64,000 nt of DNA from CAVSKL01 sp963728475 [NCBI: Candidatus Eiseniibacteriota bacterium] (lineage in GTDB: Bacteria > Eisenbacteria > RBG-16-71-46 > JABDJR01), in contig CAVSKL010000001.1 in the NCBI GenBank assembly GCA_963728475.1, positions 496,001-560,000 of the forward strand, given 5' to 3'. Below are positions 1-64,000 of this stretch, in pieces; the stretch's first letter is position 1; each line of letters begins with the position of its first letter. The notes under the pieces are model-generated. The model was not told where the DNA came from. It was given only the letters and a program-made list of their open reading frames with translations, and made no database searches. The position numbers and the translations under genes are program-made.

Positions 1-1
1 G

Positions 2-559
2 GGCCGCGGGCGGCTGGGTAGGATGCTCTTTCTCGACCTGGAGACCTGCGGCTTCTCCGGAAACCCCCTCTTCCTCGCCGGGCTCCTGCGGGTGGGTGGC
101 GGGAAAATCGAGGTAACCCAACATTTCGCAAGGGATTACACCGAGGAATCATCGGTGGTGGAAGCCGCCCTCGAGGCGCTGGAAGACCGGCCTCTCCTGG
201 TCACGTTCAACGGAAAGAGCTACGACCTTCCCTTCCTCCGGGACCGCGCGGTCCGGTACGGGCTCCCCCCGGTGGAACCCGCCGGCCACCTGGATCTTCT
301 GCATGCTGCGCGGCGTCGGTGGAAGGACATCCTCCCCGACTGCCGGCTCCAGACCCTGGAGGCCCGGCTCACCGGGCGGCGGCGGGTGGCCGACGTTCCC
401 GGGAGCCAGGTGCCTGAGCGGTACCACGCCTTCGTCCGGGGTGGGCCGGCGATGGAAATGGTGCCGGTGCTTCGTCACAACCTTCTCGATCTGGTCACCC
501 TGGTGGCCATTCTCGGGGCTCTTACGGACGGGCTGCCGGAGCGGGGTCAACCGGGTTAA
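2..559 (+). CDS. YprB-like RNase H-fold exonuclease, 5' partial
   Basis: The frame is open to the left edge, so the gene probably begins outside the window; the first ATG is at 23 without a clear ribosome site. The protein has the DEDD-exonuclease layout of the YprB/RNase H-like family: an FLDLET motif (Asp and Glu ligands) at the start of the visible part, NGKSYDLPFL near residue 60-69 (second Asp), a leucine-rich helix following LQTLEARL, and HNLLDLVTLVAI near the end (last Asp). Relatives have about 100 residues before the FLDLET strand, which also argues for truncation by the window edge. Likely a cytoplasmic metal-dependent nuclease. The substrate is not evident. Confidence 0.75.
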   Translation, partial: GRGRLGRMLFLDLETCGFSGNPLFLAGLLRVGGGKIEVTQHFARDYTEESSVVEAALEALEDRPLLVTFNGKSYDLPFLRDRAVRYGLPPVEPAGHLDLLHAARRRWKDILPDCRLQTLEARLTGRRRVADVPGSQVPERYHAFVRGGPAMEMVPVLRHNLLDLVTLVAILGALTDGLPERGQPG

Positions 560-586
560 ATCTCGGGGCCGCAAGTTGTTTCAGTC

Positions 587-616
587 TTGACACGCCGTGA
601 ACGCCACGGCTACGGT
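587..616 (+). promoter_or_regulatory. candidate sigma-70 promoter for the secreted protein at 714
   Basis: A perfect TTGACA (587-592) is followed after 18 bases by TACGGT (611-616). The -35 is ideal and the -10 is weak (3 of 6). It lies in the 154-base gap between the nuclease and the secreted-protein gene and would give a leader of about 90 bases. Confidence 0.35.
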
Positions 617-713
617 CAATCCATCACAGCCACCGGTCTCTCGCTGGTCGCCGTGTTCACTGTGGCGCGATCCCCAACGCTCTGCGCCCCTGCTTTGAGG
701 AGGAGGGTTCTCC

Positions 714-1535
714 ATGAGACGTGTTCTACTCGTAGGTTTCACCGCGGTGGCGGTCTTCGCCACGACATCGCCGGCTTCGGCCAAGCTCCAGTCCCAGCGG
801 CACGCGAAGATTGGGCTCCAGGCCAAGTCGCACACCGTCAAGTCGTCCACCCTGTGCACCACCTGGTCCCCCGAGGCCATCGGCACCTTCCCGCAGTCCT
901 ACAATACGGCCTCCCCGACCGGCCTGGCCCAGGACGTGTACCTGATGGTCATGCAGGCGCCCGACACCACGCTCGCTATCGCGGCGTTGTCCTGCGGCAT
1001 CGTGTACAACAACAACTCCAGCAACTCGAGGTACTGCGGCTCTCCCGGCCAGGTGCCGCCCGCCTCGGACGCTTACGGGGTGGACGTCTTCGGGTGGACG
1101 CTGTGCACCACCGGTCTCGAATTCACCAACGGGTGCGACCTGAACAACGCCAACACCGAGTGGCCGGAATCGGGCGGCGGCAACCGGATCACCTGGTACG
1201 CGGTCCCCGGCCAGTGCGGTGAGAACGTCATCCAGGGTAAGATCACTGTGTCCGCCGGCGCGTTCTACCTGTACGCCTACGACCAGGACTTCTTCGCCAT
1301 CAGCCCCAACAACAACCTGTTGTCGGGCCCGGGCGAGTTCCAGGTCGCCGACTGCACCGCCGCGATCACCGACCTTTCCTGGCCGAAGAGCGCCGGTTAC
1401 GTCTGGTTCTCGCCGGGCGCAACCATCCAGGGGTGCAACCCCGCGACCGCGCCCACCGACACCCTGGACGGCTCGTGCGACACCGTCCCGGTGAAGAACG
1501 TCGCGACCTGGGGCAAGATCAAGCAGATGTATTGA
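714..1535 (+). CDS. secreted Cys-rich protein with C-terminal TWGKIKQMY tail
   Basis: Not a family I recognise. A strong GAGGAGGAGGG ribosome site sits 6 bases before ATG 714. Residues 1-23 form a signal peptide (ASPASA-type cleavage site). The mature part, about 250 residues, is rich in Asn, Thr, Gly and aromatic residues, with at least ten cysteines, consistent with a disulfide-bonded beta-rich extracytoplasmic protein. The last 18 residues run from a Cys to TWGKIKQMY. The same arrangement ends two other secreted proteins in this window (minus-strand genes ending at 6596 and 55795). No enzymatic motif is visible. The next gene starts 15 bases downstream, so they may be co-transcribed although the products look unrelated. 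Confidence 0.75.
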   Translation: MRRVLLVGFTAVAVFATTSPASAKLQSQRHAKIGLQAKSHTVKSSTLCTTWSPEAIGTFPQSYNTASPTGLAQDVYLMVMQAPDTTLAIAALSCGIVYNNNSSNSRYCGSPGQVPPASDAYGVDVFGWTLCTTGLEFTNGCDLNNANTEWPESGGGNRITWYAVPGQCGENVIQGKITVSAGAFYLYAYDQDFFAISPNNNLLSGPGEFQVADCTAAITDLSWPKSAGYVWFSPGATIQGCNPATAPTDTLDGSCDTVPVKNVATWGKIKQMY

Positions 1536-1550
1536 GCGTCGTAGCGAGAG

Positions 1551-2741
1551 ATGAGGGCCCCGGTGGGCCGCAGTAAGCGCTCAGGGACATCGACCCAGTC
1601 GGTACATGGAGGGCGGGACCGCTCGGCCACAAGCGGTCTCGCCCTTCCTCTTTTTCCGGCCTCGGTCTATGCCTTCGACTCCCTGAAGGACGAGATCGCC
1701 GCCTTCACCGGCGAGAAGCCCGCTTTCATCTACTCCCGTTACGGCCATCCCACCGGTCGCGCGGTGGAGGAGCGCCTTGCCGCGCTGGACCGGACTCCGG
1801 ATTCCGTCCTCTGCGCGAGCGGGATGGCGGCGCTCTCGCTCACCGCGCTCGCCCTGTGCCGGGAGGGCGACCACCTCCTCGCCTCGGCCGAACTCTACGG
1901 GGGCACGGTGGAACTCCTCCGGACGGTGCTCCCGGCGGCGGGAGTGGAGGTGGAGTTCGTCCCGCTGGCGGACCTGGGAACCCTGGGATCGCGGGTCCGG
2001 GAGCGAACCCGGCTGGTGCTGGTCGAGTCCCCCACCAACCCCCTTCTCCGGCTGGTGGACTTCGAGGCGCTGTTCGGGGGCCTGGGCACCCCCCGCCCGG
2101 CGGTGGCGCTCGATGCCACCTTCGGCACCCCTCTCGGCCAAGACGCCCCCGAGGCCGGCTTCGACCTGGTGATCCACAGTGCCACCAAGTTCCTGGGCGG
2201 GCACGACGATCTGGTGGCAGGCGTGGTCTCGGGCCGGCGCGAGCTGCTGGACCCGATTCGCGAGCGCCGGCGGATCCTGGGGGCCAACTGCGACCCGCAG
2301 ACCGCGTGGCTCCTGGAACGCGGCATGAAGACCCTGGCTCTCCGCTGGGAGCGGCAGTGCGCCAACGCGCTCGCCCTGGCCCGCCGCCTGGAGGCGCACC
2401 CGCGGGTGGCTCGGGTCCACTACCCAGGTCTCGAATCCCATCCCCAGCACGATCTGGCGCGCCGGCAGATGCACGCGTTCGGGGCGGTGCTGGCGTTCGA
2501 GGTCCCGGGCGGGGGCGCGGAAGCAGAGCGGGCGATGGACCGGCTCCGGCTGATCGCGCGAGCCCCGAGCCTCGGCGGCGTGGAGAGCATGGCGCTTCAC
2601 CCCGCCACCTCCTCCCACCGGGGGCTGAGCCCGGAGGAGCGGGCGGCGATCGGAATCGCCGACGGCCTCATCCGGCTCAGCGTGGGAATCGAGGACGAGC
2701 CCGACCTCTGGGCCGACATGGAAGAGGCGCTCCGGATCTAG
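1551..2741 (+). CDS. PLP-dependent trans-sulfuration enzyme (cystathionine gamma-lyase/synthase family)
   Basis: A 396-residue Cys/Met-metabolism PLP enzyme, the usual family length. Diagnostic segments in order: TQSVHGGRD near the N-terminus, SRYGHPTGRAVEERLAALD, the YGGT loop, ESPTNPLLRLVD, LDATFGTPL, the PLP-lysine segment SATKFLGGHDDLVAG, and the C-terminal SLGGVESMALHPATSSH substrate-binding stretch. The family catalyses gamma-replacement or gamma/beta-elimination on homoserine esters, cystathionine, homocysteine or methionine. Sequence alone does not separate cystathionine gamma-synthase, gamma-lyase, O-acylhomoserine sulfhydrylase or methionine gamma-lyase. Start ATG 1551 has only a weak GCGAGAG site. 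No other methionine or cysteine gene is adjacent. Confidence 0.85.
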   Translation: MRAPVGRSKRSGTSTQSVHGGRDRSATSGLALPLFPASVYAFDSLKDEIAAFTGEKPAFIYSRYGHPTGRAVEERLAALDRTPDSVLCASGMAALSLTALALCREGDHLLASAELYGGTVELLRTVLPAAGVEVEFVPLADLGTLGSRVRERTRLVLVESPTNPLLRLVDFEALFGGLGTPRPAVALDATFGTPLGQDAPEAGFDLVIHSATKFLGGHDDLVAGVVSGRRELLDPIRERRRILGANCDPQTAWLLERGMKTLALRWERQCANALALARRLEAHPRVARVHYPGLESHPQHDLARRQMHAFGAVLAFEVPGGGAEAERAMDRLRLIARAPSLGGVESMALHPATSSHRGLSPEERAAIGIADGLIRLSVGIEDEPDLWADMEEALRI

Positions 2742-2841
2742 CTAGCCGCGCTCGGGCGGCGGGCGGGGGGCGGCCTGCGCCGGGCCGCGGGGGCATGCGA
2801 TCCGCGATGAGGTCACCCCCGGCACACGGCACGCCGGCCGG

Positions 2842-5598
2842 TCAGCGCAGCCGGACCATCCGCAGCGTCTTAAGGTAGCCGCCCGCCCGCATCCGGTAGA
2901 AGTAGATGCCGGGTGCGGTCTCCTCGCCGTTCGCAGCCCGCCCGTCCCACTCCATCCCCAGGATCCCGGCTCCGGCGTGGCCGGTGAACCGTCGCACCAC
3001 CCGGCCGGCCAGGTCGTACACGGTGAGGTCGTAGTCCGACTCGCGCGGCATGGCGAACTCGATCCGGGTCGTTCCCTGGAATGGGTTGGGCCGGTTCTGG
3101 GCCAGCAGAAACCGGGCGGGGAGGCCGGATCCGCCGACCCCGGTGGTCGCGTCCTGGTAGAGGAATCCTCCGGGGAGGACGGTGGTCACGCTGTCCACGC
3201 TCACCGCCACGTCCACCAGCCCGGTGTCGGGAGCGGCGGGAAGGGTGCAGGTCAGCACCGTCTGGCTCAACACGGTCAGGTCCGAGGCCTCGGCGCCGCC
3301 CACGGTGACCGACCGGGCCACGCCGGAGCCCTCCGTCCCGAAGTTCTGGCCCTGGATGGTGAGATGTACGCCGCCGTAGGTCGGACCCGAGCCGGGGGTC
3401 ACCGCGGCGACCTGGGGCGGGTCGAGGTAGGTGAAGGCATCCGGGTAGACGAAAGCGTTCGGAGGGGTGGCCACGCCGACCAGCAGCCCGACGTAGATGG
3501 CCCCTCCGCCCCCGCCGCCACTCCCGTAGGAGCGGCAGACGATGGATCCGGGGGCCGAGCAGAGCACAGTGGCGGTGTCGCCGTCCATGGTGACCAGCGG
3601 CGAGAGCCCGAAATTGGACCCCTGGATGGTGAGGAGGGTGCCGCCGGAGACCCGGCCTTCCGAGGGGCTGACCGAGGCGATGGCCGGATCAAGGGCGGCG
3701 TCGTAGGTCAGGCCGAGATGGTTGGACCGGAGGTCCCCGGCGCGGACCACCAGCACCCCCCCACCTCCGCCGCCGCCGCCGTGGCCGGGCGGAAGCACGC
3801 AATCTTCCTGGTCGGGAATCTCGCCGTTCTTGAACGTCTCGTAGCCGTCCACCCGGACGCTGGCCCCGGGGGGGAAGTTGCTCCCGCTGATGGTGAGTAC
3901 CGTCCCTCCCGAGATCGACACCGAGCTGGGGCTGATCGAGCTGATCACCGGCCCGGAGAAAGACATGAGGGACGAGCCGGTCCCGCCTCCCGAACCGGTC
4001 ACGCTCACCTCCTTGCTGGAGGAGAGCTGGTCCGGGGGGATGTTGCACACGATCTGGGTCCGGGAACTCGTGAGCGGCTCCACCGCGTCGGCACCCACCA
4101 GCACCTGGGGCGAGGCGGGGAAGTAGCCGGAAATGGTGATCACCGTCCCCCCGGCATGGTCGCCGGAAGAGGGGGAAATGCCGGTCAGGGACGGCGCCTC
4201 GTAGTCCAGGGACGCGGAGGACGAGGCCAGCCCGTCCACTTCCACCCCCAGCGGCATCGAGGTCCCGGCGCCGGCGTCGGGGGCGACGAAGGTGAGCTGG
4301 GTGTCGGACGAGGTGGCCGGAGTCAGGTTTCCGCTCGATCCGAAGTACACCGAGGGGCTGCCCGCTCCGGTGGGATTGAAGTTCGCACCGCTGACGGTGA
4401 CCAGCACTCCGCCTCGCACCGGGCCCCCCGAGGTCACCGAGGCGATGGCCGGCGGGGAGGAACCCGGCACCTTGGGGTCGTAGGTGAGGGCGGAATGGAG
4501 AGTGTCGTCGACACCGTCCACGCGCACGACCACGTCCACCGAGACCACCGCGGCCGGGTCGGGGCTGGGGGGCGCGGTGATGCGAAGCGCCTCGGGCGCC
4601 ATCCAGCGCACCGGGCCCACGCCGCTGGTGTCGGCCTTGGCCTGGCGGGTGAGGGCGTCGTCATCGGGCCCGAAATTCTCACCGTTGATGGTGATGACGG
4701 TCCCGCCCCCGGGGGAGGCGGTGGCGGGGGAGATGCCGGAGATCGAGGGGGGCGAGAGATAGCTGAAGACGGCGGGTGGAGAGGCCAGCCCCCCGCTCAC
4801 CACCACCAGGTCCTGGTCGCCCGCGGCACCGGGAGGCGCGACCACCACCATGCGGGACGACGAGGAGGAGACCACCGGCGCGGCCTGGCCGCCTACCAGG
4901 CACGCCGCGCCCTGCCCGAAGTTCTCGCCGACAATGGTGATGTGGGTACCACCGGCGGCCCGGCCCGCAGCGGGGCTCACCGAAACCACCAGCGGGCCCT
5001 GGTCGTAGGAGAAATCGGCGGTGTTGGAGGACAGGCCGGTGGAGGCGACGAGCGCGATCAACCCCCCGCCACCCCCGCCGCCGTAGCTCGCACCACGAGT
5101 GCCGGCGCTCCGCGGCGCCAGGCAGACCACCTGCGTGTCGGAGCTGCCGAGGATCGGGGCCTCGGCCACGCCGAAATAGACCTTGGGGGAGCTGCCGAAG
5201 CTCGACCCGGAAATGGTGATGGAGATGCCGCCGGTCTGGGGGCAGCTTGAGGGGGTCACCGAGCTGATCCACGGCCCCTCGTAGTCGTAGCTTACCGCGC
5301 TGCTGCTCCCGTCCCCGTTTAGCACCCGGACCGAGGCCGGCCCCGAGGCGCTGGAGGGCGGGGTGTCCACCACCAGGGTGGTGTCGTCGGCGAAGAGGGT
5401 CGGCGCGAACCGGCCGCCCACGAAGGCGCGCGGCGCGCAGCCGAAGTTCGACCCGCGGATGGTGAGAATCATGCCGCCCCCGCGCTGGCCGGCGCTCGGC
5501 TCGATGCCGGTCACCGAGGGCACGGCGGCATGAGCGATTTGAGGGACGGCGAGGGTCGCGAGTAGAAATACGGAGGAGGGCAAGGCATGCAAACGCAT
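2842..5598 (-). CDS. secreted nine-IPT/TIG-repeat protein with FlgD-like C-terminal Ig domain
   Basis: 918 residues. A signal peptide (residues 1-24, ending IAHA) is followed by nine IPT/TIG Ig-like repeats of about 80-90 residues. Each has the pattern I-x-x-[IV]-x-P-x-x-G ... GGT-x-[IL]-T-I-x-G-x-N-F. The last ~90 residues are a FlgD/type IX-like domain (RPNPFQGTTRIEF, VYDLAGRVVRRF, GIYFYRMRAGG). Three repeats carry long glycine runs (7 or 8 consecutive Gly) in the same loop. Likely a cell-surface or secreted adhesin or structural protein exported via Sec and then a C-terminal-domain pathway. GGAG lies 9 bases before ATG 5598. A candidate promoter with an overlapping inverted repeat is just upstream. 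It is convergent with the PLP enzyme; the ~100-base gap holds nothing clear. Confidence 0.85.
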   Translation of the reverse strand: MRLHALPSSVFLLATLAVPQIAHAAVPSVTGIEPSAGQRGGGMILTIRGSNFGCAPRAFVGGRFAPTLFADDTTLVVDTPPSSASGPASVRVLNGDGSSSAVSYDYEGPWISSVTPSSCPQTGGISITISGSSFGSSPKVYFGVAEAPILGSSDTQVVCLAPRSAGTRGASYGGGGGGGLIALVASTGLSSNTADFSYDQGPLVVSVSPAAGRAAGGTHITIVGENFGQGAACLVGGQAAPVVSSSSSRMVVVAPPGAAGDQDLVVVSGGLASPPAVFSYLSPPSISGISPATASPGGGTVITINGENFGPDDDALTRQAKADTSGVGPVRWMAPEALRITAPPSPDPAAVVSVDVVVRVDGVDDTLHSALTYDPKVPGSSPPAIASVTSGGPVRGGVLVTVSGANFNPTGAGSPSVYFGSSGNLTPATSSDTQLTFVAPDAGAGTSMPLGVEVDGLASSSASLDYEAPSLTGISPSSGDHAGGTVITISGYFPASPQVLVGADAVEPLTSSRTQIVCNIPPDQLSSSKEVSVTGSGGGTGSSLMSFSGPVISSISPSSVSISGGTVLTISGSNFPPGASVRVDGYETFKNGEIPDQEDCVLPPGHGGGGGGGGVLVVRAGDLRSNHLGLTYDAALDPAIASVSPSEGRVSGGTLLTIQGSNFGLSPLVTMDGDTATVLCSAPGSIVCRSYGSGGGGGGAIYVGLLVGVATPPNAFVYPDAFTYLDPPQVAAVTPGSGPTYGGVHLTIQGQNFGTEGSGVARSVTVGGAEASDLTVLSQTVLTCTLPAAPDTGLVDVAVSVDSVTTVLPGGFLYQDATTGVGGSGLPARFLLAQNRPNPFQGTTRIEFAMPRESDYDLTVYDLAGRVVRRFTGHAGAGILGMEWDGRAANGEETAPGIYFYRMRAGGYLKTLRMVRLR

Positions 5599-5647
5599 GG
5601 GGTGGTTCTCCGGGGGGTGCGCGCACAGTGAGATGCAAGCGACTGAA

Positions 5648-5677
5648 ATTGTAATGTATTTTCAGTCCACCTGCCAG
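5648..5677 (-). promoter_or_regulatory. promoter for the IPT-repeat gene, with overlapping 8-bp inverted repeat
   Basis: On the minus strand, CTGGCA (5672-5677) is separated by 18 bases from TACAAT (5648-5653, 5 of 6 to the -10 consensus). The start of transcription would be near 5641, about 43 bases before the ATG. A perfect inverted repeat GACTGAAA (5641-5648) / TTTCAGTC (5660-5667) with 11 bases between covers the -10 and start point. It is well placed for an operator or an early RNA hairpin. Confidence 0.45.
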
Positions 5678-6532
5678 AGCGATTTCTTTCGGGAATTCTT
5701 GGGGTTTCCGAGACATGACCGGGCACCCGCAACCCCGGCGATGCGTGCCGGCACTCCATCGCTTCCAGGCCGGCGGACTGCCGGCGCCGGCCGGACGTTG
5801 TCTCGATCCCACCGATACGGGGGAGCCTGCCGAGCCGGCCGCTGTCGGTTTCGGCGTCGGGGAGCGGGACCGCCCGGTTGCGATCCGGGTCGCCGGGCCA
5901 TCTGTGCCGTGGCCGTGGCCGTGGCCCCAACTCCCGGACCGACGAGCCCCCGTCGGCGGCCGGCGGGGACTCGACCGATGTCACCGCTTCACCCCGGGCG
6001 CCGGTTGCCGGGGAACGCCGGGAAAGCCAATGTGTTCAACGCGCTGCGTGAATACTTCCGAACCCGGTCGATTCGGCACGCTGTGTGCATTATCGAATGA
6101 CCGTTCCGGCAACGGCGCTCCACCGAACCAGCGCTTGGCCGGACGGCCGACGGTCCTCCAGTCGCAAGGCAAACCAAAGGCCGAGACCGAAAAAACAGAA
6201 GCTGAGACGAACGACGATTTCGGGGGTGGGACCCTGAGGTCGGGGGAGCTCTTAATGGACGGGGGGAGCTCTCTCGAGTGGGCACAAACGATGCCGGTGG
6301 GAGCCTCGGGGCCCCACTCCCGATTCGTTCGCCGGGTTGACGCGCGACCGGCCGCCGCGCAACCGATTTAACTTGTTTCTAAAAACCCGGCTACTTCACA
6401 GTGCCGTAATTACTTAGCCCGCCAGCCCCTCCGGGGGCGGCCCCATTGCCCTGCGCAAGGTCCTTTCGCGCTCCCTGTTGCTCGTAAGCCTCATGGCCCG
6501 GCCCTTCGCGTCCGGGCGTTCCGGCACACGGC
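5678..6532. other. gene-free region of about 850 bases
   Basis: No frame here has a ribosome site, a recognisable family or neighbour-like codon use. The first 700 bases are G+C-rich with a GTGGCC triplication near 5908-5925. The part near 6361-6420 is locally A+T-rich with no gene reading out of it. It may be decayed coding sequence, but nothing supports a specific function. Confidence 0.5.
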
Positions 6533-6566
6533 AGGACGCCACGGACCTTGCGGCCCGTGGCGTCCT
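6533..6566 (-). terminator. hairpin terminator of the secreted protein ending at 6596
   Basis: A perfect 12-bp stem, AGGACGCCACGG (6533-6544) with CCGTGGCGTCCT (6555-6566) and a 10-base loop, lies 29 bases past the minus-strand stop codon. There is no strong U-run, so it may act as an RNA 3'-end stabiliser or a weak terminator. Confidence 0.55.
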
Positions 6567-6595
6567 GGGTACCGGCCGGCTGCGATCAGAGGCGA

Positions 6596-7309
6596 TCAGT
6601 GATAAAGGGACTTCAGGAGCCCGAACGTGGCCGGCCTGGTGGGGACGGTGCAATCGGTGATGTCGATCGTCACCGAGTAGATCACCCCGCTCACCACGAA
6701 GGCGGCATCGCGGTTGTACACCTGCAGCTGGTTCGCGCCGCAGTGGATGAGGGACGAAACGTCGATCCCGCCGGCGGTGTTGGGTACGGCGTAGCTGCCC
6801 GCGGTGATGCTCGGGCTCACCGGAACTCCGTTGATGTAGACGCCGTCGAGATTCGGGCCGCCGTAGATTCCGTCGCCGAGGGCGTCGTCGGTCGCCCAGC
6901 AGAACGTCATGGTGGCGGAATGAATGCAGCAGGTCGCCACGTCGAAGGTCTGGCAGTAGAGCGCGGAGGCCGGCGTGCCCACGGGATCGGTGCCGATCCA
7001 CTGGGCCAGAGGATCACAGGGAAGCTGCTGCAGCCAGGCCGGGTAGGCGGGGATGACCAGGGCAGGGCGGCCGCCGCACGCCGCGGCAAAGTCCGAGGGG
7101 CCGAACAGGAGCGGGGAGAGGGGCGTTCCCCCGGTCCCCACCAGCATGTTGATCTGCGGGTCGGGGTTGCCCTGAGGCGCGTTCCCGCTCCGCAGGACGA
7201 CGACTTCCGCGGCCGCCGCCGGGCTCACGCCGGCGGTCGCGATCACGCAGGAACTCAAGGCCAGGGCGACCGCAAGGGCACGAACCGCACCGAGACGGAT
7301 CTCTATCAT
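6596..7309 (-). CDS. secreted protein with C-terminal TFGLLKSLYH tail
   Basis: Start chosen at ATG 7309 because AGAGGTGA lies 7 bases upstream and the reading then begins directly with a signal peptide (MIEIRLGAVRALAV ... SPAAAA). Longer in-frame starts would add 45 residues of unlikely sequence. The 237-residue product is beta-rich with paired cysteines and contains AVPNTAGGIDVSSLIH followed by VYNRDAAFVVSG, resembling a carbohydrate-binding or jelly-roll-type fold; no enzyme motif is seen. It ends in CTVPTRPATFGLLKSLYH, matching the tail of the genes ending at 1535 and 55795. A hairpin follows the stop codon and a candidate promoter precedes the start. Confidence 0.7.
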   Translation of the reverse strand: MIEIRLGAVRALAVALALSSCVIATAGVSPAAAAEVVVLRSGNAPQGNPDPQINMLVGTGGTPLSPLLFGPSDFAAACGGRPALVIPAYPAWLQQLPCDPLAQWIGTDPVGTPASALYCQTFDVATCCIHSATMTFCWATDDALGDGIYGGPNLDGVYINGVPVSPSITAGSYAVPNTAGGIDVSSLIHCGANQLQVYNRDAAFVVSGVIYSVTIDITDCTVPTRPATFGLLKSLYH

Positions 7310-7415
7310 GGCCATCACCTCTGTGGTTGGGGACGGGACGGGAAGGAGAGAGGAACGTGGCGTGACCGGAAATGAGTTTTTCAGTGCCTTCCGGCTGGAC
7401 TCATGTCCGGCCGGA

Positions 7416-7444
7416 AGTATGATCGGAAGGATATTCGCGGACAA
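7416..7444 (-). promoter_or_regulatory. candidate promoter for the secreted protein starting at 7309
   Basis: On the minus strand TTGTCC (7439-7444) is 17 bases from CATACT (7416-7421), each one or two changes from consensus. The site lies in a locally A+T-rich patch and would give a leader of about 100 bases. The remaining gap up to 7671 shows no gene. Confidence 0.35.
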
Positions 7445-7671
7445 GTCGAATCGTTTTAAATTTAATGACCATTGCGGGGGTGGACGGAGTGCGGCGGAAG
7501 CGCGGTCCGAACGCCCGATCTCATGACTCCACGGTGACTTAACTCCTCTGTCCCGCTCCAGAGTGCTCCCGGTGGTCCTCTTTTCGCTGGCCGATCGAGC
7601 CGCGCTGGGATACCGTCTTCTACACCTGTCGTTGGAACGCCCCTCCGTCCAACCCCCGGAATGGAGGCCCC

Positions 7672-8652
7672 ATGCCCCGCCCGTACCCGGTCGCTCTGGT
7701 CCTCGCCCTGACCGCGCTCGTCCTGCTCACCACCGCCGCCTCGGCGCAACAGGTGGCGGACTCGAGCTTCGTGAGCCACCTCGACCATCCCGCGTACCCG
7801 CCGGGCCGGGGCCCGCTGATCCTGATCGACGGAGGCCACCACGAGTTTCACACCGCCGGCGGGCGGTACTGGCCCTTCGCGCAGCTGCTCCGGACCGACG
7901 GCTACCGGGTGCGGGGCTCGGACGGTCCCGTCAACGCGGCCTCGCTCCGGGGCTCGGGCCTTCTCGTCATCGCCAACGCCCAGGCGGCGGCCAACGTGGG
8001 CGGGGCGGACTGGGTGCTCCCGGTGGAGGCGGCCTTCGACTCGGCCGAGGTGGCCGCGGTGGCCCAATGGGTGCGGGAGGGCGGTGCGCTTCTCCTCATC
8101 GCCGACCACATGCCCTTCCCCGGGGCGGTGGAGGACCTGGCCGCCGCCTTCGGCTTCCACCTGATGGACGGGTTCCTGGCCGCGGGCCCGGCCCTCTCCG
8201 AGATGGACTTCGACTTCGCCCGCCCCGGCGCCCACGCCCCCGAAACCGCCTACGTGGCCGGCACCCTCGCCGACCACCCGATCACTCGAGGCGCCGGCAA
8301 GGACCAGGACATCCCCTTCGTCCGCGCCTTCACCGGCGAGGCGTTCCGCATTCCCAAGGACGCGGTGAGCCTCTACACCGTCCGGGCCCCCGCCGCCGTC
8401 CTCTTTCCCACCGTAGCCTGGGAGTTCTCCAAGCTCACCCCCAACACGTCGGCGGAGGGTCTCTCCCAGGGAGCGGTGCGGGAATTCGGGAAGGGGAAGG
8501 TGGCGGTATTCGGCGAGGCCGCGGAGTTCACCGCCCAGCTCGCCGGCCCCAACCGGATCCCGATCGGCATGAATGACCCCTCCGCCCCCTACAACAGGCA
8601 GTTCGTGCTCAACCTGGTGCACTGGCTCACGGGAGCGTCCCCCGGGAAGTGA
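7672..8652 (+). CDS. secreted GATase1-like (type 1 glutamine amidotransferase-fold) protein
   Basis: ATG 7672 follows GGAGGCCCC directly. Residues 1-25 form a signal peptide ending ASAQQ. The 326-residue protein resembles the DUF4350/GATase1-like class: an early strand with DGGHHEFHTAGGRY, then LLRTDGYRV, LLVIANAQ, WVREGGALLLIADHMPFPGA, and a final GKGKVAVFGEAAEFTAQ segment with a C-terminal LNLVHWLTG helix. This looks like an extracytoplasmic Rossmann-like domain; I see no classical Cys-His-Glu amidase triad, so binding rather than glutaminase activity is more likely. It is convergent with the esterase gene, with 34 bases between stop codons. Confidence 0.65.
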   Translation: MPRPYPVALVLALTALVLLTTAASAQQVADSSFVSHLDHPAYPPGRGPLILIDGGHHEFHTAGGRYWPFAQLLRTDGYRVRGSDGPVNAASLRGSGLLVIANAQAAANVGGADWVLPVEAAFDSAEVAAVAQWVREGGALLLIADHMPFPGAVEDLAAAFGFHLMDGFLAAGPALSEMDFDFARPGAHAPETAYVAGTLADHPITRGAGKDQDIPFVRAFTGEAFRIPKDAVSLYTVRAPAAVLFPTVAWEFSKLTPNTSAEGLSQGAVREFGKGKVAVFGEAAEFTAQLAGPNRIPIGMNDPSAPYNRQFVLNLVHWLTGASPGK

Positions 8653-8686
8653 TGTCCCGCCGGACGCCCCCGGAGGCGAAGGACGC

Positions 8687-10072
8687 CTACCGCTCGACCA
8701 GGTCCCGGAACTCCGGCGAGCGCACGATCGCCTCCACCGCCCGGACGAACGAGGGGTTCAACCACCAGCCGGGGCCGGCGGGCGCCGCCGGTCCCCCGGT
8801 GGTCCGGAGCCGCATGACCGAGGCCAGGTTCACCGGCGGGATCTCCGCCCCGTAGGCCAGGTTGATCACCCGGATGAACTCGTCGGCCACGATCGCCTGG
8901 CCCATGTCCGCGGGATGGAAGCCGTCCAGGCTGAACACGCCGCCGGTCAGGAAGTCGGGGGCGAGGTGGACTCCCCCCACCTCGATTCCGGTGGCATTGA
9001 GTTCCCGCAGGAGCCCGTTCACGTCGGCCACCGGAATGCCGTGGCTCGCCGCGAAGCCGGTGATGGACTGGTTCAGGGCATCCACCCGGGCTTGGATCTC
9101 GGCGGTCTCGGCCTGGGTCAGGATCACGCTTCCGGGGAGAGGCTCCCCGTTCGCCCCCGGGATTCCCGGCGGCAGGCCGTAGCCCTGGAGCATGAGCGGC
9201 ACCGCCTGGAGGGTGACGAAGTCCCCGGCCCCGGAAGCGCCGGGGAGCGCCAGCGGTCCGTCCGGTCCGATCAAAGGCACCAGCCGCCCGCCCACCAGAA
9301 TCGGCTGCTGGGTCACGGGGTTCACCACGAAGGGCGGCACCGTGGTCACGAACGGGATCGCGGTCACGTCGGGGACGTTGGCCAGCGCCAGCTTGGGCGA
9401 GGAAGGCAGCGCCAACAACCTGCTCACGAGCGTATCGAAGTCGGCGGTGAACGCGTCCACCGGGGTCATCAGCGCGGGATCGCCGCCCAGCGCCGCGCCC
9501 AGGACGTCGTTGGGGCCGATCCACAGCACGACGAAGGTGGGGGCCAGTTCCGATGCGAGCTGCAGCATCGTCCCCTGCCCGCGCAGCACCAGGTCGTAGT
9601 AGGGATTGCTGTCTTTGTGCACCGCGGTCAGGACGTCGTGCACGTTGGCGCCGGGAACGGCCAGGGCGTTGTAGACCGCGGGGTACGCGGTGTTGACCGG
9701 TGCGCCCGGGTTGTCGATGGGTTCGATGTCCGGCGGAAAGAGCTGGAACAGGTCCACCGTCCCCGGCGAACCGGGATCGGCGTAGCCCGGGATCACGTAG
9801 TCCCCGGGCCGGGCCGCGTCCACCCCGCTCGAAAGGATTTCCTTTCCCACCTGCCCGGCCAGGAGCGCGGCATACGAACGCCGCTGGTGCGACTCGGCCA
9901 GTCCGTTGTTCTGGTATCCGGCGGTCAGGCTGTTCCCCAGCGCCGCCATGACGCTGAAGTCGGCGCTTCCGGTCTTCGGCGCCGGCGCCTGGATGGGATC
10001 GATCTTGGCGCAACCCGCGGCCGCGAGAAGGGCCAGCGCCGCGGTCATCGATAGGCTCACGTGCTTCCGCAT
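8687..10072 (-). CDS. SGNH/GDSL-family esterase lipoprotein
   Basis: Start ATG 10072 is set by AGGAGG 7 bases upstream and by the lipoprotein signal that follows directly (LLAAAGC, lipidated Cys21). The 461-residue product has SGNH blocks: block I as GNSLTAGY (Ser48, with Asn replacing the usual Asp of GDSL), block III IGPNDV, and block V DGFHPAD (catalytic Asp and His). A long insertion of low-complexity Pro/Gly/Val sequence lies between blocks III and V. Probably a membrane-anchored lipase or esterase. It is 13 bases downstream of a FadL-type barrel gene and in the same direction as an acyl-CoA ligase, suggesting release, uptake and activation of fatty acids. Confidence 0.85.
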   Translation of the reverse strand: MRKHVSLSMTAALALLAAAGCAKIDPIQAPAPKTGSADFSVMAALGNSLTAGYQNNGLAESHQRRSYAALLAGQVGKEILSSGVDAARPGDYVIPGYADPGSPGTVDLFQLFPPDIEPIDNPGAPVNTAYPAVYNALAVPGANVHDVLTAVHKDSNPYYDLVLRGQGTMLQLASELAPTFVVLWIGPNDVLGAALGGDPALMTPVDAFTADFDTLVSRLLALPSSPKLALANVPDVTAIPFVTTVPPFVVNPVTQQPILVGGRLVPLIGPDGPLALPGASGAGDFVTLQAVPLMLQGYGLPPGIPGANGEPLPGSVILTQAETAEIQARVDALNQSITGFAASHGIPVADVNGLLRELNATGIEVGGVHLAPDFLTGGVFSLDGFHPADMGQAIVADEFIRVINLAYGAEIPPVNLASVMRLRTTGGPAAPAGPGWWLNPSFVRAVEAIVRSPEFRDLVER

Positions 10073-10085
10073 CGCCGTCCTCCTT

Positions 10086-11375
10086 TCAGTACCGGTAGCC
10101 CAGGGACAGCCCCAGAATCTGAACCCCGTTGGCATACGTTCCGTCGAAACCGTCCCGGCTCCGCCCCCCGGTGCTCCGGTCGGAAACGAGGAGGAGCATC
10201 CCGAACGCGTCCGCGGTGAGCCGGTTCCAGGACTTGCCGATCCCAAGGCTCAGTCCGTTCCGGTTGTTGTCGGGAAGAAGGGGGCTCACCGCCTCCGTCG
10301 GTTGCGGGGTCTGGTCGTAGTAATAGCCCACCCTGAGCTTCAGGTCCGACCGCACCGAGGCCTCGGCGCCGATGCGATAGAACCAGGCGTCTTTCCAGTT
10401 CTCCGCGAAGGCAAGATCCAACGTGGGGTCGGCGAAGTGGATGGGAAGAGTCCTGAACGAAGACCACTGGGTCCAGCCGATGTCGGCCTCCAGGACCAGC
10501 TTGTCCGAGGGCGCGAAGGAGACCGCTCCCACCGCGCTGGCCGGGAAGTCGATCTCGGTGGAGACGGCCTGGTCCGGGGGAAAGAGCGGTTCGAGCTGCG
10601 GGTCCAGCGCGGTGCCGGTCCCGGTGAAGGTGAAGTTCGCGTCGCCGTCGTACTTGACCTTCACCCGGGTCCGGTAGGTGGCCCCCAGCGTCACCTTGTC
10701 CCCCACGTCCACCTGCGCCCCGAAGTTGCCGCCGAAGTCCAGGCCGTTGTTCGCGTTGAGCTTGGCGGTGCCCAGGTCCAGCACCTGGGTGGAGTCCATG
10801 CCCGCGCGGGGATCGGGCTGGGCGATGTCCCGGCGGAGCTCCAGGCTGGAGTGCACGGCCAGGAGCCCGGCCCCCAGCCGGAGCCAGGGCGCGGCCTTGA
10901 TCGCCACCGCGGGGTTGAAGAAGAAGGGAGTGATCGACGCCTTGGTGGAGATGAACTTTCCCGGGAAGTCGTAGGGGTCGTTCCACTCGGTGGTGAGCCC
11001 GAAGGGGCTGTAGACCCCGAGCCCCACCGTGATCCGGGAGGCCAGGCGCTGCGCCCAGTACAGGTGGAAGGGAGAGAAGACCGAATTCGGCGACTTCCCG
11101 TGGGAGCCGTATCCGGGATACGGGTTGACCCCGGCGAACTCCCGGGAGACGAAGAGGAGGCTCGCCCCGGCGTAAAGGTCGCCGTGCTCCACTTGGGCCA
11201 GCCCCGCGGGGTTGAAGAACACCGCGGAAGCGTCCCCCACCCGCGCGGTATAGGCGCCGGCGATTCCCAGAGCGCGGCCTCCCTGCTCGTACAGACCAAA
11301 CCCGGCTCCCCGGGCCGCGGCCGGCGCCATGGCCAGGGCCGCCGCCGCCAGGAGCAATATGCACTTCCTTCCCAT
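10086..11375 (-). CDS. FadL/OMPP1-family outer-membrane long-chain fatty-acid transporter
   Basis: 429 residues with a signal peptide (1-23, AAARGA). The mature N-terminus GFGLYEQGGRALGIAGAYTA ... DASAVFFNPAGLA is the hatch hallmark of the OMPP1/FadL/TodX family. The rest shows alternating beta-strand patterning and ends in an aromatic residue (LGLSLGYRY), as expected for BAM-assembled barrels. It imports hydrophobic substrates, probably fatty acids, across the outer membrane. The upstream neighbour is a long-chain acyl-CoA ligase (42-base gap) and the downstream neighbour an SGNH esterase lipoprotein (13-base gap). All three read leftwards and probably form one operon. Confidence 0.9.
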   Translation of the reverse strand: MGRKCILLLAAAALAMAPAAARGAGFGLYEQGGRALGIAGAYTARVGDASAVFFNPAGLAQVEHGDLYAGASLLFVSREFAGVNPYPGYGSHGKSPNSVFSPFHLYWAQRLASRITVGLGVYSPFGLTTEWNDPYDFPGKFISTKASITPFFFNPAVAIKAAPWLRLGAGLLAVHSSLELRRDIAQPDPRAGMDSTQVLDLGTAKLNANNGLDFGGNFGAQVDVGDKVTLGATYRTRVKVKYDGDANFTFTGTGTALDPQLEPLFPPDQAVSTEIDFPASAVGAVSFAPSDKLVLEADIGWTQWSSFRTLPIHFADPTLDLAFAENWKDAWFYRIGAEASVRSDLKLRVGYYYDQTPQPTEAVSPLLPDNNRNGLSLGIGKSWNRLTADAFGMLLLVSDRSTGGRSRDGFDGTYANGVQILGLSLGYRY

Positions 11376-11417
11376 CTTCCCTCCTCCTTCCTTCAGCCCG
11401 GCTCCCGCGCCACGCGC

Positions 11418-13244
11418 TCAGGATTCCGCCTGCGCCTCCCCGGCCTCGGCCGGTTCCGCGTAGAGCGATTCGATCTCGTCGTGATAGCGGCGAAGGATCT
11501 CCTTGCGCTTCACCTTCAGGGTCGGAGTCAGCTCTCCCTCCTCCACGCTCAGCTCGTGATCCAGGACGTGAAACCGTTTGATGGTCTCGTAGCGCGCGGC
11601 CTCGGACTGATGGCGCTCGATCCGGCGGCGGATGAGGTCCACCACCCGGGGATGCCGGACCAGCTCGCCCCGGCTCCGGACGGTGAGTCCCTTGAACCGG
11701 ACATAGCGGTCCAGGTTCTCGAAGTTGGGAACGATGAGGGCGGCCAGGTACGGCCGGCGATCGCCGATCACCACCGCCTCCGAGATGAACTTGTCGGTCT
11801 TGAGCGCGTTCTCGATCGGCTGGGGGGCGACGTTCTTTCCCCCCGCGGTGACCAGGAGGTCCTTCTTCCGGTCGGTGATGACCAGGTACCCTTCCTCGTC
11901 CAGGTGGCCGATGTCGCCGGTATGGAACCAGCCCCCGGCCATGCACTCAGCGGTGGCCTCGGGCATGTGGTAGTAGCCCTTCATGACGTTGGGGCCGCGC
12001 GCCAGGATCTCGCCGTCTTCCGCGATCCGGATCTCCACCCCCGGGACCGGCCGCCCCACCGTCCCCAGCTTGAGATGGTCGAAGGTGTTCACGGCCAGGA
12101 CCGGCGAGGTCTCGGTGAGTCCGTAGCCCTCCAGGATCGGCAACCCGGCGGCGTGGAAGAACTCGGCGATTTCCCGCGCCAGGGGCGCCCCTCCGGAAAC
12201 GAAGAATCGCAGCCGGCCCCCGGTCCGCGCCTTGAGCTTGGCGAAGACGAGCTTGCGGGCGATCCGGTAGCGAAAGTCCAGCCACGCGCCCACCGGCTCC
12301 TTGGCCAGCTCCAGGCGGGTCCGCTCCAGGCCCACCCCCCGGGCCCAGAAGAAGATCTGCTTCTTGGGGAAGCCTCCCCGGAGGGCGGTGTCCATGATCC
12401 GGGCGTACATCTTCTCGTAAAGCCGAGGCACGCTCACCATCACCGTGGGCCCCACTTCCAGGAGGTTCTGCGGCACCGTGTCCACCGACTCCGCGTAGGC
12501 GATGGTCACCCCCGCCCGCCACATGCAGTAGAGCCCGGCCATGCGCTCCAGGATGTGGCTCAGGGGAAGGAAGGAGAGGCAGACGTCGTCGGGGCGGAAG
12601 TCGAACATCTGGAGCCCGGCCTCCACGTTGGCCACGATGTTGCAGTGGGTGAGCATCACCCCCTTGGGGGGGCCGGTGGTGCCGCTCGTGTAGATGACGG
12701 TGGCCAGGTCGTCCGCGGTCACTGACTCCGCCCGCCGGCGCCAGCGGGCAGGCTCCCGCTCCTGCATCCGCCGCCCCTCGTCCCGGAGATCCTCCAGGCT
12801 GAGGGCGTCGGTGGCGAGCGCCGCTTCGTCCATCACCACCACCTTGAGGTCGCGGCGCTCCCGACGGACATCGCAGGCCTTGCCGGCCTGGAGCGGGTCG
12901 GCCGCGATCAGGACCTTGGCCCCGGAGTCGTTCAGGATGTGGGTGACGGTGTGGGGGGTGAGGGTGGGGTAGATGGGGACCGAGACCAGGCCCGCGCTCA
13001 GGATCCCGAAATCCACCTGGGCCCATTCCAGCCGGGTCTCGGCCAGGAGCGCGACCCGGTCCCCGGGTTCCAGTCCCAGCCCGAGGAGCCCCAGGGCGAT
13101 CTCCTCGCCGGCCCGCGCGAACTCCCGCGCGCTCACGTCGCGATAGGCCCCCCCCTGCTTGCGCCGGAAGGCGGGCCGGCCCTGGCGTTCCTCCAGGCCG
13201 GCGAAATAGAGTTCGACCAGGGTCCTGACGCTCGCCAAAGGCAT
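11418..13244 (-). CDS. long-chain fatty-acid--CoA ligase (AMP-binding family)
   Basis: 608 residues in the FAA1/FadD15-like subgroup. It forms acyl-AMP and then acyl-CoA. Visible motifs: P-loop-like VIYTSGTTGPPKGVMLTH, A5 GYGLTETSP, WFHTGDIGHLDEEGYLVITDRKKDLL, and the C-terminal lysine segment LTPTLKVKRKEILRRY. ATG 13244 is chosen with GGAG 9 bases upstream. An in-frame TTG at 13259 lacks a ribosome site but would add only five residues. First gene of the leftward esterase-FadL-ligase cluster, so it likely activates fatty acids brought in by the neighbouring barrel. Confidence 0.9.
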   Translation of the reverse strand: MPLASVRTLVELYFAGLEERQGRPAFRRKQGGAYRDVSAREFARAGEEIALGLLGLGLEPGDRVALLAETRLEWAQVDFGILSAGLVSVPIYPTLTPHTVTHILNDSGAKVLIAADPLQAGKACDVRRERRDLKVVVMDEAALATDALSLEDLRDEGRRMQEREPARWRRRAESVTADDLATVIYTSGTTGPPKGVMLTHCNIVANVEAGLQMFDFRPDDVCLSFLPLSHILERMAGLYCMWRAGVTIAYAESVDTVPQNLLEVGPTVMVSVPRLYEKMYARIMDTALRGGFPKKQIFFWARGVGLERTRLELAKEPVGAWLDFRYRIARKLVFAKLKARTGGRLRFFVSGGAPLAREIAEFFHAAGLPILEGYGLTETSPVLAVNTFDHLKLGTVGRPVPGVEIRIAEDGEILARGPNVMKGYYHMPEATAECMAGGWFHTGDIGHLDEEGYLVITDRKKDLLVTAGGKNVAPQPIENALKTDKFISEAVVIGDRRPYLAALIVPNFENLDRYVRFKGLTVRSRGELVRHPRVVDLIRRRIERHQSEAARYETIKRFHVLDHELSVEEGELTPTLKVKRKEILRRYHDEIESLYAEPAEAGEAQAES

Positions 13245-13380
13245 CCTCCCACGCTCCAAGAGTGATGTAGGAGTATCACCGGTGCCGGAGGGGGGTCAAG
13301 CAAAAGGGCAAGCAATACTTACGGGAACGAAACAGAAATCCTGACGCATAAATGACCGGAGTTGTCCGGTCCCGGGGCGG

Positions 13381-13440
13381 CGGCGGCGGCCGGAAACTTT
13401 TGGCCGGGTCGCGGCGGCGGCCGGAATCTTTCGGCCGGGG
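13381..13440. repeat. imperfect tandem duplication of a ~30-base GC-rich unit
   Basis: Two copies (13381-13411 and 13412-13440) share the framework CGGCGGCGGCCGGAA-x-CTTT-x-GGCCGGG. Each can form a short GGCC stem. They lie just past the terminator of the receiver gene. No function is evident. Confidence 0.5.
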
Positions 13441-13454
13441 CCTCGGCTCCCACG

Positions 13455-13480
13455 AAAAAACGCGCCGGTGAAGGCGCGTC
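13455..13480 (-). terminator. Rho-independent terminator of the CheY-like gene
   Basis: Read on the minus strand, stem ACGCGCC (13473-13479) pairs with GGCGCGT (13460-13466) around a 6-base loop and is followed by six consecutive T residues (13455-13460). It lies 33 bases past the stop codon at 13513. Confidence 0.8.
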
Positions 13481-13512
13481 TTCCTGTCCCCGGACCGGTG
13501 CCGGAGAGCGGC

Positions 13513-13917
13513 TCAGCTCGCCAGTTTGGACTGGCCGGCGGTGTCGGTCTGGCCGAGCATGGCGTTGATCCGGTCCACGAGCTTCCGGGGGCTGAACGGC
13601 TTGGTGATGTAGTCGTCGGCGCCCACGTCGTAACCGGTCTGCATGTCCACGTTCCTGCCCTTGGCGGAGAGGAGGATCACCGGGATGTCCTTGGTGGAAT
13701 CGTCCGACTTCAAGGCCTTGCAGGTCTCGTAGCCGTCCATCTTGGGCATCATGATGTCGAGCACGATGAGGTCCGGCTTGGCCTCCTTCACCTTGCGCAG
13801 GGCTTCTTCCCCGTCGAGCGCGGTGACGACCTCGTACCCTTCCATACCCAGGCTGAAGTCCAGGATGTGAACGATGTAGATCTCGTCGTCCACGACCAGG
13901 ATGCGTCCACGAGACAT
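13513..13917 (-). CDS. stand-alone CheY-like response regulator receiver
   Basis: 134 residues, a single receiver domain with no output domain. ATG 13917 has GAGGAGGTC about 8 bases upstream. Conserved residues are present: acidic pair in ILVVDDE, phosphoacceptor Asp in LIVLDIMMPKMDG, Thr/Ser position in VILLSAKG and the KPF lysine in DYITKPFSP. It would relay a phosphate to or from a histidine kinase not encoded here. A receiver-GGDEF gene reads in the same direction upstream (start 15098, stop 14136), with about 220 bases between, and a strong terminator follows. Confidence 0.9.
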   Translation of the reverse strand: MSRGRILVVDDEIYIVHILDFSLGMEGYEVVTALDGEEALRKVKEAKPDLIVLDIMMPKMDGYETCKALKSDDSTKDIPVILLSAKGRNVDMQTGYDVGADDYITKPFSPRKLVDRINAMLGQTDTAGQSKLAS

Positions 13918-14135
13918 TTGACTTTGACCTCCTCGGCGCCCACTCCCGGGCGACCCGCCGTCGGGCGGGTTCCGTCCCCCCCGAGCCAGAACGCCGTACC
14001 ACACCGAGTTGCGCGGTCGGCGCCGGCGCCGTCTCCCGGCCGGGGCCGGGAGCTTCATTCCTGGTATCGGTGGGCGGGGGGGGGACTTTACGAATTTCGT
14101 GTCAAACCCCCCGGCCGATTTCAGTCGGCGGAGGG

Positions 14136-15098
14136 TCAGCCGTCCGAGCCGGTTCTCAACACCGGCCCGGGCTGGCGGCGCTCGCGGACCACCACGCTGC
14201 CCGGGAGCTGCTTGCCGTGCCGCTTCAGCTCCGCCACCACGTCGTTCAGCATGGCCACGTGATCGATGTGGTACCGGTCGGACTCCACCAGGGCGATGGT
14301 CACGCTCACCAGGGGAAACCGCTCCACCTGACTCCGGCGGTTTTCCACCTCCACGTACCCCTGCTCCCGCTCCCGGGGCCGGTAGTAGTCCAGGATGCGG
14401 TCGTCAAAACGGTTCACGATCCCGCTCGAGACCGCGTCCGCGCGGTCGGGGGTGGTGACCACCACGAAGTCGTCGCCGCCCACGTGTCCCACGAAGTCGT
14501 CGCGGTTGCCGTCTTTCTCGATCGACTCAGCGATGGTGCGGGCGAGCAGTGTGATCACTTCGTCCCCGGCCCGGTAGCTGTAGTAATCGTTGAACGCCTT
14601 GAAATAGTCGAGGTCCACGTACATGAACGCGAACACCCGGCCCGCGGCCAGCCGCGCCTCCACCTCGGCCTCGATCGCCGGATTACCGGGAAGGCCGGTG
14701 AGGGGATTGCTGTGGCGCTGGGCCCGTCCCCAGGAGATCAGGTTGCGGACCCGCACCAGAAGCTCGCGCCGTTCGTAGGGCTTGGTCAGGTAATCGTTGG
14801 CGCCGTCGTCCAGCCCCTCGATTCGCGAGTCGGCCGAGGACTTGGCGGTGAGGAAGATGATGGGAAGATGCCGGAGCCGCCGGTCCGCGCGGATGCTGCG
14901 GCAGACGCTGTTGCCGTCCATTTGGGGCATCATCACGTCGAGGAGCACCAGGTCGGGCAGATCGTGCTCGAGCCAGCCGAGGGCGGCCGCGCCGTCCTCC
15001 GCCTCGGCCACCTCGTAACCCGAGGTTTCCAGTTGCAGGCGAAGGATCCGCCGGATGCTGGGGTCGTCCTCGACGACCAGAATGCGATCGGGGTTCAT
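14136..15098 (-). CDS. receiver-GGDEF response regulator (putative diguanylate cyclase)
   Basis: 320 residues. Residues 1-120 form a receiver (VVEDD, LVLLDVMMPQMDG, FLTAKSS, YLTKPYE), then a short linker and a GGDEF domain beginning NPLTGLPGNPAIE with FMYVDLDYFKAFND. The active-site loop reads GGDDF instead of GGDEF. The Asp-Asp version is uncommon but keeps the acidic character, so cyclase activity is possible and unproven. No inhibitory RxxD is obvious just before the loop. With the HD-GYP protein at 30061-31623 it implies cyclic-di-GMP signalling. The initiation region has no strong ribosome site. Confidence 0.85.
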   Translation of the reverse strand: MNPDRILVVEDDPSIRRILRLQLETSGYEVAEAEDGAAALGWLEHDLPDLVLLDVMMPQMDGNSVCRSIRADRRLRHLPIIFLTAKSSADSRIEGLDDGANDYLTKPYERRELLVRVRNLISWGRAQRHSNPLTGLPGNPAIEAEVEARLAAGRVFAFMYVDLDYFKAFNDYYSYRAGDEVITLLARTIAESIEKDGNRDDFVGHVGGDDFVVVTTPDRADAVSSGIVNRFDDRILDYYRPREREQGYVEVENRRSQVERFPLVSVTIALVESDRYHIDHVAMLNDVVAELKRHGKQLPGSVVVRERRQPGPVLRTGSDG

Positions 15099-15340
15099 GC
15101 TGTATCTGCTCTGGTCCCGACCGTGAACGCCCCCCGCGCTCCGGTCCCGATTCGGGAGACAAGTTTCCCTTTGGAGATCGGACCCTCCCCCCGGAGGCCC
15201 TCTCCACCCTTCTTATCGGGCGGCACCGGTCCGGCCATAAGCCTTTCTTTGGACGCCTACGCCTCTATTGTATTGATAGGAGCGGTTTTACGGACCCGGA
15301 CCCCGTGCAAATTGCAACGCCGGGCCCGGGGAGGCGGCAC

Positions 15341-16387
15341 TCAGTCTCCGAAGCTGGTCTGGAGGAGCGTGGGGACGGCGGAGAGATCGAGTTCCGAGCG
15401 TTCGCCTCGGGCCAGCCGCAGGGCGCCGGCCAGGGCCACCATGGCCCCGTTGTCCCCGCAGTAGCGCATCTCAGGGACGGCGAAGTCCCAACCGCGGGCG
15501 GCGCAGGCCCCGGCAAGCCGCTCCCGGAGCGACCGGTTGGCGGCGACCCCTCCCGCCAGGACCACCGTCGCCACCCTGGCGCGTTCGGCCGCCCGGACGG
15601 TCTTGGCGGCCATCACCTCCACCACCGCTTCCTGGAACGACGCGGCCAGGTTCGCCCGGGCGCGGTCGTCCAGGGCCTCGGGGCCGCCGCGCGCGGCCAC
15701 GGCGTTCCGCACCGCCGTCTTCAACCCGCTGAACGAGAACTCCAGCGAGCCCGGGTCGAGCCAGGCGCGGGGAAGGGGAACCGCACGCGGGTCGCCGTCC
15801 CGGGCCATGCGGTCGATCACCGGCCCCCCCGGGTAGCCGAGCCCCAGCAGAATCGCCACCTTGTCGAAGGCCTCGCCGGCGGCGTCGTCCCGGGTGGAGC
15901 CCAGGATGGAGTAGCGATGCCAGCGGCGGGCCTCGACCAGCTCGGTGTGGCCGCCCGAGGCCAGGAGCGCCACCAGCGGAGGCTCGATCTCCGGACGGGT
16001 GAGGAGCGGCGACAGGAGGTGCGCCTCGAGGTGGTTCACCCCGATGAAGGGGATGCCGCGGACCGCCGCCGCCGCCTTGGCGAAGGTAAGTCCAACCAGG
16101 AGCGACCCGATGAGGCCGGGGGCATGGGTGGCGGCGATTCCGGCCAGGTCCGGCCAGTCCACCTCCGCCTCGTCCAGCGCCTCACGCACCACCGGCCCCA
16201 CCAGGCGAACGTGGGCCCGGCTGGCCAGCTCGGGGACCACCCCCTGGAAGGGAAGATGCTCGGCCTGGCTCGAGACCACCGAGGAGAGGACCCGGCCCCG
16301 GTCGAACACCGCGGCCGCGGTGTCGTCGCAGGAGGATTCGATTCCCAGGACCGGCCCGGGGGGCACAGGCAGCGTAAATCCGACCAT
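15341..16387 (-). CDS. tsaD: tRNA N6-adenosine threonylcarbamoyltransferase TsaD
   Basis: 348 residues, standard length. It transfers the threonylcarbamoyl group to A37 of ANN-decoding tRNAs with TsaB and TsaE. ASKHA motifs: LGIESSCDDTAAAVFD (phosphate 1), the metal-binding HxxxH in VNHLEAHLLSP, LASGGHTELVEA (phosphate 2), AGGVAANRSLRERL and a late CGDNGAMVALAG. No tsaB or tsaE is adjacent. Start ATG 16387 opens with MVGFTLPVPPGPVLGIESS; its ribosome site is weak. The next gene reads divergently, 184 bases away. Confidence 0.95.
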   Translation of the reverse strand: MVGFTLPVPPGPVLGIESSCDDTAAAVFDRGRVLSSVVSSQAEHLPFQGVVPELASRAHVRLVGPVVREALDEAEVDWPDLAGIAATHAPGLIGSLLVGLTFAKAAAAVRGIPFIGVNHLEAHLLSPLLTRPEIEPPLVALLASGGHTELVEARRWHRYSILGSTRDDAAGEAFDKVAILLGLGYPGGPVIDRMARDGDPRAVPLPRAWLDPGSLEFSFSGLKTAVRNAVAARGGPEALDDRARANLAASFQEAVVEVMAAKTVRAAERARVATVVLAGGVAANRSLRERLAGACAARGWDFAVPEMRYCGDNGAMVALAGALRLARGERSELDLSAVPTLLQTSFGD

Positions 16388-16571
16388 TGGGATAGCTTAG
16401 CAGCCCCGCCCTTGCCGGGGCGGACGGGGTCCGGTATGGTTATCGGCCCGGGCGCGCTCGAGCCCCGGGGACGGGAGCGGCGGGCGGACCCGAGGAACCG
16501 GGTCCGCCTCTTCGCGAGGGGCCCGGCCCCCAGCGGCTCCCCGCGACGGCGGTTCGACAGAGAGGGAAACG

Positions 16572-17207
16572 ATGCACGACACGGTGAGCAAGGTCAAGAA
16601 CGACCTCCTGAAGGCCTCTCCGCGCGACGGCTTCGCCGAGGTTTTCTCCGAAAGACTCCAGGAAGCCGGCATCAGCCGCGCGCTGGCCGAACCCCTCTCC
16701 GCCCACGCCCAGATGCTTTACCAGGAAGCCTACAACTGGCTTCAGCACGCCGAGGCGCTTCCGGGGGCCTCGGAGGGGGATCGCGGGCGCCTGTTCGGCG
16801 AGCTTTTGTTCTCCTCCCGCCACATCCGGACCGTTCTCGCCAACGCCCTCCCCTTCCTGGAACGGGCCGAGGACAATCTGAGCGAGAAGGAGGAGATCAC
16901 TCACCGGGAGAGCGGGTACGAGCGCGAGGTCGCGCCGTTCTCGCGGCTCGACGCCACCCAGCCGCTCCGGTCGTTCCTCGCCGAGCACCCGTCGTTCTCG
17001 ATGGCCCTGGCCGGCGAAGCCGCCCAGGTCGAGGCCGATCTTCTCAAGGTGATGTTCATGGAGGACCGCATCCGCGAAGGGATGCCCAAGCCGGGCGACC
17101 TCTATGCCCTGGTGGTGGAACTCACCCTCGATGCCCGCCGCCATCTGGTTCCCGTCTTCGAGGACGGCTCCGACTTCATGCAGGCCCTGCGCAAGGCCGG
17201 AGACTAG
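16572..17207 (+). CDS. uncharacterised helical protein
   Basis: I do not recognise this 211-residue protein. AGAGAGGGAAACG precedes ATG 16572 as a plausible ribosome site. It has no signal peptide or membrane segment and is rich in Ala, Leu, Glu and Arg with heptad-like spacing, so it is probably an all-helical cytoplasmic protein. Charged patches occur at residues ~100-115 (ERAEDNLSEKEEITHRES) and the C-terminus (LTLDARRHLVPVFEDG). Codon use matches the neighbours. A long G/C palindrome and an 8-bp inverted repeat follow before the next gene. Tsad lies divergently upstream, but nothing links it to tRNA modification. Confidence 0.65.
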   Translation: MHDTVSKVKNDLLKASPRDGFAEVFSERLQEAGISRALAEPLSAHAQMLYQEAYNWLQHAEALPGASEGDRGRLFGELLFSSRHIRTVLANALPFLERAEDNLSEKEEITHRESGYEREVAPFSRLDATQPLRSFLAEHPSFSMALAGEAAQVEADLLKVMFMEDRIREGMPKPGDLYALVVELTLDARRHLVPVFEDGSDFMQALRKAGD

Positions 17208-17283
17208 GAGCCCGTTCAGCGAACCGGTCCCGGCCGGGCCCTCAACGGGTGTTTAGGCCGGTTCCCGCCCCCCCCTTGACGGG

Positions 17284-17301
17284 AACCCCCCCGGGGGGGT
17301 T
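17284..17301. repeat. 18-bp perfect G/C palindrome
   Basis: AACCCCCCCGGGGGGGTT is fully self-complementary, 77 bases past the stop of the helical protein. It could be a loopless terminator stem or a protein-binding site. Farther on, CGGGAGGC (17362-17369) and GCCTCCCG (17386-17393) form an inverted repeat just before the barrel gene. Confidence 0.45.
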
Positions 17302-17420
17302 AGCTCAAAGGAGTGGGCTCGCCCCCGGCGGCCCCCTTTTGGTCATTTTCGCGCGCCTCACCGGGAGGCAATTAGATTGAGGTCCGCCTCCCGTAAAGCA
17401 TCAGCCCAAGGAGGAACCTT

Positions 17421-17906
17421 ATGCTGTCCAGACGTATCCTCGCCGCGGGCGCCGTGTGCGCCGGGCTCATCCTGGCCTCGCCCGCCTTCGCCTTCACCCT
17501 CCACGGGATCGGGGGCAAGGCCGGGGTGACCGACCCCGAGAACGGCGACATGACCCCGGTAGGGAGCATCCACTTGGAGTTCGAGCAGGGAGGTACCCGC
17601 TGGCACATGTTGCCGTCGGTGCGCTTCTGGAGCGAGAACGGCGTCAGCGACGTGAACCCCAACCTGGACTTCTACTACCACTTCATGCCTCCGGGCGCGA
17701 TCACCCCTTATCTGGGAGCGGGCGTGGGCGTGCACGCCTACTCGGTGGACCATGGCGAGAACAACACCGATCTGGGAGCCAACGTCTTCGGCGGCCTCCG
17801 GTTCCCGGCCAGCCACGTGCACTTCTTCGCCGAGGCGCGCTACGCCGCCACCGACCTCTCGCAGTTCGACCTGGTCGGCGGCATCACCTTCCACTTCCAC
17901 GAGTAG
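17421..17906 (+). CDS. small outer-membrane beta-barrel protein
   Basis: 161 residues with AAGGAGG 6 bases before ATG 17421. A signal peptide (1-24, SPAFA) is followed by alternating strands: GIGGKAGVTDPENGDMTPVGSIHLEF, MLPSVRFW, NPNLDFYYHF, ITPYLGAGVGVHAYS, ANVFGGLRF, HFFAEARYAATDLSQ and a final FDLVGGITFHFHE. This matches the eight-strand OmpA/OmpW-like porin-fold class often annotated outer membrane beta-barrel. The short hydrophilic C-terminus (FHFHE) is slightly atypical of the aromatic last residue. Same general fold class as the gene at 35655-36314. A perfect 22-bp palindrome follows the stop. Confidence 0.75.
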   Translation: MLSRRILAAGAVCAGLILASPAFAFTLHGIGGKAGVTDPENGDMTPVGSIHLEFEQGGTRWHMLPSVRFWSENGVSDVNPNLDFYYHFMPPGAITPYLGAGVGVHAYSVDHGENNTDLGANVFGGLRFPASHVHFFAEARYAATDLSQFDLVGGITFHFHE

Positions 17907-17933
17907 CGCCGGACCGACCGAACCCCGCGCGAG

Positions 17934-17955
17934 GGCCCGCTCCCGGGAGCGGGCC
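17934..17955 (+). terminator. 22-bp perfect palindrome, probable terminator of the barrel gene
   Basis: GGCCCGCTCC joined to its own complement forms an unbroken palindrome 27 bases past the stop at 17906. It is followed by TTCGCCG, so a weak U-run. The next gene begins 100 bases on. Confidence 0.5.
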
Positions 17956-18054
17956 TTCGCCGTTTCCGGGCTCCCCGCATGCAACCGAGGCCTCGGCCCG
18001 GGTGTCCCACCCTCCGGAACCCCCGTCCCGAGCGTCCCCCAGAAAGGAGTCCCC

Positions 18055-19572
18055 GTGCCCGCTCGAGCCGCCCTCGCGCTTCTCTGTGCGCTCGCCGCCC
18101 TTCCCGCCGCCGTGCGCGCGGCCCCCGCCCCGGAGCCGATCGACGCCTGCCCCGGGCTGGACGGCCTCTCCGCCCGCTGGAGCGCGATCATGGATCTCTT
18201 CGACACCCCCGGGATGGCGGTGGCGGTGGTCCGCGACGGCACGATCTACGCCCGAGGATTCGGGATCCGCGACCCCGGGAGCGGCGCGCCGGTCACCCCG
18301 GAGACCCTGTTCTACGTCGCCTCCATCACCAAGACCTATGTGGCGGGGGGGATCGAGAAGCTGGCCGGGGAGGGGAAGCTGTCCCTGGACCAGCCGGTGG
18401 CCTCGCTTCTCCCCCGCTTCCGGCTTCCCGATTCCACCCTGACCCGCACCATCACCGTGCGCGACCTCATGGACCATCACTACGGAATCACCAGCGAGCC
18501 CATCGTGCTGCTGGACGCCTACACCGGCGGCATCACCGAGGACCGCTACTACCGGTGGCTGGGCATGGCCCGGGTGGCGGGTTCGCTCCGCTACTCCAAC
18601 GTCCACTTCACGCTCCTGGGCCGCGTGATCCAGGCGGTCTCGGGGGAACCGTGGCGGGACTACCTGTCGCGCGAGGTATTCGCCCCCGCCGGCCTCGACC
18701 GGACGACCGGCTACATGAGCACGGTGGACGCCGACCCCGACCACGCCGTCCCCTGCCGGAAGGTGGACGGGGCGTGGCTCCCCGAGACCCAGCGCAAGAC
18801 CGACCGCACCATGCACGCGGCGGGGGGGCTGGCCACCAACGCGGTGGAGGGTGCGCGCTGGCTGCTCCTGAACCTGGGGGACGGGACGGTGGACGGGGTG
18901 CGGGTGCTCCCCGGGCCGCTGGTCGAGGCGAGCCGCGAGGTGCAGGCCGGGTTCGAGAAGCCCGAGGGGAGCATCCGGATCATGGAGGGTTACGGCCTGG
19001 CCTGGATGACCGGGACCTTCAACGGCCACCGGCTCCTGCAGCACGGAGGCGGCTACGCGGGAACCTCGGCCTACATGGCGATGCTCCCCGACGACGGGAT
19101 GGGGGTGGTGGTGCTCATGAACGCCGCCGGGGCCGCCCGGGGCCTGGGGGACATCGTGGCCATCGACGTCCTGGAGCGGCTGACCGGCACCACCTCGGCC
19201 TGGAACGTGTACGACACCTACACCGCGAAGATGCGGAAGGAGCGGGAGAAGCACCCGGCCGCGCCCGCGCCGGCTCCGGCGGCCGCCTTCTCCGGGAGCG
19301 CGATCTCCCGCCCCGCCGGGCTCTACACCGGCGAGTTCCACAATCCCGACTGGGGGACGCTGGTGATCGAGCGCGACGGCGCCGCCCTCACCGCCCGGCT
19401 CGGAGACGCGCCGGTGGAACTCCGGCCCTCCGCCGACGGTCCGGACCGCTTCATCGCCGGGGGCCTCTTCGAGTCCGGGGTGGCGGGAGCGTTCCTGGTG
19501 GGCGCGAACGGGGGGGTGGACTCGGTCCGGATCGAGTACCCGGACCTCGGGGAGATCGTGTTCCGCCGGTAG
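18055..19572 (+). CDS. serine beta-lactamase-fold hydrolase (class C/esterase family), secreted
   Basis: Start GTG 18055 is chosen because AAGGAG lies 5 bases upstream and a signal peptide follows (ARAALALLCALAALPAAVRA). The 505-residue product has the class C beta-lactamase/PBP4* motifs: SITK (catalytic Ser-x-x-Lys) around residue 90, YSN (Tyr-x-Asn) at ~182, and HGGGYAG (His-x-Gly) near 330. A C-terminal lipocalin-like or DUF3471-like domain begins at RPAGLYTGEFHNPDWG. Family members are D-aminopeptidases, esterases or peptidoglycan carboxypeptidases; true beta-lactamase activity is not implied. Periplasmic or secreted. It ends 31 bases from the convergent atpC stop. Confidence 0.85.
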   Translation: MPARAALALLCALAALPAAVRAAPAPEPIDACPGLDGLSARWSAIMDLFDTPGMAVAVVRDGTIYARGFGIRDPGSGAPVTPETLFYVASITKTYVAGGIEKLAGEGKLSLDQPVASLLPRFRLPDSTLTRTITVRDLMDHHYGITSEPIVLLDAYTGGITEDRYYRWLGMARVAGSLRYSNVHFTLLGRVIQAVSGEPWRDYLSREVFAPAGLDRTTGYMSTVDADPDHAVPCRKVDGAWLPETQRKTDRTMHAAGGLATNAVEGARWLLLNLGDGTVDGVRVLPGPLVEASREVQAGFEKPEGSIRIMEGYGLAWMTGTFNGHRLLQHGGGYAGTSAYMAMLPDDGMGVVVLMNAAGAARGLGDIVAIDVLERLTGTTSAWNVYDTYTAKMRKEREKHPAAPAPAPAAAFSGSAISRPAGLYTGEFHNPDWGTLVIERDGAALTARLGDAPVELRPSADGPDRFIAGGLFESGVAGAFLVGANGGVDSVRIEYPDLGEIVFRR

Positions 19573-19603
19573 GAGCCGGACGGACGGCGCCCCGCGAGGA
19601 GCT

Positions 19604-20023
19604 CTATCCGCGCCCGGCCTCCCGGGCGACGTGCATCCGGTTCACCGCGCGCTTGAGCGCGACCTCGGACCGGGCGGCGTCGACGTCCGCCGCCTTCGCC
19701 TGGAGCCGCTCCCGGGCCCGCCGGGCCGCCGATTCGGCCCGCCCCACGTCGATGTCGGCCGCCTTCTCGATCGCGTCGGCGAGGAGGGTGGCCACGTTGT
19801 GGCTCACCTCCAGGAATCCCCCCGACACCGCGTACACCGTCTCCGCGCCTCCCTCGTCCTTCACCGTGAGCTTCCCGGGCTGGAGCTGGGTCACGATGGG
19901 GGCGTGATCGCGCAGGATGCCCAGGTAACCCTCGGTCCCCGGCGCGACGATCGAGATCACGGTGCGGTCGATCACCGCTTTCTCCTGGGTGAGAACGGTG
20001 AGGCGGTAACCCTTGTCCGGCAT
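19604..20023 (-). CDS. atpC: F-type ATP synthase epsilon subunit
   Basis: 139 residues. N-terminal beta-sandwich with LTVLTQEKAVIDRTVISIVAPGTEGYLGIL and HAPIVTQLQPG, then a C-terminal helical hairpin (IEKAADIDVGRAESAARRARERLQAK). Rotor central stalk subunit linking F1 to the c-ring and potentially inhibiting hydrolysis through its C-terminal helices. Last gene of the leftward atp operon, 18 bases after atpD. Confidence 0.95.
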   Translation of the reverse strand: MPDKGYRLTVLTQEKAVIDRTVISIVAPGTEGYLGILRDHAPIVTQLQPGKLTVKDEGGAETVYAVSGGFLEVSHNVATLLADAIEKAADIDVGRAESAARRARERLQAKAADVDAARSEVALKRAVNRMHVAREAGRG

Positions 20024-20041
20024 GCGCGTGGTCCCTCCGGG

Positions 20042-21586
<1,545 letters not shown>

Positions 21587-22438
21587 CTATTTCAGGGCTT
21601 CGGCGCCCCCCACGATTTCGGCGATTTCCTTGGTGATCGCGGCCTGACGGGCCCGGTTCCGCTGCAGGGTCAGCTTCTCGATCATCTCCTTGGCGTTGCG
21701 GGAGGCGGAGCCCATCGCCACCATCCGCGCCCCGTGCTCCGACGCCGACCCCTCGAGCAGGATCATCAGCATCCGGTTGGTCACGTAGCGCGGCAACAAC
21801 GCGGCGAAAATGGTGGCCGCGTCGGGCTCGAAGATGTAGTTCAGCGGCTCCGCCTTCCCCTCCGGCGGTTCGATGGGGAGGAAGGTCTCGAGCGCCAACG
21901 ACCGGGACATGGCGGAGATGAACCGCGTCCCCAGGACCAGGATCTCGTCCACCGTCCCGTCCAGGAACAGGTTCATGATCTCCCGGCTCACCGCCTGGGC
22001 CCGCTGCATGTCCACCTGGCCGCCCAGCTCCTGGTAGTGCGCGAGCACCCGGGTCTCGCGCCGGCGGAAGTAGTCGCCCCCCTTGCGCCCGATGGTGACG
22101 AGGCCGGTCCGGGCTCCTTCCTCCGACCTGAGATAAGCCTCGGCCCGCCGGAGAACGTTCGCGTTGTAGGAGCCGGCCAGACCCTTGTCGCTGGTGACCA
22201 CCACCAGGGCCCGCCGCTCCACCGGCCGCCTCTCGAACAGCGGATGGTTGACCTCCGCCGCGGCGGCGGCCAGGTTGTCCAGCATCTCCTTCATCTTGGC
22301 GCCGTAGGGGCGCGCGGACTCCAGCCGGCTCTGGGCGCGGCGGAGCTTGGCCGCGGAGACCATCTCCATGGCCTTGGTGATCTGCTGGGTGTTCTGGACG
22401 CTCTTGATGCGCCGCTTGATGTCGCGAAGACTCGCCAT
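21587..22438 (-). CDS. atpG: F-type ATP synthase gamma subunit
   Basis: 283 residues. Begins MASLRDIKRRIKSVQNTQQITKAMEMVSAAKLRRAQ, the conserved N-terminal helix of the rotating coiled-coil shaft, and ends in the matching C-terminal helix (NAKEMIEKLTLQRNRARQAAITKEIAEIVGGAEAL). Rotor shaft of F1. Seven bases separate it from atpA. Confidence 0.97.
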   Translation of the reverse strand: MASLRDIKRRIKSVQNTQQITKAMEMVSAAKLRRAQSRLESARPYGAKMKEMLDNLAAAAAEVNHPLFERRPVERRALVVVTSDKGLAGSYNANVLRRAEAYLRSEEGARTGLVTIGRKGGDYFRRRETRVLAHYQELGGQVDMQRAQAVSREIMNLFLDGTVDEILVLGTRFISAMSRSLALETFLPIEPPEGKAEPLNYIFEPDAATIFAALLPRYVTNRMLMILLEGSASEHGARMVAMGSASRNAKEMIEKLTLQRNRARQAAITKEIAEIVGGAEALK

Positions 22439-22445
22439 AACTTCC

Positions 22446-23969
<1,524 letters not shown>

Positions 23970-24008
23970 CGTCACTCCTCGAACCGGCGTCGGCCGGATG
24001 CGTCCACG

Positions 24009-24557
24009 CTAGCTCAACTCCGCCCGGAGCAGGCTGTCGCTCAGCTCCTTCAGACCGCGGCGGAGGCTGCGGTCGATGATCTTGGTCCCCAGGTGCACGA
24101 CCACTCCGCCCAGGAGGGCGGGATCGACGTGCCGGTCGAGGATCACGTCCTTGCCGGTGATCCGGTCCAGCTCCCGCTTGATCCGGGCTTCCTGCTCCCC
24201 GTCCAGAGCGGCGGCCGAGACCACCCGCGCCCGCATGAGCCCCCGGTACTCCTCGGTGAGGCGCCGGAATTCCCCGCAGGTATGCGCAAGCAGCTTGATC
24301 CGCCCCTTGTCGATGAGGAGCCGCAGGAAATTCACCGCCAGCGGGTCCAGGCGCGGCCCGAACACGGTCAGGATGAACGCGGTCTTGTGCTCGGGGCCCA
24401 CCTCCGGCGAGACCAGGAAGTTCAGGAAGGCGGGATCCTCGTCCCGCAGACGCAGCAGCGAGGCCATGTCCGCCGCGACCTTCTGCACTCGCCCCGCGTC
24501 CTGAGCGGCGGCGAACAGGGCCTTGGCGTACTTGTCCGCGATGGCGCCGGTCTGCAT
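24009..24557 (-). CDS. atpH: F-type ATP synthase delta subunit
   Basis: 182 residues. N-terminal helical bundle (IADKYAKALFAAAQDAG) and the C-terminal signature VILDRHVDPALLGGVVVHLGTKIIDRSLRRGLKEL. Peripheral-stalk cap joining b to the top of alpha. Begins 3 bases after the atpF stop, suggesting translational coupling. Confidence 0.96.
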   Translation of the reverse strand: MQTGAIADKYAKALFAAAQDAGRVQKVAADMASLLRLRDEDPAFLNFLVSPEVGPEHKTAFILTVFGPRLDPLAVNFLRLLIDKGRIKLLAHTCGEFRRLTEEYRGLMRARVVSAAALDGEQEARIKRELDRITGKDVILDRHVDPALLGGVVVHLGTKIIDRSLRRGLKELSDSLLRAELS

Positions 24558-24560
24558 GGG

Positions 24561-25058
24561 CTACATGCTCTCCTGGTTCTGGAGGTCGCTCAGGAAGCGG
24601 TCCACCAGCCGGCGATGCTCGTCTCCATCCAGCTTCTCCTGGAGGAGGCGCTCCGCCGCTCCCAGGGCCAGGGCGACGATCTCCGATCGGAGCTCCGCCC
24701 GCGCCTTCTTCACCTCCAGGGCCAGGTCGGCCTTGGCCTTCTCGGTGATATTGCGCGCCTCGGCGTGGGCCGACGCCTTGATCTCGTCGGCCACCTGCTG
24801 CCCCTCGGCCACCGCGGCCTGGAGCCGCTGGCGGGCCTGGGCCTCGATCTGCTTGAGTTGCTCCTCGTACTCCGCCTTCAGCTTCTCGGCCTGTTCGCGC
24901 AACTGGTGGGCCGAAGCCACCTCGGACGCGATCTTGGCCCGGCGCTCCTCGAGCATGCCGAGCACCGGACGCCAGGCGTAACGCTTGAGCACCCAGAGCA
25001 CGATCAGGAAACCGATGATCTGGGTGACGAGTACGGGTAGATTGACCAGGCTAGCCAT
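24561..25058 (-). CDS. atpF: F-type ATP synthase b subunit
   Basis: 165 residues from ATG 25058, which has GAGGA upstream and gives a normal N-terminus (MASLVNLPVLVTQIIGFLIVLWVLKRY). One membrane helix, then a long charged coiled coil (ERRAKIASEVASAHQLREQAEKLKAEYEEQLKQIEAQARQ). Peripheral stalk. Only one b gene is present, so the stalk should be a homodimer. An in-frame upstream start would add 19 residues in place of the membrane-helix start and is rejected. Confidence 0.95.
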   Translation of the reverse strand: MASLVNLPVLVTQIIGFLIVLWVLKRYAWRPVLGMLEERRAKIASEVASAHQLREQAEKLKAEYEEQLKQIEAQARQRLQAAVAEGQQVADEIKASAHAEARNITEKAKADLALEVKKARAELRSEIVALALGAAERLLQEKLDGDEHRRLVDRFLSDLQNQESM

Positions 25059-25136
25059 ATCGGGTCCTCGGGCGGACGGCGCCGGCCGTCGCCCCGCGGA
25101 AACCCCCGCGTCCACCGGAGCGGACGCGAAGGGGAA

Positions 25137-25358
25137 CTAGATCTTGCCGCCGAACGCGAACAGGGCGACCAGGGCGTAGATCGTGAGCGCCTCGATGAAC
25201 GCGGCGCCGATGATCATGGCGGTCTGGATCTTCACGATGGCCTCGGGCTGGCGGCCCATGGCCTCCATGGCTCCGCCGACCGCGCGACCGAGCCCGATAC
25301 CGGAGCCCAGCGCCGCGATCCCGAGGCCCAGCGGCAGGGAAAGTGCGAGCAGGTTCAT
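25137..25358 (-). CDS. atpE: F-type ATP synthase c subunit, proton-type
   Basis: 73 residues, two membrane helices with a RQPE polar loop. The ion-binding carboxylate is Glu56 ([10 protein letters not shown]). Sodium-binding c-rings have a Gln in helix 1 and a Ser/Thr directly after the Glu; here these positions are Leu23 (in [12 protein letters not shown]) and Ala57. Coupling to protons is therefore expected from known rules. Lies 26 bases after atpB. Confidence 0.97.
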
Positions 25359-25384
25359 CGTCGTCTACCTCCGTTGACGGCGGC

Positions 25385-26602
25385 TCAGTGTCCGCCCACC
25401 TGATGGCGGAGCCCACCGGTGTGCTCCGCCTCCTCGTGCCCGTGCTCCTCGTGGGGCAGCACCAGGGCGAAATAGATGGTGCTCAACAGGAAGAACACCA
25501 GCGCCTGGACGAGCGTGGTGATGAGCGCCAGGAAGATGAAGGGAACGTGGAGGGGGATCCCCACCGGCGTGTGGGTGAAGGCGAGGATCGAGACCCCCAG
25601 CCCCATGAAGATCGCGAGCAGGGTCTCCTCGCCCATCATGTTCCCGAAGAGTCGCAGCGACAAGCTGACCGGCTTGGCCAGCTCGCCCACGACGTGGAGC
25701 GGCAGCATGAGCGGGGCCAGCGACCAGCCGATCACGTCCTGGGGATCGCCGGCGAGATGCTTGAGGTACCCCACGATGCCGTTGGAGGTGATCCCCACCC
25801 ACTGCACGTACAGGAACACGCAGATCGCCATGGCCAGGGTGGTGTCGAGCACCGAGGTCGGGGTGTACATGAGGGGGATCAGCCCGAAGATGTTCTGGAA
25901 GTAGATGTAGAGGAAAAGCGTGCCCAAAAACGGCACGAACCGGGCCCCCTGGGGCCCCAGGATCCCCTTCACGAAGCCGTCCACCCACTCCACCGCGATC
26001 TCGACCAGGTTCTGGAGCGGGCCGGGGATCATTTCCAGCTTGCGGGTGGCGGCCACGAAGAGAGAGGTAAGAATGATGATGACGATCAGGCTATAGATGG
26101 GGGCCTGGAAGGTGACCAGGAGGCGGGCGGCGGGGCTGGTGAAGTCCTCGGGCTCGTGGGGGTACGGGGACAGGGGGGGCGAGAGCCCCTCGTGCAGCTC
26201 CGCCGGATGGGACCCGCGATGGCCCCGCTCAATCACCCGGGCCACGATGAGGACCAGGGTGGGCGGCTCGGGGCCCTCCTCCTCGGGGTGGCCGGACTCC
26301 TCGCTCACTCCCGCGCCCTGCTTCGAACCCGAGACCGAAGAGCCGGAGCCGTCCTCGGTGCCCACCGCTTGCTCGTCCATCGCCCGGGCGGCGGGGGCGC
26401 CGGCCGCGCCCGGGGACACCGCGGCGGAGTCGGGGGAAGCGGGTGCGGCGTGGAAACCGGTCAGGAGGAGCGGCGCCCCGAACATGAGGCCCAGCCCCAG
26501 GACCAGCGCGGCGATGAGGAACGCCGGGCGGCCGGCCCACCGGCGAAGCCGGGCGGCGCGGCCGGTGGCCTCCAAGGTCTGTGTCGTCTGCCGTGCGTCC
26601 AT
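25385..26602 (-). CDS. atpB: F-type ATP synthase a subunit with long N-terminal extension
   Basis: 405 residues, about 130-150 longer than the E. coli protein. The canonical part has the essential Arg in KPVSLSLRLFGNMMGEE, the segment GILGPQGARFVPFLGTLFLYI, and the C-terminal LVQALVFFLLSTIYFALVL. Before it lie a hydrophobic segment (residues ~28-48), a ~65-residue Ala/Ser/Gly/Glu/Pro-rich linker and a histidine/proline-rich stretch (RGHRGSHPAELHEG ... YPHEPEDF). The C-terminus is His/Glu-rich (EEHGHEEAEHTGG). Extended a subunits with a signal-like N-terminus are familiar in Bacteroidota, which fits an FCB origin. Confidence 0.95.
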   Translation of the reverse strand: MDARQTTQTLEATGRAARLRRWAGRPAFLIAALVLGLGLMFGAPLLLTGFHAAPASPDSAAVSPGAAGAPAARAMDEQAVGTEDGSGSSVSGSKQGAGVSEESGHPEEEGPEPPTLVLIVARVIERGHRGSHPAELHEGLSPPLSPYPHEPEDFTSPAARLLVTFQAPIYSLIVIIILTSLFVAATRKLEMIPGPLQNLVEIAVEWVDGFVKGILGPQGARFVPFLGTLFLYIYFQNIFGLIPLMYTPTSVLDTTLAMAICVFLYVQWVGITSNGIVGYLKHLAGDPQDVIGWSLAPLMLPLHVVGELAKPVSLSLRLFGNMMGEETLLAIFMGLGVSILAFTHTPVGIPLHVPFIFLALITTLVQALVFFLLSTIYFALVLPHEEHGHEEAEHTGGLRHQVGGH

Positions 26603-26659
26603 GTCCGTGGTCTTCTCGTCGGTTGTTCGCGCCCCGGCGCGGACCGGGGCCGGGCGAGG

Positions 26660-27052
26660 TCAGGGGGCGTTCCGGGACTTACCCCACCACAATCCACTCA
26701 GCGATCGCAACAGCACCACCAGCAGCGGCCATCCGATTCCCAACGCAAAGGCCCAGAGCGGAAACCAGCGCTTCCACAAGAGGAAGATCGCCACCCCGTA
26801 GAGGCCGAACAGCTTGAGAACCAGCAAGACCGCCGCCCGTCCCAGGTTGCGCCCGCCGGGAACGATCAGGGCCTGAAGCACCAGAGCCAGCACCAGAAAG
26901 TTGGCCAGGCTCCACAGGAGCGCGGCCACGAAGCCGCTTCCCGCAGGCCAGCCGAACCGCCAAGCGATCGCGATCCCCACCAGCGCCCCGGTCCAGAGCG
27001 CCGCCAGGGCCGAGCGACGAAGGAATTCGGGTCCGCTTGTGCTTTCTTTCAC
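26660..27052 (-). CDS. atpI: ATP synthase subunit I-like membrane protein (AtpI family)
   Basis: 130 residues with four predicted membrane helices (LWTGALVGIAIAWRF; FVAALLWSLANFLVLALVLQALI; AVLLVLKLFGLYGVAIFLL; WAFALGIGWPLLVVLL). Position between atpZ and atpB and the helix pattern match the AtpI/subunit I family, which helps assemble the c-ring. Sequence conservation is low, so the call rests largely on context. Confidence 0.75.
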   Translation of the reverse strand: MKESTSGPEFLRRSALAALWTGALVGIAIAWRFGWPAGSGFVAALLWSLANFLVLALVLQALIVPGGRNLGRAAVLLVLKLFGLYGVAIFLLWKRWFPLWAFALGIGWPLLVVLLRSLSGLWWGKSRNAP

Positions 27053-27100
27053 AATCGCCCATCAAAAAAAACGGTCGACTTGTCCTGAAAACGCGACGTC

Positions 27101-27328
27101 CTAATCCCGGGATGCCTTGCGAAGGATGAGGACCGTTTCCCGAATCCCCGCGACCAGGCCGATCGCCAGCATCCCGTAGGTGATCCAGGGTTCGGTGCCG
27201 AGCCAGCGATCCAACCAGTGGCCGAGGTAGAAGCCGACCAAGGGCGCGGCCGCCAGAATCATGGGTATCGTGGTCAGCAATCCCAACTGGCGAGCGGTCT
27301 TGTATTTATCGGACGGTTCGCCGTTCAC
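27101..27328 (-). CDS. atpZ: AtpZ/AtpI-like small membrane protein
   Basis: 75 residues, GTG start at 27328. Two hydrophobic helices separated by a short polar turn containing GHWLDRWLGTEPW, then GMLAIGLVAGIRETVLIL. This is the pattern of the AtpZ-type putative F0F1-ATPase subunit (YGYLGYWLDxxLGT-like). First gene of the operon; a candidate promoter lies about 60 bases upstream. Proposed role is c-ring assembly or Mg2+ provision, known from relatives only. Confidence 0.8.
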   Translation of the reverse strand: MNGEPSDKYKTARQLGLLTTIPMILAAAPLVGFYLGHWLDRWLGTEPWITYGMLAIGLVAGIRETVLILRKASRD

Positions 27329-27393
27329 CGGCGAGTCCCCAGGTGGTTGCTCCTGCGAGGGGCCGGATAGCCCCCCTGCTTGGACAGGCGCGA

Positions 27394-27422
27394 AGGTTAC
27401 CCGTGAGGTCCGGAGGAGTCAA
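27394..27422 (-). promoter_or_regulatory. candidate promoter of the atp operon
   Basis: On the minus strand TTGACT (27417-27422, 5 of 6) is 17 bases from TAACCT (27394-27399, 3 of 6). Transcription would begin near 27387, about 60 bases before atpZ. The rest of the 221-base divergent gap shows no other clear signal. Confidence 0.4.
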
Positions 27423-27549
27423 GCGGTTTCCAGCTCTCGACGTCCCAGGTATGCTTCGTGACGACCCGGCCCCGGTACCAACGTCCGGGGAGGGTAGCGC
27501 CGGCGGCAGCTCCGCTTCCGTTTCCTTTCATTCTTGGGGGGGGTAACTC

Positions 27550-28467
27550 ATGATACGTCAGCTAGTTGTGATCTTGATCGCGGCGACCTCGGGGGTGGCC
27601 GTGCTGGGTGCGGGAAGGCCGGCGGGGGCCGATGACACCCCGCCTCCCCCGGGCTGGACCACCGGGCTCGTGGGAGGCGTCTCCTTCACCCAGGCCGAGT
27701 TCGAGAACTGGGCCGAAGGTGGTGAATCTTCACTAACCTGGAATGCGCTCCTCACGTACAGCGCGCTCCAGGTCGCGGGCCAGCGCCAGTGGAAGACCGA
27801 GGCCGAGGCGCAGTTCGGCCAGACCCGGCTCGGGACCGGCGATCTGCGCAAGGCGGCCGACAAGATCAAGCTTTCCTCGGTCAACACCTGGAAGCTGGGG
27901 GCGGTGGTGGACCCCTACGTGTCCCTGGACGCCCAGACCCAGTTCGCCCCCGGCTACGTGTACTACGGGGACGCGGGGAAGATGAAGGTCGAGGTGAGCC
28001 GGTTCGCGAACCCTTTCTACCTGAACGAGGGGGCGGGCGGGAGCCGGCAGCTGGCCGAGGGGCTCACCACCCGGCTCGGCGTGGCCTTCCACGAGACCTT
28101 CGTCACCGACACTACCTTCGCCCGGATCGTGAACCCGGACGCCGGGGTGAACCTCAGCTATACCGACGATCCCGACACCCCGGACAAGATCGAGAAATCA
28201 CGGCTCGAGACCGGCGTGGAGTCGGTGACCGCGTACGAGCGCGCGTTCAACGACAAGAAGCTCCACGTGAAGTCCGAACTCAAGCTCTTCTCGCAGTTCA
28301 GCGATCTCTCGAGCGTCCAGGTCAACTGGACCACCAAGACCACCGCCAACGTCGTCTCGATCGTGGACGTGATGCTGGAGACCGATCTCGTCTACAACGA
28401 GACCGTGGTGAAGCGGACGCAGTTCAAGGAGATCTTCTCGCTGGGGATCACCCACACGTTCTTCTGA
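27550..28467 (+). CDS. DUF3078-like secreted protein, probable outer-membrane barrel
   Basis: 305 residues, signal peptide 1-27 (GAGRPAGA). The N-terminal GGVSFTQAEFENWAEGGESSLTWNALL matches the DUF3078 signature (FSQ-x-x-F-x-NWAxGG). The remainder is alternating amphipathic strands ending THTFF, a C-terminal Phe typical of BAM substrates. Probably a surface barrel of unknown function; relatives are common in Bacteroidota and allied phyla. The ATG follows a G-run (GGGGGGGGTAACTC) rather than a standard ribosome site. Divergent from the atp operon and convergent with the propeller lipoprotein. Confidence 0.8.
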   Translation: MIRQLVVILIAATSGVAVLGAGRPAGADDTPPPPGWTTGLVGGVSFTQAEFENWAEGGESSLTWNALLTYSALQVAGQRQWKTEAEAQFGQTRLGTGDLRKAADKIKLSSVNTWKLGAVVDPYVSLDAQTQFAPGYVYYGDAGKMKVEVSRFANPFYLNEGAGGSRQLAEGLTTRLGVAFHETFVTDTTFARIVNPDAGVNLSYTDDPDTPDKIEKSRLETGVESVTAYERAFNDKKLHVKSELKLFSQFSDLSSVQVNWTTKTTANVVSIVDVMLETDLVYNETVVKRTQFKEIFSLGITHTFF

Positions 28468-28503
28468 TCGGGGGGGTCCCGGCCGGAGTCGCCGTGTCCG
28501 CGG

Positions 28504-29583
28504 TCAGTCCTGCAACGAGTCCAGATCGAGCCGGTACAGGACGAGGTTCCGGCTGTCCGCCTCCGGGGGGGCGATCCAGACCGGCACCACCACCCTGCGG
28601 GCGGCCCAGTCGACCGCCGCCTGCCCCATCCGGACGTACTCCTCCGGGGGGCCGAAGGCCCGCCAGGTGGCGCCTCCGTCCCGGGTCCAGCAGAGGGAGT
28701 CCGCCGTCACCAGAACCTCCATCGGTTGGGACGGGTTCACCAGAACCCGGGTATCCGCCCGGGCGGCCAGGACCTCCTTCACCGTCTGCATCCCGTCGGT
28801 GGAGACGAACACCTTGCGGTTGATCCCGAGGTAGACCCGCTCCGGGTCGGCGGCGGCCGAGGCGATCCCGGTCACGCTCCCGTCCGCGGTCACCCCCAGG
28901 AGCTTGGACAGGTGGATCCAGGACCATGTGGCCCCGCCGTCGCCGGACCGGAAGAGGTAGGGGGTGTAGAAGGCGCTCCGCCCGCCGTGGTAGACGGCGT
29001 TTCCGCAGGCGTAAAGGCGGCTCTCCTGCACCCAGGAATCCTGGCTTCCGTATACCCGGGTCCAGCCGGCCCCTCCGTCGCCGGAGAGGAGGACGCCCCC
29101 GTCCATGGAGGAGGCCAGGAGCGTCCCCTCGCCGGGGGCGATCAGGTCGGTGAGAAGGGTGACCTCGGCGCTCGCGGGGAGGGGTGTCCAGTCGGCCTCG
29201 CCGGAGTCGATCCGGTAAATGCCGGGTCTCCCGTGGGCGTCCGCGACCCCGGCGTACATCCGGCTCCCCGACCAGGCGAGGGCCCGGACTCCGGACAGCC
29301 CGGGCAGGCCGGTATCGGCATCCTCGAAGCCCGATCCCACCCTCGACCAGTCCCCTTCCCAGGCCGGGTGCCGGCGCAGGCACCCCTGGGCGCCCGCCGC
29401 CACATACAGGGCCCCGCCGGCCAGATAGGGGCGGCAGGTTTCGAACACACCGGTGCTGAGGACCGACCAGGGTTCTCCCGGAACGGGATCGGACGGCGGT
29501 CCGGTGACGGCGTCCCCCCCGCACGAGGAGACGGCGAAGATCAGGATCGGAGCCAGGAACGCCGCGTTCAGTTGGAACCGCAT
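28504..29583 (-). CDS. Asp-box (BNR-type) beta-propeller lipoprotein
   Basis: 359 residues from ATG 29583, which has GAGGTG 6 bases upstream and opens with a lipoprotein signal peptide (AVSSC, then GGDAVTGPP). The body has repeated Asp-box motifs S-x-D-x-G-x-x-W: LSGDGGAGW, RSGDGGATW and TRDGGATW, plus an SGSRMYAGV-type strand. These place it with sialidase/YCF48-like propellers. No catalytic residues of sialidases are recognisable, so ligand binding or scaffolding at the membrane surface is more likely. A 48-residue reading frame ends 11 bases before its start and may be co-translated. Confidence 0.75.
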   Translation of the reverse strand: MRFQLNAAFLAPILIFAVSSCGGDAVTGPPSDPVPGEPWSVLSTGVFETCRPYLAGGALYVAAGAQGCLRRHPAWEGDWSRVGSGFEDADTGLPGLSGVRALAWSGSRMYAGVADAHGRPGIYRIDSGEADWTPLPASAEVTLLTDLIAPGEGTLLASSMDGGVLLSGDGGAGWTRVYGSQDSWVQESRLYACGNAVYHGGRSAFYTPYLFRSGDGGATWSWIHLSKLLGVTADGSVTGIASAAADPERVYLGINRKVFVSTDGMQTVKEVLAARADTRVLVNPSQPMEVLVTADSLCWTRDGGATWRAFGPPEEYVRMGQAAVDWAARRVVVPVWIAPPEADSRNLVLYRLDLDSLQD

Positions 29584-29593
29584 CTTGACCACC

Positions 29594-29740
29594 TCACTTC
29601 CGGCGGACGTCGCCGCCCGCTCCGGCACTCCGCCGGGGGGAGCTCCCCGGATGCGTGAAGTAGCGCAGGAGTCCCGGGGCCGCCGCTCCCGCAGATGCCG
29701 CGGCGGCCAGGAGCAGCGCCTCGCAACGGAGGTATCTCAT
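29594..29740 (-). CDS. small secretory-type reading frame (48 residues)
   Basis: ATG 29740 has GGAGAG 7-8 bases upstream and the frame closes at 29594, 11 bases before the propeller lipoprotein start. It begins MRYLRCEALLLAAAASAGAA, a signal-peptide or membrane-helix-like segment, then a Pro/Ser/Arg/Gly-rich tail. Good ribosome site and tight coupling support translation. No family is recognised; it could also be a short leader peptide of the lipoprotein gene. Confidence 0.45.
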   Translation of the reverse strand: MRYLRCEALLLAAAASAGAAAPGLLRYFTHPGSSPRRSAGAGGDVRRK

Positions 29741-30060
29741 GGCTTCTCTCCGTCCGGGAGGGTCCACGCGCGGGGGGAGCGATCAGGGACCCGCATCTCC
29801 TTGTACGCCCGGATCGCCCGGTCGCGGTCCGGCGTCGGAAGAGCGGTCGCTCTACCCGGTCGGGGGGCGGTTCGCTCTTCCGAATGGAAGTTATAGGACT
29901 CCGGCCGGGGGGGTGCAATAGGATTAATTATTAAATGACTTCAATCATCGTAAAAGTATAAATGGCCTTTCCCGCCGTCGCCGTCTTCCCCCGCCCAACC
30001 GGGTCGGAAGGAGGCCGCGGCGAGGCTCCGCGGGCCTCGGCCCGTCCGGGGCGTTCCCGG
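29741..30060. other. intergenic region with an A+T-rich promoter-like patch
   Basis: 320 bases without a supported gene. Positions 29915-29965 are strikingly A+T-rich for this genome. On the minus strand TTGAAG (29939-29944) precedes an AT-rich spacer and TATTGC (29915-29920) at 18 bases, a plausible but weak promoter for the small frame and the propeller lipoprotein. Confidence 0.4.
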
Positions 30061-31623
30061 TCAGGCGCTGGCGCCGGCCTCCAGGAGGAGCGATTCCGCC
30101 AGCTCGGGGTCGAACTTGGCGCCGGCGTCGCTTCGCACCATGCGGAGCGCCTCCGCCTGGCTCCGCGCCGGCCGGTAGGCCCGGGGGCTGGTGAGCGCCT
30201 CCAGCGAGTCGGCCACCGCCAGGATCCGGGCCTCCAGGGGAATGGCCTCGCCGGCCAGCCCCGCCGGGTAGCCGCCTCCGTCCCACCGCTCGTGGTGGTG
30301 GCGGACCGCGGCCAGGATGCGGTCGGGCCACGAGGCCTCGGTCAGGAGGCGCACGCCGTCCTCGGGATGGCGGCGGATGAGCCGCCAGTCGGAAACGGTG
30401 AGCGGCGCCATCTTCGACCAGAGCTCGACGTCGACCTCGAACCGGCCCACGTCGTGAAGGAGAGCGCTCACGGTGAGAAGCGAGAGGTCGTCACCGTCCA
30501 TGCCGAGGCGCAACCCGATGTCCTCGGCGAGGCGGGCCACCCGCAGGCTGTGCCCGCGGAGATAGGGATCGCGGGCCTCCAGGTGGGTGACCAGGAGCCC
30601 CAGCGTCCCCGCCGAGACGTGGCGCTCCCGCGTCCAGCGTTCCTGGGAGATGAAGACCGGAACCAGGGCGGATAGGAGGAACTGGCCGGCGCGGAGCGTC
30701 TCCCCGTCGGGGGCGCCTCCCCCCGGGCCCTCGCCCAGGAGCACGATCCCCAGCAGCTTTCCCTTCTGCAGGACCGGGAGAGCGGCGGTGAACCCGCCGG
30801 CGGCGAGGATCCCCACCTCCACGCGCACCGCCGGCACCTGGCTCAACCGCTCCACCACCAGCGGGGTCCCCGCTCCCTCCAGGAGCGAGGCCAGGTCGCC
30901 GTGGGCGTGGACGCGGATGCGGTCGGCGAGGCGGTCGGCCACCCCCCACCAGGCGTGGGTCACGAACCACGCCGCCCCCTCGTGGGCCGGGCTCAGGAAG
31001 GCGAGCCGGTCCACCGAGAGCTGGGCCGAGAGGTGGCGGAGCACGGTGCGCTGGAACGAGGCGGGATCGGCGCCGGGATCGAGACGCTGATGGAACTCCA
31101 CCGCGCGCTCGAGGAGGGTCACGTTCCTCTTGAGCTGCGTGCGGAGTTCGGCCAGGTCCCGCTTGAGGGCCTCGGTCTGGTCGGCGATGGAGTCCTTGTC
31201 GTCCCGGAGCCGGCTCACCGCCTGCCGGCGATCGAGGGCGCGCCGCACCCGGATCACCGCTTCCTGGCCCGAGCACGGGCGGGCCAGGCAGTCCTCGGCG
31301 CCGAGCACCAGCGATTTCAGGCGGAGCTGCTCGTCCTTGGCGTCGGCGGTCACGATCACCGGAACCCCGGGAGCGGCGATGCGCACGGCGTCGAGTAGCC
31401 GGAAGCCGGCGGCCTGGATGAACGAGGCGTCGAGGATCACCGCGGAGGGATCGCGATAGGAGAGGGCGAGGGTCGCCGCTTCCGGGGACGGGCAGCGGTG
31501 GGGGCGATACCCCGCCCGGGCGAAGGCCTCGGAGATCGCGTCGGCCCACTCCCCGTCCGGCACCGCCAGCACCACCCGCTGGGCGGACGGCCGCGCCACC
31601 TCTTCCCGAGTCGAATGCGACAC
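30061..31623 (-). CDS. receiver-like / GAF-like / HD-GYP phosphodiesterase
   Basis: 520 residues from GTG 31623, chosen because GGAGG lies about 6 bases upstream; a TTG start 40 codons earlier would add a poly-Arg stretch. Residues ~10-130 resemble a receiver (AVILDASFI, VPVIVTADA) but the conserved KP lysine is Arg (ARP). A coiled coil and a GAF-like region follow. The C-terminal ~170 residues are an HD-GYP domain: RGHSLRVARLAEDIG, LLHDVGRF, HPEDGVRLL, HHHERWDGGGYPAGLAG, IPLEARILAVADSLEALTS. Expected to hydrolyse cyclic-di-GMP. It complements the GGDEF protein at 14136-15098. Confidence 0.85.
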   Translation of the reverse strand: MSHSTREEVARPSAQRVVLAVPDGEWADAISEAFARAGYRPHRCPSPEAATLALSYRDPSAVILDASFIQAAGFRLLDAVRIAAPGVPVIVTADAKDEQLRLKSLVLGAEDCLARPCSGQEAVIRVRRALDRRQAVSRLRDDKDSIADQTEALKRDLAELRTQLKRNVTLLERAVEFHQRLDPGADPASFQRTVLRHLSAQLSVDRLAFLSPAHEGAAWFVTHAWWGVADRLADRIRVHAHGDLASLLEGAGTPLVVERLSQVPAVRVEVGILAAGGFTAALPVLQKGKLLGIVLLGEGPGGGAPDGETLRAGQFLLSALVPVFISQERWTRERHVSAGTLGLLVTHLEARDPYLRGHSLRVARLAEDIGLRLGMDGDDLSLLTVSALLHDVGRFEVDVELWSKMAPLTVSDWRLIRRHPEDGVRLLTEASWPDRILAAVRHHHERWDGGGYPAGLAGEAIPLEARILAVADSLEALTSPRAYRPARSQAEALRMVRSDAGAKFDPELAESLLLEAGASA

Positions 31624-32266
31624 CCTGGGCCTCCGCGTTCCGATCGATCGCCGGCGGCGGCGCCGGCGCGTGTTCTGGGCGAGGGCCGCCGGCGCGGCCC
31701 GTCCGTTTTCCGCGGGGGCGCCGGGAGAGTCCGCCCGCGTCAAGGAAGAGGGGGAGGGAAGGCTTGCGCCGGCCGGCCGACCGAGTTAGCTCCCACCACC
31801 GGTCCCGGTCCCTCCCCCCGCGCTCCCGGTCACCGGTTTCGGCCCGGGACCGGCGGCGCGGCAACCGCTATCAACGCAACGGGCATGCCACCCCGGGGAC
31901 GCGGGGCCCGGGGGCCTCCCGATTTTCATCCCGAATCACATCCCATTGGCGGACAGCGGGTTGCCGCGGGATGCGGCCGGGCGATTCGCAAGCCGCAGCC
32001 CCTTTTGCACGAGCAAGTTGCAGTCTACCGCGAGCGCGGAGACCCCCCCCCGGCGCTCCCGGGGGCAATTCCCCCGTGGCTGGGGATTCCCGCCCAGGGA
32101 TGCGCTTCCATTATTGCTTGGTAGACTAGGTGTTACCGGGGAGGAAACGGGGCCGGGACCGCCGCGGAACGCTATCGCGGAGGCCGGCCGGCCCGGGTGG
32201 CACATGGGTTGCTGAGTGGACTCGTGGGGGGAAGGACCGTCCGCCCCTGAAAGCGAGGTGTTTCGC
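31624..32266. other. divergent intergenic region of about 640 bases
   Basis: Lies between the HD-GYP gene (leftwards) and the unknown gene at 32267 (rightwards). No supported gene. An A+T-richer patch at 32110-32135 with TAGACT is a weak -10 candidate for the rightward gene, without a good -35. Confidence 0.4.
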
Positions 32267-33106
32267 TTGGACGAATCCAGATTCCTCTTCACCGATCTCA
32301 CCGACGAGGCGCGGCAGGTCAAGCCGTCGTACTACTTCATGATGCGCTCGCTCCTGCATTCGCGGATCGACATCGGCGAGACCTCGGACGAGGAGCACGG
32401 CGAAGAGGACGTGAACGTCTACCTCGCCCACCTGCTCCGATCCTTCAGCGACCCCGCGTATCTGGAGGAGTCCCGGCCGTTCCTTCACCGCTACGACCAC
32501 GAGGTGTTCGGGCGGCTCGCACGCTCCACCGACGCGCGGCTCAAATACCGGATCTACAAGACCAACGCCGACTTCCTGCTGGTCTCAATCGGCATCTTCG
32601 ACGACCCCGGCCGCACCCTGATGGGGCGCGTCCCCGGCGCCGGCGCCGGCGCGGCGCGGAAGGGATTCGAGCCAAGCGAGGAGGCGGTGATGGGACGCGG
32701 CCGCACCTATTATCAGTTCGCCTACAGCTACAGCCAGATGGTGCACCGGGAGCGCCCCGCCATCACCGAGGTGCTGGAGAAGCTCTCCCAGGGCTTCGAC
32801 CGCTACACGCGGATCCTGGCCCACCTCCGGGGCGAGTACATGGACATCGTGCACGAGCTGAGCCGGGGCGAGGTGTACCATCTGGAGCGCTCGCTCAACA
32901 GCGAAAGCCGGCGGGAGGCGTTGCACGAACGGCAGGACGACTTCCTCGACGCCTACGCGCAGTGGAAGCGCTCCGGGTCGGAGGAGGCGCGGGAGTCGGT
33001 GGAACGGGCGGCGGCGGCGGTGCGGGAGCTGGACCCGGAGTTCAATTTCCGGCTGGAGCGGGGCGACCCCCAGGCCCCGGACGACGATTCCGCCGATAAG
33101 GGTTAA
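32267..33106 (+). CDS. uncharacterised cytoplasmic protein
   Basis: I do not recognise this protein (279 residues from TTG 32267). TTG is preferred because GCGAGGTG sits about 6-7 bases upstream; an in-frame GTG at 32216 has no ribosome site. There is no signal peptide. Visible parts: SRFLFTDLTDEARQVKPSYY, an acidic stretch (ETSDEEHGEEDVNVYLAHLL), RLARSTDARLKYRIYKTNADFLLVSIGIFDD, an aromatic block RTYYQFAYSYSQM, then charged helices and an acidic C-terminus. The FDD/Y-rich centre suggests a folded helical domain. It stands alone between divergent HD-GYP and convergent hydrolase genes. Confidence 0.65.
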   Translation: MDESRFLFTDLTDEARQVKPSYYFMMRSLLHSRIDIGETSDEEHGEEDVNVYLAHLLRSFSDPAYLEESRPFLHRYDHEVFGRLARSTDARLKYRIYKTNADFLLVSIGIFDDPGRTLMGRVPGAGAGAARKGFEPSEEAVMGRGRTYYQFAYSYSQMVHRERPAITEVLEKLSQGFDRYTRILAHLRGEYMDIVHELSRGEVYHLERSLNSESRREALHERQDDFLDAYAQWKRSGSEEARESVERAAAAVRELDPEFNFRLERGDPQAPDDDSADKG

Positions 33107-33232
33107 GAACCGCGGGGAACGGACGAAATAACGGTTGGAGCTTCTCATCCCGGCCACGGCCGGGACAGGGGTTCCTCGCCTCCTCCCAGTCCCACTTGCA
33201 CCACAACGTTGCGGGAGGAGGTGCTCTTTCCC

Positions 33233-33259
33233 GGGGCCGGCGCCGCCCGCGCCGGCCCC
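33233..33259. terminator. bidirectional hairpin between convergent genes
   Basis: A perfect 10-bp GC stem, GGGGCCGGCG (33233-33242) with CGCCGGCCCC (33250-33259) and a 7-base loop, lies between stops at 33106 and 33307. No U-run on either side. Confidence 0.5.
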
Positions 33260-33306
33260 GATCCTCTGCCCGGCCCCGGAGGCGAGCGCCACCCGCCCGG
33301 ATCCGG

Positions 33307-34056
33307 TCACTTCCCGCCGGCGAGCGCCTCCACGAAAAGCTCGGTCAGTCTGCCGAACGCCTGCTCCGCCCCCTTGGGGTCGTAGGCGGCGCTGTCGGGC
33401 ACGGTCCAGCCGTGGCCGTCGCCCGGGTAGAGTTCGCTCCGGTAGCGGCCGCCCCACGCCGCCAGCGCCTTCTCGAACTCCGCGATGGCCTCAGGGGGCA
33501 TGCTCCGGTCCCCGTCGGCGTGGCCGAAGTAGAGTCGGGCCTTCACCCGCGGGAGCACCCGGTGGGGGCTGGTGCCGGAATCGGTCCAGAGCCCCCCGCC
33601 GTGGAACGATGCCGCCGCGCCCACCTTTTCCGGCCGCGCCGCCGCGGTGCGGAGCGCCATGGATCCGGCGAAACAGAAGCCGAGCACGCCCACCGGGCCC
33701 CCGGCCACCGCGTCGAGCCCGGTGAGGGCGTCCACGTAGGCGGCGGCGTCGCGCTCGACCGCCTCGGGGGTGAGAGGACGCCGGAACTCCCCGAACAGCT
33801 TCAGCGTCCCTTCGTCCAGAGGCTTGGGCATTTCCTCCAGGAACGGGGCTTTGCCGGTCCGGTAGAAGATGTTCGGCATGAGGACGGTGTAACCCGTCCC
33901 GGCCAGCCGCCGGGCCATGGTCCGGTGGGCGGGACGGATCCCCCCGATGTCGGTGTAATGGACGACGCCGGGCCGGCGGCCGTCCTCGGGACGGTACAGA
34001 TAGCCGTCCGAGACTCCGTCGGGGGTGCGGACTTCAAAGGGCTCCTCGATGATCAT
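33307..34056 (-). CDS. dienelactone hydrolase-family alpha/beta hydrolase
   Basis: 249 residues. ATG 34056 follows GGAGGACGCC. The DLH triad is visible: nucleophile Cys in GVLGFCFAGS, Asp in FGHADGDRSM, His in PGDGHGWTVP. The DIGGIRPAHRTMARRLA segment with its Asp/Arg is also typical. The family hydrolyses dienelactones and other small esters; the real substrate cannot be named. Cytoplasmic, no signal peptide. It lies 78 bases after guaB in the same direction. Confidence 0.9.
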   Translation of the reverse strand: MIIEEPFEVRTPDGVSDGYLYRPEDGRRPGVVHYTDIGGIRPAHRTMARRLAGTGYTVLMPNIFYRTGKAPFLEEMPKPLDEGTLKLFGEFRRPLTPEAVERDAAAYVDALTGLDAVAGGPVGVLGFCFAGSMALRTAAARPEKVGAAASFHGGGLWTDSGTSPHRVLPRVKARLYFGHADGDRSMPPEAIAEFEKALAAWGGRYRSELYPGDGHGWTVPDSAAYDPKGAEQAFGRLTELFVEALAGGK

Positions 34057-34134
34057 GGCGTCCTCCGCTCGACACTGGATGAAGCGGGGCCCGGCGGCCC
34101 GGTCCCGGCGGCTCGGCGCGGTGGGAATCGAGGC

Positions 34135-36314
<2,180 letters not shown>

Positions 36315-36394
36315 CACGCGAGATGACTCCTCTTTAGGGGATGGATGAGCAAGCGGGTCGAGCTTTGGGGATGCCTCGGGCTTCAAGGGGAGGG

Positions 36395-36424
36395 AGTATA
36401 GGGGGGGCTTCGGAGGGGTGTCAA
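36395..36424 (-). promoter_or_regulatory. near-consensus promoter of the barrel gene
   Basis: Minus strand: perfect TTGACA (36419-36424), 18-base spacer, TATACT (36395-36400). Transcription would begin near 36388, leaving a ~75-base leader. Its -35 lies in the left arm of a perfect 11-bp inverted repeat (36416-36426 and 36434-36444). Confidence 0.7.
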
Positions 36425-36444
36425 GGAAGCCGGCCTTGACACCC
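36416..36444. repeat. 11-bp inverted repeat containing two opposed -35 boxes
   Basis: GGGTGTCAAGG (36416-36426) and CCTTGACACCC (36434-36444) are perfectly complementary with 7 bases between. Each arm contains the TTGACA box of one of two diverging promoters. Confidence 0.75.
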
Positions 36445-36464
36445 GAGGGGCCCTTTTCTACACT
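36436..36464 (+). promoter_or_regulatory. near-consensus promoter of the tRNA gene
   Basis: Perfect TTGACA (36436-36441), 17-base spacer, TACACT (36459-36464). The predicted start is near 36471, about 43 bases before the tRNA. Confidence 0.75.
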
Positions 36465-36513
36465 CCGTCCCCCGTCCGCGGCTGCCCTCCGGCGCGGACG
36501 TACGTCGTTCGGA

Positions 36514-36590
36514 GGCGGCTTAGCTCAGTCGGTTAGAGCAGCGGAATCATAATCCGCGTGTCCGGGGTTCAAGTCCCTGAGCCGCCACCA
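36514..36590 (+). tRNA. tRNA with CAU anticodon (elongator Met or Ile2)
   Basis: Cloverleaf: acceptor GGCGGCT/AGCCGCC perfectly paired, D-arm GCTC/GAGC, anticodon stem GCGGA/TCCGC with loop ATCATAA (anticodon CAT), T-arm CGGGG-TTCAAGT-CCCTG (4 pairs plus one G-G position), and an encoded 3' CCA. It is not an initiator tRNA because position 1 pairs with 72. The TTAGCTCAG start and CATAATC loop context resemble tRNA-Ile2, whose C34 is modified by TilS (encoded at 57864); elongator Met cannot be excluded. Its 3' end is 12 bases from the integrase remnant, as for an island attachment site. Confidence 0.93.
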
Positions 36591-36601
36591 CCCATCTTTC
36601 G

Positions 36602-37556
36602 TCAAGACATATGGTTGCGATTCGGGGTACCCCCCGTCTCCAACATGTCTCCAAGACTCCGGCCGCCGTCGGTGCCCTCCAGCAGCCGGATCGCCGCGTC
36701 GACTGCGGCCGGACTGAGGTGCATGTAGCGCTGCGTCGTCGTGAGATCGCGGTGACCCGCGAGCTCCTGGATCGCGCGCGCCGGCGCCCCGCGCATGGCG
36801 AGGTGCGAGCAGAACGTGTGCCGCAGGATATGAATGCCTTGGTTGGCCAGACCTGCCCTCCGCGCCGCGTTCCACACGTACACCTGGAGCATCTTCCGCG
36901 TGAGCGGCGTGCCGTCCCGCTGGCAGAGCACCCGACGCCCCTTGAGATGCCAGTGTGCCCTGAGCGCGTCGACAAGCCGCCCCGTGAGGGGCACCCGCCG
37001 CGACCGGCCGCCCTTGGGGGCGGTGACTCGACCTTCCCAGTCCGAGCGCTGGACATGGATTTCTCGCCGAGCGAGGTCCACGTCCGTCCACTCCAAGGCC
37101 AGCATCTCGCCGGCCCGCAGCCCCGCGTCGCCTCCCAGGAGCACCGCGAGGTGCGCCCGGGCGTCGTAGCCTCGTGCGGCTTCGATCAACCGGGCGTACT
37201 CATTGAAGTCATGGAAGGTTGCTTCGTGGCGTTGCGCTTTGAGGAGCCGGATCGAGCAGGGCATCTGGTCAATCACCTGCCACTCGACCGCTACTTTGAG
37301 GAGCGTACTCAGCACCGACAGGATGTTGTTGGCCGTCTTGGGCGCCAGGGTCGAGAGCTTCGACTTCAGGCGCTGGACGTCCTCGGTCCTGATCTGGTCG
37401 AGCTTCTTCCTCCCAAGGAAGGGGACGAGATGCAGCCGGAGAATGGTCTCCTTGGCCGCGATCCCGCTCGGCTTCTGCCGGTTCGCCTTGGCGTAGCCTT
37501 CGACAAAGGTCTTGGCAAAGGCCGCCAGCGTCGGCGCCTCCGACCCCCGGCCACGA
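36602..37556 (-). pseudogene. tyrosine integrase, 5'-truncated, beside the tRNA
   Basis: About 318 residues of a site-specific integrase reading towards the tRNA. The core-binding domain begins PTLAAFAKTFVEGYAKANRQ, and the catalytic domain has the Arg in GDAGLRAGEMLALEW, Lys near RVTAPKGGRSRRVPL, HILRHTFCSHL (His-x-x-Arg), LAGHRDLTTTQRYMHL (His and nucleophile Tyr). The catalytic domain looks intact but the N-terminal arm-binding part and start codon are missing, cut at ~37556 where an IS66 transposase begins on the other strand. Residues from EYARLIEAA to VWNA are repeated in a second remnant at 46530-46871. Confidence 0.8.
36871..37210. repeat. left copy of a ~340-bp direct repeat (integrase gene segment)
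   Basis: Matches 46530-46871 in the same orientation at roughly 85-90 percent by eye. Both are parts of integrase genes of the same subfamily. Confidence 0.75.
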
Positions 37557-38632
37557 CCGGGGAGAGCGGGGTCCGGTTCGATCCCTCGGTCCCGGTGAAG
37601 GTGATCGAGGTCCCGAACCCGGAGCTGGCCGACCGGCCTCCCGAGTCCTACGCGACGATCCGGGAAGTGGTGACGGAGCGTCTGGTGCAGAAGCCGTCGA
37701 CGTTCGAGGTCCACCGCTACGTGCGCCGGGTGGTGAAGCTGGAGGACGGGAGGCTCAGCTGTCCCCCGGCGCCGCCGGCGGTCCTGGATCGATGTCTGGC
37801 GGATGTGAGCCTGCTGGCGAACTTGGTGGTGGACAAGGTGCGCTACCACCTGCCGCTCTACCGCCAGCACCAGCGGATGGCCACGGCGGGGATCCGCCTG
37901 AGCCGGGCCACGCTGACGAACTGGTTCCACGCCACGGCCGAGCTGCTGGTGCCGATTCACGAGGCCCAGATGGCGTCGATCCTCGAGAGCGACGTGTTGT
38001 TGATGGACGAGACGCCCATCCGGGCGGGACCGGGGAAGTCGAAGGGCCGGATGAAGACGGGGTACTTCTGGCCGGTCCTGGGGGACCGGGGCGAGGTGGC
38101 GTTCCCGTTCTCGCCGACCCGGGGCCACCGGGTGGTGGTCGACACGCTGGGTGGGTTCGCGAACACGCTGGTGACCGACGGGTATGCGGCCTACGACAGG
38201 TATGAGGAGCAGGTCCGCGGGCTCGTCCACGCCCAGTGCTGGGCCCATGCGCGGCGGAACTTCGTGGGGGCGGAGCCCTCGGAACCGGAACCGTGCGGCC
38301 GGGTGCTGGATCTCATCGCCGAACTGTACGAGCACGAGGCGACGAGCCGGAACTGGGAGGACGCGAAGCGTCAGATCCACCGGGCGGAGCACGCGAAGCC
38401 GGTGGTGGATCGGATCTTCGGGGAGCTGGAGCGGGCGTTCGAGGATCGGGGCCTGCTGCCGAAGAGCCCGTTCACCCAGGCGGCGAACTATGCCCTGGAG
38501 CGCGAGGCGGGCCTGCGGGTGTTCCTCGGGGATCCCCGCGTGCCGGTGGACACCAACGCCGTGGAACGGCAGATCCGCCCGGTGGCCGTCGGCCGCAACT
38601 ATGCGCACCAAGGTGTTATGTGGAGTTTGTGA
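37557..38632 (+). pseudogene. IS66-family transposase, truncated at both ends
   Basis: The remnant runs from about PVKVIEVPNPELAD to AVGRNY, then a short foreign tail. The IS66 core is clear: SCPPAPPAVLDRCLADVSLLANLVVDKVRYHLPLYRQHQRM, LMDETPI (first catalytic Asp), LVTDGYAAYDRY (second Asp), HAQCWAHARRNF, and NAVERQIRPVAVGR (Glu). Missing are the N-terminal ~80-100 residues and ~90 C-terminal residues. The left cut is the integrase junction at ~37556; the right cut at ~38605 is the start of the RIT element. Confidence 0.8.
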
Positions 38633-38746
38633 ACCGGCGATGAGCCAACGGCTTGGGGGACAACCGATTCGCTGAGCGCGGACCTCGCCGGAGGCCGCAT
38701 AGTTCGGGCCGTCTATCTGGGACAACCACCCACAAGGAAGACGGCC

Positions 38747-40018
38747 ATGCCTCACGACTCACGAGCATTGGAGCATGCACGCTCCTGGATGCAGCAGACG
38801 ATCCTGGCCGAGTTCACCGAAGAGCTCCTCGCGCGCTTCCGTGAACGCGGCTATGGAGCCGCCACGATCCGTCGTTATCTGAGGATCATCGCGCACTTCG
38901 GGCAGTGGCTCGACTGCCGACGGCTCGGCGCAGCAGACGTCGACCTCGATCTGATCACGACCTTCCTGGATCGCCACTTGCCTCGATGCCAGTGCCGGAT
39001 TCGTGTCGACCGGGACCGGAAGTGCGTCCGGGCCGGCGTGATCCAGCTTGCAAGGATGCTCCGCGAGGCGGGCGTCACGCCGAGTGCGCCCGACGAAGAG
39101 CGATTGCCCTTGGCCATCCGGTACGAACTGGACCAGTTCGAGGAGTACCTCGATCGCGTGCGGGGAGCCGCCCCCGCCACGCGCACTTCACGGCGTCACT
39201 ACACCGGGGAGTTCCTCCGTTGGCGCTTCGGTGACGGGCCGCTGGCTCTCGCCGAACTGAACGCGCAAGACTTCCGCCGATTCCTCCTGAATCGATCGTG
39301 CGCCTGCCGGCCCGGTACGGTTGGTGTGATCGCCACGGCATTGCGCTCGTACCTGCGCCAGCTCGTCCTGCGGGGGTACCCCCTCGAGCACCTCATCGCG
39401 GCCGTTCCCCGGGCGGCGTGCTGGAGCCGCGCGCGACTTCCCCAACATCTGACCGGGGAGCAGGAAGAGCAGTTCCTGCAGGTTCCGGATCGGTCCCGTC
39501 CTTCGGGGCGCCGCGACTACGCCATGCTCCTTCTGATGTGCCGCCTCGGCCTGCGGGTCAGCAGTGTCGCGGCGCTGACCCTCGACGGGATCGACTGGCG
39601 TCGTGGCCTCGTGTCCCTGCAGGGCACCAAGAGCCGGAGGATCCAGGTTCTGCCGCTGCCTGCCGCCGTTGAGAACGCCGTCGCGGCCTATCTGCGCGAC
39701 GGCCGGCCCCGGAGTCGAGACCGAGACCGGCATGTGTTCCTGCGGCATCGTCCGCCGGTCGGTCTGCCGGTCAGCACGGAAGTGATCCGCGGCGTCGTCC
39801 GGCGGGCCTACCACGAGGCGGGGCTACCCGCGTCTTGGACCGGCACGCATCGCCTACGCCATACCGCCGCCGTGCGGATGGTCCAGGCGCGGGCCTCGAT
39901 CAAGCAGATCGCCGACGTGCTCGGCCACCGCTGCATCGACACCACCGCCGTTTATGCCAAGGTTGACCTCGACACGCTCCAGGAGGTCGCTCTCCCCTGG
40001 CCGGGGAGACGGCCATGA
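38747..40018 (+). CDS. RIT element tyrosine recombinase A
   Basis: 423 residues, ATG after AAGGAAGACGGCC. N-terminal SAM-like binding domain (FRERGYGAATIRRYLRIIAHFGQWL), catalytic domain with Arg in MCRLGLRVSSVAALTL, Lys in LQGTKSRRIQVLPL, HRLRHTAAVRM, LGHRCIDTTAVYAKVD (His and Tyr). All catalytic residues are present. Overlaps the next gene by 4 bases. Confidence 0.88.
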   Translation: MPHDSRALEHARSWMQQTILAEFTEELLARFRERGYGAATIRRYLRIIAHFGQWLDCRRLGAADVDLDLITTFLDRHLPRCQCRIRVDRDRKCVRAGVIQLARMLREAGVTPSAPDEERLPLAIRYELDQFEEYLDRVRGAAPATRTSRRHYTGEFLRWRFGDGPLALAELNAQDFRRFLLNRSCACRPGTVGVIATALRSYLRQLVLRGYPLEHLIAAVPRAACWSRARLPQHLTGEQEEQFLQVPDRSRPSGRRDYAMLLLMCRLGLRVSSVAALTLDGIDWRRGLVSLQGTKSRRIQVLPLPAAVENAVAAYLRDGRPRSRDRDRHVFLRHRPPVGLPVSTEVIRGVVRRAYHEAGLPASWTGTHRLRHTAAVRMVQARASIKQIADVLGHRCIDTTAVYAKVDLDTLQEVALPWPGRRP

Positions 40019-40965
40019 ACGCGGCCACCCTGACACCCGCCGTCGATGACTACCTGCGAACCCGTCGTGCCCTGGGGTATCAGCTTCGCATCGAGGAGAC
40101 CCTGCTGCGATCGCTCGCCCGCTTCGCGGAGGCGCGTGGGCACCGTGGCCCCCTGACCGCGAAGCTCCTGGAGGACTGGGCACGAACATCGCGCCGCCCG
40201 GATCCGTACACCTGGTCCCGGCGGCTCTCGGTGGCACGCCCGTTTGCCCGTTATCTCCGTGGATCCGAGCCCGCCACAGAGATCCCAGCCCGGTGGATCT
40301 TCGGCCCGGCACATCGGCGCGTGCCCCCGCGCGTTCTCTCGCCCGACGAGGTCACGCGGTTCGTGCAGGGGGCCGAGCACTTGCCCCCGGAGAACGGGCT
40401 GCGGCCCCGGACCTTCGCCACCCTGTTCGGGTTGCTGGCTTGCACCGGCCTGCGCGTCTCCGAGGCCTTGCGCCTGGAGGCCGCAGACGTGGACCTCAAC
40501 CGCGGCGTGCTGCAGATCCGGGAGAGCAAGTTCCGCAAGTCGCGCCTCGTCCCTCTGCATCCTTCGGCGGTGGACGCCCTCCGGCGCTATGCTCAGCAAC
40601 GGGACGAGAAGGTGCCGCCCGGCTCCTCACCGGGGTTCTTCCTCCTCGGCCCCGGTGTTCCGGTGACCTACTCCCGCGCGCGGACGGCGATGCACAGCGT
40701 GCGCCGACAGCTGGGCGAGCAGCCTGGCTCGACCGCAGCTCGGCCCAACCTGCGCTGCCTGCGTCACACCTTTGCGTGCCGCCGGCTGACCACGTGGTAC
40801 GAGCAGGGCCTCGAGGTCCAAGATCACATCCATGCCCTCTCGACCTACCTGGGCCATGGGAAGGTCACCGACACGTTCTGGTACCTGTCCGGCCTCCCCG
40901 AACTGCTCGCTGTCGCCGGGAAGCGCTCGCGCAGCCTAGCGGCCCGGGAAGGAGGGGAGTCATGA
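40015..40965 (+). CDS. RIT element tyrosine recombinase B
   Basis: 316 residues. N-terminal VDDYLRTRRALGYQLRIEETLLRSLARFAEARG, catalytic CTGLRVSEALRLEAADVDL, RESKFRKSRLVPLH, LRCLRHTFACRRLTTWYEQG, STYLGHGKVTDTFWYLSG. The catalytic Arg, Lys, HxxR-like, His and Tyr are present. Coupled by ATGA overlaps to both neighbours. Confidence 0.88.
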   Translation: MNAATLTPAVDDYLRTRRALGYQLRIEETLLRSLARFAEARGHRGPLTAKLLEDWARTSRRPDPYTWSRRLSVARPFARYLRGSEPATEIPARWIFGPAHRRVPPRVLSPDEVTRFVQGAEHLPPENGLRPRTFATLFGLLACTGLRVSEALRLEAADVDLNRGVLQIRESKFRKSRLVPLHPSAVDALRRYAQQRDEKVPPGSSPGFFLLGPGVPVTYSRARTAMHSVRRQLGEQPGSTAARPNLRCLRHTFACRRLTTWYEQGLEVQDHIHALSTYLGHGKVTDTFWYLSGLPELLAVAGKRSRSLAAREGGES

Positions 40966-41855
40966 ACGGCGCGGCCGGCCCGTCTCACGATCTCGGCCAG
41001 CTCCTGCACGAGTTCTTCCTCGAGCGGCTGGCACGGGAGCGCCGGGTGTCCCCGTGTACCCTCGCGGCCTACCGGGACGCCTGGAAGCTCCTGCTGGCGT
41101 TCGCCGCGGCTCGGCTGCACCGCTTGCCGACCGAGCTGACCCTGGGGGATCTCGATGCGCCCCTAGTGCTCGCCTTCCTCGACCATCTGGAGGCCGAGCG
41201 CGGCAACTGCATCCGCACCCGCAACGCACGCCTCGCGGCGATCCGATCCTTCATGCAGTTCGCCTCGTACCGCACCGCCGTGGACCTGCCCACTGTCCGG
41301 CGCGTACTGGCCGTGCCCCGGAAGATCTGGGAGCGCGGCCCTGTCGATCACCTCTCCCGGCAAGAGATCCAGGCCCTGCTCGACGCGGCCACGCCATCCT
41401 CGTGGAGTGGGCATCGGGATCGGGTGCTCCTCGAGATGCTCTACAACACGGGAGCGCGCGTGTCGGAGGTGATCGCCATGAACGTCGCCGACCTCGACCT
41501 CGGCGACTCTCCTCAAGTCCGGATCCACGGGAAGGGACGCAAGGACCGGATCGTCCCGCTCTGGCCGGAGACGCGAACCGCCCTGCGGCGCTGGTTGACC
41601 CGCTTGGGGGCATCCGGCGCCATGCCGCTCTTCCCGGCGCGGTCCGGCCACCGGCTGTCCCGCGCCGGAGTGACCTCCCGCCTTCGAGTCCTGACGGCCC
41701 GTGCCGCCACGAAGTGTCCGGGGCTGCAGCGGCACCGGGTCTCGCCCCATCTCATCCGTCACACCACGGCGATGCACCTCCTGACTATTCCGAGCGATTC
41801 CGCCCCCCGATTCCGAGCGAAGACGCCCACCCTTCCGACTGATCGCGCCCGCTGA
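40962..41855 (+). pseudogene. RIT element tyrosine recombinase C, truncated by IS21 insertion
   Basis: Starts at ATG 40962 with GGAGGGGAG upstream. Reads normally (YRDAWKLLLAFAAARL, NTGARVSEVIAMNVADLDL, IHGKGRKDRIVPLWPE) up to RHTTAMHLL at 41781, then runs into the IS21 end and stops at 41855 after 24 foreign residues. The lost part would hold the second His and the nucleophile Tyr (GHE...MYVEAD in relatives), so the product cannot be catalytic and the trio is inactive. Confidence 0.85.
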
Positions 41856-41942
41856 TTCCGAGCGAAGCCGGCCACCGTTCCGAGGGAAGGCGCCCACCGT
41901 TCCGAGGGAAGGCGCCCACCGTTCCGAACGAAGCCGCCCACC
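41811..41942 (+). repeat. IS21 left-end repeat array
   Basis: Five clear copies of a ~21-base motif beginning TTCCGA and ending CACC at 41811-41831, 41856-41876, 41878-41898, 41900-41920 and 41922-41942, with two identical adjacent copies. Probably IstA binding sites. The same motif occurs inverted at the right end. Confidence 0.8.
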
Positions 41943-42015
41943 CCGGTTCGGGGGTGGCGGCGCGGGGTAACCGGGCTACGCTGAGCCTTTCTCTCATCCC
42001 AGAGGAGGACCCCGC

Positions 42016-43578
42016 GTGCCAGCTAAGAGGTTACCCATGCGCAAGATCCAAGATGTGCTGCGGCTTCGCGCCGCCGGACTCAGCCACCGCCAGATCGCCC
42101 GCAGCCTGGGGCTGGGGCGGACCACGGTCCGAGAGTACCTGGCCCGGGCCCAGCGGGCCGGGCTGGCCTGGCCGGTGGCCGAGGACCGGAGCGAGACGGA
42201 CCTGGAGCAGCTCCTGTTCCCCGCCGCCCACCCCTTCCCGGAGCGAGGGCGGCCCCGGCCCGACTGGGCGTGGGTCCACCAGGAGCTGCGCCGTCCCGGG
42301 GTCACGCTCTCGTTGCTGTGGCAGGAGTACCGGGCCGGTCATCCGCGGGACGGGTACCAGTACAGCCGCTTCTGTGACCTCTACCACCGCTTCGCCGGGA
42401 AGCTCTCCCCCTCGATGCGCCAGGTCCATGTGGCCGGCGAGAAGACCTTCGTGGACTTCTCGGGCAATAGGCCCGCCATCGTGGATCCGAAGACGGGGGA
42501 GGTGACCGAGGTCGAGCTGTTCGTGGCCGCCCTGGGGGCCAGCGGCTACGTCTACGCCGAGGCCACCCCCAGCCAGGATCTGGACTCCTGGATCACCGCC
42601 CACCAGAACATGGCGGCCTACCTCGGCGGTTCCACGGCGATCTGGGTCCCGGACAATCTGAAGAGCGGGATCACCACCCCCTGTCGCTACGAGCCGGGGG
42701 TGAACCGGACCTACGAGGAACTCGCCGCCCACTACGGCGCGGTGGTCATCCCCGCCCGGGTCCGGCGCCCCAAGGATAAGGCGAAGGTCGAGTTGTCCGT
42801 GCTGCTCGCCCAGCGCTGGATCCTCGCCGTGCTCCGCAACCGCACCTTCTTCTCGCTCGAAGAGCTCAACGCCGCCATCCGCGACGAGCTCGACCGCCTC
42901 AACGACCGTCCTATGCAGAAGCTCAAGGTGAGCCGCCGCCAGCTCTTCGAAGCACTCGATCGCCCCGCCCTGCGGCCCCTCCCCCTCGGCCGCTACGAGA
43001 AGGGCATCTGGAGCTACCCCCGAGTCAACATCGACTACCACGTCGAGGTCGAGAACAACTACTACAGCGTCCCCTACCAGCTCCTGAAGGAAGTGGTGGA
43101 GGCACGGACCACCGCCACCACCGTCGAGATCATCTTCCACTCCAAGCGCGTCGCCTCCCATCGGCGGCTACGCGGCCGGGGACGCCACTCCACTCACCGC
43201 GACCACATGCCCGCCTCCCACCGGGCCCACCTCGAGTGGACCCCCTCCCGGCTCGTTCGCTGGGCCGAGAAGACCGGCCCCCACGCCGCCGAACTTGTGA
43301 CCCACATCCTCGACACCCGGCCCCACCCCGAGCAGGGCTACCGCTCCTGTCTCGGCCTCATGCGCCTGGGCAAGAAGTACGGTGAGGCGCGTCTCGAAGC
43401 CGCCTCCCGGCGGGCGCTCCACCTGCGTTCCTACAGCTACCGCACCGTCAAGAACATCCTCTCCGCCGGAACCGACCGGCTCCCGCTGGAGACCGAGTCG
43501 CCCGCCCCGGCCGCACCCTCCCACGAGAACATCCGCGGCGCCGCCTACTACGCCGCCCCAAAGGAGATCCCATGCTGA
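42016..43578 (+). CDS. istA: IS21-family transposase IstA
   Basis: 520 residues from GTG 42016 with AGGAGG 8 bases upstream. N-terminal helix-turn-helix (LRAAGLSHRQIARSLGLG), then a DDE domain: Asp in KTFVDFSGN, Asp in IWVPDNLKSG, Glu in KDKAKVELS. The C-terminal Mu-like beta-barrel region includes YHVEVENNYYSVPYQL. All catalytic residues are present. It overlaps istB by 7 bases. Confidence 0.95.
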   Translation: MPAKRLPMRKIQDVLRLRAAGLSHRQIARSLGLGRTTVREYLARAQRAGLAWPVAEDRSETDLEQLLFPAAHPFPERGRPRPDWAWVHQELRRPGVTLSLLWQEYRAGHPRDGYQYSRFCDLYHRFAGKLSPSMRQVHVAGEKTFVDFSGNRPAIVDPKTGEVTEVELFVAALGASGYVYAEATPSQDLDSWITAHQNMAAYLGGSTAIWVPDNLKSGITTPCRYEPGVNRTYEELAAHYGAVVIPARVRRPKDKAKVELSVLLAQRWILAVLRNRTFFSLEELNAAIRDELDRLNDRPMQKLKVSRRQLFEALDRPALRPLPLGRYEKGIWSYPRVNIDYHVEVENNYYSVPYQLLKEVVEARTTATTVEIIFHSKRVASHRRLRGRGRHSTHRDHMPASHRAHLEWTPSRLVRWAEKTGPHAAELVTHILDTRPHPEQGYRSCLGLMRLGKKYGEARLEAASRRALHLRSYSYRTVKNILSAGTDRLPLETESPAPAAPSHENIRGAAYYAAPKEIPC

Positions 43579-44351
43579 ACCAAGCCACCCTGGACAAGAT
43601 GCAGGCCATGAAGCTCTCGGCCATGATCGAGGCCTTCGAGCAGCAGACCGCCTCCCGCCAGGCCGCCGGCCTGAGCTTCGACGAGCGCCTCGGCCTCCTG
43701 GTCGACGCCGAGTGGACCCACCGCGAACAGCGCAAGCTCGCCCGCCGGCTCAAGGGAGCCAAGCTCCGCTACCCGGCCTGTCTCGAGGACGTCGACTTCC
43801 GCGCCTCCCGGGGGCTCGACCGCCAGGTCGTCCTCTCCCTCGGCACCTGCGGCTGGATCCAGGAGCACCAGAACCTCGTGCTGACCGGACCCACCGGCAC
43901 CGGCAAGAGCTTCCTCGCCTGCGCGTTCGCGGAGCGGGCTTGCCGGCGCGGGTTCACCGCCACCTATGTCCGGACTCCCCGGATCCTTCACGAACTCGCC
44001 GTCGCCCGCGGCGATGGCTCCTACGAACGGCTCCTGGCCCGGCTCCTCAAGGTGGAGCTGCTGGCCATCGACGACTGGCTCGTGGCTCCGCTGCGCGACG
44101 CCGAGCGGCGCGACCTGCTCGAGGTCCTGGAGGATCGCCACGAGCGGGCCTCCACCCTCATCGCCTCCCAGCTGCCCATCACCGCCTGGCACGAGGCGAT
44201 CGGGGAACCCACCCTGGCCGACGGGATCGTGGACCGGCTCCTGCACCGCTCGCACCGCATCCCGCTCAAAGGAGCCTCGATGCGCCAGACCGAACCCCTG
44301 ACCCCGGCCACGGAGAAGAAGAAGAAGAAGCCCCAATCCAGAACCCCGTGA
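43572..44351 (+). CDS. istB: IS21-family helper ATPase IstB
   Basis: 259 residues, AAA+ DnaC-like. Walker A LTGPTGTGKSFLACA, Walker B LLAIDDWLV, sensor region STLIASQLP and the C-terminal DRLLHRSHRIPLKGASMR. It loads and stimulates IstA at the target. The C-terminus has a Lys/Pro tail (KKKKKPQSRTP). Looks intact, so the element may be active. Confidence 0.95.
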   Translation: MLNQATLDKMQAMKLSAMIEAFEQQTASRQAAGLSFDERLGLLVDAEWTHREQRKLARRLKGAKLRYPACLEDVDFRASRGLDRQVVLSLGTCGWIQEHQNLVLTGPTGTGKSFLACAFAERACRRGFTATYVRTPRILHELAVARGDGSYERLLARLLKVELLAIDDWLVAPLRDAERRDLLEVLEDRHERASTLIASQLPITAWHEAIGEPTLADGIVDRLLHRSHRIPLKGASMRQTEPLTPATEKKKKKPQSRTP

Positions 44352-44543
44352 TCCGGGGGGGGTACCCCAGGTCCCGGCCGGGCCGAGATCGTCGCTCCTG
44401 GAGCTTCTCTCGAGGTCGGATCCCGGTGCCTGGACCCGAGACCGGAAAATCAGGCTACCAACCCGGGACCGACCCGGTAAGATGCGACCCACGACCCTGA
44501 CGAGGAACCCAACGACACAATCCCCGCGTCGCTACGCTCCGAC

Positions 44544-44631
44544 GGTGGCCGGAATCCTTCGGAACCGGCGGGCGTCTTCGCTCGGAACGGGTGGGCGCCT
44601 TCCTTCGGACCAGGTGGGCGCCTTCGTCTGA
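44544..44631 (-). repeat. IS21 right-end repeat array
   Basis: Four inverted copies of the left-end motif at about 44544-44564, 44567-44587, 44590-44609 and 44613-44631. Between istB and these repeats (44352-44543) there is no gene. Confidence 0.7.
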
Positions 44632-44702
44632 ATAGCCAACACGGTCCCGGCTCGGGAGCTTAACACTACCCGTGCCCGACGGCTTTGAAGAGGAAGGATG
44701 TC

Positions 44703-45017
44703 ATGACCACTCTTGAGCGGGTCATTCTGGTTTTCCTGGTCTTTATCGTGATCGCCTTCATGTGGTACCGCCGCCGTCAACTTATGGTCAGTAAGCGGCG
44801 TGGCCCAGAGTATCTTGCCAAACAGAAGGCGGTCACGTTGGTAGTCACGATTGGCGCCGGAGTTCTTTTCCTTATGTATTTCCTCGGCTATATTGTTGGG
44901 GGTGAGATCTACTTCCGGTCTTTCTGGCTAGGTGCCCTGTTTACGCTCTTCCTTGCCCTTTGGGACTGGGCAAATCTTCTTTTCCTTAGACGCACTACCC
45001 CCCCCACGAACCGCTAA
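44703..45017 (+). CDS. small three-helix membrane protein, AT-richer than its surroundings
   Basis: 104 residues from ATG 44703 (AGGAAGGA 5 bases upstream; a TTG start six codons earlier is possible). Three hydrophobic segments: VILVFLVFIVIAFMWY, VTLVVTIGAGVLFLMYFLGYIV and SFWLGALFTLFLALWDWANLLFL, with basic loops RRRQ and SKRRG. I do not recognise a family. Its G+C content is clearly lower than the host genes, suggesting a foreign cargo gene. It lies between the IS21 and ISL3 elements. Confidence 0.6.
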   Translation: MTTLERVILVFLVFIVIAFMWYRRRQLMVSKRRGPEYLAKQKAVTLVVTIGAGVLFLMYFLGYIVGGEIYFRSFWLGALFTLFLALWDWANLLFLRRTTPPTNR

Positions 45018-45084
45018 GAACCGTCCCTCCCGCTCCCGGACCTCTGGCGAGAACTTGTTTGGTCGTCCCATGACCCCATCCTCT

Positions 45085-45092
45085 CAAATAAT
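45085..45092. repeat. left 8-bp target-site duplication of the ISL3 element
   Basis: CAAATAAT, identical to 46470-46477. Confidence 0.85.
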
Positions 45093-46469
45093 GGCTCTTC
45101 TCCTTCTCGAGTGGGTGATTTGGGGCTGATTTCAGATCGGCGGCAGCATGCACGTGAGGATTTTCAGGCGTAGGTACTCCTCATCGCGTAGACCGTAGCT
45201 GCGGCGCTGGATGACACGGATCTTGTTGTTCAAGCCCTCGACGAAGCCCAAGGCGACCTTGTTCTCCGGCTTGCAGTAGGCCGCGATTCCGTCCCAGTGC
45301 CGCTCGATCATCTCGGCGAACTTCTTGTACGGCTGCAGGCGCTGCCACTTAAGTGCGTTCCGCCAATTCTCGAAGAAATGGCGAGCCCAACCCTCCCTCT
45401 GGTAATCCCAGAGCTTTCCGAACTCTTCCTTGAGGATGTAGGCCGTATTGAGCCGTCGGTTCGCCTTGAGCAGCATCTTCAGGCTCCGGCGACTATCCGT
45501 GGTCAGGTTCTCCCGGTGAGAGAGCAGCGTGTACTTCTGGCCCTTGATGAAGCGCCGGTCCTTGCCCGTCAGACGAGCGTACTCGGCCTTGCGCACCTTG
45601 TCCAAAGCGTCTCCCAGGTGGCGTAGGATGTGGAACTTGTCGAACAGGATGGCGGCCTGGGGCGCGTGCCCCGCCTTGAGCGTCGAGTTGCGAAACGGCT
45701 TCCACATATCCATAACGACCAGCCGTATCCGCTTGCTCTTGGTCGGGCCCAGCCACTCGTAGAACGAATCCATGCTGGCCCCCGAGCGATCCTTGCCCCC
45801 GAACCAGATCGGCCGATGCCGCTCCAAATCACTGACCACGATTCGGTAGGTGTGCCCTTTGCGAATCGATATCTCATCCACCCCGATCACCTTGGGGGCA
45901 GGATCCCCCGCGCGACGAAGCTGCTCCCTCATGTACTGCTTGTCGAGCTCTTTGACCGTCTTCCAATCCAGACAGGTCTCCTCGGCCACATCCTTGATTG
46001 TCATGGTCCGGCAGCGACGACCCACAAAGAAGGCGAACCGCTTGGTGTAGAACGGATTGTCCGCCAGCCAGTCCAACCCCTCCTGCTTCACCTTGCCGCA
46101 GCCCGTGCAGGCGACACGGCGGACCTCCAACTCCAAGTAGACCCGTGTGTCCCCGCAGGGCAGATCCCGGACGAGACGTAGTTTCTGGTCGTACCAGGTT
46201 CGATGAGCGCGGTCACAGACCCCGCAAATCGTTTTCTTCCCCGTCGATGAAGACGAATGACTCGAGCTCGCGGGTCACCGAAGATGCCGCGCACCGTGGT
46301 GCTGGGGCGGAAGCCGGGAAAGCGGTAGGCATCCCACAGGCGTTTCTGGTTTCGCATCGCAGTATCGTGCCAGATTTCGCCGACCCCTGAAATGCCGCAA
46401 TCAACCCCATAGACCCCCTTTCCTGCCGTTTCTCAAGTCTTGGTTACCCACTCGCCAGGGAGAAGACCC
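45093..46469 (-). mobile_element. complete ISL3-family insertion sequence (1377 bp)
   Basis: Left end GGCTCTTCTCC...CGAGTGGGTGA (45093-45118) and the inverted right end GGGTCTTCTCC...CGAGTGGGTAA (46444-46469, read inward) agree at 20 or more of 26 positions. Both flanks carry CAAATAAT, an exact 8-bp duplication as ISL3 elements make. The transposase inside is frameshifted. Confidence 0.9.
45132..46357 (-). pseudogene. ISL3-family transposase with N-terminal frameshift
   Basis: The N-terminal portion (MRNQKRLWDAYRFPGFRP, TTVRGIFGDPRARVI) reads in one frame from 46357. The remainder, from about KKTICGVCDRAHRTWYDQKLR onward, reads in another frame to 45132; the shift lies near 46210-46235. The main part has the ISL3 features: paired zinc-type Cys (CGVC, CTGCGK), WLADNPFYTKRFAFFVGRRCR, VIGVDEISIRKGHTY (Asp), VVMDMWKPFRN (Asp), and EGLNNKIRVIQRRSYGL (Glu). 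A single-base indel would restore it, and programmed frameshifting is possible though not typical of the family. Confidence 0.8.
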
Positions 46470-46477
46470 CAAATAAT
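46470..46477. repeat. right 8-bp target-site duplication of the ISL3 element
   Basis: CAAATAAT, identical to 45085-45092. Confidence 0.85.
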
Positions 46478-46529
46478 AATGGGCCTCCGGGAATCCCGGG
46501 GCGGTTCATCCATATTGGCAGAGAGGGGC

Positions 46530-46871
46530 GTTCCACACGAACACCTGCAACATCTTCCGGGTGAGCGGTGCACCGTCACGCTGGCAGAGCACCCGATGTC
46601 CCTTGAGATGCCGGTGTGCCCTGAGCGCTTCGGCGAGCCGCGCCGTGAGGGGCACCCGCCGCGACCGCCCGCCCTTGGGAGCGGTGATCCGGCCTTCCCA
46701 GTCCGAGCGCTGAACGTGGACCTCGCGTCGGGCCAGATCCACGTCCGTCCACTCCAGAGCCAGCATTTCGCCGGCCCGAAGCCCCGCATCGCCTTCCAGG
46801 AGCACTGCGAGGTGCGCCCCGGCGTCGTAGCCCCGTGCGGCTTCGATCAACCGGGCGTACTCGGCGAAGTC
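46530..46871 (-). pseudogene. second tyrosine integrase remnant
   Basis: About 114 residues, EYARLIEAARGYDAGAHLAV through GDAGLRAGEMLALEW, ITAPKGGRSRRVPL, LTRKMLQVFVWNA, closely related to the remnant at 36602-37556 but not identical. It lacks the N-terminal domain and everything after VWNA, including both His motifs and the Tyr. A trace of a second, independent integrase of the same subfamily. The following stretch to 47172 has no supported gene. Confidence 0.75.
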
Positions 46872-47172
46872 TTGCAAGGAAACGACCCCGAACTCCGGCC
46901 AGAAGCCTGGCAGGCTTGCTGAGTAACTGGTCTCGGTCGCGCCGGCCGGCTCTCGCGAGCCGGTCCAGGAACGAGGAGGAGGCGATGCCCCGGCGCATCG
47001 CCGACGACGAGTGACGCCGAGATGCGACGCAAGAGCCGCCGGCCCTTCGGGTTCGGGCGGCGCACTCTTGGACCGCCGCCCCCCCCCACCCTTGGACCCG
47101 CGTTCACATCGCGGGACGGGACCGGTCAGGTCCCGCCCCAACGTTCAAGAAATGTCCGGAACCGGGCATGTA

Positions 47173-47262
47173 CTACCGGCCGCGCCTGCTCCAGTAGTAG
47201 CCGCCTCCGCCGAACAGGAAGAAAGCCACCAGGATCAATATGATCAACGTTCCCAAGCTCAT
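47173..47262 (-). CDS. 29-residue membrane peptide, stress-module type
   Basis: ATG 47262 has GAGGAG 4-5 bases upstream. Product: MSLGTLIILILVAFFLFGGG then GYYWSRRGR. One membrane helix, a Gly run and a basic tail, like the N-terminal half of the small DUF3309-type hydrophobic proteins (which start MSLGT-I-L-I-I-L). It is followed in the same direction upstream by CsbD and PRC-barrel genes, a common stress-associated trio. Confidence 0.6.
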   Translation of the reverse strand: MSLGTLIILILVAFFLFGGGGYYWSRRGR

Positions 47263-47327
47263 GTTTCTCCTCGCCAACGGCCGGGCACCCGAATGGTGCC
47301 AGCTTCGGCCGGATGATGTGCGACCCG

Positions 47328-47513
47328 TTACCTACCGATCTGTTTGACGGACTTCTTCACGTGCTTCGCCTCACCCTTCGCATCATTCACCGCCCCTTCC
47401 ACCCGGCCCTTGACCTCGTCCCTCTTGCCCTCCCGCTTGAGCTTGTCACTTCCGGTCAAGTCACCTGCTACCTGCTTGATTTTGCCTTTGCTCTTGTCCA
47501 TATGCTCACCCAT
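47328..47513 (-). CDS. CsbD-family stress protein
   Basis: 61 residues, ATG 47513 with AAGGAG 7 bases upstream. Contains the CsbD hallmark KGKIKQVAGDLTGSDKLKREGKRDEVKG, then a lysine/valine-rich tail. CsbD proteins are small, hydrophilic, disordered general stress proteins (sigma-B regulon in Bacillus; widespread in proteobacteria) of unknown mechanism. Here part of an accessory cargo with a PRC-barrel and a tiny membrane protein. Confidence 0.9.
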   Translation of the reverse strand: MGEHMDKSKGKIKQVAGDLTGSDKLKREGKRDEVKGRVEGAVNDAKGEAKHVKKSVKQIGR

Positions 47514-47755
47514 GGTAATTCTCCTTTACTCAGGTAAAGTGTGCTCTCGCTTCAATTGAACCCGGGCGGGGGGATTCGCCCGGGGGTTCAACGCGGTTTC
47601 CCGCCAGCCTGCTCATCGTCCTTCCGCTCCGACTTCCGCTCCGGGCAGGCCTCATGCAGGGCTGCCAACTGATTACGTCGTCTCGGCACACCCCGTACCC
47701 CTCAAGCGCAACGAACCCGCGGCATCGGGGCTCACGACCGCGCTGTACGGCCATC

Positions 47756-48118
47756 CTACGACTTCCAGTAAGGTTCCTTGCCGTAGTACTTGTGGATGTC
47801 CTCACCCCAGGATCTATCCGCAAAGTCCGGCCATTTCTCGTTCTTGTCAAACCCCGGAGCTTCACTGAGCTTCTTCTTGTCCACGTCGAGGACGAGCTTG
47901 TGTTCGGTGTTCGAGAACTCGAACGCCGACCAAGGCATGGCGAAGAGCTTGCCGCTGAAAGAGAGGACCGCATAGGCCAGACGGCCCGCATTGGCCTCGA
48001 TGACCAACTCATGGATCTTGCCCAGCTTTTCGTCTTCCCGATTGACTACCGATTCTCCGATGATCGTCGATGCCGGAACGACTCCGTACATCTCCTGTGG
48101 CTGCCTGGTCGTTACCAT
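47756..48118 (-). CDS. PRC-barrel domain protein
   Basis: 120 residues from ATG 48118 with AAGGAG 6 bases upstream. The PRC-barrel spans STIIGESVVNREDEKLGKIHELVIEANAGRLAYAVLSFSGKLFAMPWSAFEF and ends with a Lys/Asp/Trp-rich tail (KWPDFADRSWGEDIHKYYG). PRC-barrels of this stand-alone type accompany CsbD and similar stress genes on plasmids and islands. Function unknown; cytoplasmic. Confidence 0.88.
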   Translation of the reverse strand: MVTTRQPQEMYGVVPASTIIGESVVNREDEKLGKIHELVIEANAGRLAYAVLSFSGKLFAMPWSAFEFSNTEHKLVLDVDKKKLSEAPGFDKNEKWPDFADRSWGEDIHKYYGKEPYWKS

Positions 48119-48442
48119 TGGGTGCTCCTTCATTTGCACTACTGATACATCCGAACCCATCATTTGTACTACGCAACTTGTGTGCCGCCTGTGCGTTCAC
48201 TCGTAAGTGTTTGCAGGTACGTTCACTTGGCAAAGCGAGTCCGAAGCGGAAACGTCCGACGGCAATCACAATGATGCCGGACACCATCAGAGTGGGGTCA
48301 CTCGCCCGGCTCGGCGGGGTCAAATGAGGGGGACCGCGCCTCAACTCTGGGAGAGAGGTCGTAGGCGCTATCAATGCTGACCTGCACCCAGGAATTGGTC
48401 CGGTGGTAGCCTCAGAGCCTGGGCGATCTTGGAGGATCAGGA
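48119..48442. other. gene-free stretch upstream of the stress cargo
   Basis: About 320 bases, A+T-richer than the genome at 48120-48270. No gene or clear promoter is seen; the cargo promoter presumably lies here. Confidence 0.4.
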
Positions 48443-48484
48443 AAGGGTAAGCAGAAGCGGCACACCGCCGAGCAGATCATCACC
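48443..48484 (+). pseudogene. fragment of an IS3-family orfA start
   Basis: About 14 codons reading KGKQKRHTAEQII match the usual N-terminus of IS3 OrfA proteins. It is cut at about 48484 where an opposite-strand IS3 fragment begins. Too short for a firm call. Confidence 0.35.
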
Positions 48485-48912
48485 GGGAGACGGTCCTCCA
48501 ACTCCCGCCGGCTGGTCGGCCGATTCCGATAGCCGTAGAACCCGGACCGGGACACCTCCAGGACCCGGCACATCCTGGCGACGGCGTAACCGGTTTCGTT
48601 CCGCTCGATCACCCGGAACCCCGCGAGCGTTCCATCGCGAAGTACCCCGCCGTGTTCTTTGCAAGTTCAAGCTCCAGAGCGAGTTGCCGATTCTCCCCCT
48701 CCACTCTCCGGAGTTCCTCCTCCTCCGCCACCTTCACCCGACCCTTTCCCGAAAACGGATCCACCGGATCGGCCAAAACCTGCTGCTTCCAGAGACCCAG
48801 CAAACCACCCCGGCTCCCGGGCAACTTCCGCCTCGGTCGGGCTCCGCTCCACCACCTGGCGAACCGCCTCGGTTTTGAATTCCCGGGTGTACGACCGTCG
48901 AGCCTTCTTCAT
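48485..48912 (-). pseudogene. IS3-family orfA-orfB remnant with frameshift
   Basis: OrfA begins at ATG 48912 (MKKARRSYTREFKTEAVRQVVE), changes frame around 48820 and continues as GRVKVAEEEELRRVEGENRQLALELELAKNTAGYF (leucine-zipper part). OrfB's first ~40 residues follow in a third frame (IERNETGYAVARMCRVLEVSRSGFYGYRNRPTSRRELED) and stop at the junction near 48485. The catalytic DDE region is absent. Dead debris marking the right side of the accessory block. Confidence 0.75.
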
Positions 48913-49011
48913 GGACTCCCTCCTCGGCGGGATCATCCCACCCTTTCGAGGTGTCCATCAAATCGGGGGAGCTCCAAGTTCGATTCTTGAGGAGGACGAC
49001 GGCCGACCGGC

Positions 49012-49401
49012 CTACTTCCAGGAGATCTTCTTCTCCCCCCCGTATTCGATGATTTGCTTCAGCTTGTAGTACCCGATCCACCGGTTGAGGGTGATCGGGG
49101 TGGTCTTCAACAGTTTGGCGGCCTGCACGATGGAGCCGGCCTTGTTGAGCGCGGCCAGCACCGTGTCCTTGTCCTTTGCCGGTTGCCGGCCGTCGCCGGA
49201 AGTGGCGTAGGCAGGAAACTCCTGCTCGATCCAGTGCCTTGCCTTGTAAGTGGCCAAGGCCTTGATGATCTTCTCAGCCTCCAAACCCGTCTTGTCCATC
49301 AGATGCTTGAGACGGGTCTCCGAGTTGCCGGATAGGGTCTCGAACGCCCGGCCGATCTGTTCCGTGCTGATCCGCTTCTTCGCCGGCGACTTGCGCGCCA
49401 C
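49012..49401 (-). CDS. small Fis/homeodomain-type HTH protein
   Basis: 129 residues from GTG 49401 with GGAGG 6 bases upstream (an in-frame ATG ten codons earlier lacks a site). Basic N-terminus (ARKSPAKKRIS), a helical middle, and a C-terminal helix-turn-helix, DTVLAALNKAGSIVQAAKLLKTTPITLNRWIGYYKL, which resembles the Fis-type DNA-binding domain of sigma-54 activators but without a AAA+ or receiver part. Likely a DNA-binding regulator. First host-like gene right of the mobile block; whether it belongs to the island or the chromosome is unclear. Confidence 0.65.
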   Translation of the reverse strand: MARKSPAKKRISTEQIGRAFETLSGNSETRLKHLMDKTGLEAEKIIKALATYKARHWIEQEFPAYATSGDGRQPAKDKDTVLAALNKAGSIVQAAKLLKTTPITLNRWIGYYKLKQIIEYGGEKKISWK

Positions 49402-49661
49402 GCTGCACCTCCCCAGAAGTTGACTCGGCATTTGCGTGGGTAGTGTCCCTCAGGGCCGGCCCTCTTGCCAAGGGGCCGGGGGGTACCGATCCCCGGCCCA
49501 CTTCCGGGATTCCCGGCTCCACGGGGCCCAAAGTTCCAGGGTTCTCCGTTCGCTCTCCCCGCCCCAAGCGTAGGAAGGACTGATCGGCCCCGGCCCGGCC
49601 CCCACTGTCCAGCCGCCCCGGAGGCCCCCGAATCGCCCGCATCCCGCGAGAGGAGCACCGC

Positions 49662-52088
49662 ATGCGTCCACTTACCCATGGGCTCGCGGCGGCCGTGGCC
49701 GCCGTCCTGGCCCTCGCCGCCGCCCCCGCCGCGCGGGCGGCCTGGCCCCCCGACCCGGCTGTGAACTTCCCCATCTGCACCTCCGCCAACGACCAGTCCG
49801 CCCCGGTGGCGGTCTCCGACGGCGCCGGCGGCGCCATCGTGGCCTGGACCGACGACCGGAACGGGGCCGGCGCCGCCGACATCTACGCCCAGCGGCTCGA
49901 CGCGCTGGGAAACGAAGTTTGGACCCCCGGCGGGATAGCGATCCGCACCGGCGGCGGCCACCAGTACGGGGTGGCCATCGCCACCGACGACGCCGGCGGC
50001 GCCTTCATCGCCTGGTCCGACAACAGCAACGGCGCCGGGGACCAGGACCTCTGGATGCAGCACGTGACCGCCTCCGGCACGCTCCTCTATCCCTCCATCG
50101 GCTACGAATACGGCGGGGGTAGCGGTGACCAGACCAACCCGGCGCTGGCCCCCGACGGGAACGGCAACGTCATCATCGTCTGGACCGACACCCGCACCTC
50201 GGCCACCCCCGACATCTACGCCCAGCTCGTCTATTCGGGGGGCACTCCGCAGTGGGGACTCTGGGGCGTTCCCATTTGCACCGCGTCCAACACCCAGTTC
50301 ACCAACCGGATCGCCCCGGACGGGGCGGGCGGCGCGGTGATCTGCTGGCTGGACCTGCGCGGATCCGACGAGGACGTGTATGCCCAGCGGGTGGACGGCG
50401 CCGGCACCGTCCTCTGGGCCGCGAACGGCGTGGCCGTGACCACCGCGGTCAACGAGCAGATCGAACCCCAGATCGTCTCCGACGGCGTGGGCGGCGCGAT
50501 CATCGTCTGGACCGACAACCGGAACGCCAACTACGACATCTACGGCCAGCACCTGGACGCGCGGGGCTACCCCTTCTGGGGCATCAGCCAGCTCGCGATC
50601 TGCACCAACGCCCAGGCCCAGGACCAGCCCGCCGCGGTCTCGGACGGGGCCGGCGGCGCCGTGGTGTGCTGGCGCGACCAGCGCGCGACCAACGCCGCCA
50701 TCTACGGGCAGCGCGTGACCGGCGGGGGCGCTTTCCTCTGGGATCCCACCGGGCTCGCGGTGCACTACACCACGTTCAGCGACGCCGCCTCCCCCGCGGT
50801 GGTCTCCGACGGGGGCGTGGGGGGGGTGGCCGCCTGGCAGGAGACCGCGCCCGGCGGCTACGACGTCTACGCGCAGCGGCCGGTGGGCCCGGGGCAGCGG
50901 GCGTGGCTGGTGTCGGGCGACCTGGCGGTGAGCACCGCCGCCGGCGACCAGACCGCCCCCGCGGTGGTCTCCGACGGCCGGGGCGGCGCCCTGGCGTTCT
51001 GGCCGGACTCCCGGAACGGGAACCTGGACATCTACGGCGAGCGGATCGAGCACCTCGGGCGCCTGGGGAACCCGGAGCCCGCCATCACCTCGATCACCGA
51101 CGTGCCCGCCGACCAGGGCGGCGCGGTGACCGTGGGCTGGACCCCCAGCTACCTGGACATCGTCCCGCCCACGCTCATCGACGACTACCGGGTCTGGCGC
51201 TCGGCTCCACCCCAGGTCCTGGCCGCAGGCGTGCTGGGCCTGGCCGGGCGCACGACCCTGGACCCCGAGGAGGCGGCGGCCACCGGCAAGTTCCTCCTCA
51301 CCCCGCAGTTCGGCCAGAGCTACGCCTGGGAGCTGGCGGGCACGGTGACCGCGGCCGGACCGCCCGCGGAGTACACCTTTACCGCCGCCACCACCTCGGA
51401 CTCGGTGGCGGCGCCCAACCCGCTCACCGCGTTCATGATCCAGGCCCGCACCGGCACCGGACAGGGCGCGGACAGCTGGTTCTCCTTCCCCGACTCCGGC
51501 TACTCGGTGGACAACCTATCGCCGGCGATGCCGGCACCGCTCACCGGCACCTACGACGCGGGGGTGGCCCGGCTCCACTGGAATCCGAACCTCGAGACCG
51601 ACCTGGCCGGCTATCGCATCTACCGCGACGTCTCGGCGAATTTCACGCCCGGCCCAGGGAACTTCCTCGACGCCAAGACCGACACCGGCTACGTGGACAA
51701 CGCGGGGAGCGCCTACTTCTACCGGGTGACCGCGGTGGACATTCACGGCAACGAATCCCCCGCCGCCGCCTGGCCGGGCGACGCGGGCGCGGTGCCCGAC
51801 TCGCGGGTCACCGCGTACCGCCTCGAGGCCCCGGTCCCCAACCCGGCCCGGAGCGCGACCGCGCTCGTCTTCACCCTTCCCGAAGAAGGAAACGCTCGGC
51901 TGGAGATCTTCGACATGTCCGGCCGGCGGGTGAAGCTCCTGTTCGAGGGCGCGGTGACCGCCGGGCAGCACCTGGAGAATTTCCGCCTCGCCGACGACGC
52001 CGGGCGCCCGCTGGCCAGTGGCGTCTACATGGTGCGGCTCGTAACCGACGCGCGTGCGCTCACCCGGCGCCTGGTGGTGGTGCGCTAG
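49662..52088 (+). CDS. secreted repeat protein with FN3-like and FlgD-like C-terminal domains (copy 1)
   Basis: 808 residues, signal peptide 1-26 (AARA). About eight repeats of ~50 residues with a core DGAGGAIVAWTDDRNG followed by DIYAQRLDALG, a propeller-like series. Then an FN3-like segment (VTVGWTPSYLDIVPPTLIDDYRVWRS ... RLHWNPNLETDLAGYRIYRD) and a C-terminal domain PVPNPARSATALVFTLPEEGNARLEIFDMSGRRV ending LTRRLVVVR. Expected to be exported and surface-attached through the FlgD/type IX-like tail. Its stop is 2 bases before the next paralogue, so the two are translationally coupled. Confidence 0.85.
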   Translation: MRPLTHGLAAAVAAVLALAAAPAARAAWPPDPAVNFPICTSANDQSAPVAVSDGAGGAIVAWTDDRNGAGAADIYAQRLDALGNEVWTPGGIAIRTGGGHQYGVAIATDDAGGAFIAWSDNSNGAGDQDLWMQHVTASGTLLYPSIGYEYGGGSGDQTNPALAPDGNGNVIIVWTDTRTSATPDIYAQLVYSGGTPQWGLWGVPICTASNTQFTNRIAPDGAGGAVICWLDLRGSDEDVYAQRVDGAGTVLWAANGVAVTTAVNEQIEPQIVSDGVGGAIIVWTDNRNANYDIYGQHLDARGYPFWGISQLAICTNAQAQDQPAAVSDGAGGAVVCWRDQRATNAAIYGQRVTGGGAFLWDPTGLAVHYTTFSDAASPAVVSDGGVGGVAAWQETAPGGYDVYAQRPVGPGQRAWLVSGDLAVSTAAGDQTAPAVVSDGRGGALAFWPDSRNGNLDIYGERIEHLGRLGNPEPAITSITDVPADQGGAVTVGWTPSYLDIVPPTLIDDYRVWRSAPPQVLAAGVLGLAGRTTLDPEEAAATGKFLLTPQFGQSYAWELAGTVTAAGPPAEYTFTAATTSDSVAAPNPLTAFMIQARTGTGQGADSWFSFPDSGYSVDNLSPAMPAPLTGTYDAGVARLHWNPNLETDLAGYRIYRDVSANFTPGPGNFLDAKTDTGYVDNAGSAYFYRVTAVDIHGNESPAAAWPGDAGAVPDSRVTAYRLEAPVPNPARSATALVFTLPEEGNARLEIFDMSGRRVKLLFEGAVTAGQHLENFRLADDAGRPLASGVYMVRLVTDARALTRRLVVVR

Positions 52089-52090
52089 CC

Positions 52091-54424
52091 ATGAGAACCA
52101 ACCCCATGCACAACAACTTCGTTCGCACGCTGTTCACCGCCCTCGCCGGCGCGCTCGCGCTCGCCGCCGGGTCCGCCCCCGCCGGCGCCGGTTGGAATCC
52201 GGACCCCTACGCGGGCGGAGTGGCCCTGACCACCGATCCCCAGACCCAGGCCTACTCCGTGGTGGCGGCCGACGGCTCCGGCGGCACCTACGTGGCTTGG
52301 CTCGATACCTGGGACCACGGAGTCTACGTCCAGCACCTGAACGACGCCGGGGAGCCGCTCTGGACCGCGGGCGGGGTCGTCGCGGGGGGAGCCCTGGCCA
52401 GCAACGGCCGGGTGGCCGCGGTCCCCGACGGCGCCGGAGGGGTGATGGTGTTTTGGCCGCACGGCAGCACCACCTCCGTCGTCATCCAGGGGCAGCGGCT
52501 GGATGCCGACGGGAACCCGCTGTGGGGGCTCAGCGGGGTCGCCGTCACCACCGCCAGCAGCATGAAGCAATCGCTGGGCGCGGTGTCCGACGGTGCCGGC
52601 GGAGCGGTGCTTTGCTGGTCGCAGGCCAGCTCCAATCACGGCATCACCGGACCCTACACCGTGCGCGCGATCCGGGTGGACGCCGCCGGGGGCGACGTCT
52701 TCCCCATGGTCTACCTGGGCGGCGGGTCCGGGGTGGACGAGACGAACCCCGTCATCGCGCCCGACGGGGCGGGCGGCGCGGTGGTGGTCTGGCAGGATCC
52801 CCGGACGGGGGCGGATCTCGTGTACGCCCAGCGGCTGAGCGCCGCCGGCTCGGCGCTCTGGACCGCGGGAGGGAAGAGCGTGGCCGCCGGGTACGCCCAG
52901 CTCCATCCGGACGTGGTGAGCGACGGCGCGGGCGGGGTCGCGGTCGCCTGGCTGGACTACCGGGGCTTCATCGCGTTCTACGCCATCGACGCCCAGCGCC
53001 TGGACGGCAGCGGGAACCCGCTCTGGACCGGCTCGGGGGTGCTGCTGTGCAACGTGTCCGGAACCCGGGCCCTCCCCGCCATCGCCTCGGACGGGGCGGG
53101 CGGCGCGATCGTGGGCTGGGAGGACGGCCGGAACGGGAACTCCGACATCTACGCCCGGCGCATCACCTCGGCGGGGACGGTGACCTGGACGTCCAACGGA
53201 GTGCCGGTGTGCACCGCCGCCGGCACCCAACAGACGACCCGCATCGTCGCCGACGGGGCCGGGGGCGCGATCCTGGTCTGGCAGGACGACCGCACCGGTC
53301 TCGGCACCGACATCTACGCCCAGCACCTGGACGCGGCCGGCTCCCGGTCGCTCGCCGCGGACGGCGCCCCGGTCTCCGCCGCCCCGGGGGCGCAACAGTT
53401 CCCTGGAATGGGCTGGGACGGCACCGCTGCCGTGATCACCTGGACCGACTACCGCTCCTCCAACAACGACGTGTACGCCCAGCGCCTGGATCCATTCGGC
53501 TATCTGGGGAATCCCGCCCCCCGCATCGTGTCGGTGCAGGACATCCCCGACGACCAGGGCGGCCGGATCAAGGTGGGCTGGAGCGCCAGCTACGTCGACG
53601 CGGACCCGGTGTTCGCGATCCGGGACTACGAGGTCTTTCGGCAAACCTCCGGCAACTCCTGGCTCCTGGTCGCCACCGTTCCCTACGGCCCGGCCGCCAT
53701 CTACAGCGCGGTGGTGGGCTCGTCGGGGGATACCACCGGGGGCTACCAGCCCGCCTCGGTCTACCGGGTCCTCGCCCGGAGCTACGCCGATCCCGTCAAC
53801 GTCTCCTGGTACTCCGATCCCGACTCCGGCTACTCGGCCGACAACCTGGCCCCGCTCATCCCCGAGGGACTCGGGGCCGGCGTGCTTCCCGGGGGAGGCA
53901 CTTTTCTCTCCTGGATTCCAGGAACCGAGCCCGATCTTGCCGGCTATCGCGTGTACAAGGGCGCCTCGGAGGAGTTCGCGCCGGGGCCGGGAAACCTGCT
54001 GGCCGCCGTCACCGAACCCCGGTATGCCGACCCCGCCGGCGGCGCCGCGGTCTACAAGCTCACCGCGATGGACGTGCACGGGAACGAGTCCCCGGCCTCG
54101 ATCCTGGCGCAGGGCGATCCGGGAACGGCGGCGGACGCGCTCCCCAGGGTGCCGGTGCTGGCCGCTCCCAGCCCCAATCCCGCGCGCGGGCGCACCGTGC
54201 TCGCCTTCGCGCTCCCCGCGCCGGGGCACGCGGCGCTCGAGGTGTTTGACGTGGGCGGGCGGCTGGTCCGGCGTCTCGCCGACGGGGACTTCCCCGCCGG
54301 CGCCGGACGCCTCTCATGGGATCTGCGCGACGACCAGGGCCGGCCGGTCCCGGCCGGGGTGTACACCGCGCGGTTCGTCGCCGCGGGTGCGGTGCGGACG
54401 GGCCGCCTGGTGGTGGTGAAGTAG
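52091..54424 (+). CDS. secreted repeat protein with FN3-like and FlgD-like C-terminal domains (copy 2)
   Basis: 777 residues, ATG 52091 directly after the previous stop codon. Signal peptide (FTALAGALALAAGSAPAGA). Repeats again use DGAGGAVVVWQDPRTG / DIYAQHLDAAG cores. A FN3-like segment (IKVGWSASYVDADPVFAIRDYEVFRQ ... FLSWIPGTEPDLAGYRVYKG) precedes the C-terminal APSPNPARGRTVLAFALPAPGHAALEVFDVGGRLVRRL domain. Same architecture as copy 1, evidently a tandem duplication. A strong 18-bp hairpin follows the gene. Confidence 0.87.
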   Translation: MRTNPMHNNFVRTLFTALAGALALAAGSAPAGAGWNPDPYAGGVALTTDPQTQAYSVVAADGSGGTYVAWLDTWDHGVYVQHLNDAGEPLWTAGGVVAGGALASNGRVAAVPDGAGGVMVFWPHGSTTSVVIQGQRLDADGNPLWGLSGVAVTTASSMKQSLGAVSDGAGGAVLCWSQASSNHGITGPYTVRAIRVDAAGGDVFPMVYLGGGSGVDETNPVIAPDGAGGAVVVWQDPRTGADLVYAQRLSAAGSALWTAGGKSVAAGYAQLHPDVVSDGAGGVAVAWLDYRGFIAFYAIDAQRLDGSGNPLWTGSGVLLCNVSGTRALPAIASDGAGGAIVGWEDGRNGNSDIYARRITSAGTVTWTSNGVPVCTAAGTQQTTRIVADGAGGAILVWQDDRTGLGTDIYAQHLDAAGSRSLAADGAPVSAAPGAQQFPGMGWDGTAAVITWTDYRSSNNDVYAQRLDPFGYLGNPAPRIVSVQDIPDDQGGRIKVGWSASYVDADPVFAIRDYEVFRQTSGNSWLLVATVPYGPAAIYSAVVGSSGDTTGGYQPASVYRVLARSYADPVNVSWYSDPDSGYSADNLAPLIPEGLGAGVLPGGGTFLSWIPGTEPDLAGYRVYKGASEEFAPGPGNLLAAVTEPRYADPAGGAAVYKLTAMDVHGNESPASILAQGDPGTAADALPRVPVLAAPSPNPARGRTVLAFALPAPGHAALEVFDVGGRLVRRLADGDFPAGAGRLSWDLRDDQGRPVPAGVYTARFVAAGAVRTGRLVVVK

Positions 54425-54457
54425 CGGGCTATCCTCCAAGGAAAGAACGGATTACGC

Positions 54458-54500
54458 GCCACACGAAACCCCGGCGTTGACAGCCGGGGTTTCGTGTGGC
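54458..54500 (+). terminator. 18-bp perfect hairpin after the paired repeat-protein genes
   Basis: GCCACACGAAACCCCGGC (54458-54475) and its exact complement (54483-54500) around a 7-base loop, 34 bases past the stop. No U-run follows, so termination would rely on the stem strength; the high symmetry also allows action in both directions. Confidence 0.65.
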
Positions 54501-54673
54501 AACGTCGGATCAAGGACCACTCGCCCGCGTCCGGCCGATCGTTTCATGGTCGTGGCCGGCCGCAGTCCGTGACAAGAAATCGTCCACTCAAGCAAAGACA
54601 CTCATTCCTCCCGGCGTGCCGCGGGGCCGTTTCGGCCGTAGCGGAGGCGTCGCCGGAATAGGAGACCCAGCTC

Positions 54674-55120
54674 ATGAAACGAATCATCCTGTCCACGCTC
54701 GTCGTTCTTCTCGCCGCCGGGCTCGGCTGGAGCACGGCTCACGCCGAGACGGTGACCGGCGTGGTGCAGTCCATCAACAACACCACCGTGGTGATCCGGA
54801 CCGACGACGGCCAGACCAAGACCATCCAGCTCCAGTCCGGCGTCACCCGCCCCTCGGACATCGATCAGGGCAACCGGGTGACCGTGAACTACGACATGGC
54901 CGGCGGCCAGATGGTGGCGTCCAGCATCACCATGGCGGTCGACCAGAGCCAGACCAGCCGCACCAACATGTCCAGCCAGAACAACAGCCAGACCAACACG
55001 ACCGACCGGTACGGGGACAACGGCTCCCTTCCAAGGACCGCGAGCCCGATGGCGGCGCTTCTGGTGTGGGGGCTGCTCGCCCTCAGCGGTGGATTCCTGA
55101 TGCGGCGGATCCGGGTGTGA
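54674..55120 (+). CDS. secreted protein with LPRTA sortase signal
   Basis: 148 residues. Signal peptide 1-24 (AHA). The middle, ~60 residues (ETVTGVVQSINNTTVVIRTDDGQTKTIQLQ ... GNRVTVNYDM), looks like an OB-fold or DUF5666-like beta domain, then a Ser/Thr/Asn/Gln linker. The C-terminus is a three-part sorting signal: LPRTA at 119-123, hydrophobic SPMAALLVWGLLALSGGFLM, basic RRIRV. LPxTA is the usual motif of class D sortases. The sortase gene begins 2 bases after its stop, so this is almost certainly its substrate. Confidence 0.85.
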   Translation: MKRIILSTLVVLLAAGLGWSTAHAETVTGVVQSINNTTVVIRTDDGQTKTIQLQSGVTRPSDIDQGNRVTVNYDMAGGQMVASSITMAVDQSQTSRTNMSSQNNSQTNTTDRYGDNGSLPRTASPMAALLVWGLLALSGGFLMRRIRV

Positions 55121-55121
55121 C

Positions 55122-55814
55122 GTGAGGCACGCTTCCACCGGCGCCGGGAGGCCCCGGCGCCGGTGGATCGAGCGCTGGCTCTACCTGGTGGGGGCGGGGC
55201 TGATCGGCTACGTGATCCTCTCCCGGGTGGACGCGGCGATGTTCAACGCCCGGGCCAAGGCCGTGCTGGCGCACATGGCCTCCGACGGCGCCGAAGCTCG
55301 TCCGAGCCCCAAACCGGGGGACCTGCTGGGACGGATCGACATCGCCCGGATCGGCGTCTCCGCGGCCATCGTGGAAGGGGTCAGCTCGGGCGACCTGTCC
55401 AAAGCGGTGGGGCACATCCCCGGAACCGCCCTGCCGGGCGGGAACCGGAACGGGAACGTGGCCCTGGCCGGGCACCGCGACACCTATTTCCGCGGGCTCC
55501 GGGACATCCGGACCGACGACACCGTCACCGTCGCCACCCCGCGCGGCTCCTTCTGCTACGCCGTCGACTCCACCTGGGTGGTGGAACCCGAGGAGGTGGA
55601 CGTGCTCGAACCGGGCAAGGGGCCGGAACTCACCCTGGTCACCTGCTATCCCTTCCACTTCATCGGGCACGCCCCCAAACGATTCGTGGTTCGGGCGCGG
55701 CAGATCGGGCGGGACCCGGCGGAGGAGTCCCGGGCCGGGAAGGAAAAAGGCCGGATCCATGCCGGATCCGGCCTCTCCCCCACGAATGCCGCCGCTAGCG
55801 ATACATCGCCTTGA
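55122..55814 (+). CDS. class D-like sortase
   Basis: 230 residues, GTG 55122. N-terminal membrane helix (WLYLVGAGLIGYVILSRV) followed by a sortase beta-barrel: LLGRIDIARIGVSAAIVEG, GHIPGTALPGG, NVALAGHRDTYFRGL (catalytic His), TLVTCYPF (catalytic Cys) and FVVRARQ (Arg). All three catalytic residues are present. Single-gene partner of the LPRTA protein upstream; with only one visible substrate it may attach it to the periplasmic side or cell surface. The C-terminal ~35 residues (EEKGRIHAGSG...) overlap a terminator of the opposite strand. Confidence 0.9.
   Translation: MRHASTGAGRPRRRWIERWLYLVGAGLIGYVILSRVDAAMFNARAKAVLAHMASDGAEARPSPKPGDLLGRIDIARIGVSAAIVEGVSSGDLSKAVGHIPGTALPGGNRNGNVALAGHRDTYFRGLRDIRTDDTVTVATPRGSFCYAVDSTWVVEPEEVDVLEPGKGPELTLVTCYPFHFIGHAPKRFVVRARQIGRDPAEESRAGKEKGRIHAGSGLSPTNAAASDTSP
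55749..55773 (-). terminator. Rho-independent terminator of the secreted gene ending at 55795, inside the sortase 3' end
   Basis: Minus strand: stem GGCCGGATCC (55764-55773 and 55749-55758) with a 5-base loop, followed by TTTTT. It lies within the coding 3' end of the sortase on the plus strand. Confidence 0.8.
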
Positions 55815-56364
55815 GCCGCCCCCAGGTGTTGGGCAGGGTCGGCGTGTTGCAGACCCCGGGGTCGGAACTCGTCCGGGTGCCGGTCTCGGTGATGTTGAAG
55901 CAGGAGTCCTCGGCGCCGAAGCAGTCCCCCGAGTAGGTGATGTTAAAGGTGCCGGTGCTGGTGAAGCTGTTCCCGGTCACGCTCCCGCTCACGTCGTAGC
56001 TGAAGGTGGCGGTGCATCCCGCGATCACGTCCTGGGTGCCGCTACAGGTGACGTGGAAGCTCGTCGCGTCCACCTGGACGTTGCAGGAGACGGTGGAGTC
56101 GCCCGGCGCAATGCTCTGGTCCACGCACAGGGTGTCGACCAGGGTGGCGTCGTAGAAGGTGGCGCCGGAGGTGCAGTCGGTTTCCACGGTGTGGATGGAC
56201 CACACCCCGACCCACGCCGACGGCAGGTTGGTGTCGGCCGCGGTCAGGATCTGATTCAGCGTGGGCGGGTGAGGGGGAGTGATGGCGGCGGCGGAACCCG
56301 CGCACGCGGCCGCGGCCGCCAGGAGCGCGGTGACGCTCAGGGAACGGATTAAGAAGGATCGCAT
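55795..56364 (-). CDS. secreted Cys-rich protein with C-terminal TWGRLKAMYR tail
   Basis: 189 residues, GGAGGG upstream of ATG 56364. Signal peptide 1-27 (ACAGSAAA). The mature part is rich in Thr, Ser, Asp and Cys (eight or more cysteines), predicted beta-sheet, no recognised family. It ends CNTPTLPNTWGRLKAMYR, the third case of the shared tail in this window. Strong terminator downstream. Its stop overlaps the sortase 3' end by 20 bases (convergent). Confidence 0.75.
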   Translation of the reverse strand: MRSFLIRSLSVTALLAAAAACAGSAAAITPPHPPTLNQILTAADTNLPSAWVGVWSIHTVETDCTSGATFYDATLVDTLCVDQSIAPGDSTVSCNVQVDATSFHVTCSGTQDVIAGCTATFSYDVSGSVTGNSFTSTGTFNITYSGDCFGAEDSCFNITETGTRTSSDPGVCNTPTLPNTWGRLKAMYR

Positions 56365-56511
56365 TTCGTGCCCTCCGGCCTATGAGCCGAGTGTTCAGCG
56401 GAAGAAGGATCTCTCCGTCGGAAGCGGACGATTCGGGTCGGTTTTCGGGATGGAATCCGGCCAGGAGCCATTAAAGTAGCACCCGAGGCGATTCCAGTTC
56501 ACCCGGAAAGA

Positions 56512-57657
56512 CTATTCGTCCCGGACCTTGAGCCCGATCCCCCGGGCCTGGAGTTCGCGGATGAACTTCACCGGGTCGATGCAGCGCTCCTGGGGCAGCG
56601 CCCCCTTCTCCGTCACCTCGCCCCGGGCCAGCATGAGAAGCACCACCGTGGCCGGAAACGCGGTGGTCCGCATCATCGCGGTCAGCCCGTGCTCCGGGTC
56701 CGGCCGCTCGATCATCTCGTAGGTCCGCTTCACCCGCTTTCCTTTGCGGGTTCCGACCGCGGTGATCCGCATCAGGGTCACGTCGGGTTCACCCCGGTCG
56801 AGCACCGGCCCCGCCGCCGCCGCGAACACCTCGCGCGGCGCCACCCGCACCCCTCCCGCCTCTACCGGCTCCGACGAGAGCAGCCCCAGGTCCATCATCG
56901 CCCGGAACACCCGGCCGTGGCCCGGGTAGCGGATCGTCTTGTAGTTGAGCCGGCCCACCCGCCCGGCGTAGGTGAGGGGGAGGGTCGAGGTCCCGCCGGA
57001 GGTGGTGAACGCCTCCAGGGTGCCGAACGGCGCCGGGAACTCCAGGCTCTCCAGGTCGTGAAGCGAGGGCACCATCCGGATCTCCCCATTCTCCAGCACC
57101 ACCGCGTCCTCGACGTACTCGTTGATGAGCCCCTGGATGTTGAAGAGGAGCGAATAGTCCAGGATTCCCCCCCGCCGCTGGGGGATCCCCCCGACCCGGA
57201 TCTCCACGCTCTCGGTCTCGTCGAACGAGTTCACCGCGTGGGCGGTGAGCACCGCCACCATTCCCGGGGCCAGCCCGCAGTCGGGCACCACCGTGACCCC
57301 GGCGGCGCGGGCCTCGGCGTCCAGGGCCAGTTCCGCGTCCACCACGGCGTTGTTCCCGCCCAGGTCGCAAAACGAGCATCCGGCCCGGATCGCCGCCCGG
57401 GCCAATCCCTCGTTGAACCGGTAGGGCACCGCGCTCAGGGCCGCCGCGGCGCCCCGCATCACCTTCTCGGCCGCATTCCCGTCCGAGGCCTCCAGCGCCG
57501 CCGGCCGGACCCGCGGATCCCCCCACCGGCGGGCCAGCGCCTCCGCGCGCTTCTGGTCGGAGTCGGCCACCGTGATCTCGGTCACGTCCTTCCGGGTCGT
57601 GAGATCGAAACAGGCGGCCTGCGCCTGCAGACCCGCCCCCAACAAGACCACCCGCAT
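56512..57657 (-). CDS. saccharopine dehydrogenase-like oxidoreductase (lysine 6-dehydrogenase type)
   Basis: 381 residues. N-terminal Rossmann motif VVLLGAGLQAQAACFDL, then VADSDQKRAEAL, ALSAVPYRFNEGLARAAIRAGCSFCDLGG and VVPDCGLAPGM, matching the saccharopine dehydrogenase / lysine 6-dehydrogenase family. The C-terminal half binds the substrate (GGIPQRRGGILDYSLLFNIQGLINEY). Reaction on a lysine-derived amino acid is probable, the exact substrate not. Convergent with nothing; divergent from tilS with 206 bases between. Confidence 0.85.
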   Translation of the reverse strand: MRVVLLGAGLQAQAACFDLTTRKDVTEITVADSDQKRAEALARRWGDPRVRPAALEASDGNAAEKVMRGAAAALSAVPYRFNEGLARAAIRAGCSFCDLGGNNAVVDAELALDAEARAAGVTVVPDCGLAPGMVAVLTAHAVNSFDETESVEIRVGGIPQRRGGILDYSLLFNIQGLINEYVEDAVVLENGEIRMVPSLHDLESLEFPAPFGTLEAFTTSGGTSTLPLTYAGRVGRLNYKTIRYPGHGRVFRAMMDLGLLSSEPVEAGGVRVAPREVFAAAAGPVLDRGEPDVTLMRITAVGTRKGKRVKRTYEMIERPDPEHGLTAMMRTTAFPATVVLLMLARGEVTEKGALPQERCIDPVKFIRELQARGIGLKVRDE

Positions 57658-57863
57658 GACGTCTCCTTCCCGGCCGCCGGGATTCCGCGCCCGGGAGGGC
57701 CGGACCGCGGGCGGCCCCGTCCGTCCCCGCGCCCGGGCGTGCCGGACCGGCGGGGGAATGCGAAATTCCAGGAACTGGAACCTTACAATGAGGCTCCCAA
57801 GGCTGTCTTTACGGGTTAAGCTGATCGCGTCGGGACTCCTCTACCCGAACCAGGAAGGGAGCC

Positions 57864-59300
57864 ATGCTCGAACAACGAGCCCTGGATTTCTTCTCCCGAA
57901 CTTGCCCCACCGAGACCGGCGACACCCTGCTGGTGGCGGTCTCCGGCGGCCCCGATTCGGTGGCGCTCCTCCACGTGCTCCTCCAGGTCCGCGACAGCCT
58001 GGGAGTGGATCTGGCGGTGGCGCACCTGGATCACGGCATCCGGGGGGAAGAGGCCGTCGAGGACGCGCGCTTCGTCTCGGAGTTGGCCGCGGAGCTGGGG
58101 CTCACCCTGCACCGGCGGCGGGTCGACGTGCCCGGGATCCGCACCCGCGAGGGGGGATCGCTGGAGGCGGTGGCCCGGCGCGAACGCTACCGGTTCCTGG
58201 AGGATGCGCGGGCGGTGGCGGCGGCGCGCTGGGTGGTCACCGGCCACACCGCCGACGATCAGGTGGAGACGTTTCTCGCCAACATGATCCGGGGAGCGGG
58301 CCCCCGAGGCCTCGGCGGGATGCTCCCGGTGGGCCCGGGAGCGGTTTGCCGCCCCCTCCTCGCCACCTGGCGGGAGGAGGTCCTGGCCTACCTGGAAGAG
58401 CACGACGTCCCCTACCGGGTGGATCCCAGCAACGCCGACCTGTCCTTGACCCGGAATCGGATCCGCCAGGAGCTGGTACCGGTGATGAGGCGCGCGTTCG
58501 GCCCCGCGGTGACCTCGGTGCTGGCCCGGGAATCGCAGCTCATGAACGAGCTGGACGAGTTCCTGAGCCTGGAAGGGGAACGGATCCTCAAGGCGGCCTC
58601 GGAGGAGGGGCCTCCGAACTCCCTGGAGATCCGGCTCGACATCGCCAGGCTGGCCGAACACCACCGGGTCCTGGCCCGGACGGTGATCCGGACCGCGGTC
58701 GAGGACCTGGTCGGAAGTCTGGAGGAGCTGAGTCTGGCCCACGTGGACGCGGTGCTGGATCTGGCCGACCACGATCGGGGCGAGGCCTCGGTGCATCTCC
58801 CCCGAGGACTGGACGCCCGCCGGGAGTACGGAACCCTGGTCCTGAGCCTGGCCGACGCGTCCGCCCCCGAATATTCGGCTCCCGAGCCCTCGGCGCCCCT
58901 CGATCTGGAACGGGGCGGGGAGCTCCGGTGGGGGCCGGTGATGTTGACCTGGCGTCCCTCCCCGGAGGCGGAGGCCGGCCCCCTCCGCTGGGCGGAAGCC
59001 CCCGAACGGGATTGTTTCGACGCCGGCGCCCTGGAGCGGCCGGTGTACCTGAGGGGGGTCCGCCCCGGCGACCGGCTGGAGCCCCTGGGGATGGCCGGCA
59101 GCCAGAAATTGAGCGACCTCCTGATCAACCGGAAAGTGCCCCGGCGGCTCAGGACTCGGGTGGCTCTTCTGTGCGACAATGGAGGCCCCGAGGGCGGGGA
59201 GAGGATTCTCTGGGTGGTGGGGCAACGCCGGTCCCGGCATGCGCCGGTCCGGCCGGATACTTCTCAAGTCGTGTATCTGGAAGCCGAAACGGCGGTCTGA
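57864..59300 (+). CDS. tilS: tRNA(Ile)-lysidine synthetase
   Basis: 478 residues. PP-loop SGGPDS at 27-32, HLDHGIRGEEAVEDARFV, TGHTADDQVETFLANMIRGAG, NADLSLTRNRIRQELVPVM. The C-terminal domain (GVRPGDRLEPLGMAGSQKLSDLLINRKVPRRLR) is the usual TilS_C. It converts C34 of tRNA-Ile2 (CAU) to lysidine, allowing AUA reading. A CAU tRNA gene is at 36514. First gene of a rightward run tilS-ftsH-folP-cdaA, a widespread gene order. Confidence 0.95.
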   Translation: MLEQRALDFFSRTCPTETGDTLLVAVSGGPDSVALLHVLLQVRDSLGVDLAVAHLDHGIRGEEAVEDARFVSELAAELGLTLHRRRVDVPGIRTREGGSLEAVARRERYRFLEDARAVAAARWVVTGHTADDQVETFLANMIRGAGPRGLGGMLPVGPGAVCRPLLATWREEVLAYLEEHDVPYRVDPSNADLSLTRNRIRQELVPVMRRAFGPAVTSVLARESQLMNELDEFLSLEGERILKAASEEGPPNSLEIRLDIARLAEHHRVLARTVIRTAVEDLVGSLEELSLAHVDAVLDLADHDRGEASVHLPRGLDARREYGTLVLSLADASAPEYSAPEPSAPLDLERGGELRWGPVMLTWRPSPEAEAGPLRWAEAPERDCFDAGALERPVYLRGVRPGDRLEPLGMAGSQKLSDLLINRKVPRRLRTRVALLCDNGGPEGGERILWVVGQRRSRHAPVRPDTSQVVYLEAETAV

Positions 59301-59384
59301 CCGTGGGAAGCCCCTCCCCACGTCCGGCCCGGAGCCGGACCGGGCGCCCGGCCCCGGCCGCTCTTTCGAAAGGAACGATCTCGG

Positions 59385-61478
<2,094 letters not shown>

Positions 61479-61501
61479 GCCCGCCGGCACCGGCCCGGAC
61501 A

Positions 61502-62362
61502 ATGACGGACACCCAGGCCCCGTCCCCCCCGCTCTGGCGGTTCCGGGACGGGGCCCTGGCTTTGGACCGTTCCCGCATCCTGGGGATCGTGAACGTCACC
61601 CCCGACTCCTTCTCGGACGGCGGGCTGGCCCTGTCCCCCCGCGATGCCCTCCGCCGGGCCGAGACCCTGGTTCGGGAGGGAGCGGACATGCTGGACGTGG
61701 GGGGCGAGAGCACGCGCCCCGGGGCGGAACCGGTGCCGCTGGAGGAGGAGCTTCGCCGGGTGATTCCGGTGGTCCGGGAAGCGGCGCGGCTGGGGGTTCC
61801 GGTCTCGGTCGACACCCGCAAGAGCGCGGTGGCCCGGGCGGCCCTGGCCGCGGGGGCCTCGGTGGTGAACGACGTGTCCGCGCTCGCCGATCCCGGGATG
61901 GCGGCGGCGGCGGCGGAAGCGAAGGCGGGGTTGGTTCTCATGCACATGCGCGGCGCCCCCCGCACCATGCAGGACGACCCCCGCTACGACGACGTGGTGG
62001 AGGAGGTCCGCGAGTTCCTCGCCGCCCGGCGCGCCCTCGCCGAGGCCTCGGGGACGGCGCGGGAGCGGATCGTGCTCGACCCCGGGATCGGCTTCGGCAA
62101 GCGGCTCGAGCACAACCTGATGCTCCTCGGCCGCCTGGACCGGATCGCGGGCCTGGGGTCGCCGGTCCTGGTGGGGGCGTCCCGGAAGCGGTTCGTGGGC
62201 GCGCTCACCGGGGAGGAGCGGCCGGAGCGGCGGGCGGCCGGGAGCGTGGCCGCGGCGGTGGCCGCCCGCATGGGGGGGGCGGCGCTCTTCCGGGTTCACG
62301 ACGTGGCCGCCACCCGGCAGGCGCTGGCGGTGGCCGACGCGATCCTGGATCACCGCTCCTGA
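61502..62362 (+). CDS. folP: dihydropteroate synthase
   Basis: 286 residues. GIVNVTPDSFSDGG, DMLDVGGESTRPGAEPV, VSVDTRKSAVARAAL, VVNDVSALADP, LMHMRGAPRTMQ, VLDPGIGFGKRLEHNL, LVGASRKRFVGAL: the full set of DHPS motifs. Condenses p-aminobenzoate with dihydropterin pyrophosphate in folate synthesis. 23 bases after ftsH. Confidence 0.97.
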   Translation: MTDTQAPSPPLWRFRDGALALDRSRILGIVNVTPDSFSDGGLALSPRDALRRAETLVREGADMLDVGGESTRPGAEPVPLEEELRRVIPVVREAARLGVPVSVDTRKSAVARAALAAGASVVNDVSALADPGMAAAAAEAKAGLVLMHMRGAPRTMQDDPRYDDVVEEVREFLAARRALAEASGTARERIVLDPGIGFGKRLEHNLMLLGRLDRIAGLGSPVLVGASRKRFVGALTGEERPERRAAGSVAAAVAARMGGAALFRVHDVAATRQALAVADAILDHRS

Positions 62363-62566
62363 CCCGGCGGGCGCCGGATCGAGCCGGTCGCGGGCGGACG
62401 GGTCCCGGCGCCGGCGGTGACGGCCGCGGGATGCGGAGCGAGCCGCGGCGCGGTTTTTTCGACGCGAATCGACGGTTACCGGCAGCTACCCCTCGCGCTG
62501 GGGGCGGCCGGAGTGCGACAATCACCGTGAATAGGCACAATCCCTCCCTCCCGCGCGATCGAGAAC

Positions 62567-63379
62567 ATGCTGGACTTCCTGGGACATCATTGGCGTGACC
62601 TTCTGGATGTCCTCATATTGTCCGGCCTCTTCTACTATCTCTTCCGCTTCATCCGCGGCACGCGCGCCGCGCAGATGTTCGTGGGCCTGGTCATCATCCT
62701 GCTCGTGTCGCTGCTGGCGAGCGTGCTCCAGCTCGAGGGCCTGACCTGGCTCATCTCCAGCCTCAAGACGGTGTGGGTGCTCGCGTTCCTGATCCTCTTC
62801 CAGCCCGAGCTTCGCAAGGCGCTGACCTCTCTCGGCGGGGGGAAGATCTTCCGGTCGTTCACCCGCGCCCAGGACTCCTCGGTGCTGGGGGAGCTGGTGC
62901 GGGCGGCGGAGAGCATGGCCGAGAAGGGGCTGGGCGCGCTGATCGTGATCGAGCGCAACGTGGGCCTCAAGAACATCGTGGAGACCGGTACCCTGCTCGA
63001 GGCCCGCGTGTCGGCGGAACTCCTGGTCACCGTGTTCACCCCCCCCTCGCCTCTTCACGACGGGGCGGTGGTGATCGCCGGCACCCAGGTCCTGGCCGCG
63101 GGTTGCATCCTGCCCTTGAGCCTGAACCCGCGGCTGGCCTACGCGCTGGGAACCCGCCACCGCGCCGCGCTGGGCATCTCCGAGGAGAGCGACGCCATCG
63201 TGGTGGTGGTGAGCGAGGAGACCTCGCAGGTGTCGATCGCCGAAGGGGGACGCCTCATCCCCAACCTGGATGCGGGGACGCTTCGCAGCACCCTCGCCAC
63301 CCTCTTCAACACCCGCCCCCAGCCCGAGGCCGAAACCGGGGCGGAGGCCCACGCCGGCGAGGCCGCCGCCCGTCCCTGA
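62567..63379 (+). CDS. cdaA: diadenylate cyclase CdaA-type
   Basis: 270 residues. Three N-terminal membrane helices (LLDVLILSGLFYYLFRFI; MFVGLVIILLVSLLASVL; LKTVWVLAFLILF), then a DAC domain with LHDGAVVIAG (DGA, ~Asp165), GTRHRAALG (RHR) and ISEESDAIVVVVSEET. Makes cyclic di-AMP, usually tied to potassium and cell-wall control. No ybbR-like partner follows before the next opposite-strand gene. The last 25 residues are Pro/Glu/Ala-rich. 204 bases after folP, without a gene between. Confidence 0.95.
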   Translation: MLDFLGHHWRDLLDVLILSGLFYYLFRFIRGTRAAQMFVGLVIILLVSLLASVLQLEGLTWLISSLKTVWVLAFLILFQPELRKALTSLGGGKIFRSFTRAQDSSVLGELVRAAESMAEKGLGALIVIERNVGLKNIVETGTLLEARVSAELLVTVFTPPSPLHDGAVVIAGTQVLAAGCILPLSLNPRLAYALGTRHRAALGISEESDAIVVVVSEETSQVSIAEGGRLIPNLDAGTLRSTLATLFNTRPQPEAETGAEAHAGEAAARP

Positions 63380-63411
63380 CCGGGAGGACGGCGGCCCGAG
63401 CGCCCTCGGAC

Positions 63412-64000
63412 CTACTCCGCCAGCCGCTTGGCCAGCCGGCGGAGCAGGTCCGCCCCGTCCCCTTCCCACGACGCCCCGTGCATGCAGGCCAGGGTCCGGG
63501 GTTCGGCCGCCGCCAACTTCTCCGCGAGCGCCGCCGCCCGGCTGGTGTGGGAGTAGTAGTCCAGCGCCCCCCGCATCGCCTCGCTGGTCTCCACGATGTC
63601 CCCGGTGGTGAGCGGTTCGTGCTCGTGCCCCCCCTGGGTGAAGAGATCGCCGCAGAAGAGGGTCCGGGTGGTGGCGTCGAAGAGGTGCCCGCATTCCCAG
63701 GCGTGGGGGAAGTGGGGGGCGTCGAACCAGCGGACGGTGCGCTTGCCGAGCGAAAGCTCCTCCCCGTCGGCCAGGGCCCGGGCCGGACGGATCGCGACGT
63801 CGTCCACGCTCACCATCTTGGCGATCTTGCTGCAGAGGGGCTCGGCGGGGGGGGCGACCTGGAGGAAGTCGTTCAGCGCCCCGCACTCGTCGGCCTCGTA
63901 GTGCGAGAAGGCCACGTACCGGAGGCGCTCTACCGGCATGACCGAGGCCACCGCGTCCTTCACCAGCGGGAACAGCTTCCGGGGCCCGGAGTGGTAGAGG
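63412..64000 (-). CDS. metallo-beta-lactamase-fold protein of the diiron flavoprotein (ODP/FprA) type, 5' partial
   Basis: The frame is open to the right edge (upstream residues LYHSGPRKLFPLVKD), so the N-terminal part is outside. Ligand pattern: SHYEADECG (His-x-Glu-x-Asp, the diiron version), APHFPHAWE (His), FCGDLF (Asp) and CMHGASW (His). This pattern matches the oxygen-sensing or NO/O2-reducing MBL domains related to FprA. There is no flavodoxin domain after it; the protein ends at 63412. Function is probably a redox sensor or reductase. Confidence 0.75.
   Translation of the reverse strand, partial: LYHSGPRKLFPLVKDAVASVMPVERLRYVAFSHYEADECGALNDFLQVAPPAEPLCSKIAKMVSVDDVAIRPARALADGEELSLGKRTVRWFDAPHFPHAWECGHLFDATTRTLFCGDLFTQGGHEHEPLTTGDIVETSEAMRGALDYYSHTSRAAALAEKLAAAEPRTLACMHGASWEGDGADLLRRLAKRLAE

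What the first reader, a model, noticed from the sequence alone, without database searches (positions are those of the whole stretch)
1500..1535. Shared C-terminal tail (TWGxxKxxY) on three unrelated secreted proteins
The products ending at 1535 (plus), 6596 (minus) and 55795 (minus) have no other visible similarity, yet end CDTVPVKNVATWGKIKQMY, CTVPTRPATFGLLKSLYH and CNTPTLPNTWGRLKAMYR. The common pattern is Cys-x(8-10)-T-[WF]-G-x-[IL]-K-x-[ML]-Y-(R/H). All three have signal peptides and lack the FlgD-like domain seen on the large secreted proteins. A common extreme C-terminus on otherwise different exported proteins is what a sorting or anchoring signal looks like. I know of no named family for it.
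Basis: partly seen in the sequence, partly recalled or inferred. Interest (0 to 1): 0.8.

Follow-up and report, generated by a model that had tools for sequence, protein, structure and literature searches.

The report
Shared C-terminal sorting tail (TWGxIKxLYR)
Dozens of otherwise unrelated exported proteins in several little-known bacterial lineages end in the same ten-residue tail, which takes the place of a known surface-sorting domain and so looks like a new address label whose reader is still unknown.

Summary
In 47 genomes of the window's phylum (Eisenbacteria) the tail pattern occurs 468 times, the reversed pattern 0 times. In fetched stretches 123 of 125 matches end 12 residues or fewer before a stop codon. 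I collected 144 tail ORFs; 129 have a signal peptide by a simple rule, and 128 of these form 56 families by BLASTP. One unnamed phylum has the pattern in 8 of 8 genomes. In 31 of 118 Zixibacteria genomes one small secreted protein carries it; whole-protein identity falls to 29%, the tail is nearly invariant. The tail behaves as an exchangeable sorting signal: among 116 signal-peptide proteins with the tail or a terminal T9SS type-A-like domain none has both, some homologues of tail proteins end in that domain, and two tail proteins belong to NCBI 'choice-of-anchor' families. SprA, the T9SS translocon, is in 28 of 28 further pattern-bearing genomes and 9 of 52 sampled relatives, but does not track the tail within phyla. 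Predicted form: a short helix on a flexible linker.

The parts
714..1535 (+). secreted protein P0001 (273 aa), signal peptide at the N-terminus, no Pfam or NCBIfam match at E<=1
1506..1532 (+). tail core TWGKIKQMY, followed directly by the stop
6596..7315 (-). secreted protein (239 aa from the ATG at 7315; ORF opens at 7444), no Pfam or NCBIfam match at E<=1
6602..6628 (-). tail core TFGLLKSLY, then H and stop: the rare Phe variant
55795..56364 (-). secreted protein P0003 (189 aa), no Pfam or NCBIfam match at E<=1
55801..55827 (-). tail core TWGRLKAMY, then R and stop
2842..5598 (-). large IPT/TIG-repeat secreted protein ending in a T9SS type-A domain (TIGR04183 30.9 bits, cut-off 23; FlgD_ig PF13860 31.0, cut-off 27): the alternative C-terminal module
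49662..52088 (+). large secreted protein ending in a T9SS type-A domain (TIGR04183 40.5 bits, cut-off 23; Pfam PF18962 and PF13860 under their cut-offs)

Best explanation
The tail is a C-terminal sorting signal of about 10 residues (about 16 with its Pro-containing linker). Shown by sequence: the protein carries an N-terminal signal peptide, then any of many mostly extracellular domains, a linker, and the tail at the very end. Inferred: the protein enters the periplasm by Sec; the tail, a short N-capped helix with Trp, Ile/Leu, Leu/Ile and Tyr/Phe on one side and Lys/Arg on the other, is bound there or at the outer membrane by a dedicated receptor, which moves the protein to, or keeps it at, the outer membrane or surface. 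[quoted passage not shown] Confidence that it is a sorting or anchoring signal: about 0.9. That the T9SS is the machine: about 0.5.
For: Enrichment: 468 matches in 47 genomes, reversed control 0. Position: 123 of 125 within 12 residues of the stop. Export: 129 of 144 with a signal peptide by rule; of the 15 without, 11 are cut by a locus edge. In the sampled stretches 67 of 311 signal-peptide genes have the tail against 10 of 495 others, p 3e-20. Modularity: 128 proteins in 56 BLASTP families with many Pfam domains. Exchange: 67 signal-peptide genes have the tail, 49 a terminal type-A-like domain, 0 both, p 5e-6; 9 of 72 proteins with that domain have a body homologous to a tail protein; in L155 three tandem homologues end in the tail, a decayed tail and a FlgD_ig domain. 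Two tail proteins score above cut-off for NCBIfam choice-of-anchor V (97.6 bits, cut-off 42) and A (80.8, cut-off 29). Constraint: 30 of 30 aligned Zixibacteria tails keep T,W,G,I,K,A,L,F; 8 of the 10 invariant columns of A1 are in the tail while mean column identity is 43%. T9SS link: SprA in 28 of 28 further pattern-bearing genomes against 9 of 52 sampled relatives; type-A domains in 47 of 47 Eisenbacteria, 2 of 14 control genomes; an FN3-like tail protein directly after porD in 3 of 7 loci, with a PorV/PorQ-family gene one or two called genes away in 2. Helix.
Against: Nothing here shows transport or binding. SprA does not track the tail within a phylum: 34 of 41 tail-bearing and 5 of 6 tail-less Eisenbacteria have it, and 29 of 31 against 80 of 87 Zixibacteria. 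Seven tail-bearing Eisenbacteria, among them G001, nearest relative of the window by AtpG, show no SprA; they may be incomplete, but completeness is not given. The association across lineages is confounded by kinship, and for 10 of the 28 genomes 'tail-bearing' rests on three or more pattern matches that I could not inspect. T9SS signals in print are folded domains, the shortest 43-55 residues (PMC11969387, passages read). In Zixibacteria the carrier has a neighbour that looks like signalling, not T9SS. PorQ-like proteins are in all 118 Zixibacteria and tell nothing. porD was not near the FN3-like carrier in 3 of 7 loci. In L297/L318 a FlgD_ig-like domain is followed by the tail, so the two can share one protein. 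The helix is low-confidence (pLDDT of the last two blocks of ten: 58 and 65; 48 and 43).
Confidence: 0.55

Rival explanations
1. A separate, unnamed sorting or anchoring system reads the tail and is independent of the T9SS, which merely lives in the same lineages. The receptor could be an outer-membrane or peptidoglycan-bound protein that holds the helix.
For: SprA and the type-A domain are present in tail-less Eisenbacteria too, so something else must decide whether a genome uses the tail. The tail has no fold of its own, unlike the T9SS signals in the passages read. Zixibacteria keep one dedicated carrier, the pattern of a dedicated pair.
Against: 28 of 28 further pattern-bearing genomes have SprA. 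Bodies exchange tail and type-A-like domain. A tail protein sits in a porD or PorV/PorQ neighbourhood in some genomes.
Confidence: 0.3
2. The tail is a non-covalent docking peptide for assembling surface proteins on a scaffold, not a transport signal: proteins leave by another route and are gathered by a scaffold with a helix-binding groove.
For: Short helix on a flexible linker; many different domains; some tail genes lie in tandem (G010:C35; G006:C153).
Against: No scaffold candidate found. Exchange with the type-A-like domain fits a sorting role better.
Confidence: 0.1
3. The tail is a membrane-contact element: an amphipathic helix with Trp, Tyr, Lys and Arg that lies on a membrane surface.
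For: Composition and a modest helical moment (mean rank 0.72 among own shuffles, 144 tails; the same measure for a strand 0.61).
Against: Membrane contact should not need fixed residues, yet eight positions are identical in 30 of 30 Zixibacteria proteins, and the moment is only moderate.
Confidence: 0.05

Closest known systems
T9SS type-A C-terminal domain (TIGR04183 / PF18962, FlgD_ig-like PF13860)
   Same: C-terminal, on Sec-exported proteins of many folds, tens of copies in one genome, same genomes and some of the same body families.
   Different: A folded beta-sandwich, usually more than 70 residues (43-55 in the shortest reported; PMC11969387, passages read); the tail is about 10 residues, predicted helical, and matched neither model in the tail proteins scanned.
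T9SS type-B C-terminal domain (TIGR04131) with PorP/SprF shuttles
   Same: A second class of signal read by its own shuttles (PMC12618676, abstract and passages read), the closest model for a further class.
   Different: Longer than type A and predicted to hold a beta-sheet (same passages). TIGR04131 was not among the 19 NCBIfam families found in 53 tail-protein representatives.
PEP-CTERM/exosortase, GlyGly-CTERM/rhombosortase, MYXO-CTERM/myxosortase
   Same: Many-to-one C-terminal tags on different exported proteins; bodies of two tail proteins resemble families named for such tags (ScyF, MXAN_6652; under their cut-offs).
   Different: Those tags have three parts: motif, hydrophobic stretch, basic end (GlyGly-CTERM: start of the abstract of PMC6219818 in the listing; MYXO-CTERM: 'tripartite' in the cut abstract of PMC11980579, same listing; PEP-CTERM: recalled). 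The tail has no such hydrophobic stretch.
NCBIfam choice-of-anchor V and A families
   Same: Two tail proteins score above the curated cut-offs; these domains are named for occurring with varied C-terminal anchors (meaning of the name recalled).
   Different: They are body domains; the tail is the anchor-like part.

Membership tests
T9SS type-A sorting domain (TIGR04183/PF18962) | profile match at the C-terminus | tested here: not met
   P0001-P0003: 0 matches in NCBIfam and Pfam at E<=1; neither model among the families found for 53 representatives at E<=0.01: all 19 NCBIfam families seen, 25 of 29 Pfam families seen
T9SS type-A sorting domain (TIGR04183/PF18962) | folded beta domain of 43 to more than 70 residues | tested here: not met
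   models of two families give a short helix after a flexible linker (low pLDDT there)
T9SS substrate in the wide sense | genome encodes the SprA translocon | tested here: inconclusive
   34 of 41 tail-bearing Eisenbacteria, 29 of 31 tail-bearing Zixibacteria, 28 of 28 further pattern-bearing genomes against 9 of 52 sampled relatives; not discriminating within phyla
T9SS substrate in the wide sense | secretion depends on SprA and a shuttle | not testable with these tools
   needs mutants
CTERM tags read by exosortase, rhombosortase or myxosortase | C-terminal hydrophobic (transmembrane) stretch and basic end | tested here: not met
   column counts of 144 tails show a Pro/Thr-rich linker plus TWGxIKxLYR in the last ~20 residues; no separate hydropathy scan of the tail was run
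LPXTG sortase substrates | LPxTG-like motif, hydrophobic stretch, basic end | tested here: not met
   not seen in the column counts of 144 tails
Outer-membrane beta-barrel proteins with a C-terminal strand signal | barrel protein whose last strand ends in an aromatic residue | tested here: inconclusive
   the Pfam domains seen are not barrels, but many of the 53 representatives have no Pfam match; tail predicted helical with low confidence

The most novel reading that the evidence does not exclude
TWGxIKxLYR marks an undescribed envelope-sorting pathway shared by several lineages. Eisenbacteria and at least one other phylum spread the tag over dozens of surface proteins, while Zixibacteria and other lineages keep one dedicated carrier. 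Its receptor is unknown, and it stands as an alternative to both the folded T9SS domains and the membrane-anchored CTERM tags.
Probability: 0.4. Interest if true: 0.9.

Novelty: new variant of a known kind. Interest (0 to 1): 0.8.

Why it matters
It adds a class of C-terminal sorting signal that needs neither a folded domain nor a membrane anchor, in phyla known mostly from metagenomes. It gives a sequence rule for finding part of the exported proteome of these bacteria. It also poses a testable question: what reads a ten-residue helix outside the inner membrane, and is it a further signal class of the type IX machine. If the tail alone directs export or surface display, it would be a very small secretion tag.

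Tried and rejected
Chance: rejected (reversed pattern 0 in 47 genomes against 468). One paralogous family: rejected (56 BLASTP families). Internal motif: rejected (2 of 125). SprA as the specific partner: works across lineages, fails within phyla. PorQ as the specific partner: matches at E<=0.001 in 118 of 118 Zixibacteria, none over the curated cut-off, so no information. Neighbours of the Zixibacteria carrier: a 738-759 aa protein is next to or near it in 13 of 14 loci; I read it by eye as a multi-helix sensor with a SpoIIE-type phosphatase, with STAS-, RsbW- and Rex-like genes nearby. No profile was run on these, my gene caller missed genes there, and they suggest signalling, not transport. 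The fold of the Zixibacteria body gave only weak beta-domain matches (best E 5e-3) and no PDB sequence match at E<=0.1. porD was sought in all loci over 3 kb held: found only in the stretches around FN3-like carriers. Helical moment gave only mild support. Literature: (Eisenbacteria with C-terminal sorting, type IX secretion, sorting domain) found 0 papers. Searches showed, by title and start of abstract, none on such a tail, but only the top of each list was seen (20 of 1,721; 3 of 3; 12 of 86; 8 of 20; 10 of 13,281; 6 of 4,183). The library lacks most subscription journals, so this is no proof of novelty.

Full report
WHAT WAS CLAIMED AND FOUND. Three proteins of the window end in a common tail. 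All three are ORFs with the stated ends. They have no Pfam or NCBIfam match at E<=1 and no similarity to each other outside the tail at BLASTP E<1e-3. The window is from Candidatus Eisenbacteria or a close relative: its AtpG matches the MAG SS_bin_28 at 73% identity, other hits at 56% or less. No whole genome is held for the window, so I used the 47 genomes of the phylum of G006, a MAG named Candidatus Eisenbacteria.

IS IT MORE THAN CHANCE. The DNA pattern ACN TKS GGN NNN NTN AAR NNN NTN TWY gave 56 matches in 6 Eisenbacteria genomes and 0 for the reversed pattern; all 56 read TGG, Trp. With Trp fixed it gave 468 matches in 47 genomes, 41 of them positive, reversed control 0 (sum). Of 29 other genomes reached through AtpG loci 9 matched, with 1 match in the control. 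One of the 9, G008, belongs to the phylum of G006; six are Zixibacteria with a C-terminal tail (L201-L206); two look like chance (L199 internal, L200 in a 62-residue ORF); the 15 Firmicutes-type genomes had 0. In the first 30 loci every match ends 3 residues or fewer before a stop. Over all fetched Eisenbacteria stretches 123 of 125 distinct matches end 12 residues or fewer before a stop; the others are L120 (45 residues) and L209 (222). In loci from other lineages 54 of 59 are within 9 residues of a stop, some in very short ORFs that are probably chance.

EXPORT AND MODULARITY. I collected 144 distinct tail ORFs, the three of the window included. 129 have a signal peptide by a simple hydropathy rule of mine. 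Of the 15 without, 11 run off the edge of the fetched stretch and one is masked. Nine of the 129 have a lipobox-like motif. With signal peptide and tail removed, 128 proteins fall into 56 families, the largest of 17 and 16. Scanning 53 family representatives (the three window proteins left out, having been scanned) found 29 Pfam families, 25 shown, all but one in a single member: lamin-tail domain (2 members), NHL, phosphoesterase, CHRD, ice-binding-like adhesin, laminin G, beta helix, PPC, CBMs, C-type lectin, redoxin and others. Each of the 19 NCBIfam models found matched one of the 53. So neither library shows a model for the tail.

CONSENSUS. Over 144 tails: T and P at -6 and -5 (88 and 96), T or S at 0 (130 and 14), Trp (143; one Phe, the window's 6596 protein), G and K (fixed by the collecting pattern), I/L/V, L/I, Y/F (118 and 26), then R (93); 110 end exactly one residue after the Y/F. 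The Phe variant is rare: 5 matches in 47 genomes with 1 in the control, 3 of them C-terminal on signal-peptide proteins.

OTHER LINEAGES. Zixibacteria: a protein search found a match in 49 of 118 genomes, 31 of which run through the tail; the other 18 are weaker hits that stop before it. The carrier is a secreted protein of about 140 residues. In 30 aligned members T,W,G,I,K,A,L,F are identical in 30 of 30, the position after G is K or R (26 and 4) (my script favoured ORFs with a tail-like end when choosing the ORF in each hit locus). Alignment A1 of 29 members has mean column identity 43%, with 8 of 10 invariant columns in the tail; identity to the first member falls to 29%. A search of 385 relatives (the 47 Eisenbacteria included) found 96 with a match; the reversed pattern gave 10 matches over the 385 genomes, none in Eisenbacteria. 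So a lone match outside Eisenbacteria is near background, but several genomes are far above it, for example G253 with 23 and G319 and G393 with 19 each. The phylum of G319 has 8 of 8 genomes with 11-19 matches, control 0. Six further genomes carry an FN3-like secreted protein ending TWGSIKA[ML]FR and G258 a seventh; G398 and G258 have a second pattern match.

THE TAIL REPLACES A KNOWN SORTING DOMAIN. Searching the bodies without tails against the fetched Eisenbacteria loci gave 14 homologues without a strict tail: 5 end in a FlgD_ig / T9SS type-A-like domain, 1 in a truncated one, 5 in a decayed tail, 3 in neither (one masked) (types read by eye). One was checked by profile: FlgD_ig 34.9 bits, cut-off 27; TIGR04183 20.8, just under its cut-off of 23. 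With a profile of the domain built from 15 seeds, 72 proteins of the stretches have it, 69 of them within 12 residues of the C-terminus. Nine of the 72 have a body homologous to a tail protein at E<=1e-6. In L155 tandem homologues end in the tail (7089-7922), a decayed tail (ORF 7886-9400) and a FlgD_ig domain (ORF 9265-10449). Among signal-peptide genes 67 have the tail, 49 the terminal domain, 195 neither, 0 both (p 5e-6); among genes without a called signal peptide 10, 20, 465 and 0. The stretches were chosen around tails, which inflates tail counts but not the overlap. One protein (L297 = L318, G319 phylum) has a FlgD_ig-like domain (22.3 bits, under cut-off 27) followed by the tail; it escapes the test because that domain is not terminal. 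Independently, two tail proteins belong to NCBI 'choice-of-anchor' families above cut-off (L210, V, 97.6 bits against 42; L194, A, 80.8 against 29), and L168 and L210 have matches under cut-off to families named for PEP-CTERM and MYXO-CTERM. The window itself has both kinds: three tails and two proteins above the TIGR04183 cut-off.

LINK TO THE TYPE IX SYSTEM. SprA_N (PF14349) is in 39 of 47 Eisenbacteria: 34 of 41 with tails, 5 of 6 without. In Zixibacteria it is in 109 of 118: 29 of the 31 with the tail protein, 80 of the 87 others. It is in 0 of 14 control genomes. I then tested 80 further genomes: 20 with three or more pattern matches (20 have SprA), 7 with the FN3-like carrier and G289 with one match (8 of 8 have it), and 52 relatives taken at every sixth handle with those positives removed (9 have it at E<=1e-3, 6 over the cut-off). 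These are outside the 47 Eisenbacteria and the 118 Zixibacteria sampled, though a few could be other Zixibacteria. For 10 of the 20 (G209, G253, G283, G288, G305, G356, G393, G419, G422, G440) I could not inspect the matches. Four of the 52 had one match; three of them have SprA, and I did not inspect these matches. Counting them as tail-bearing gives 31 of 32 against 6 of 48 (Fisher p 5e-15; a second, stricter table with 9 of 48 gave 1e-12); kinship makes such p-values too optimistic. The FN3-like carrier lies directly after porD in L309, L310 and L311 and about 6.5 kb from it in L312, but porD was not found in L313, L314 or L315. PorD in L309: PF16119 88.8 bits (cut-off 25); NF052317 90.1, under its cut-off of 170. 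PorV/PorQ-family genes lie one and two called genes away in L310 and L312 (NF033709 91.9 and 98.3 bits, cut-off 90; PorQ model under its cut-off); Pfam had no match for the L310 one. Type-A domains are in 47 of 47 Eisenbacteria, tail-less ones included, and in 2 of 14 control genomes.

STRUCTURE. AlphaFold2 models of the Zixibacteria carrier (mean pLDDT 86.5) and of a 17-member Eisenbacteria family (81.1) each show a confident beta-rich body, a low-confidence linker and a terminal helix over the tail (residues 125-133 and 242-249; last two blocks of ten at pLDDT 58 and 65, and 48 and 43). I take this as a flexible, exposed helix that would fold on binding; that is inference.

MECHANISM. Shown by sequence: export signal, interchangeable C-terminal module, strong constraint on the tail, presence in T9SS-bearing lineages. 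Inferred: recognition outside the inner membrane by a receptor. T9SS signals come in classes read by different shuttles: type A by PorV, type B by PorP/SprF-like proteins (PMC12618676, abstract and passages read). A further class read by another such barrel is the simplest reading that uses all the facts, but nothing here excludes a separate system, and no gene was found whose presence follows the tail within a phylum.

VERDICT. A real, widespread and apparently undescribed C-terminal sorting signal. As a kind (C-terminal sorting tag) it is known; its form (about 10 residues, no fold of its own, no membrane helix) is new to me and matched no model in the libraries searched.

Noticed in passing
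window 54674-55814 (+): A small secreted protein (54674-55120) ending LPRTA + hydrophobic stretch + basic end, followed at once by a sortase-family protein (55122-55814, TIGR01076 75.6 bits, cut-off 39.35; nearest class D, under its cut-off): a likely sortase-substrate pair next to the third tail gene.
   Followed up: partly
window 36611-44351 (+): Mobile cluster: IS66 transposase, a XerC/D-like recombinase (under cut-off), and an IS21 transposase with its helper ATPase.
   Followed up: partly
L201-L206, L246-L259: The Zixibacteria tail protein lies beside genes that I read by eye as STAS, RsbW, Rex and a multi-helix SpoIIE-type phosphatase (738-759 aa, in 13 of 14 loci), hinting at a link to a partner-switch signalling system.
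   Followed up: partly
L297 / L318 9850-10296 (-): Small secreted protein made of a FlgD_ig-like (T9SS-type) domain followed by the TWG tail, in the G319 phylum.
   Followed up: partly
L314, L315: A patatin-like plus Omp85-like protein neighbours the FN3-like tail carrier.
   Followed up: no
window 17752-19572 (+): A 606-aa ORF with a serine beta-lactamase/AmpH-like domain (NF007943 85.8 bits, under its cut-off of 266).
   Followed up: no
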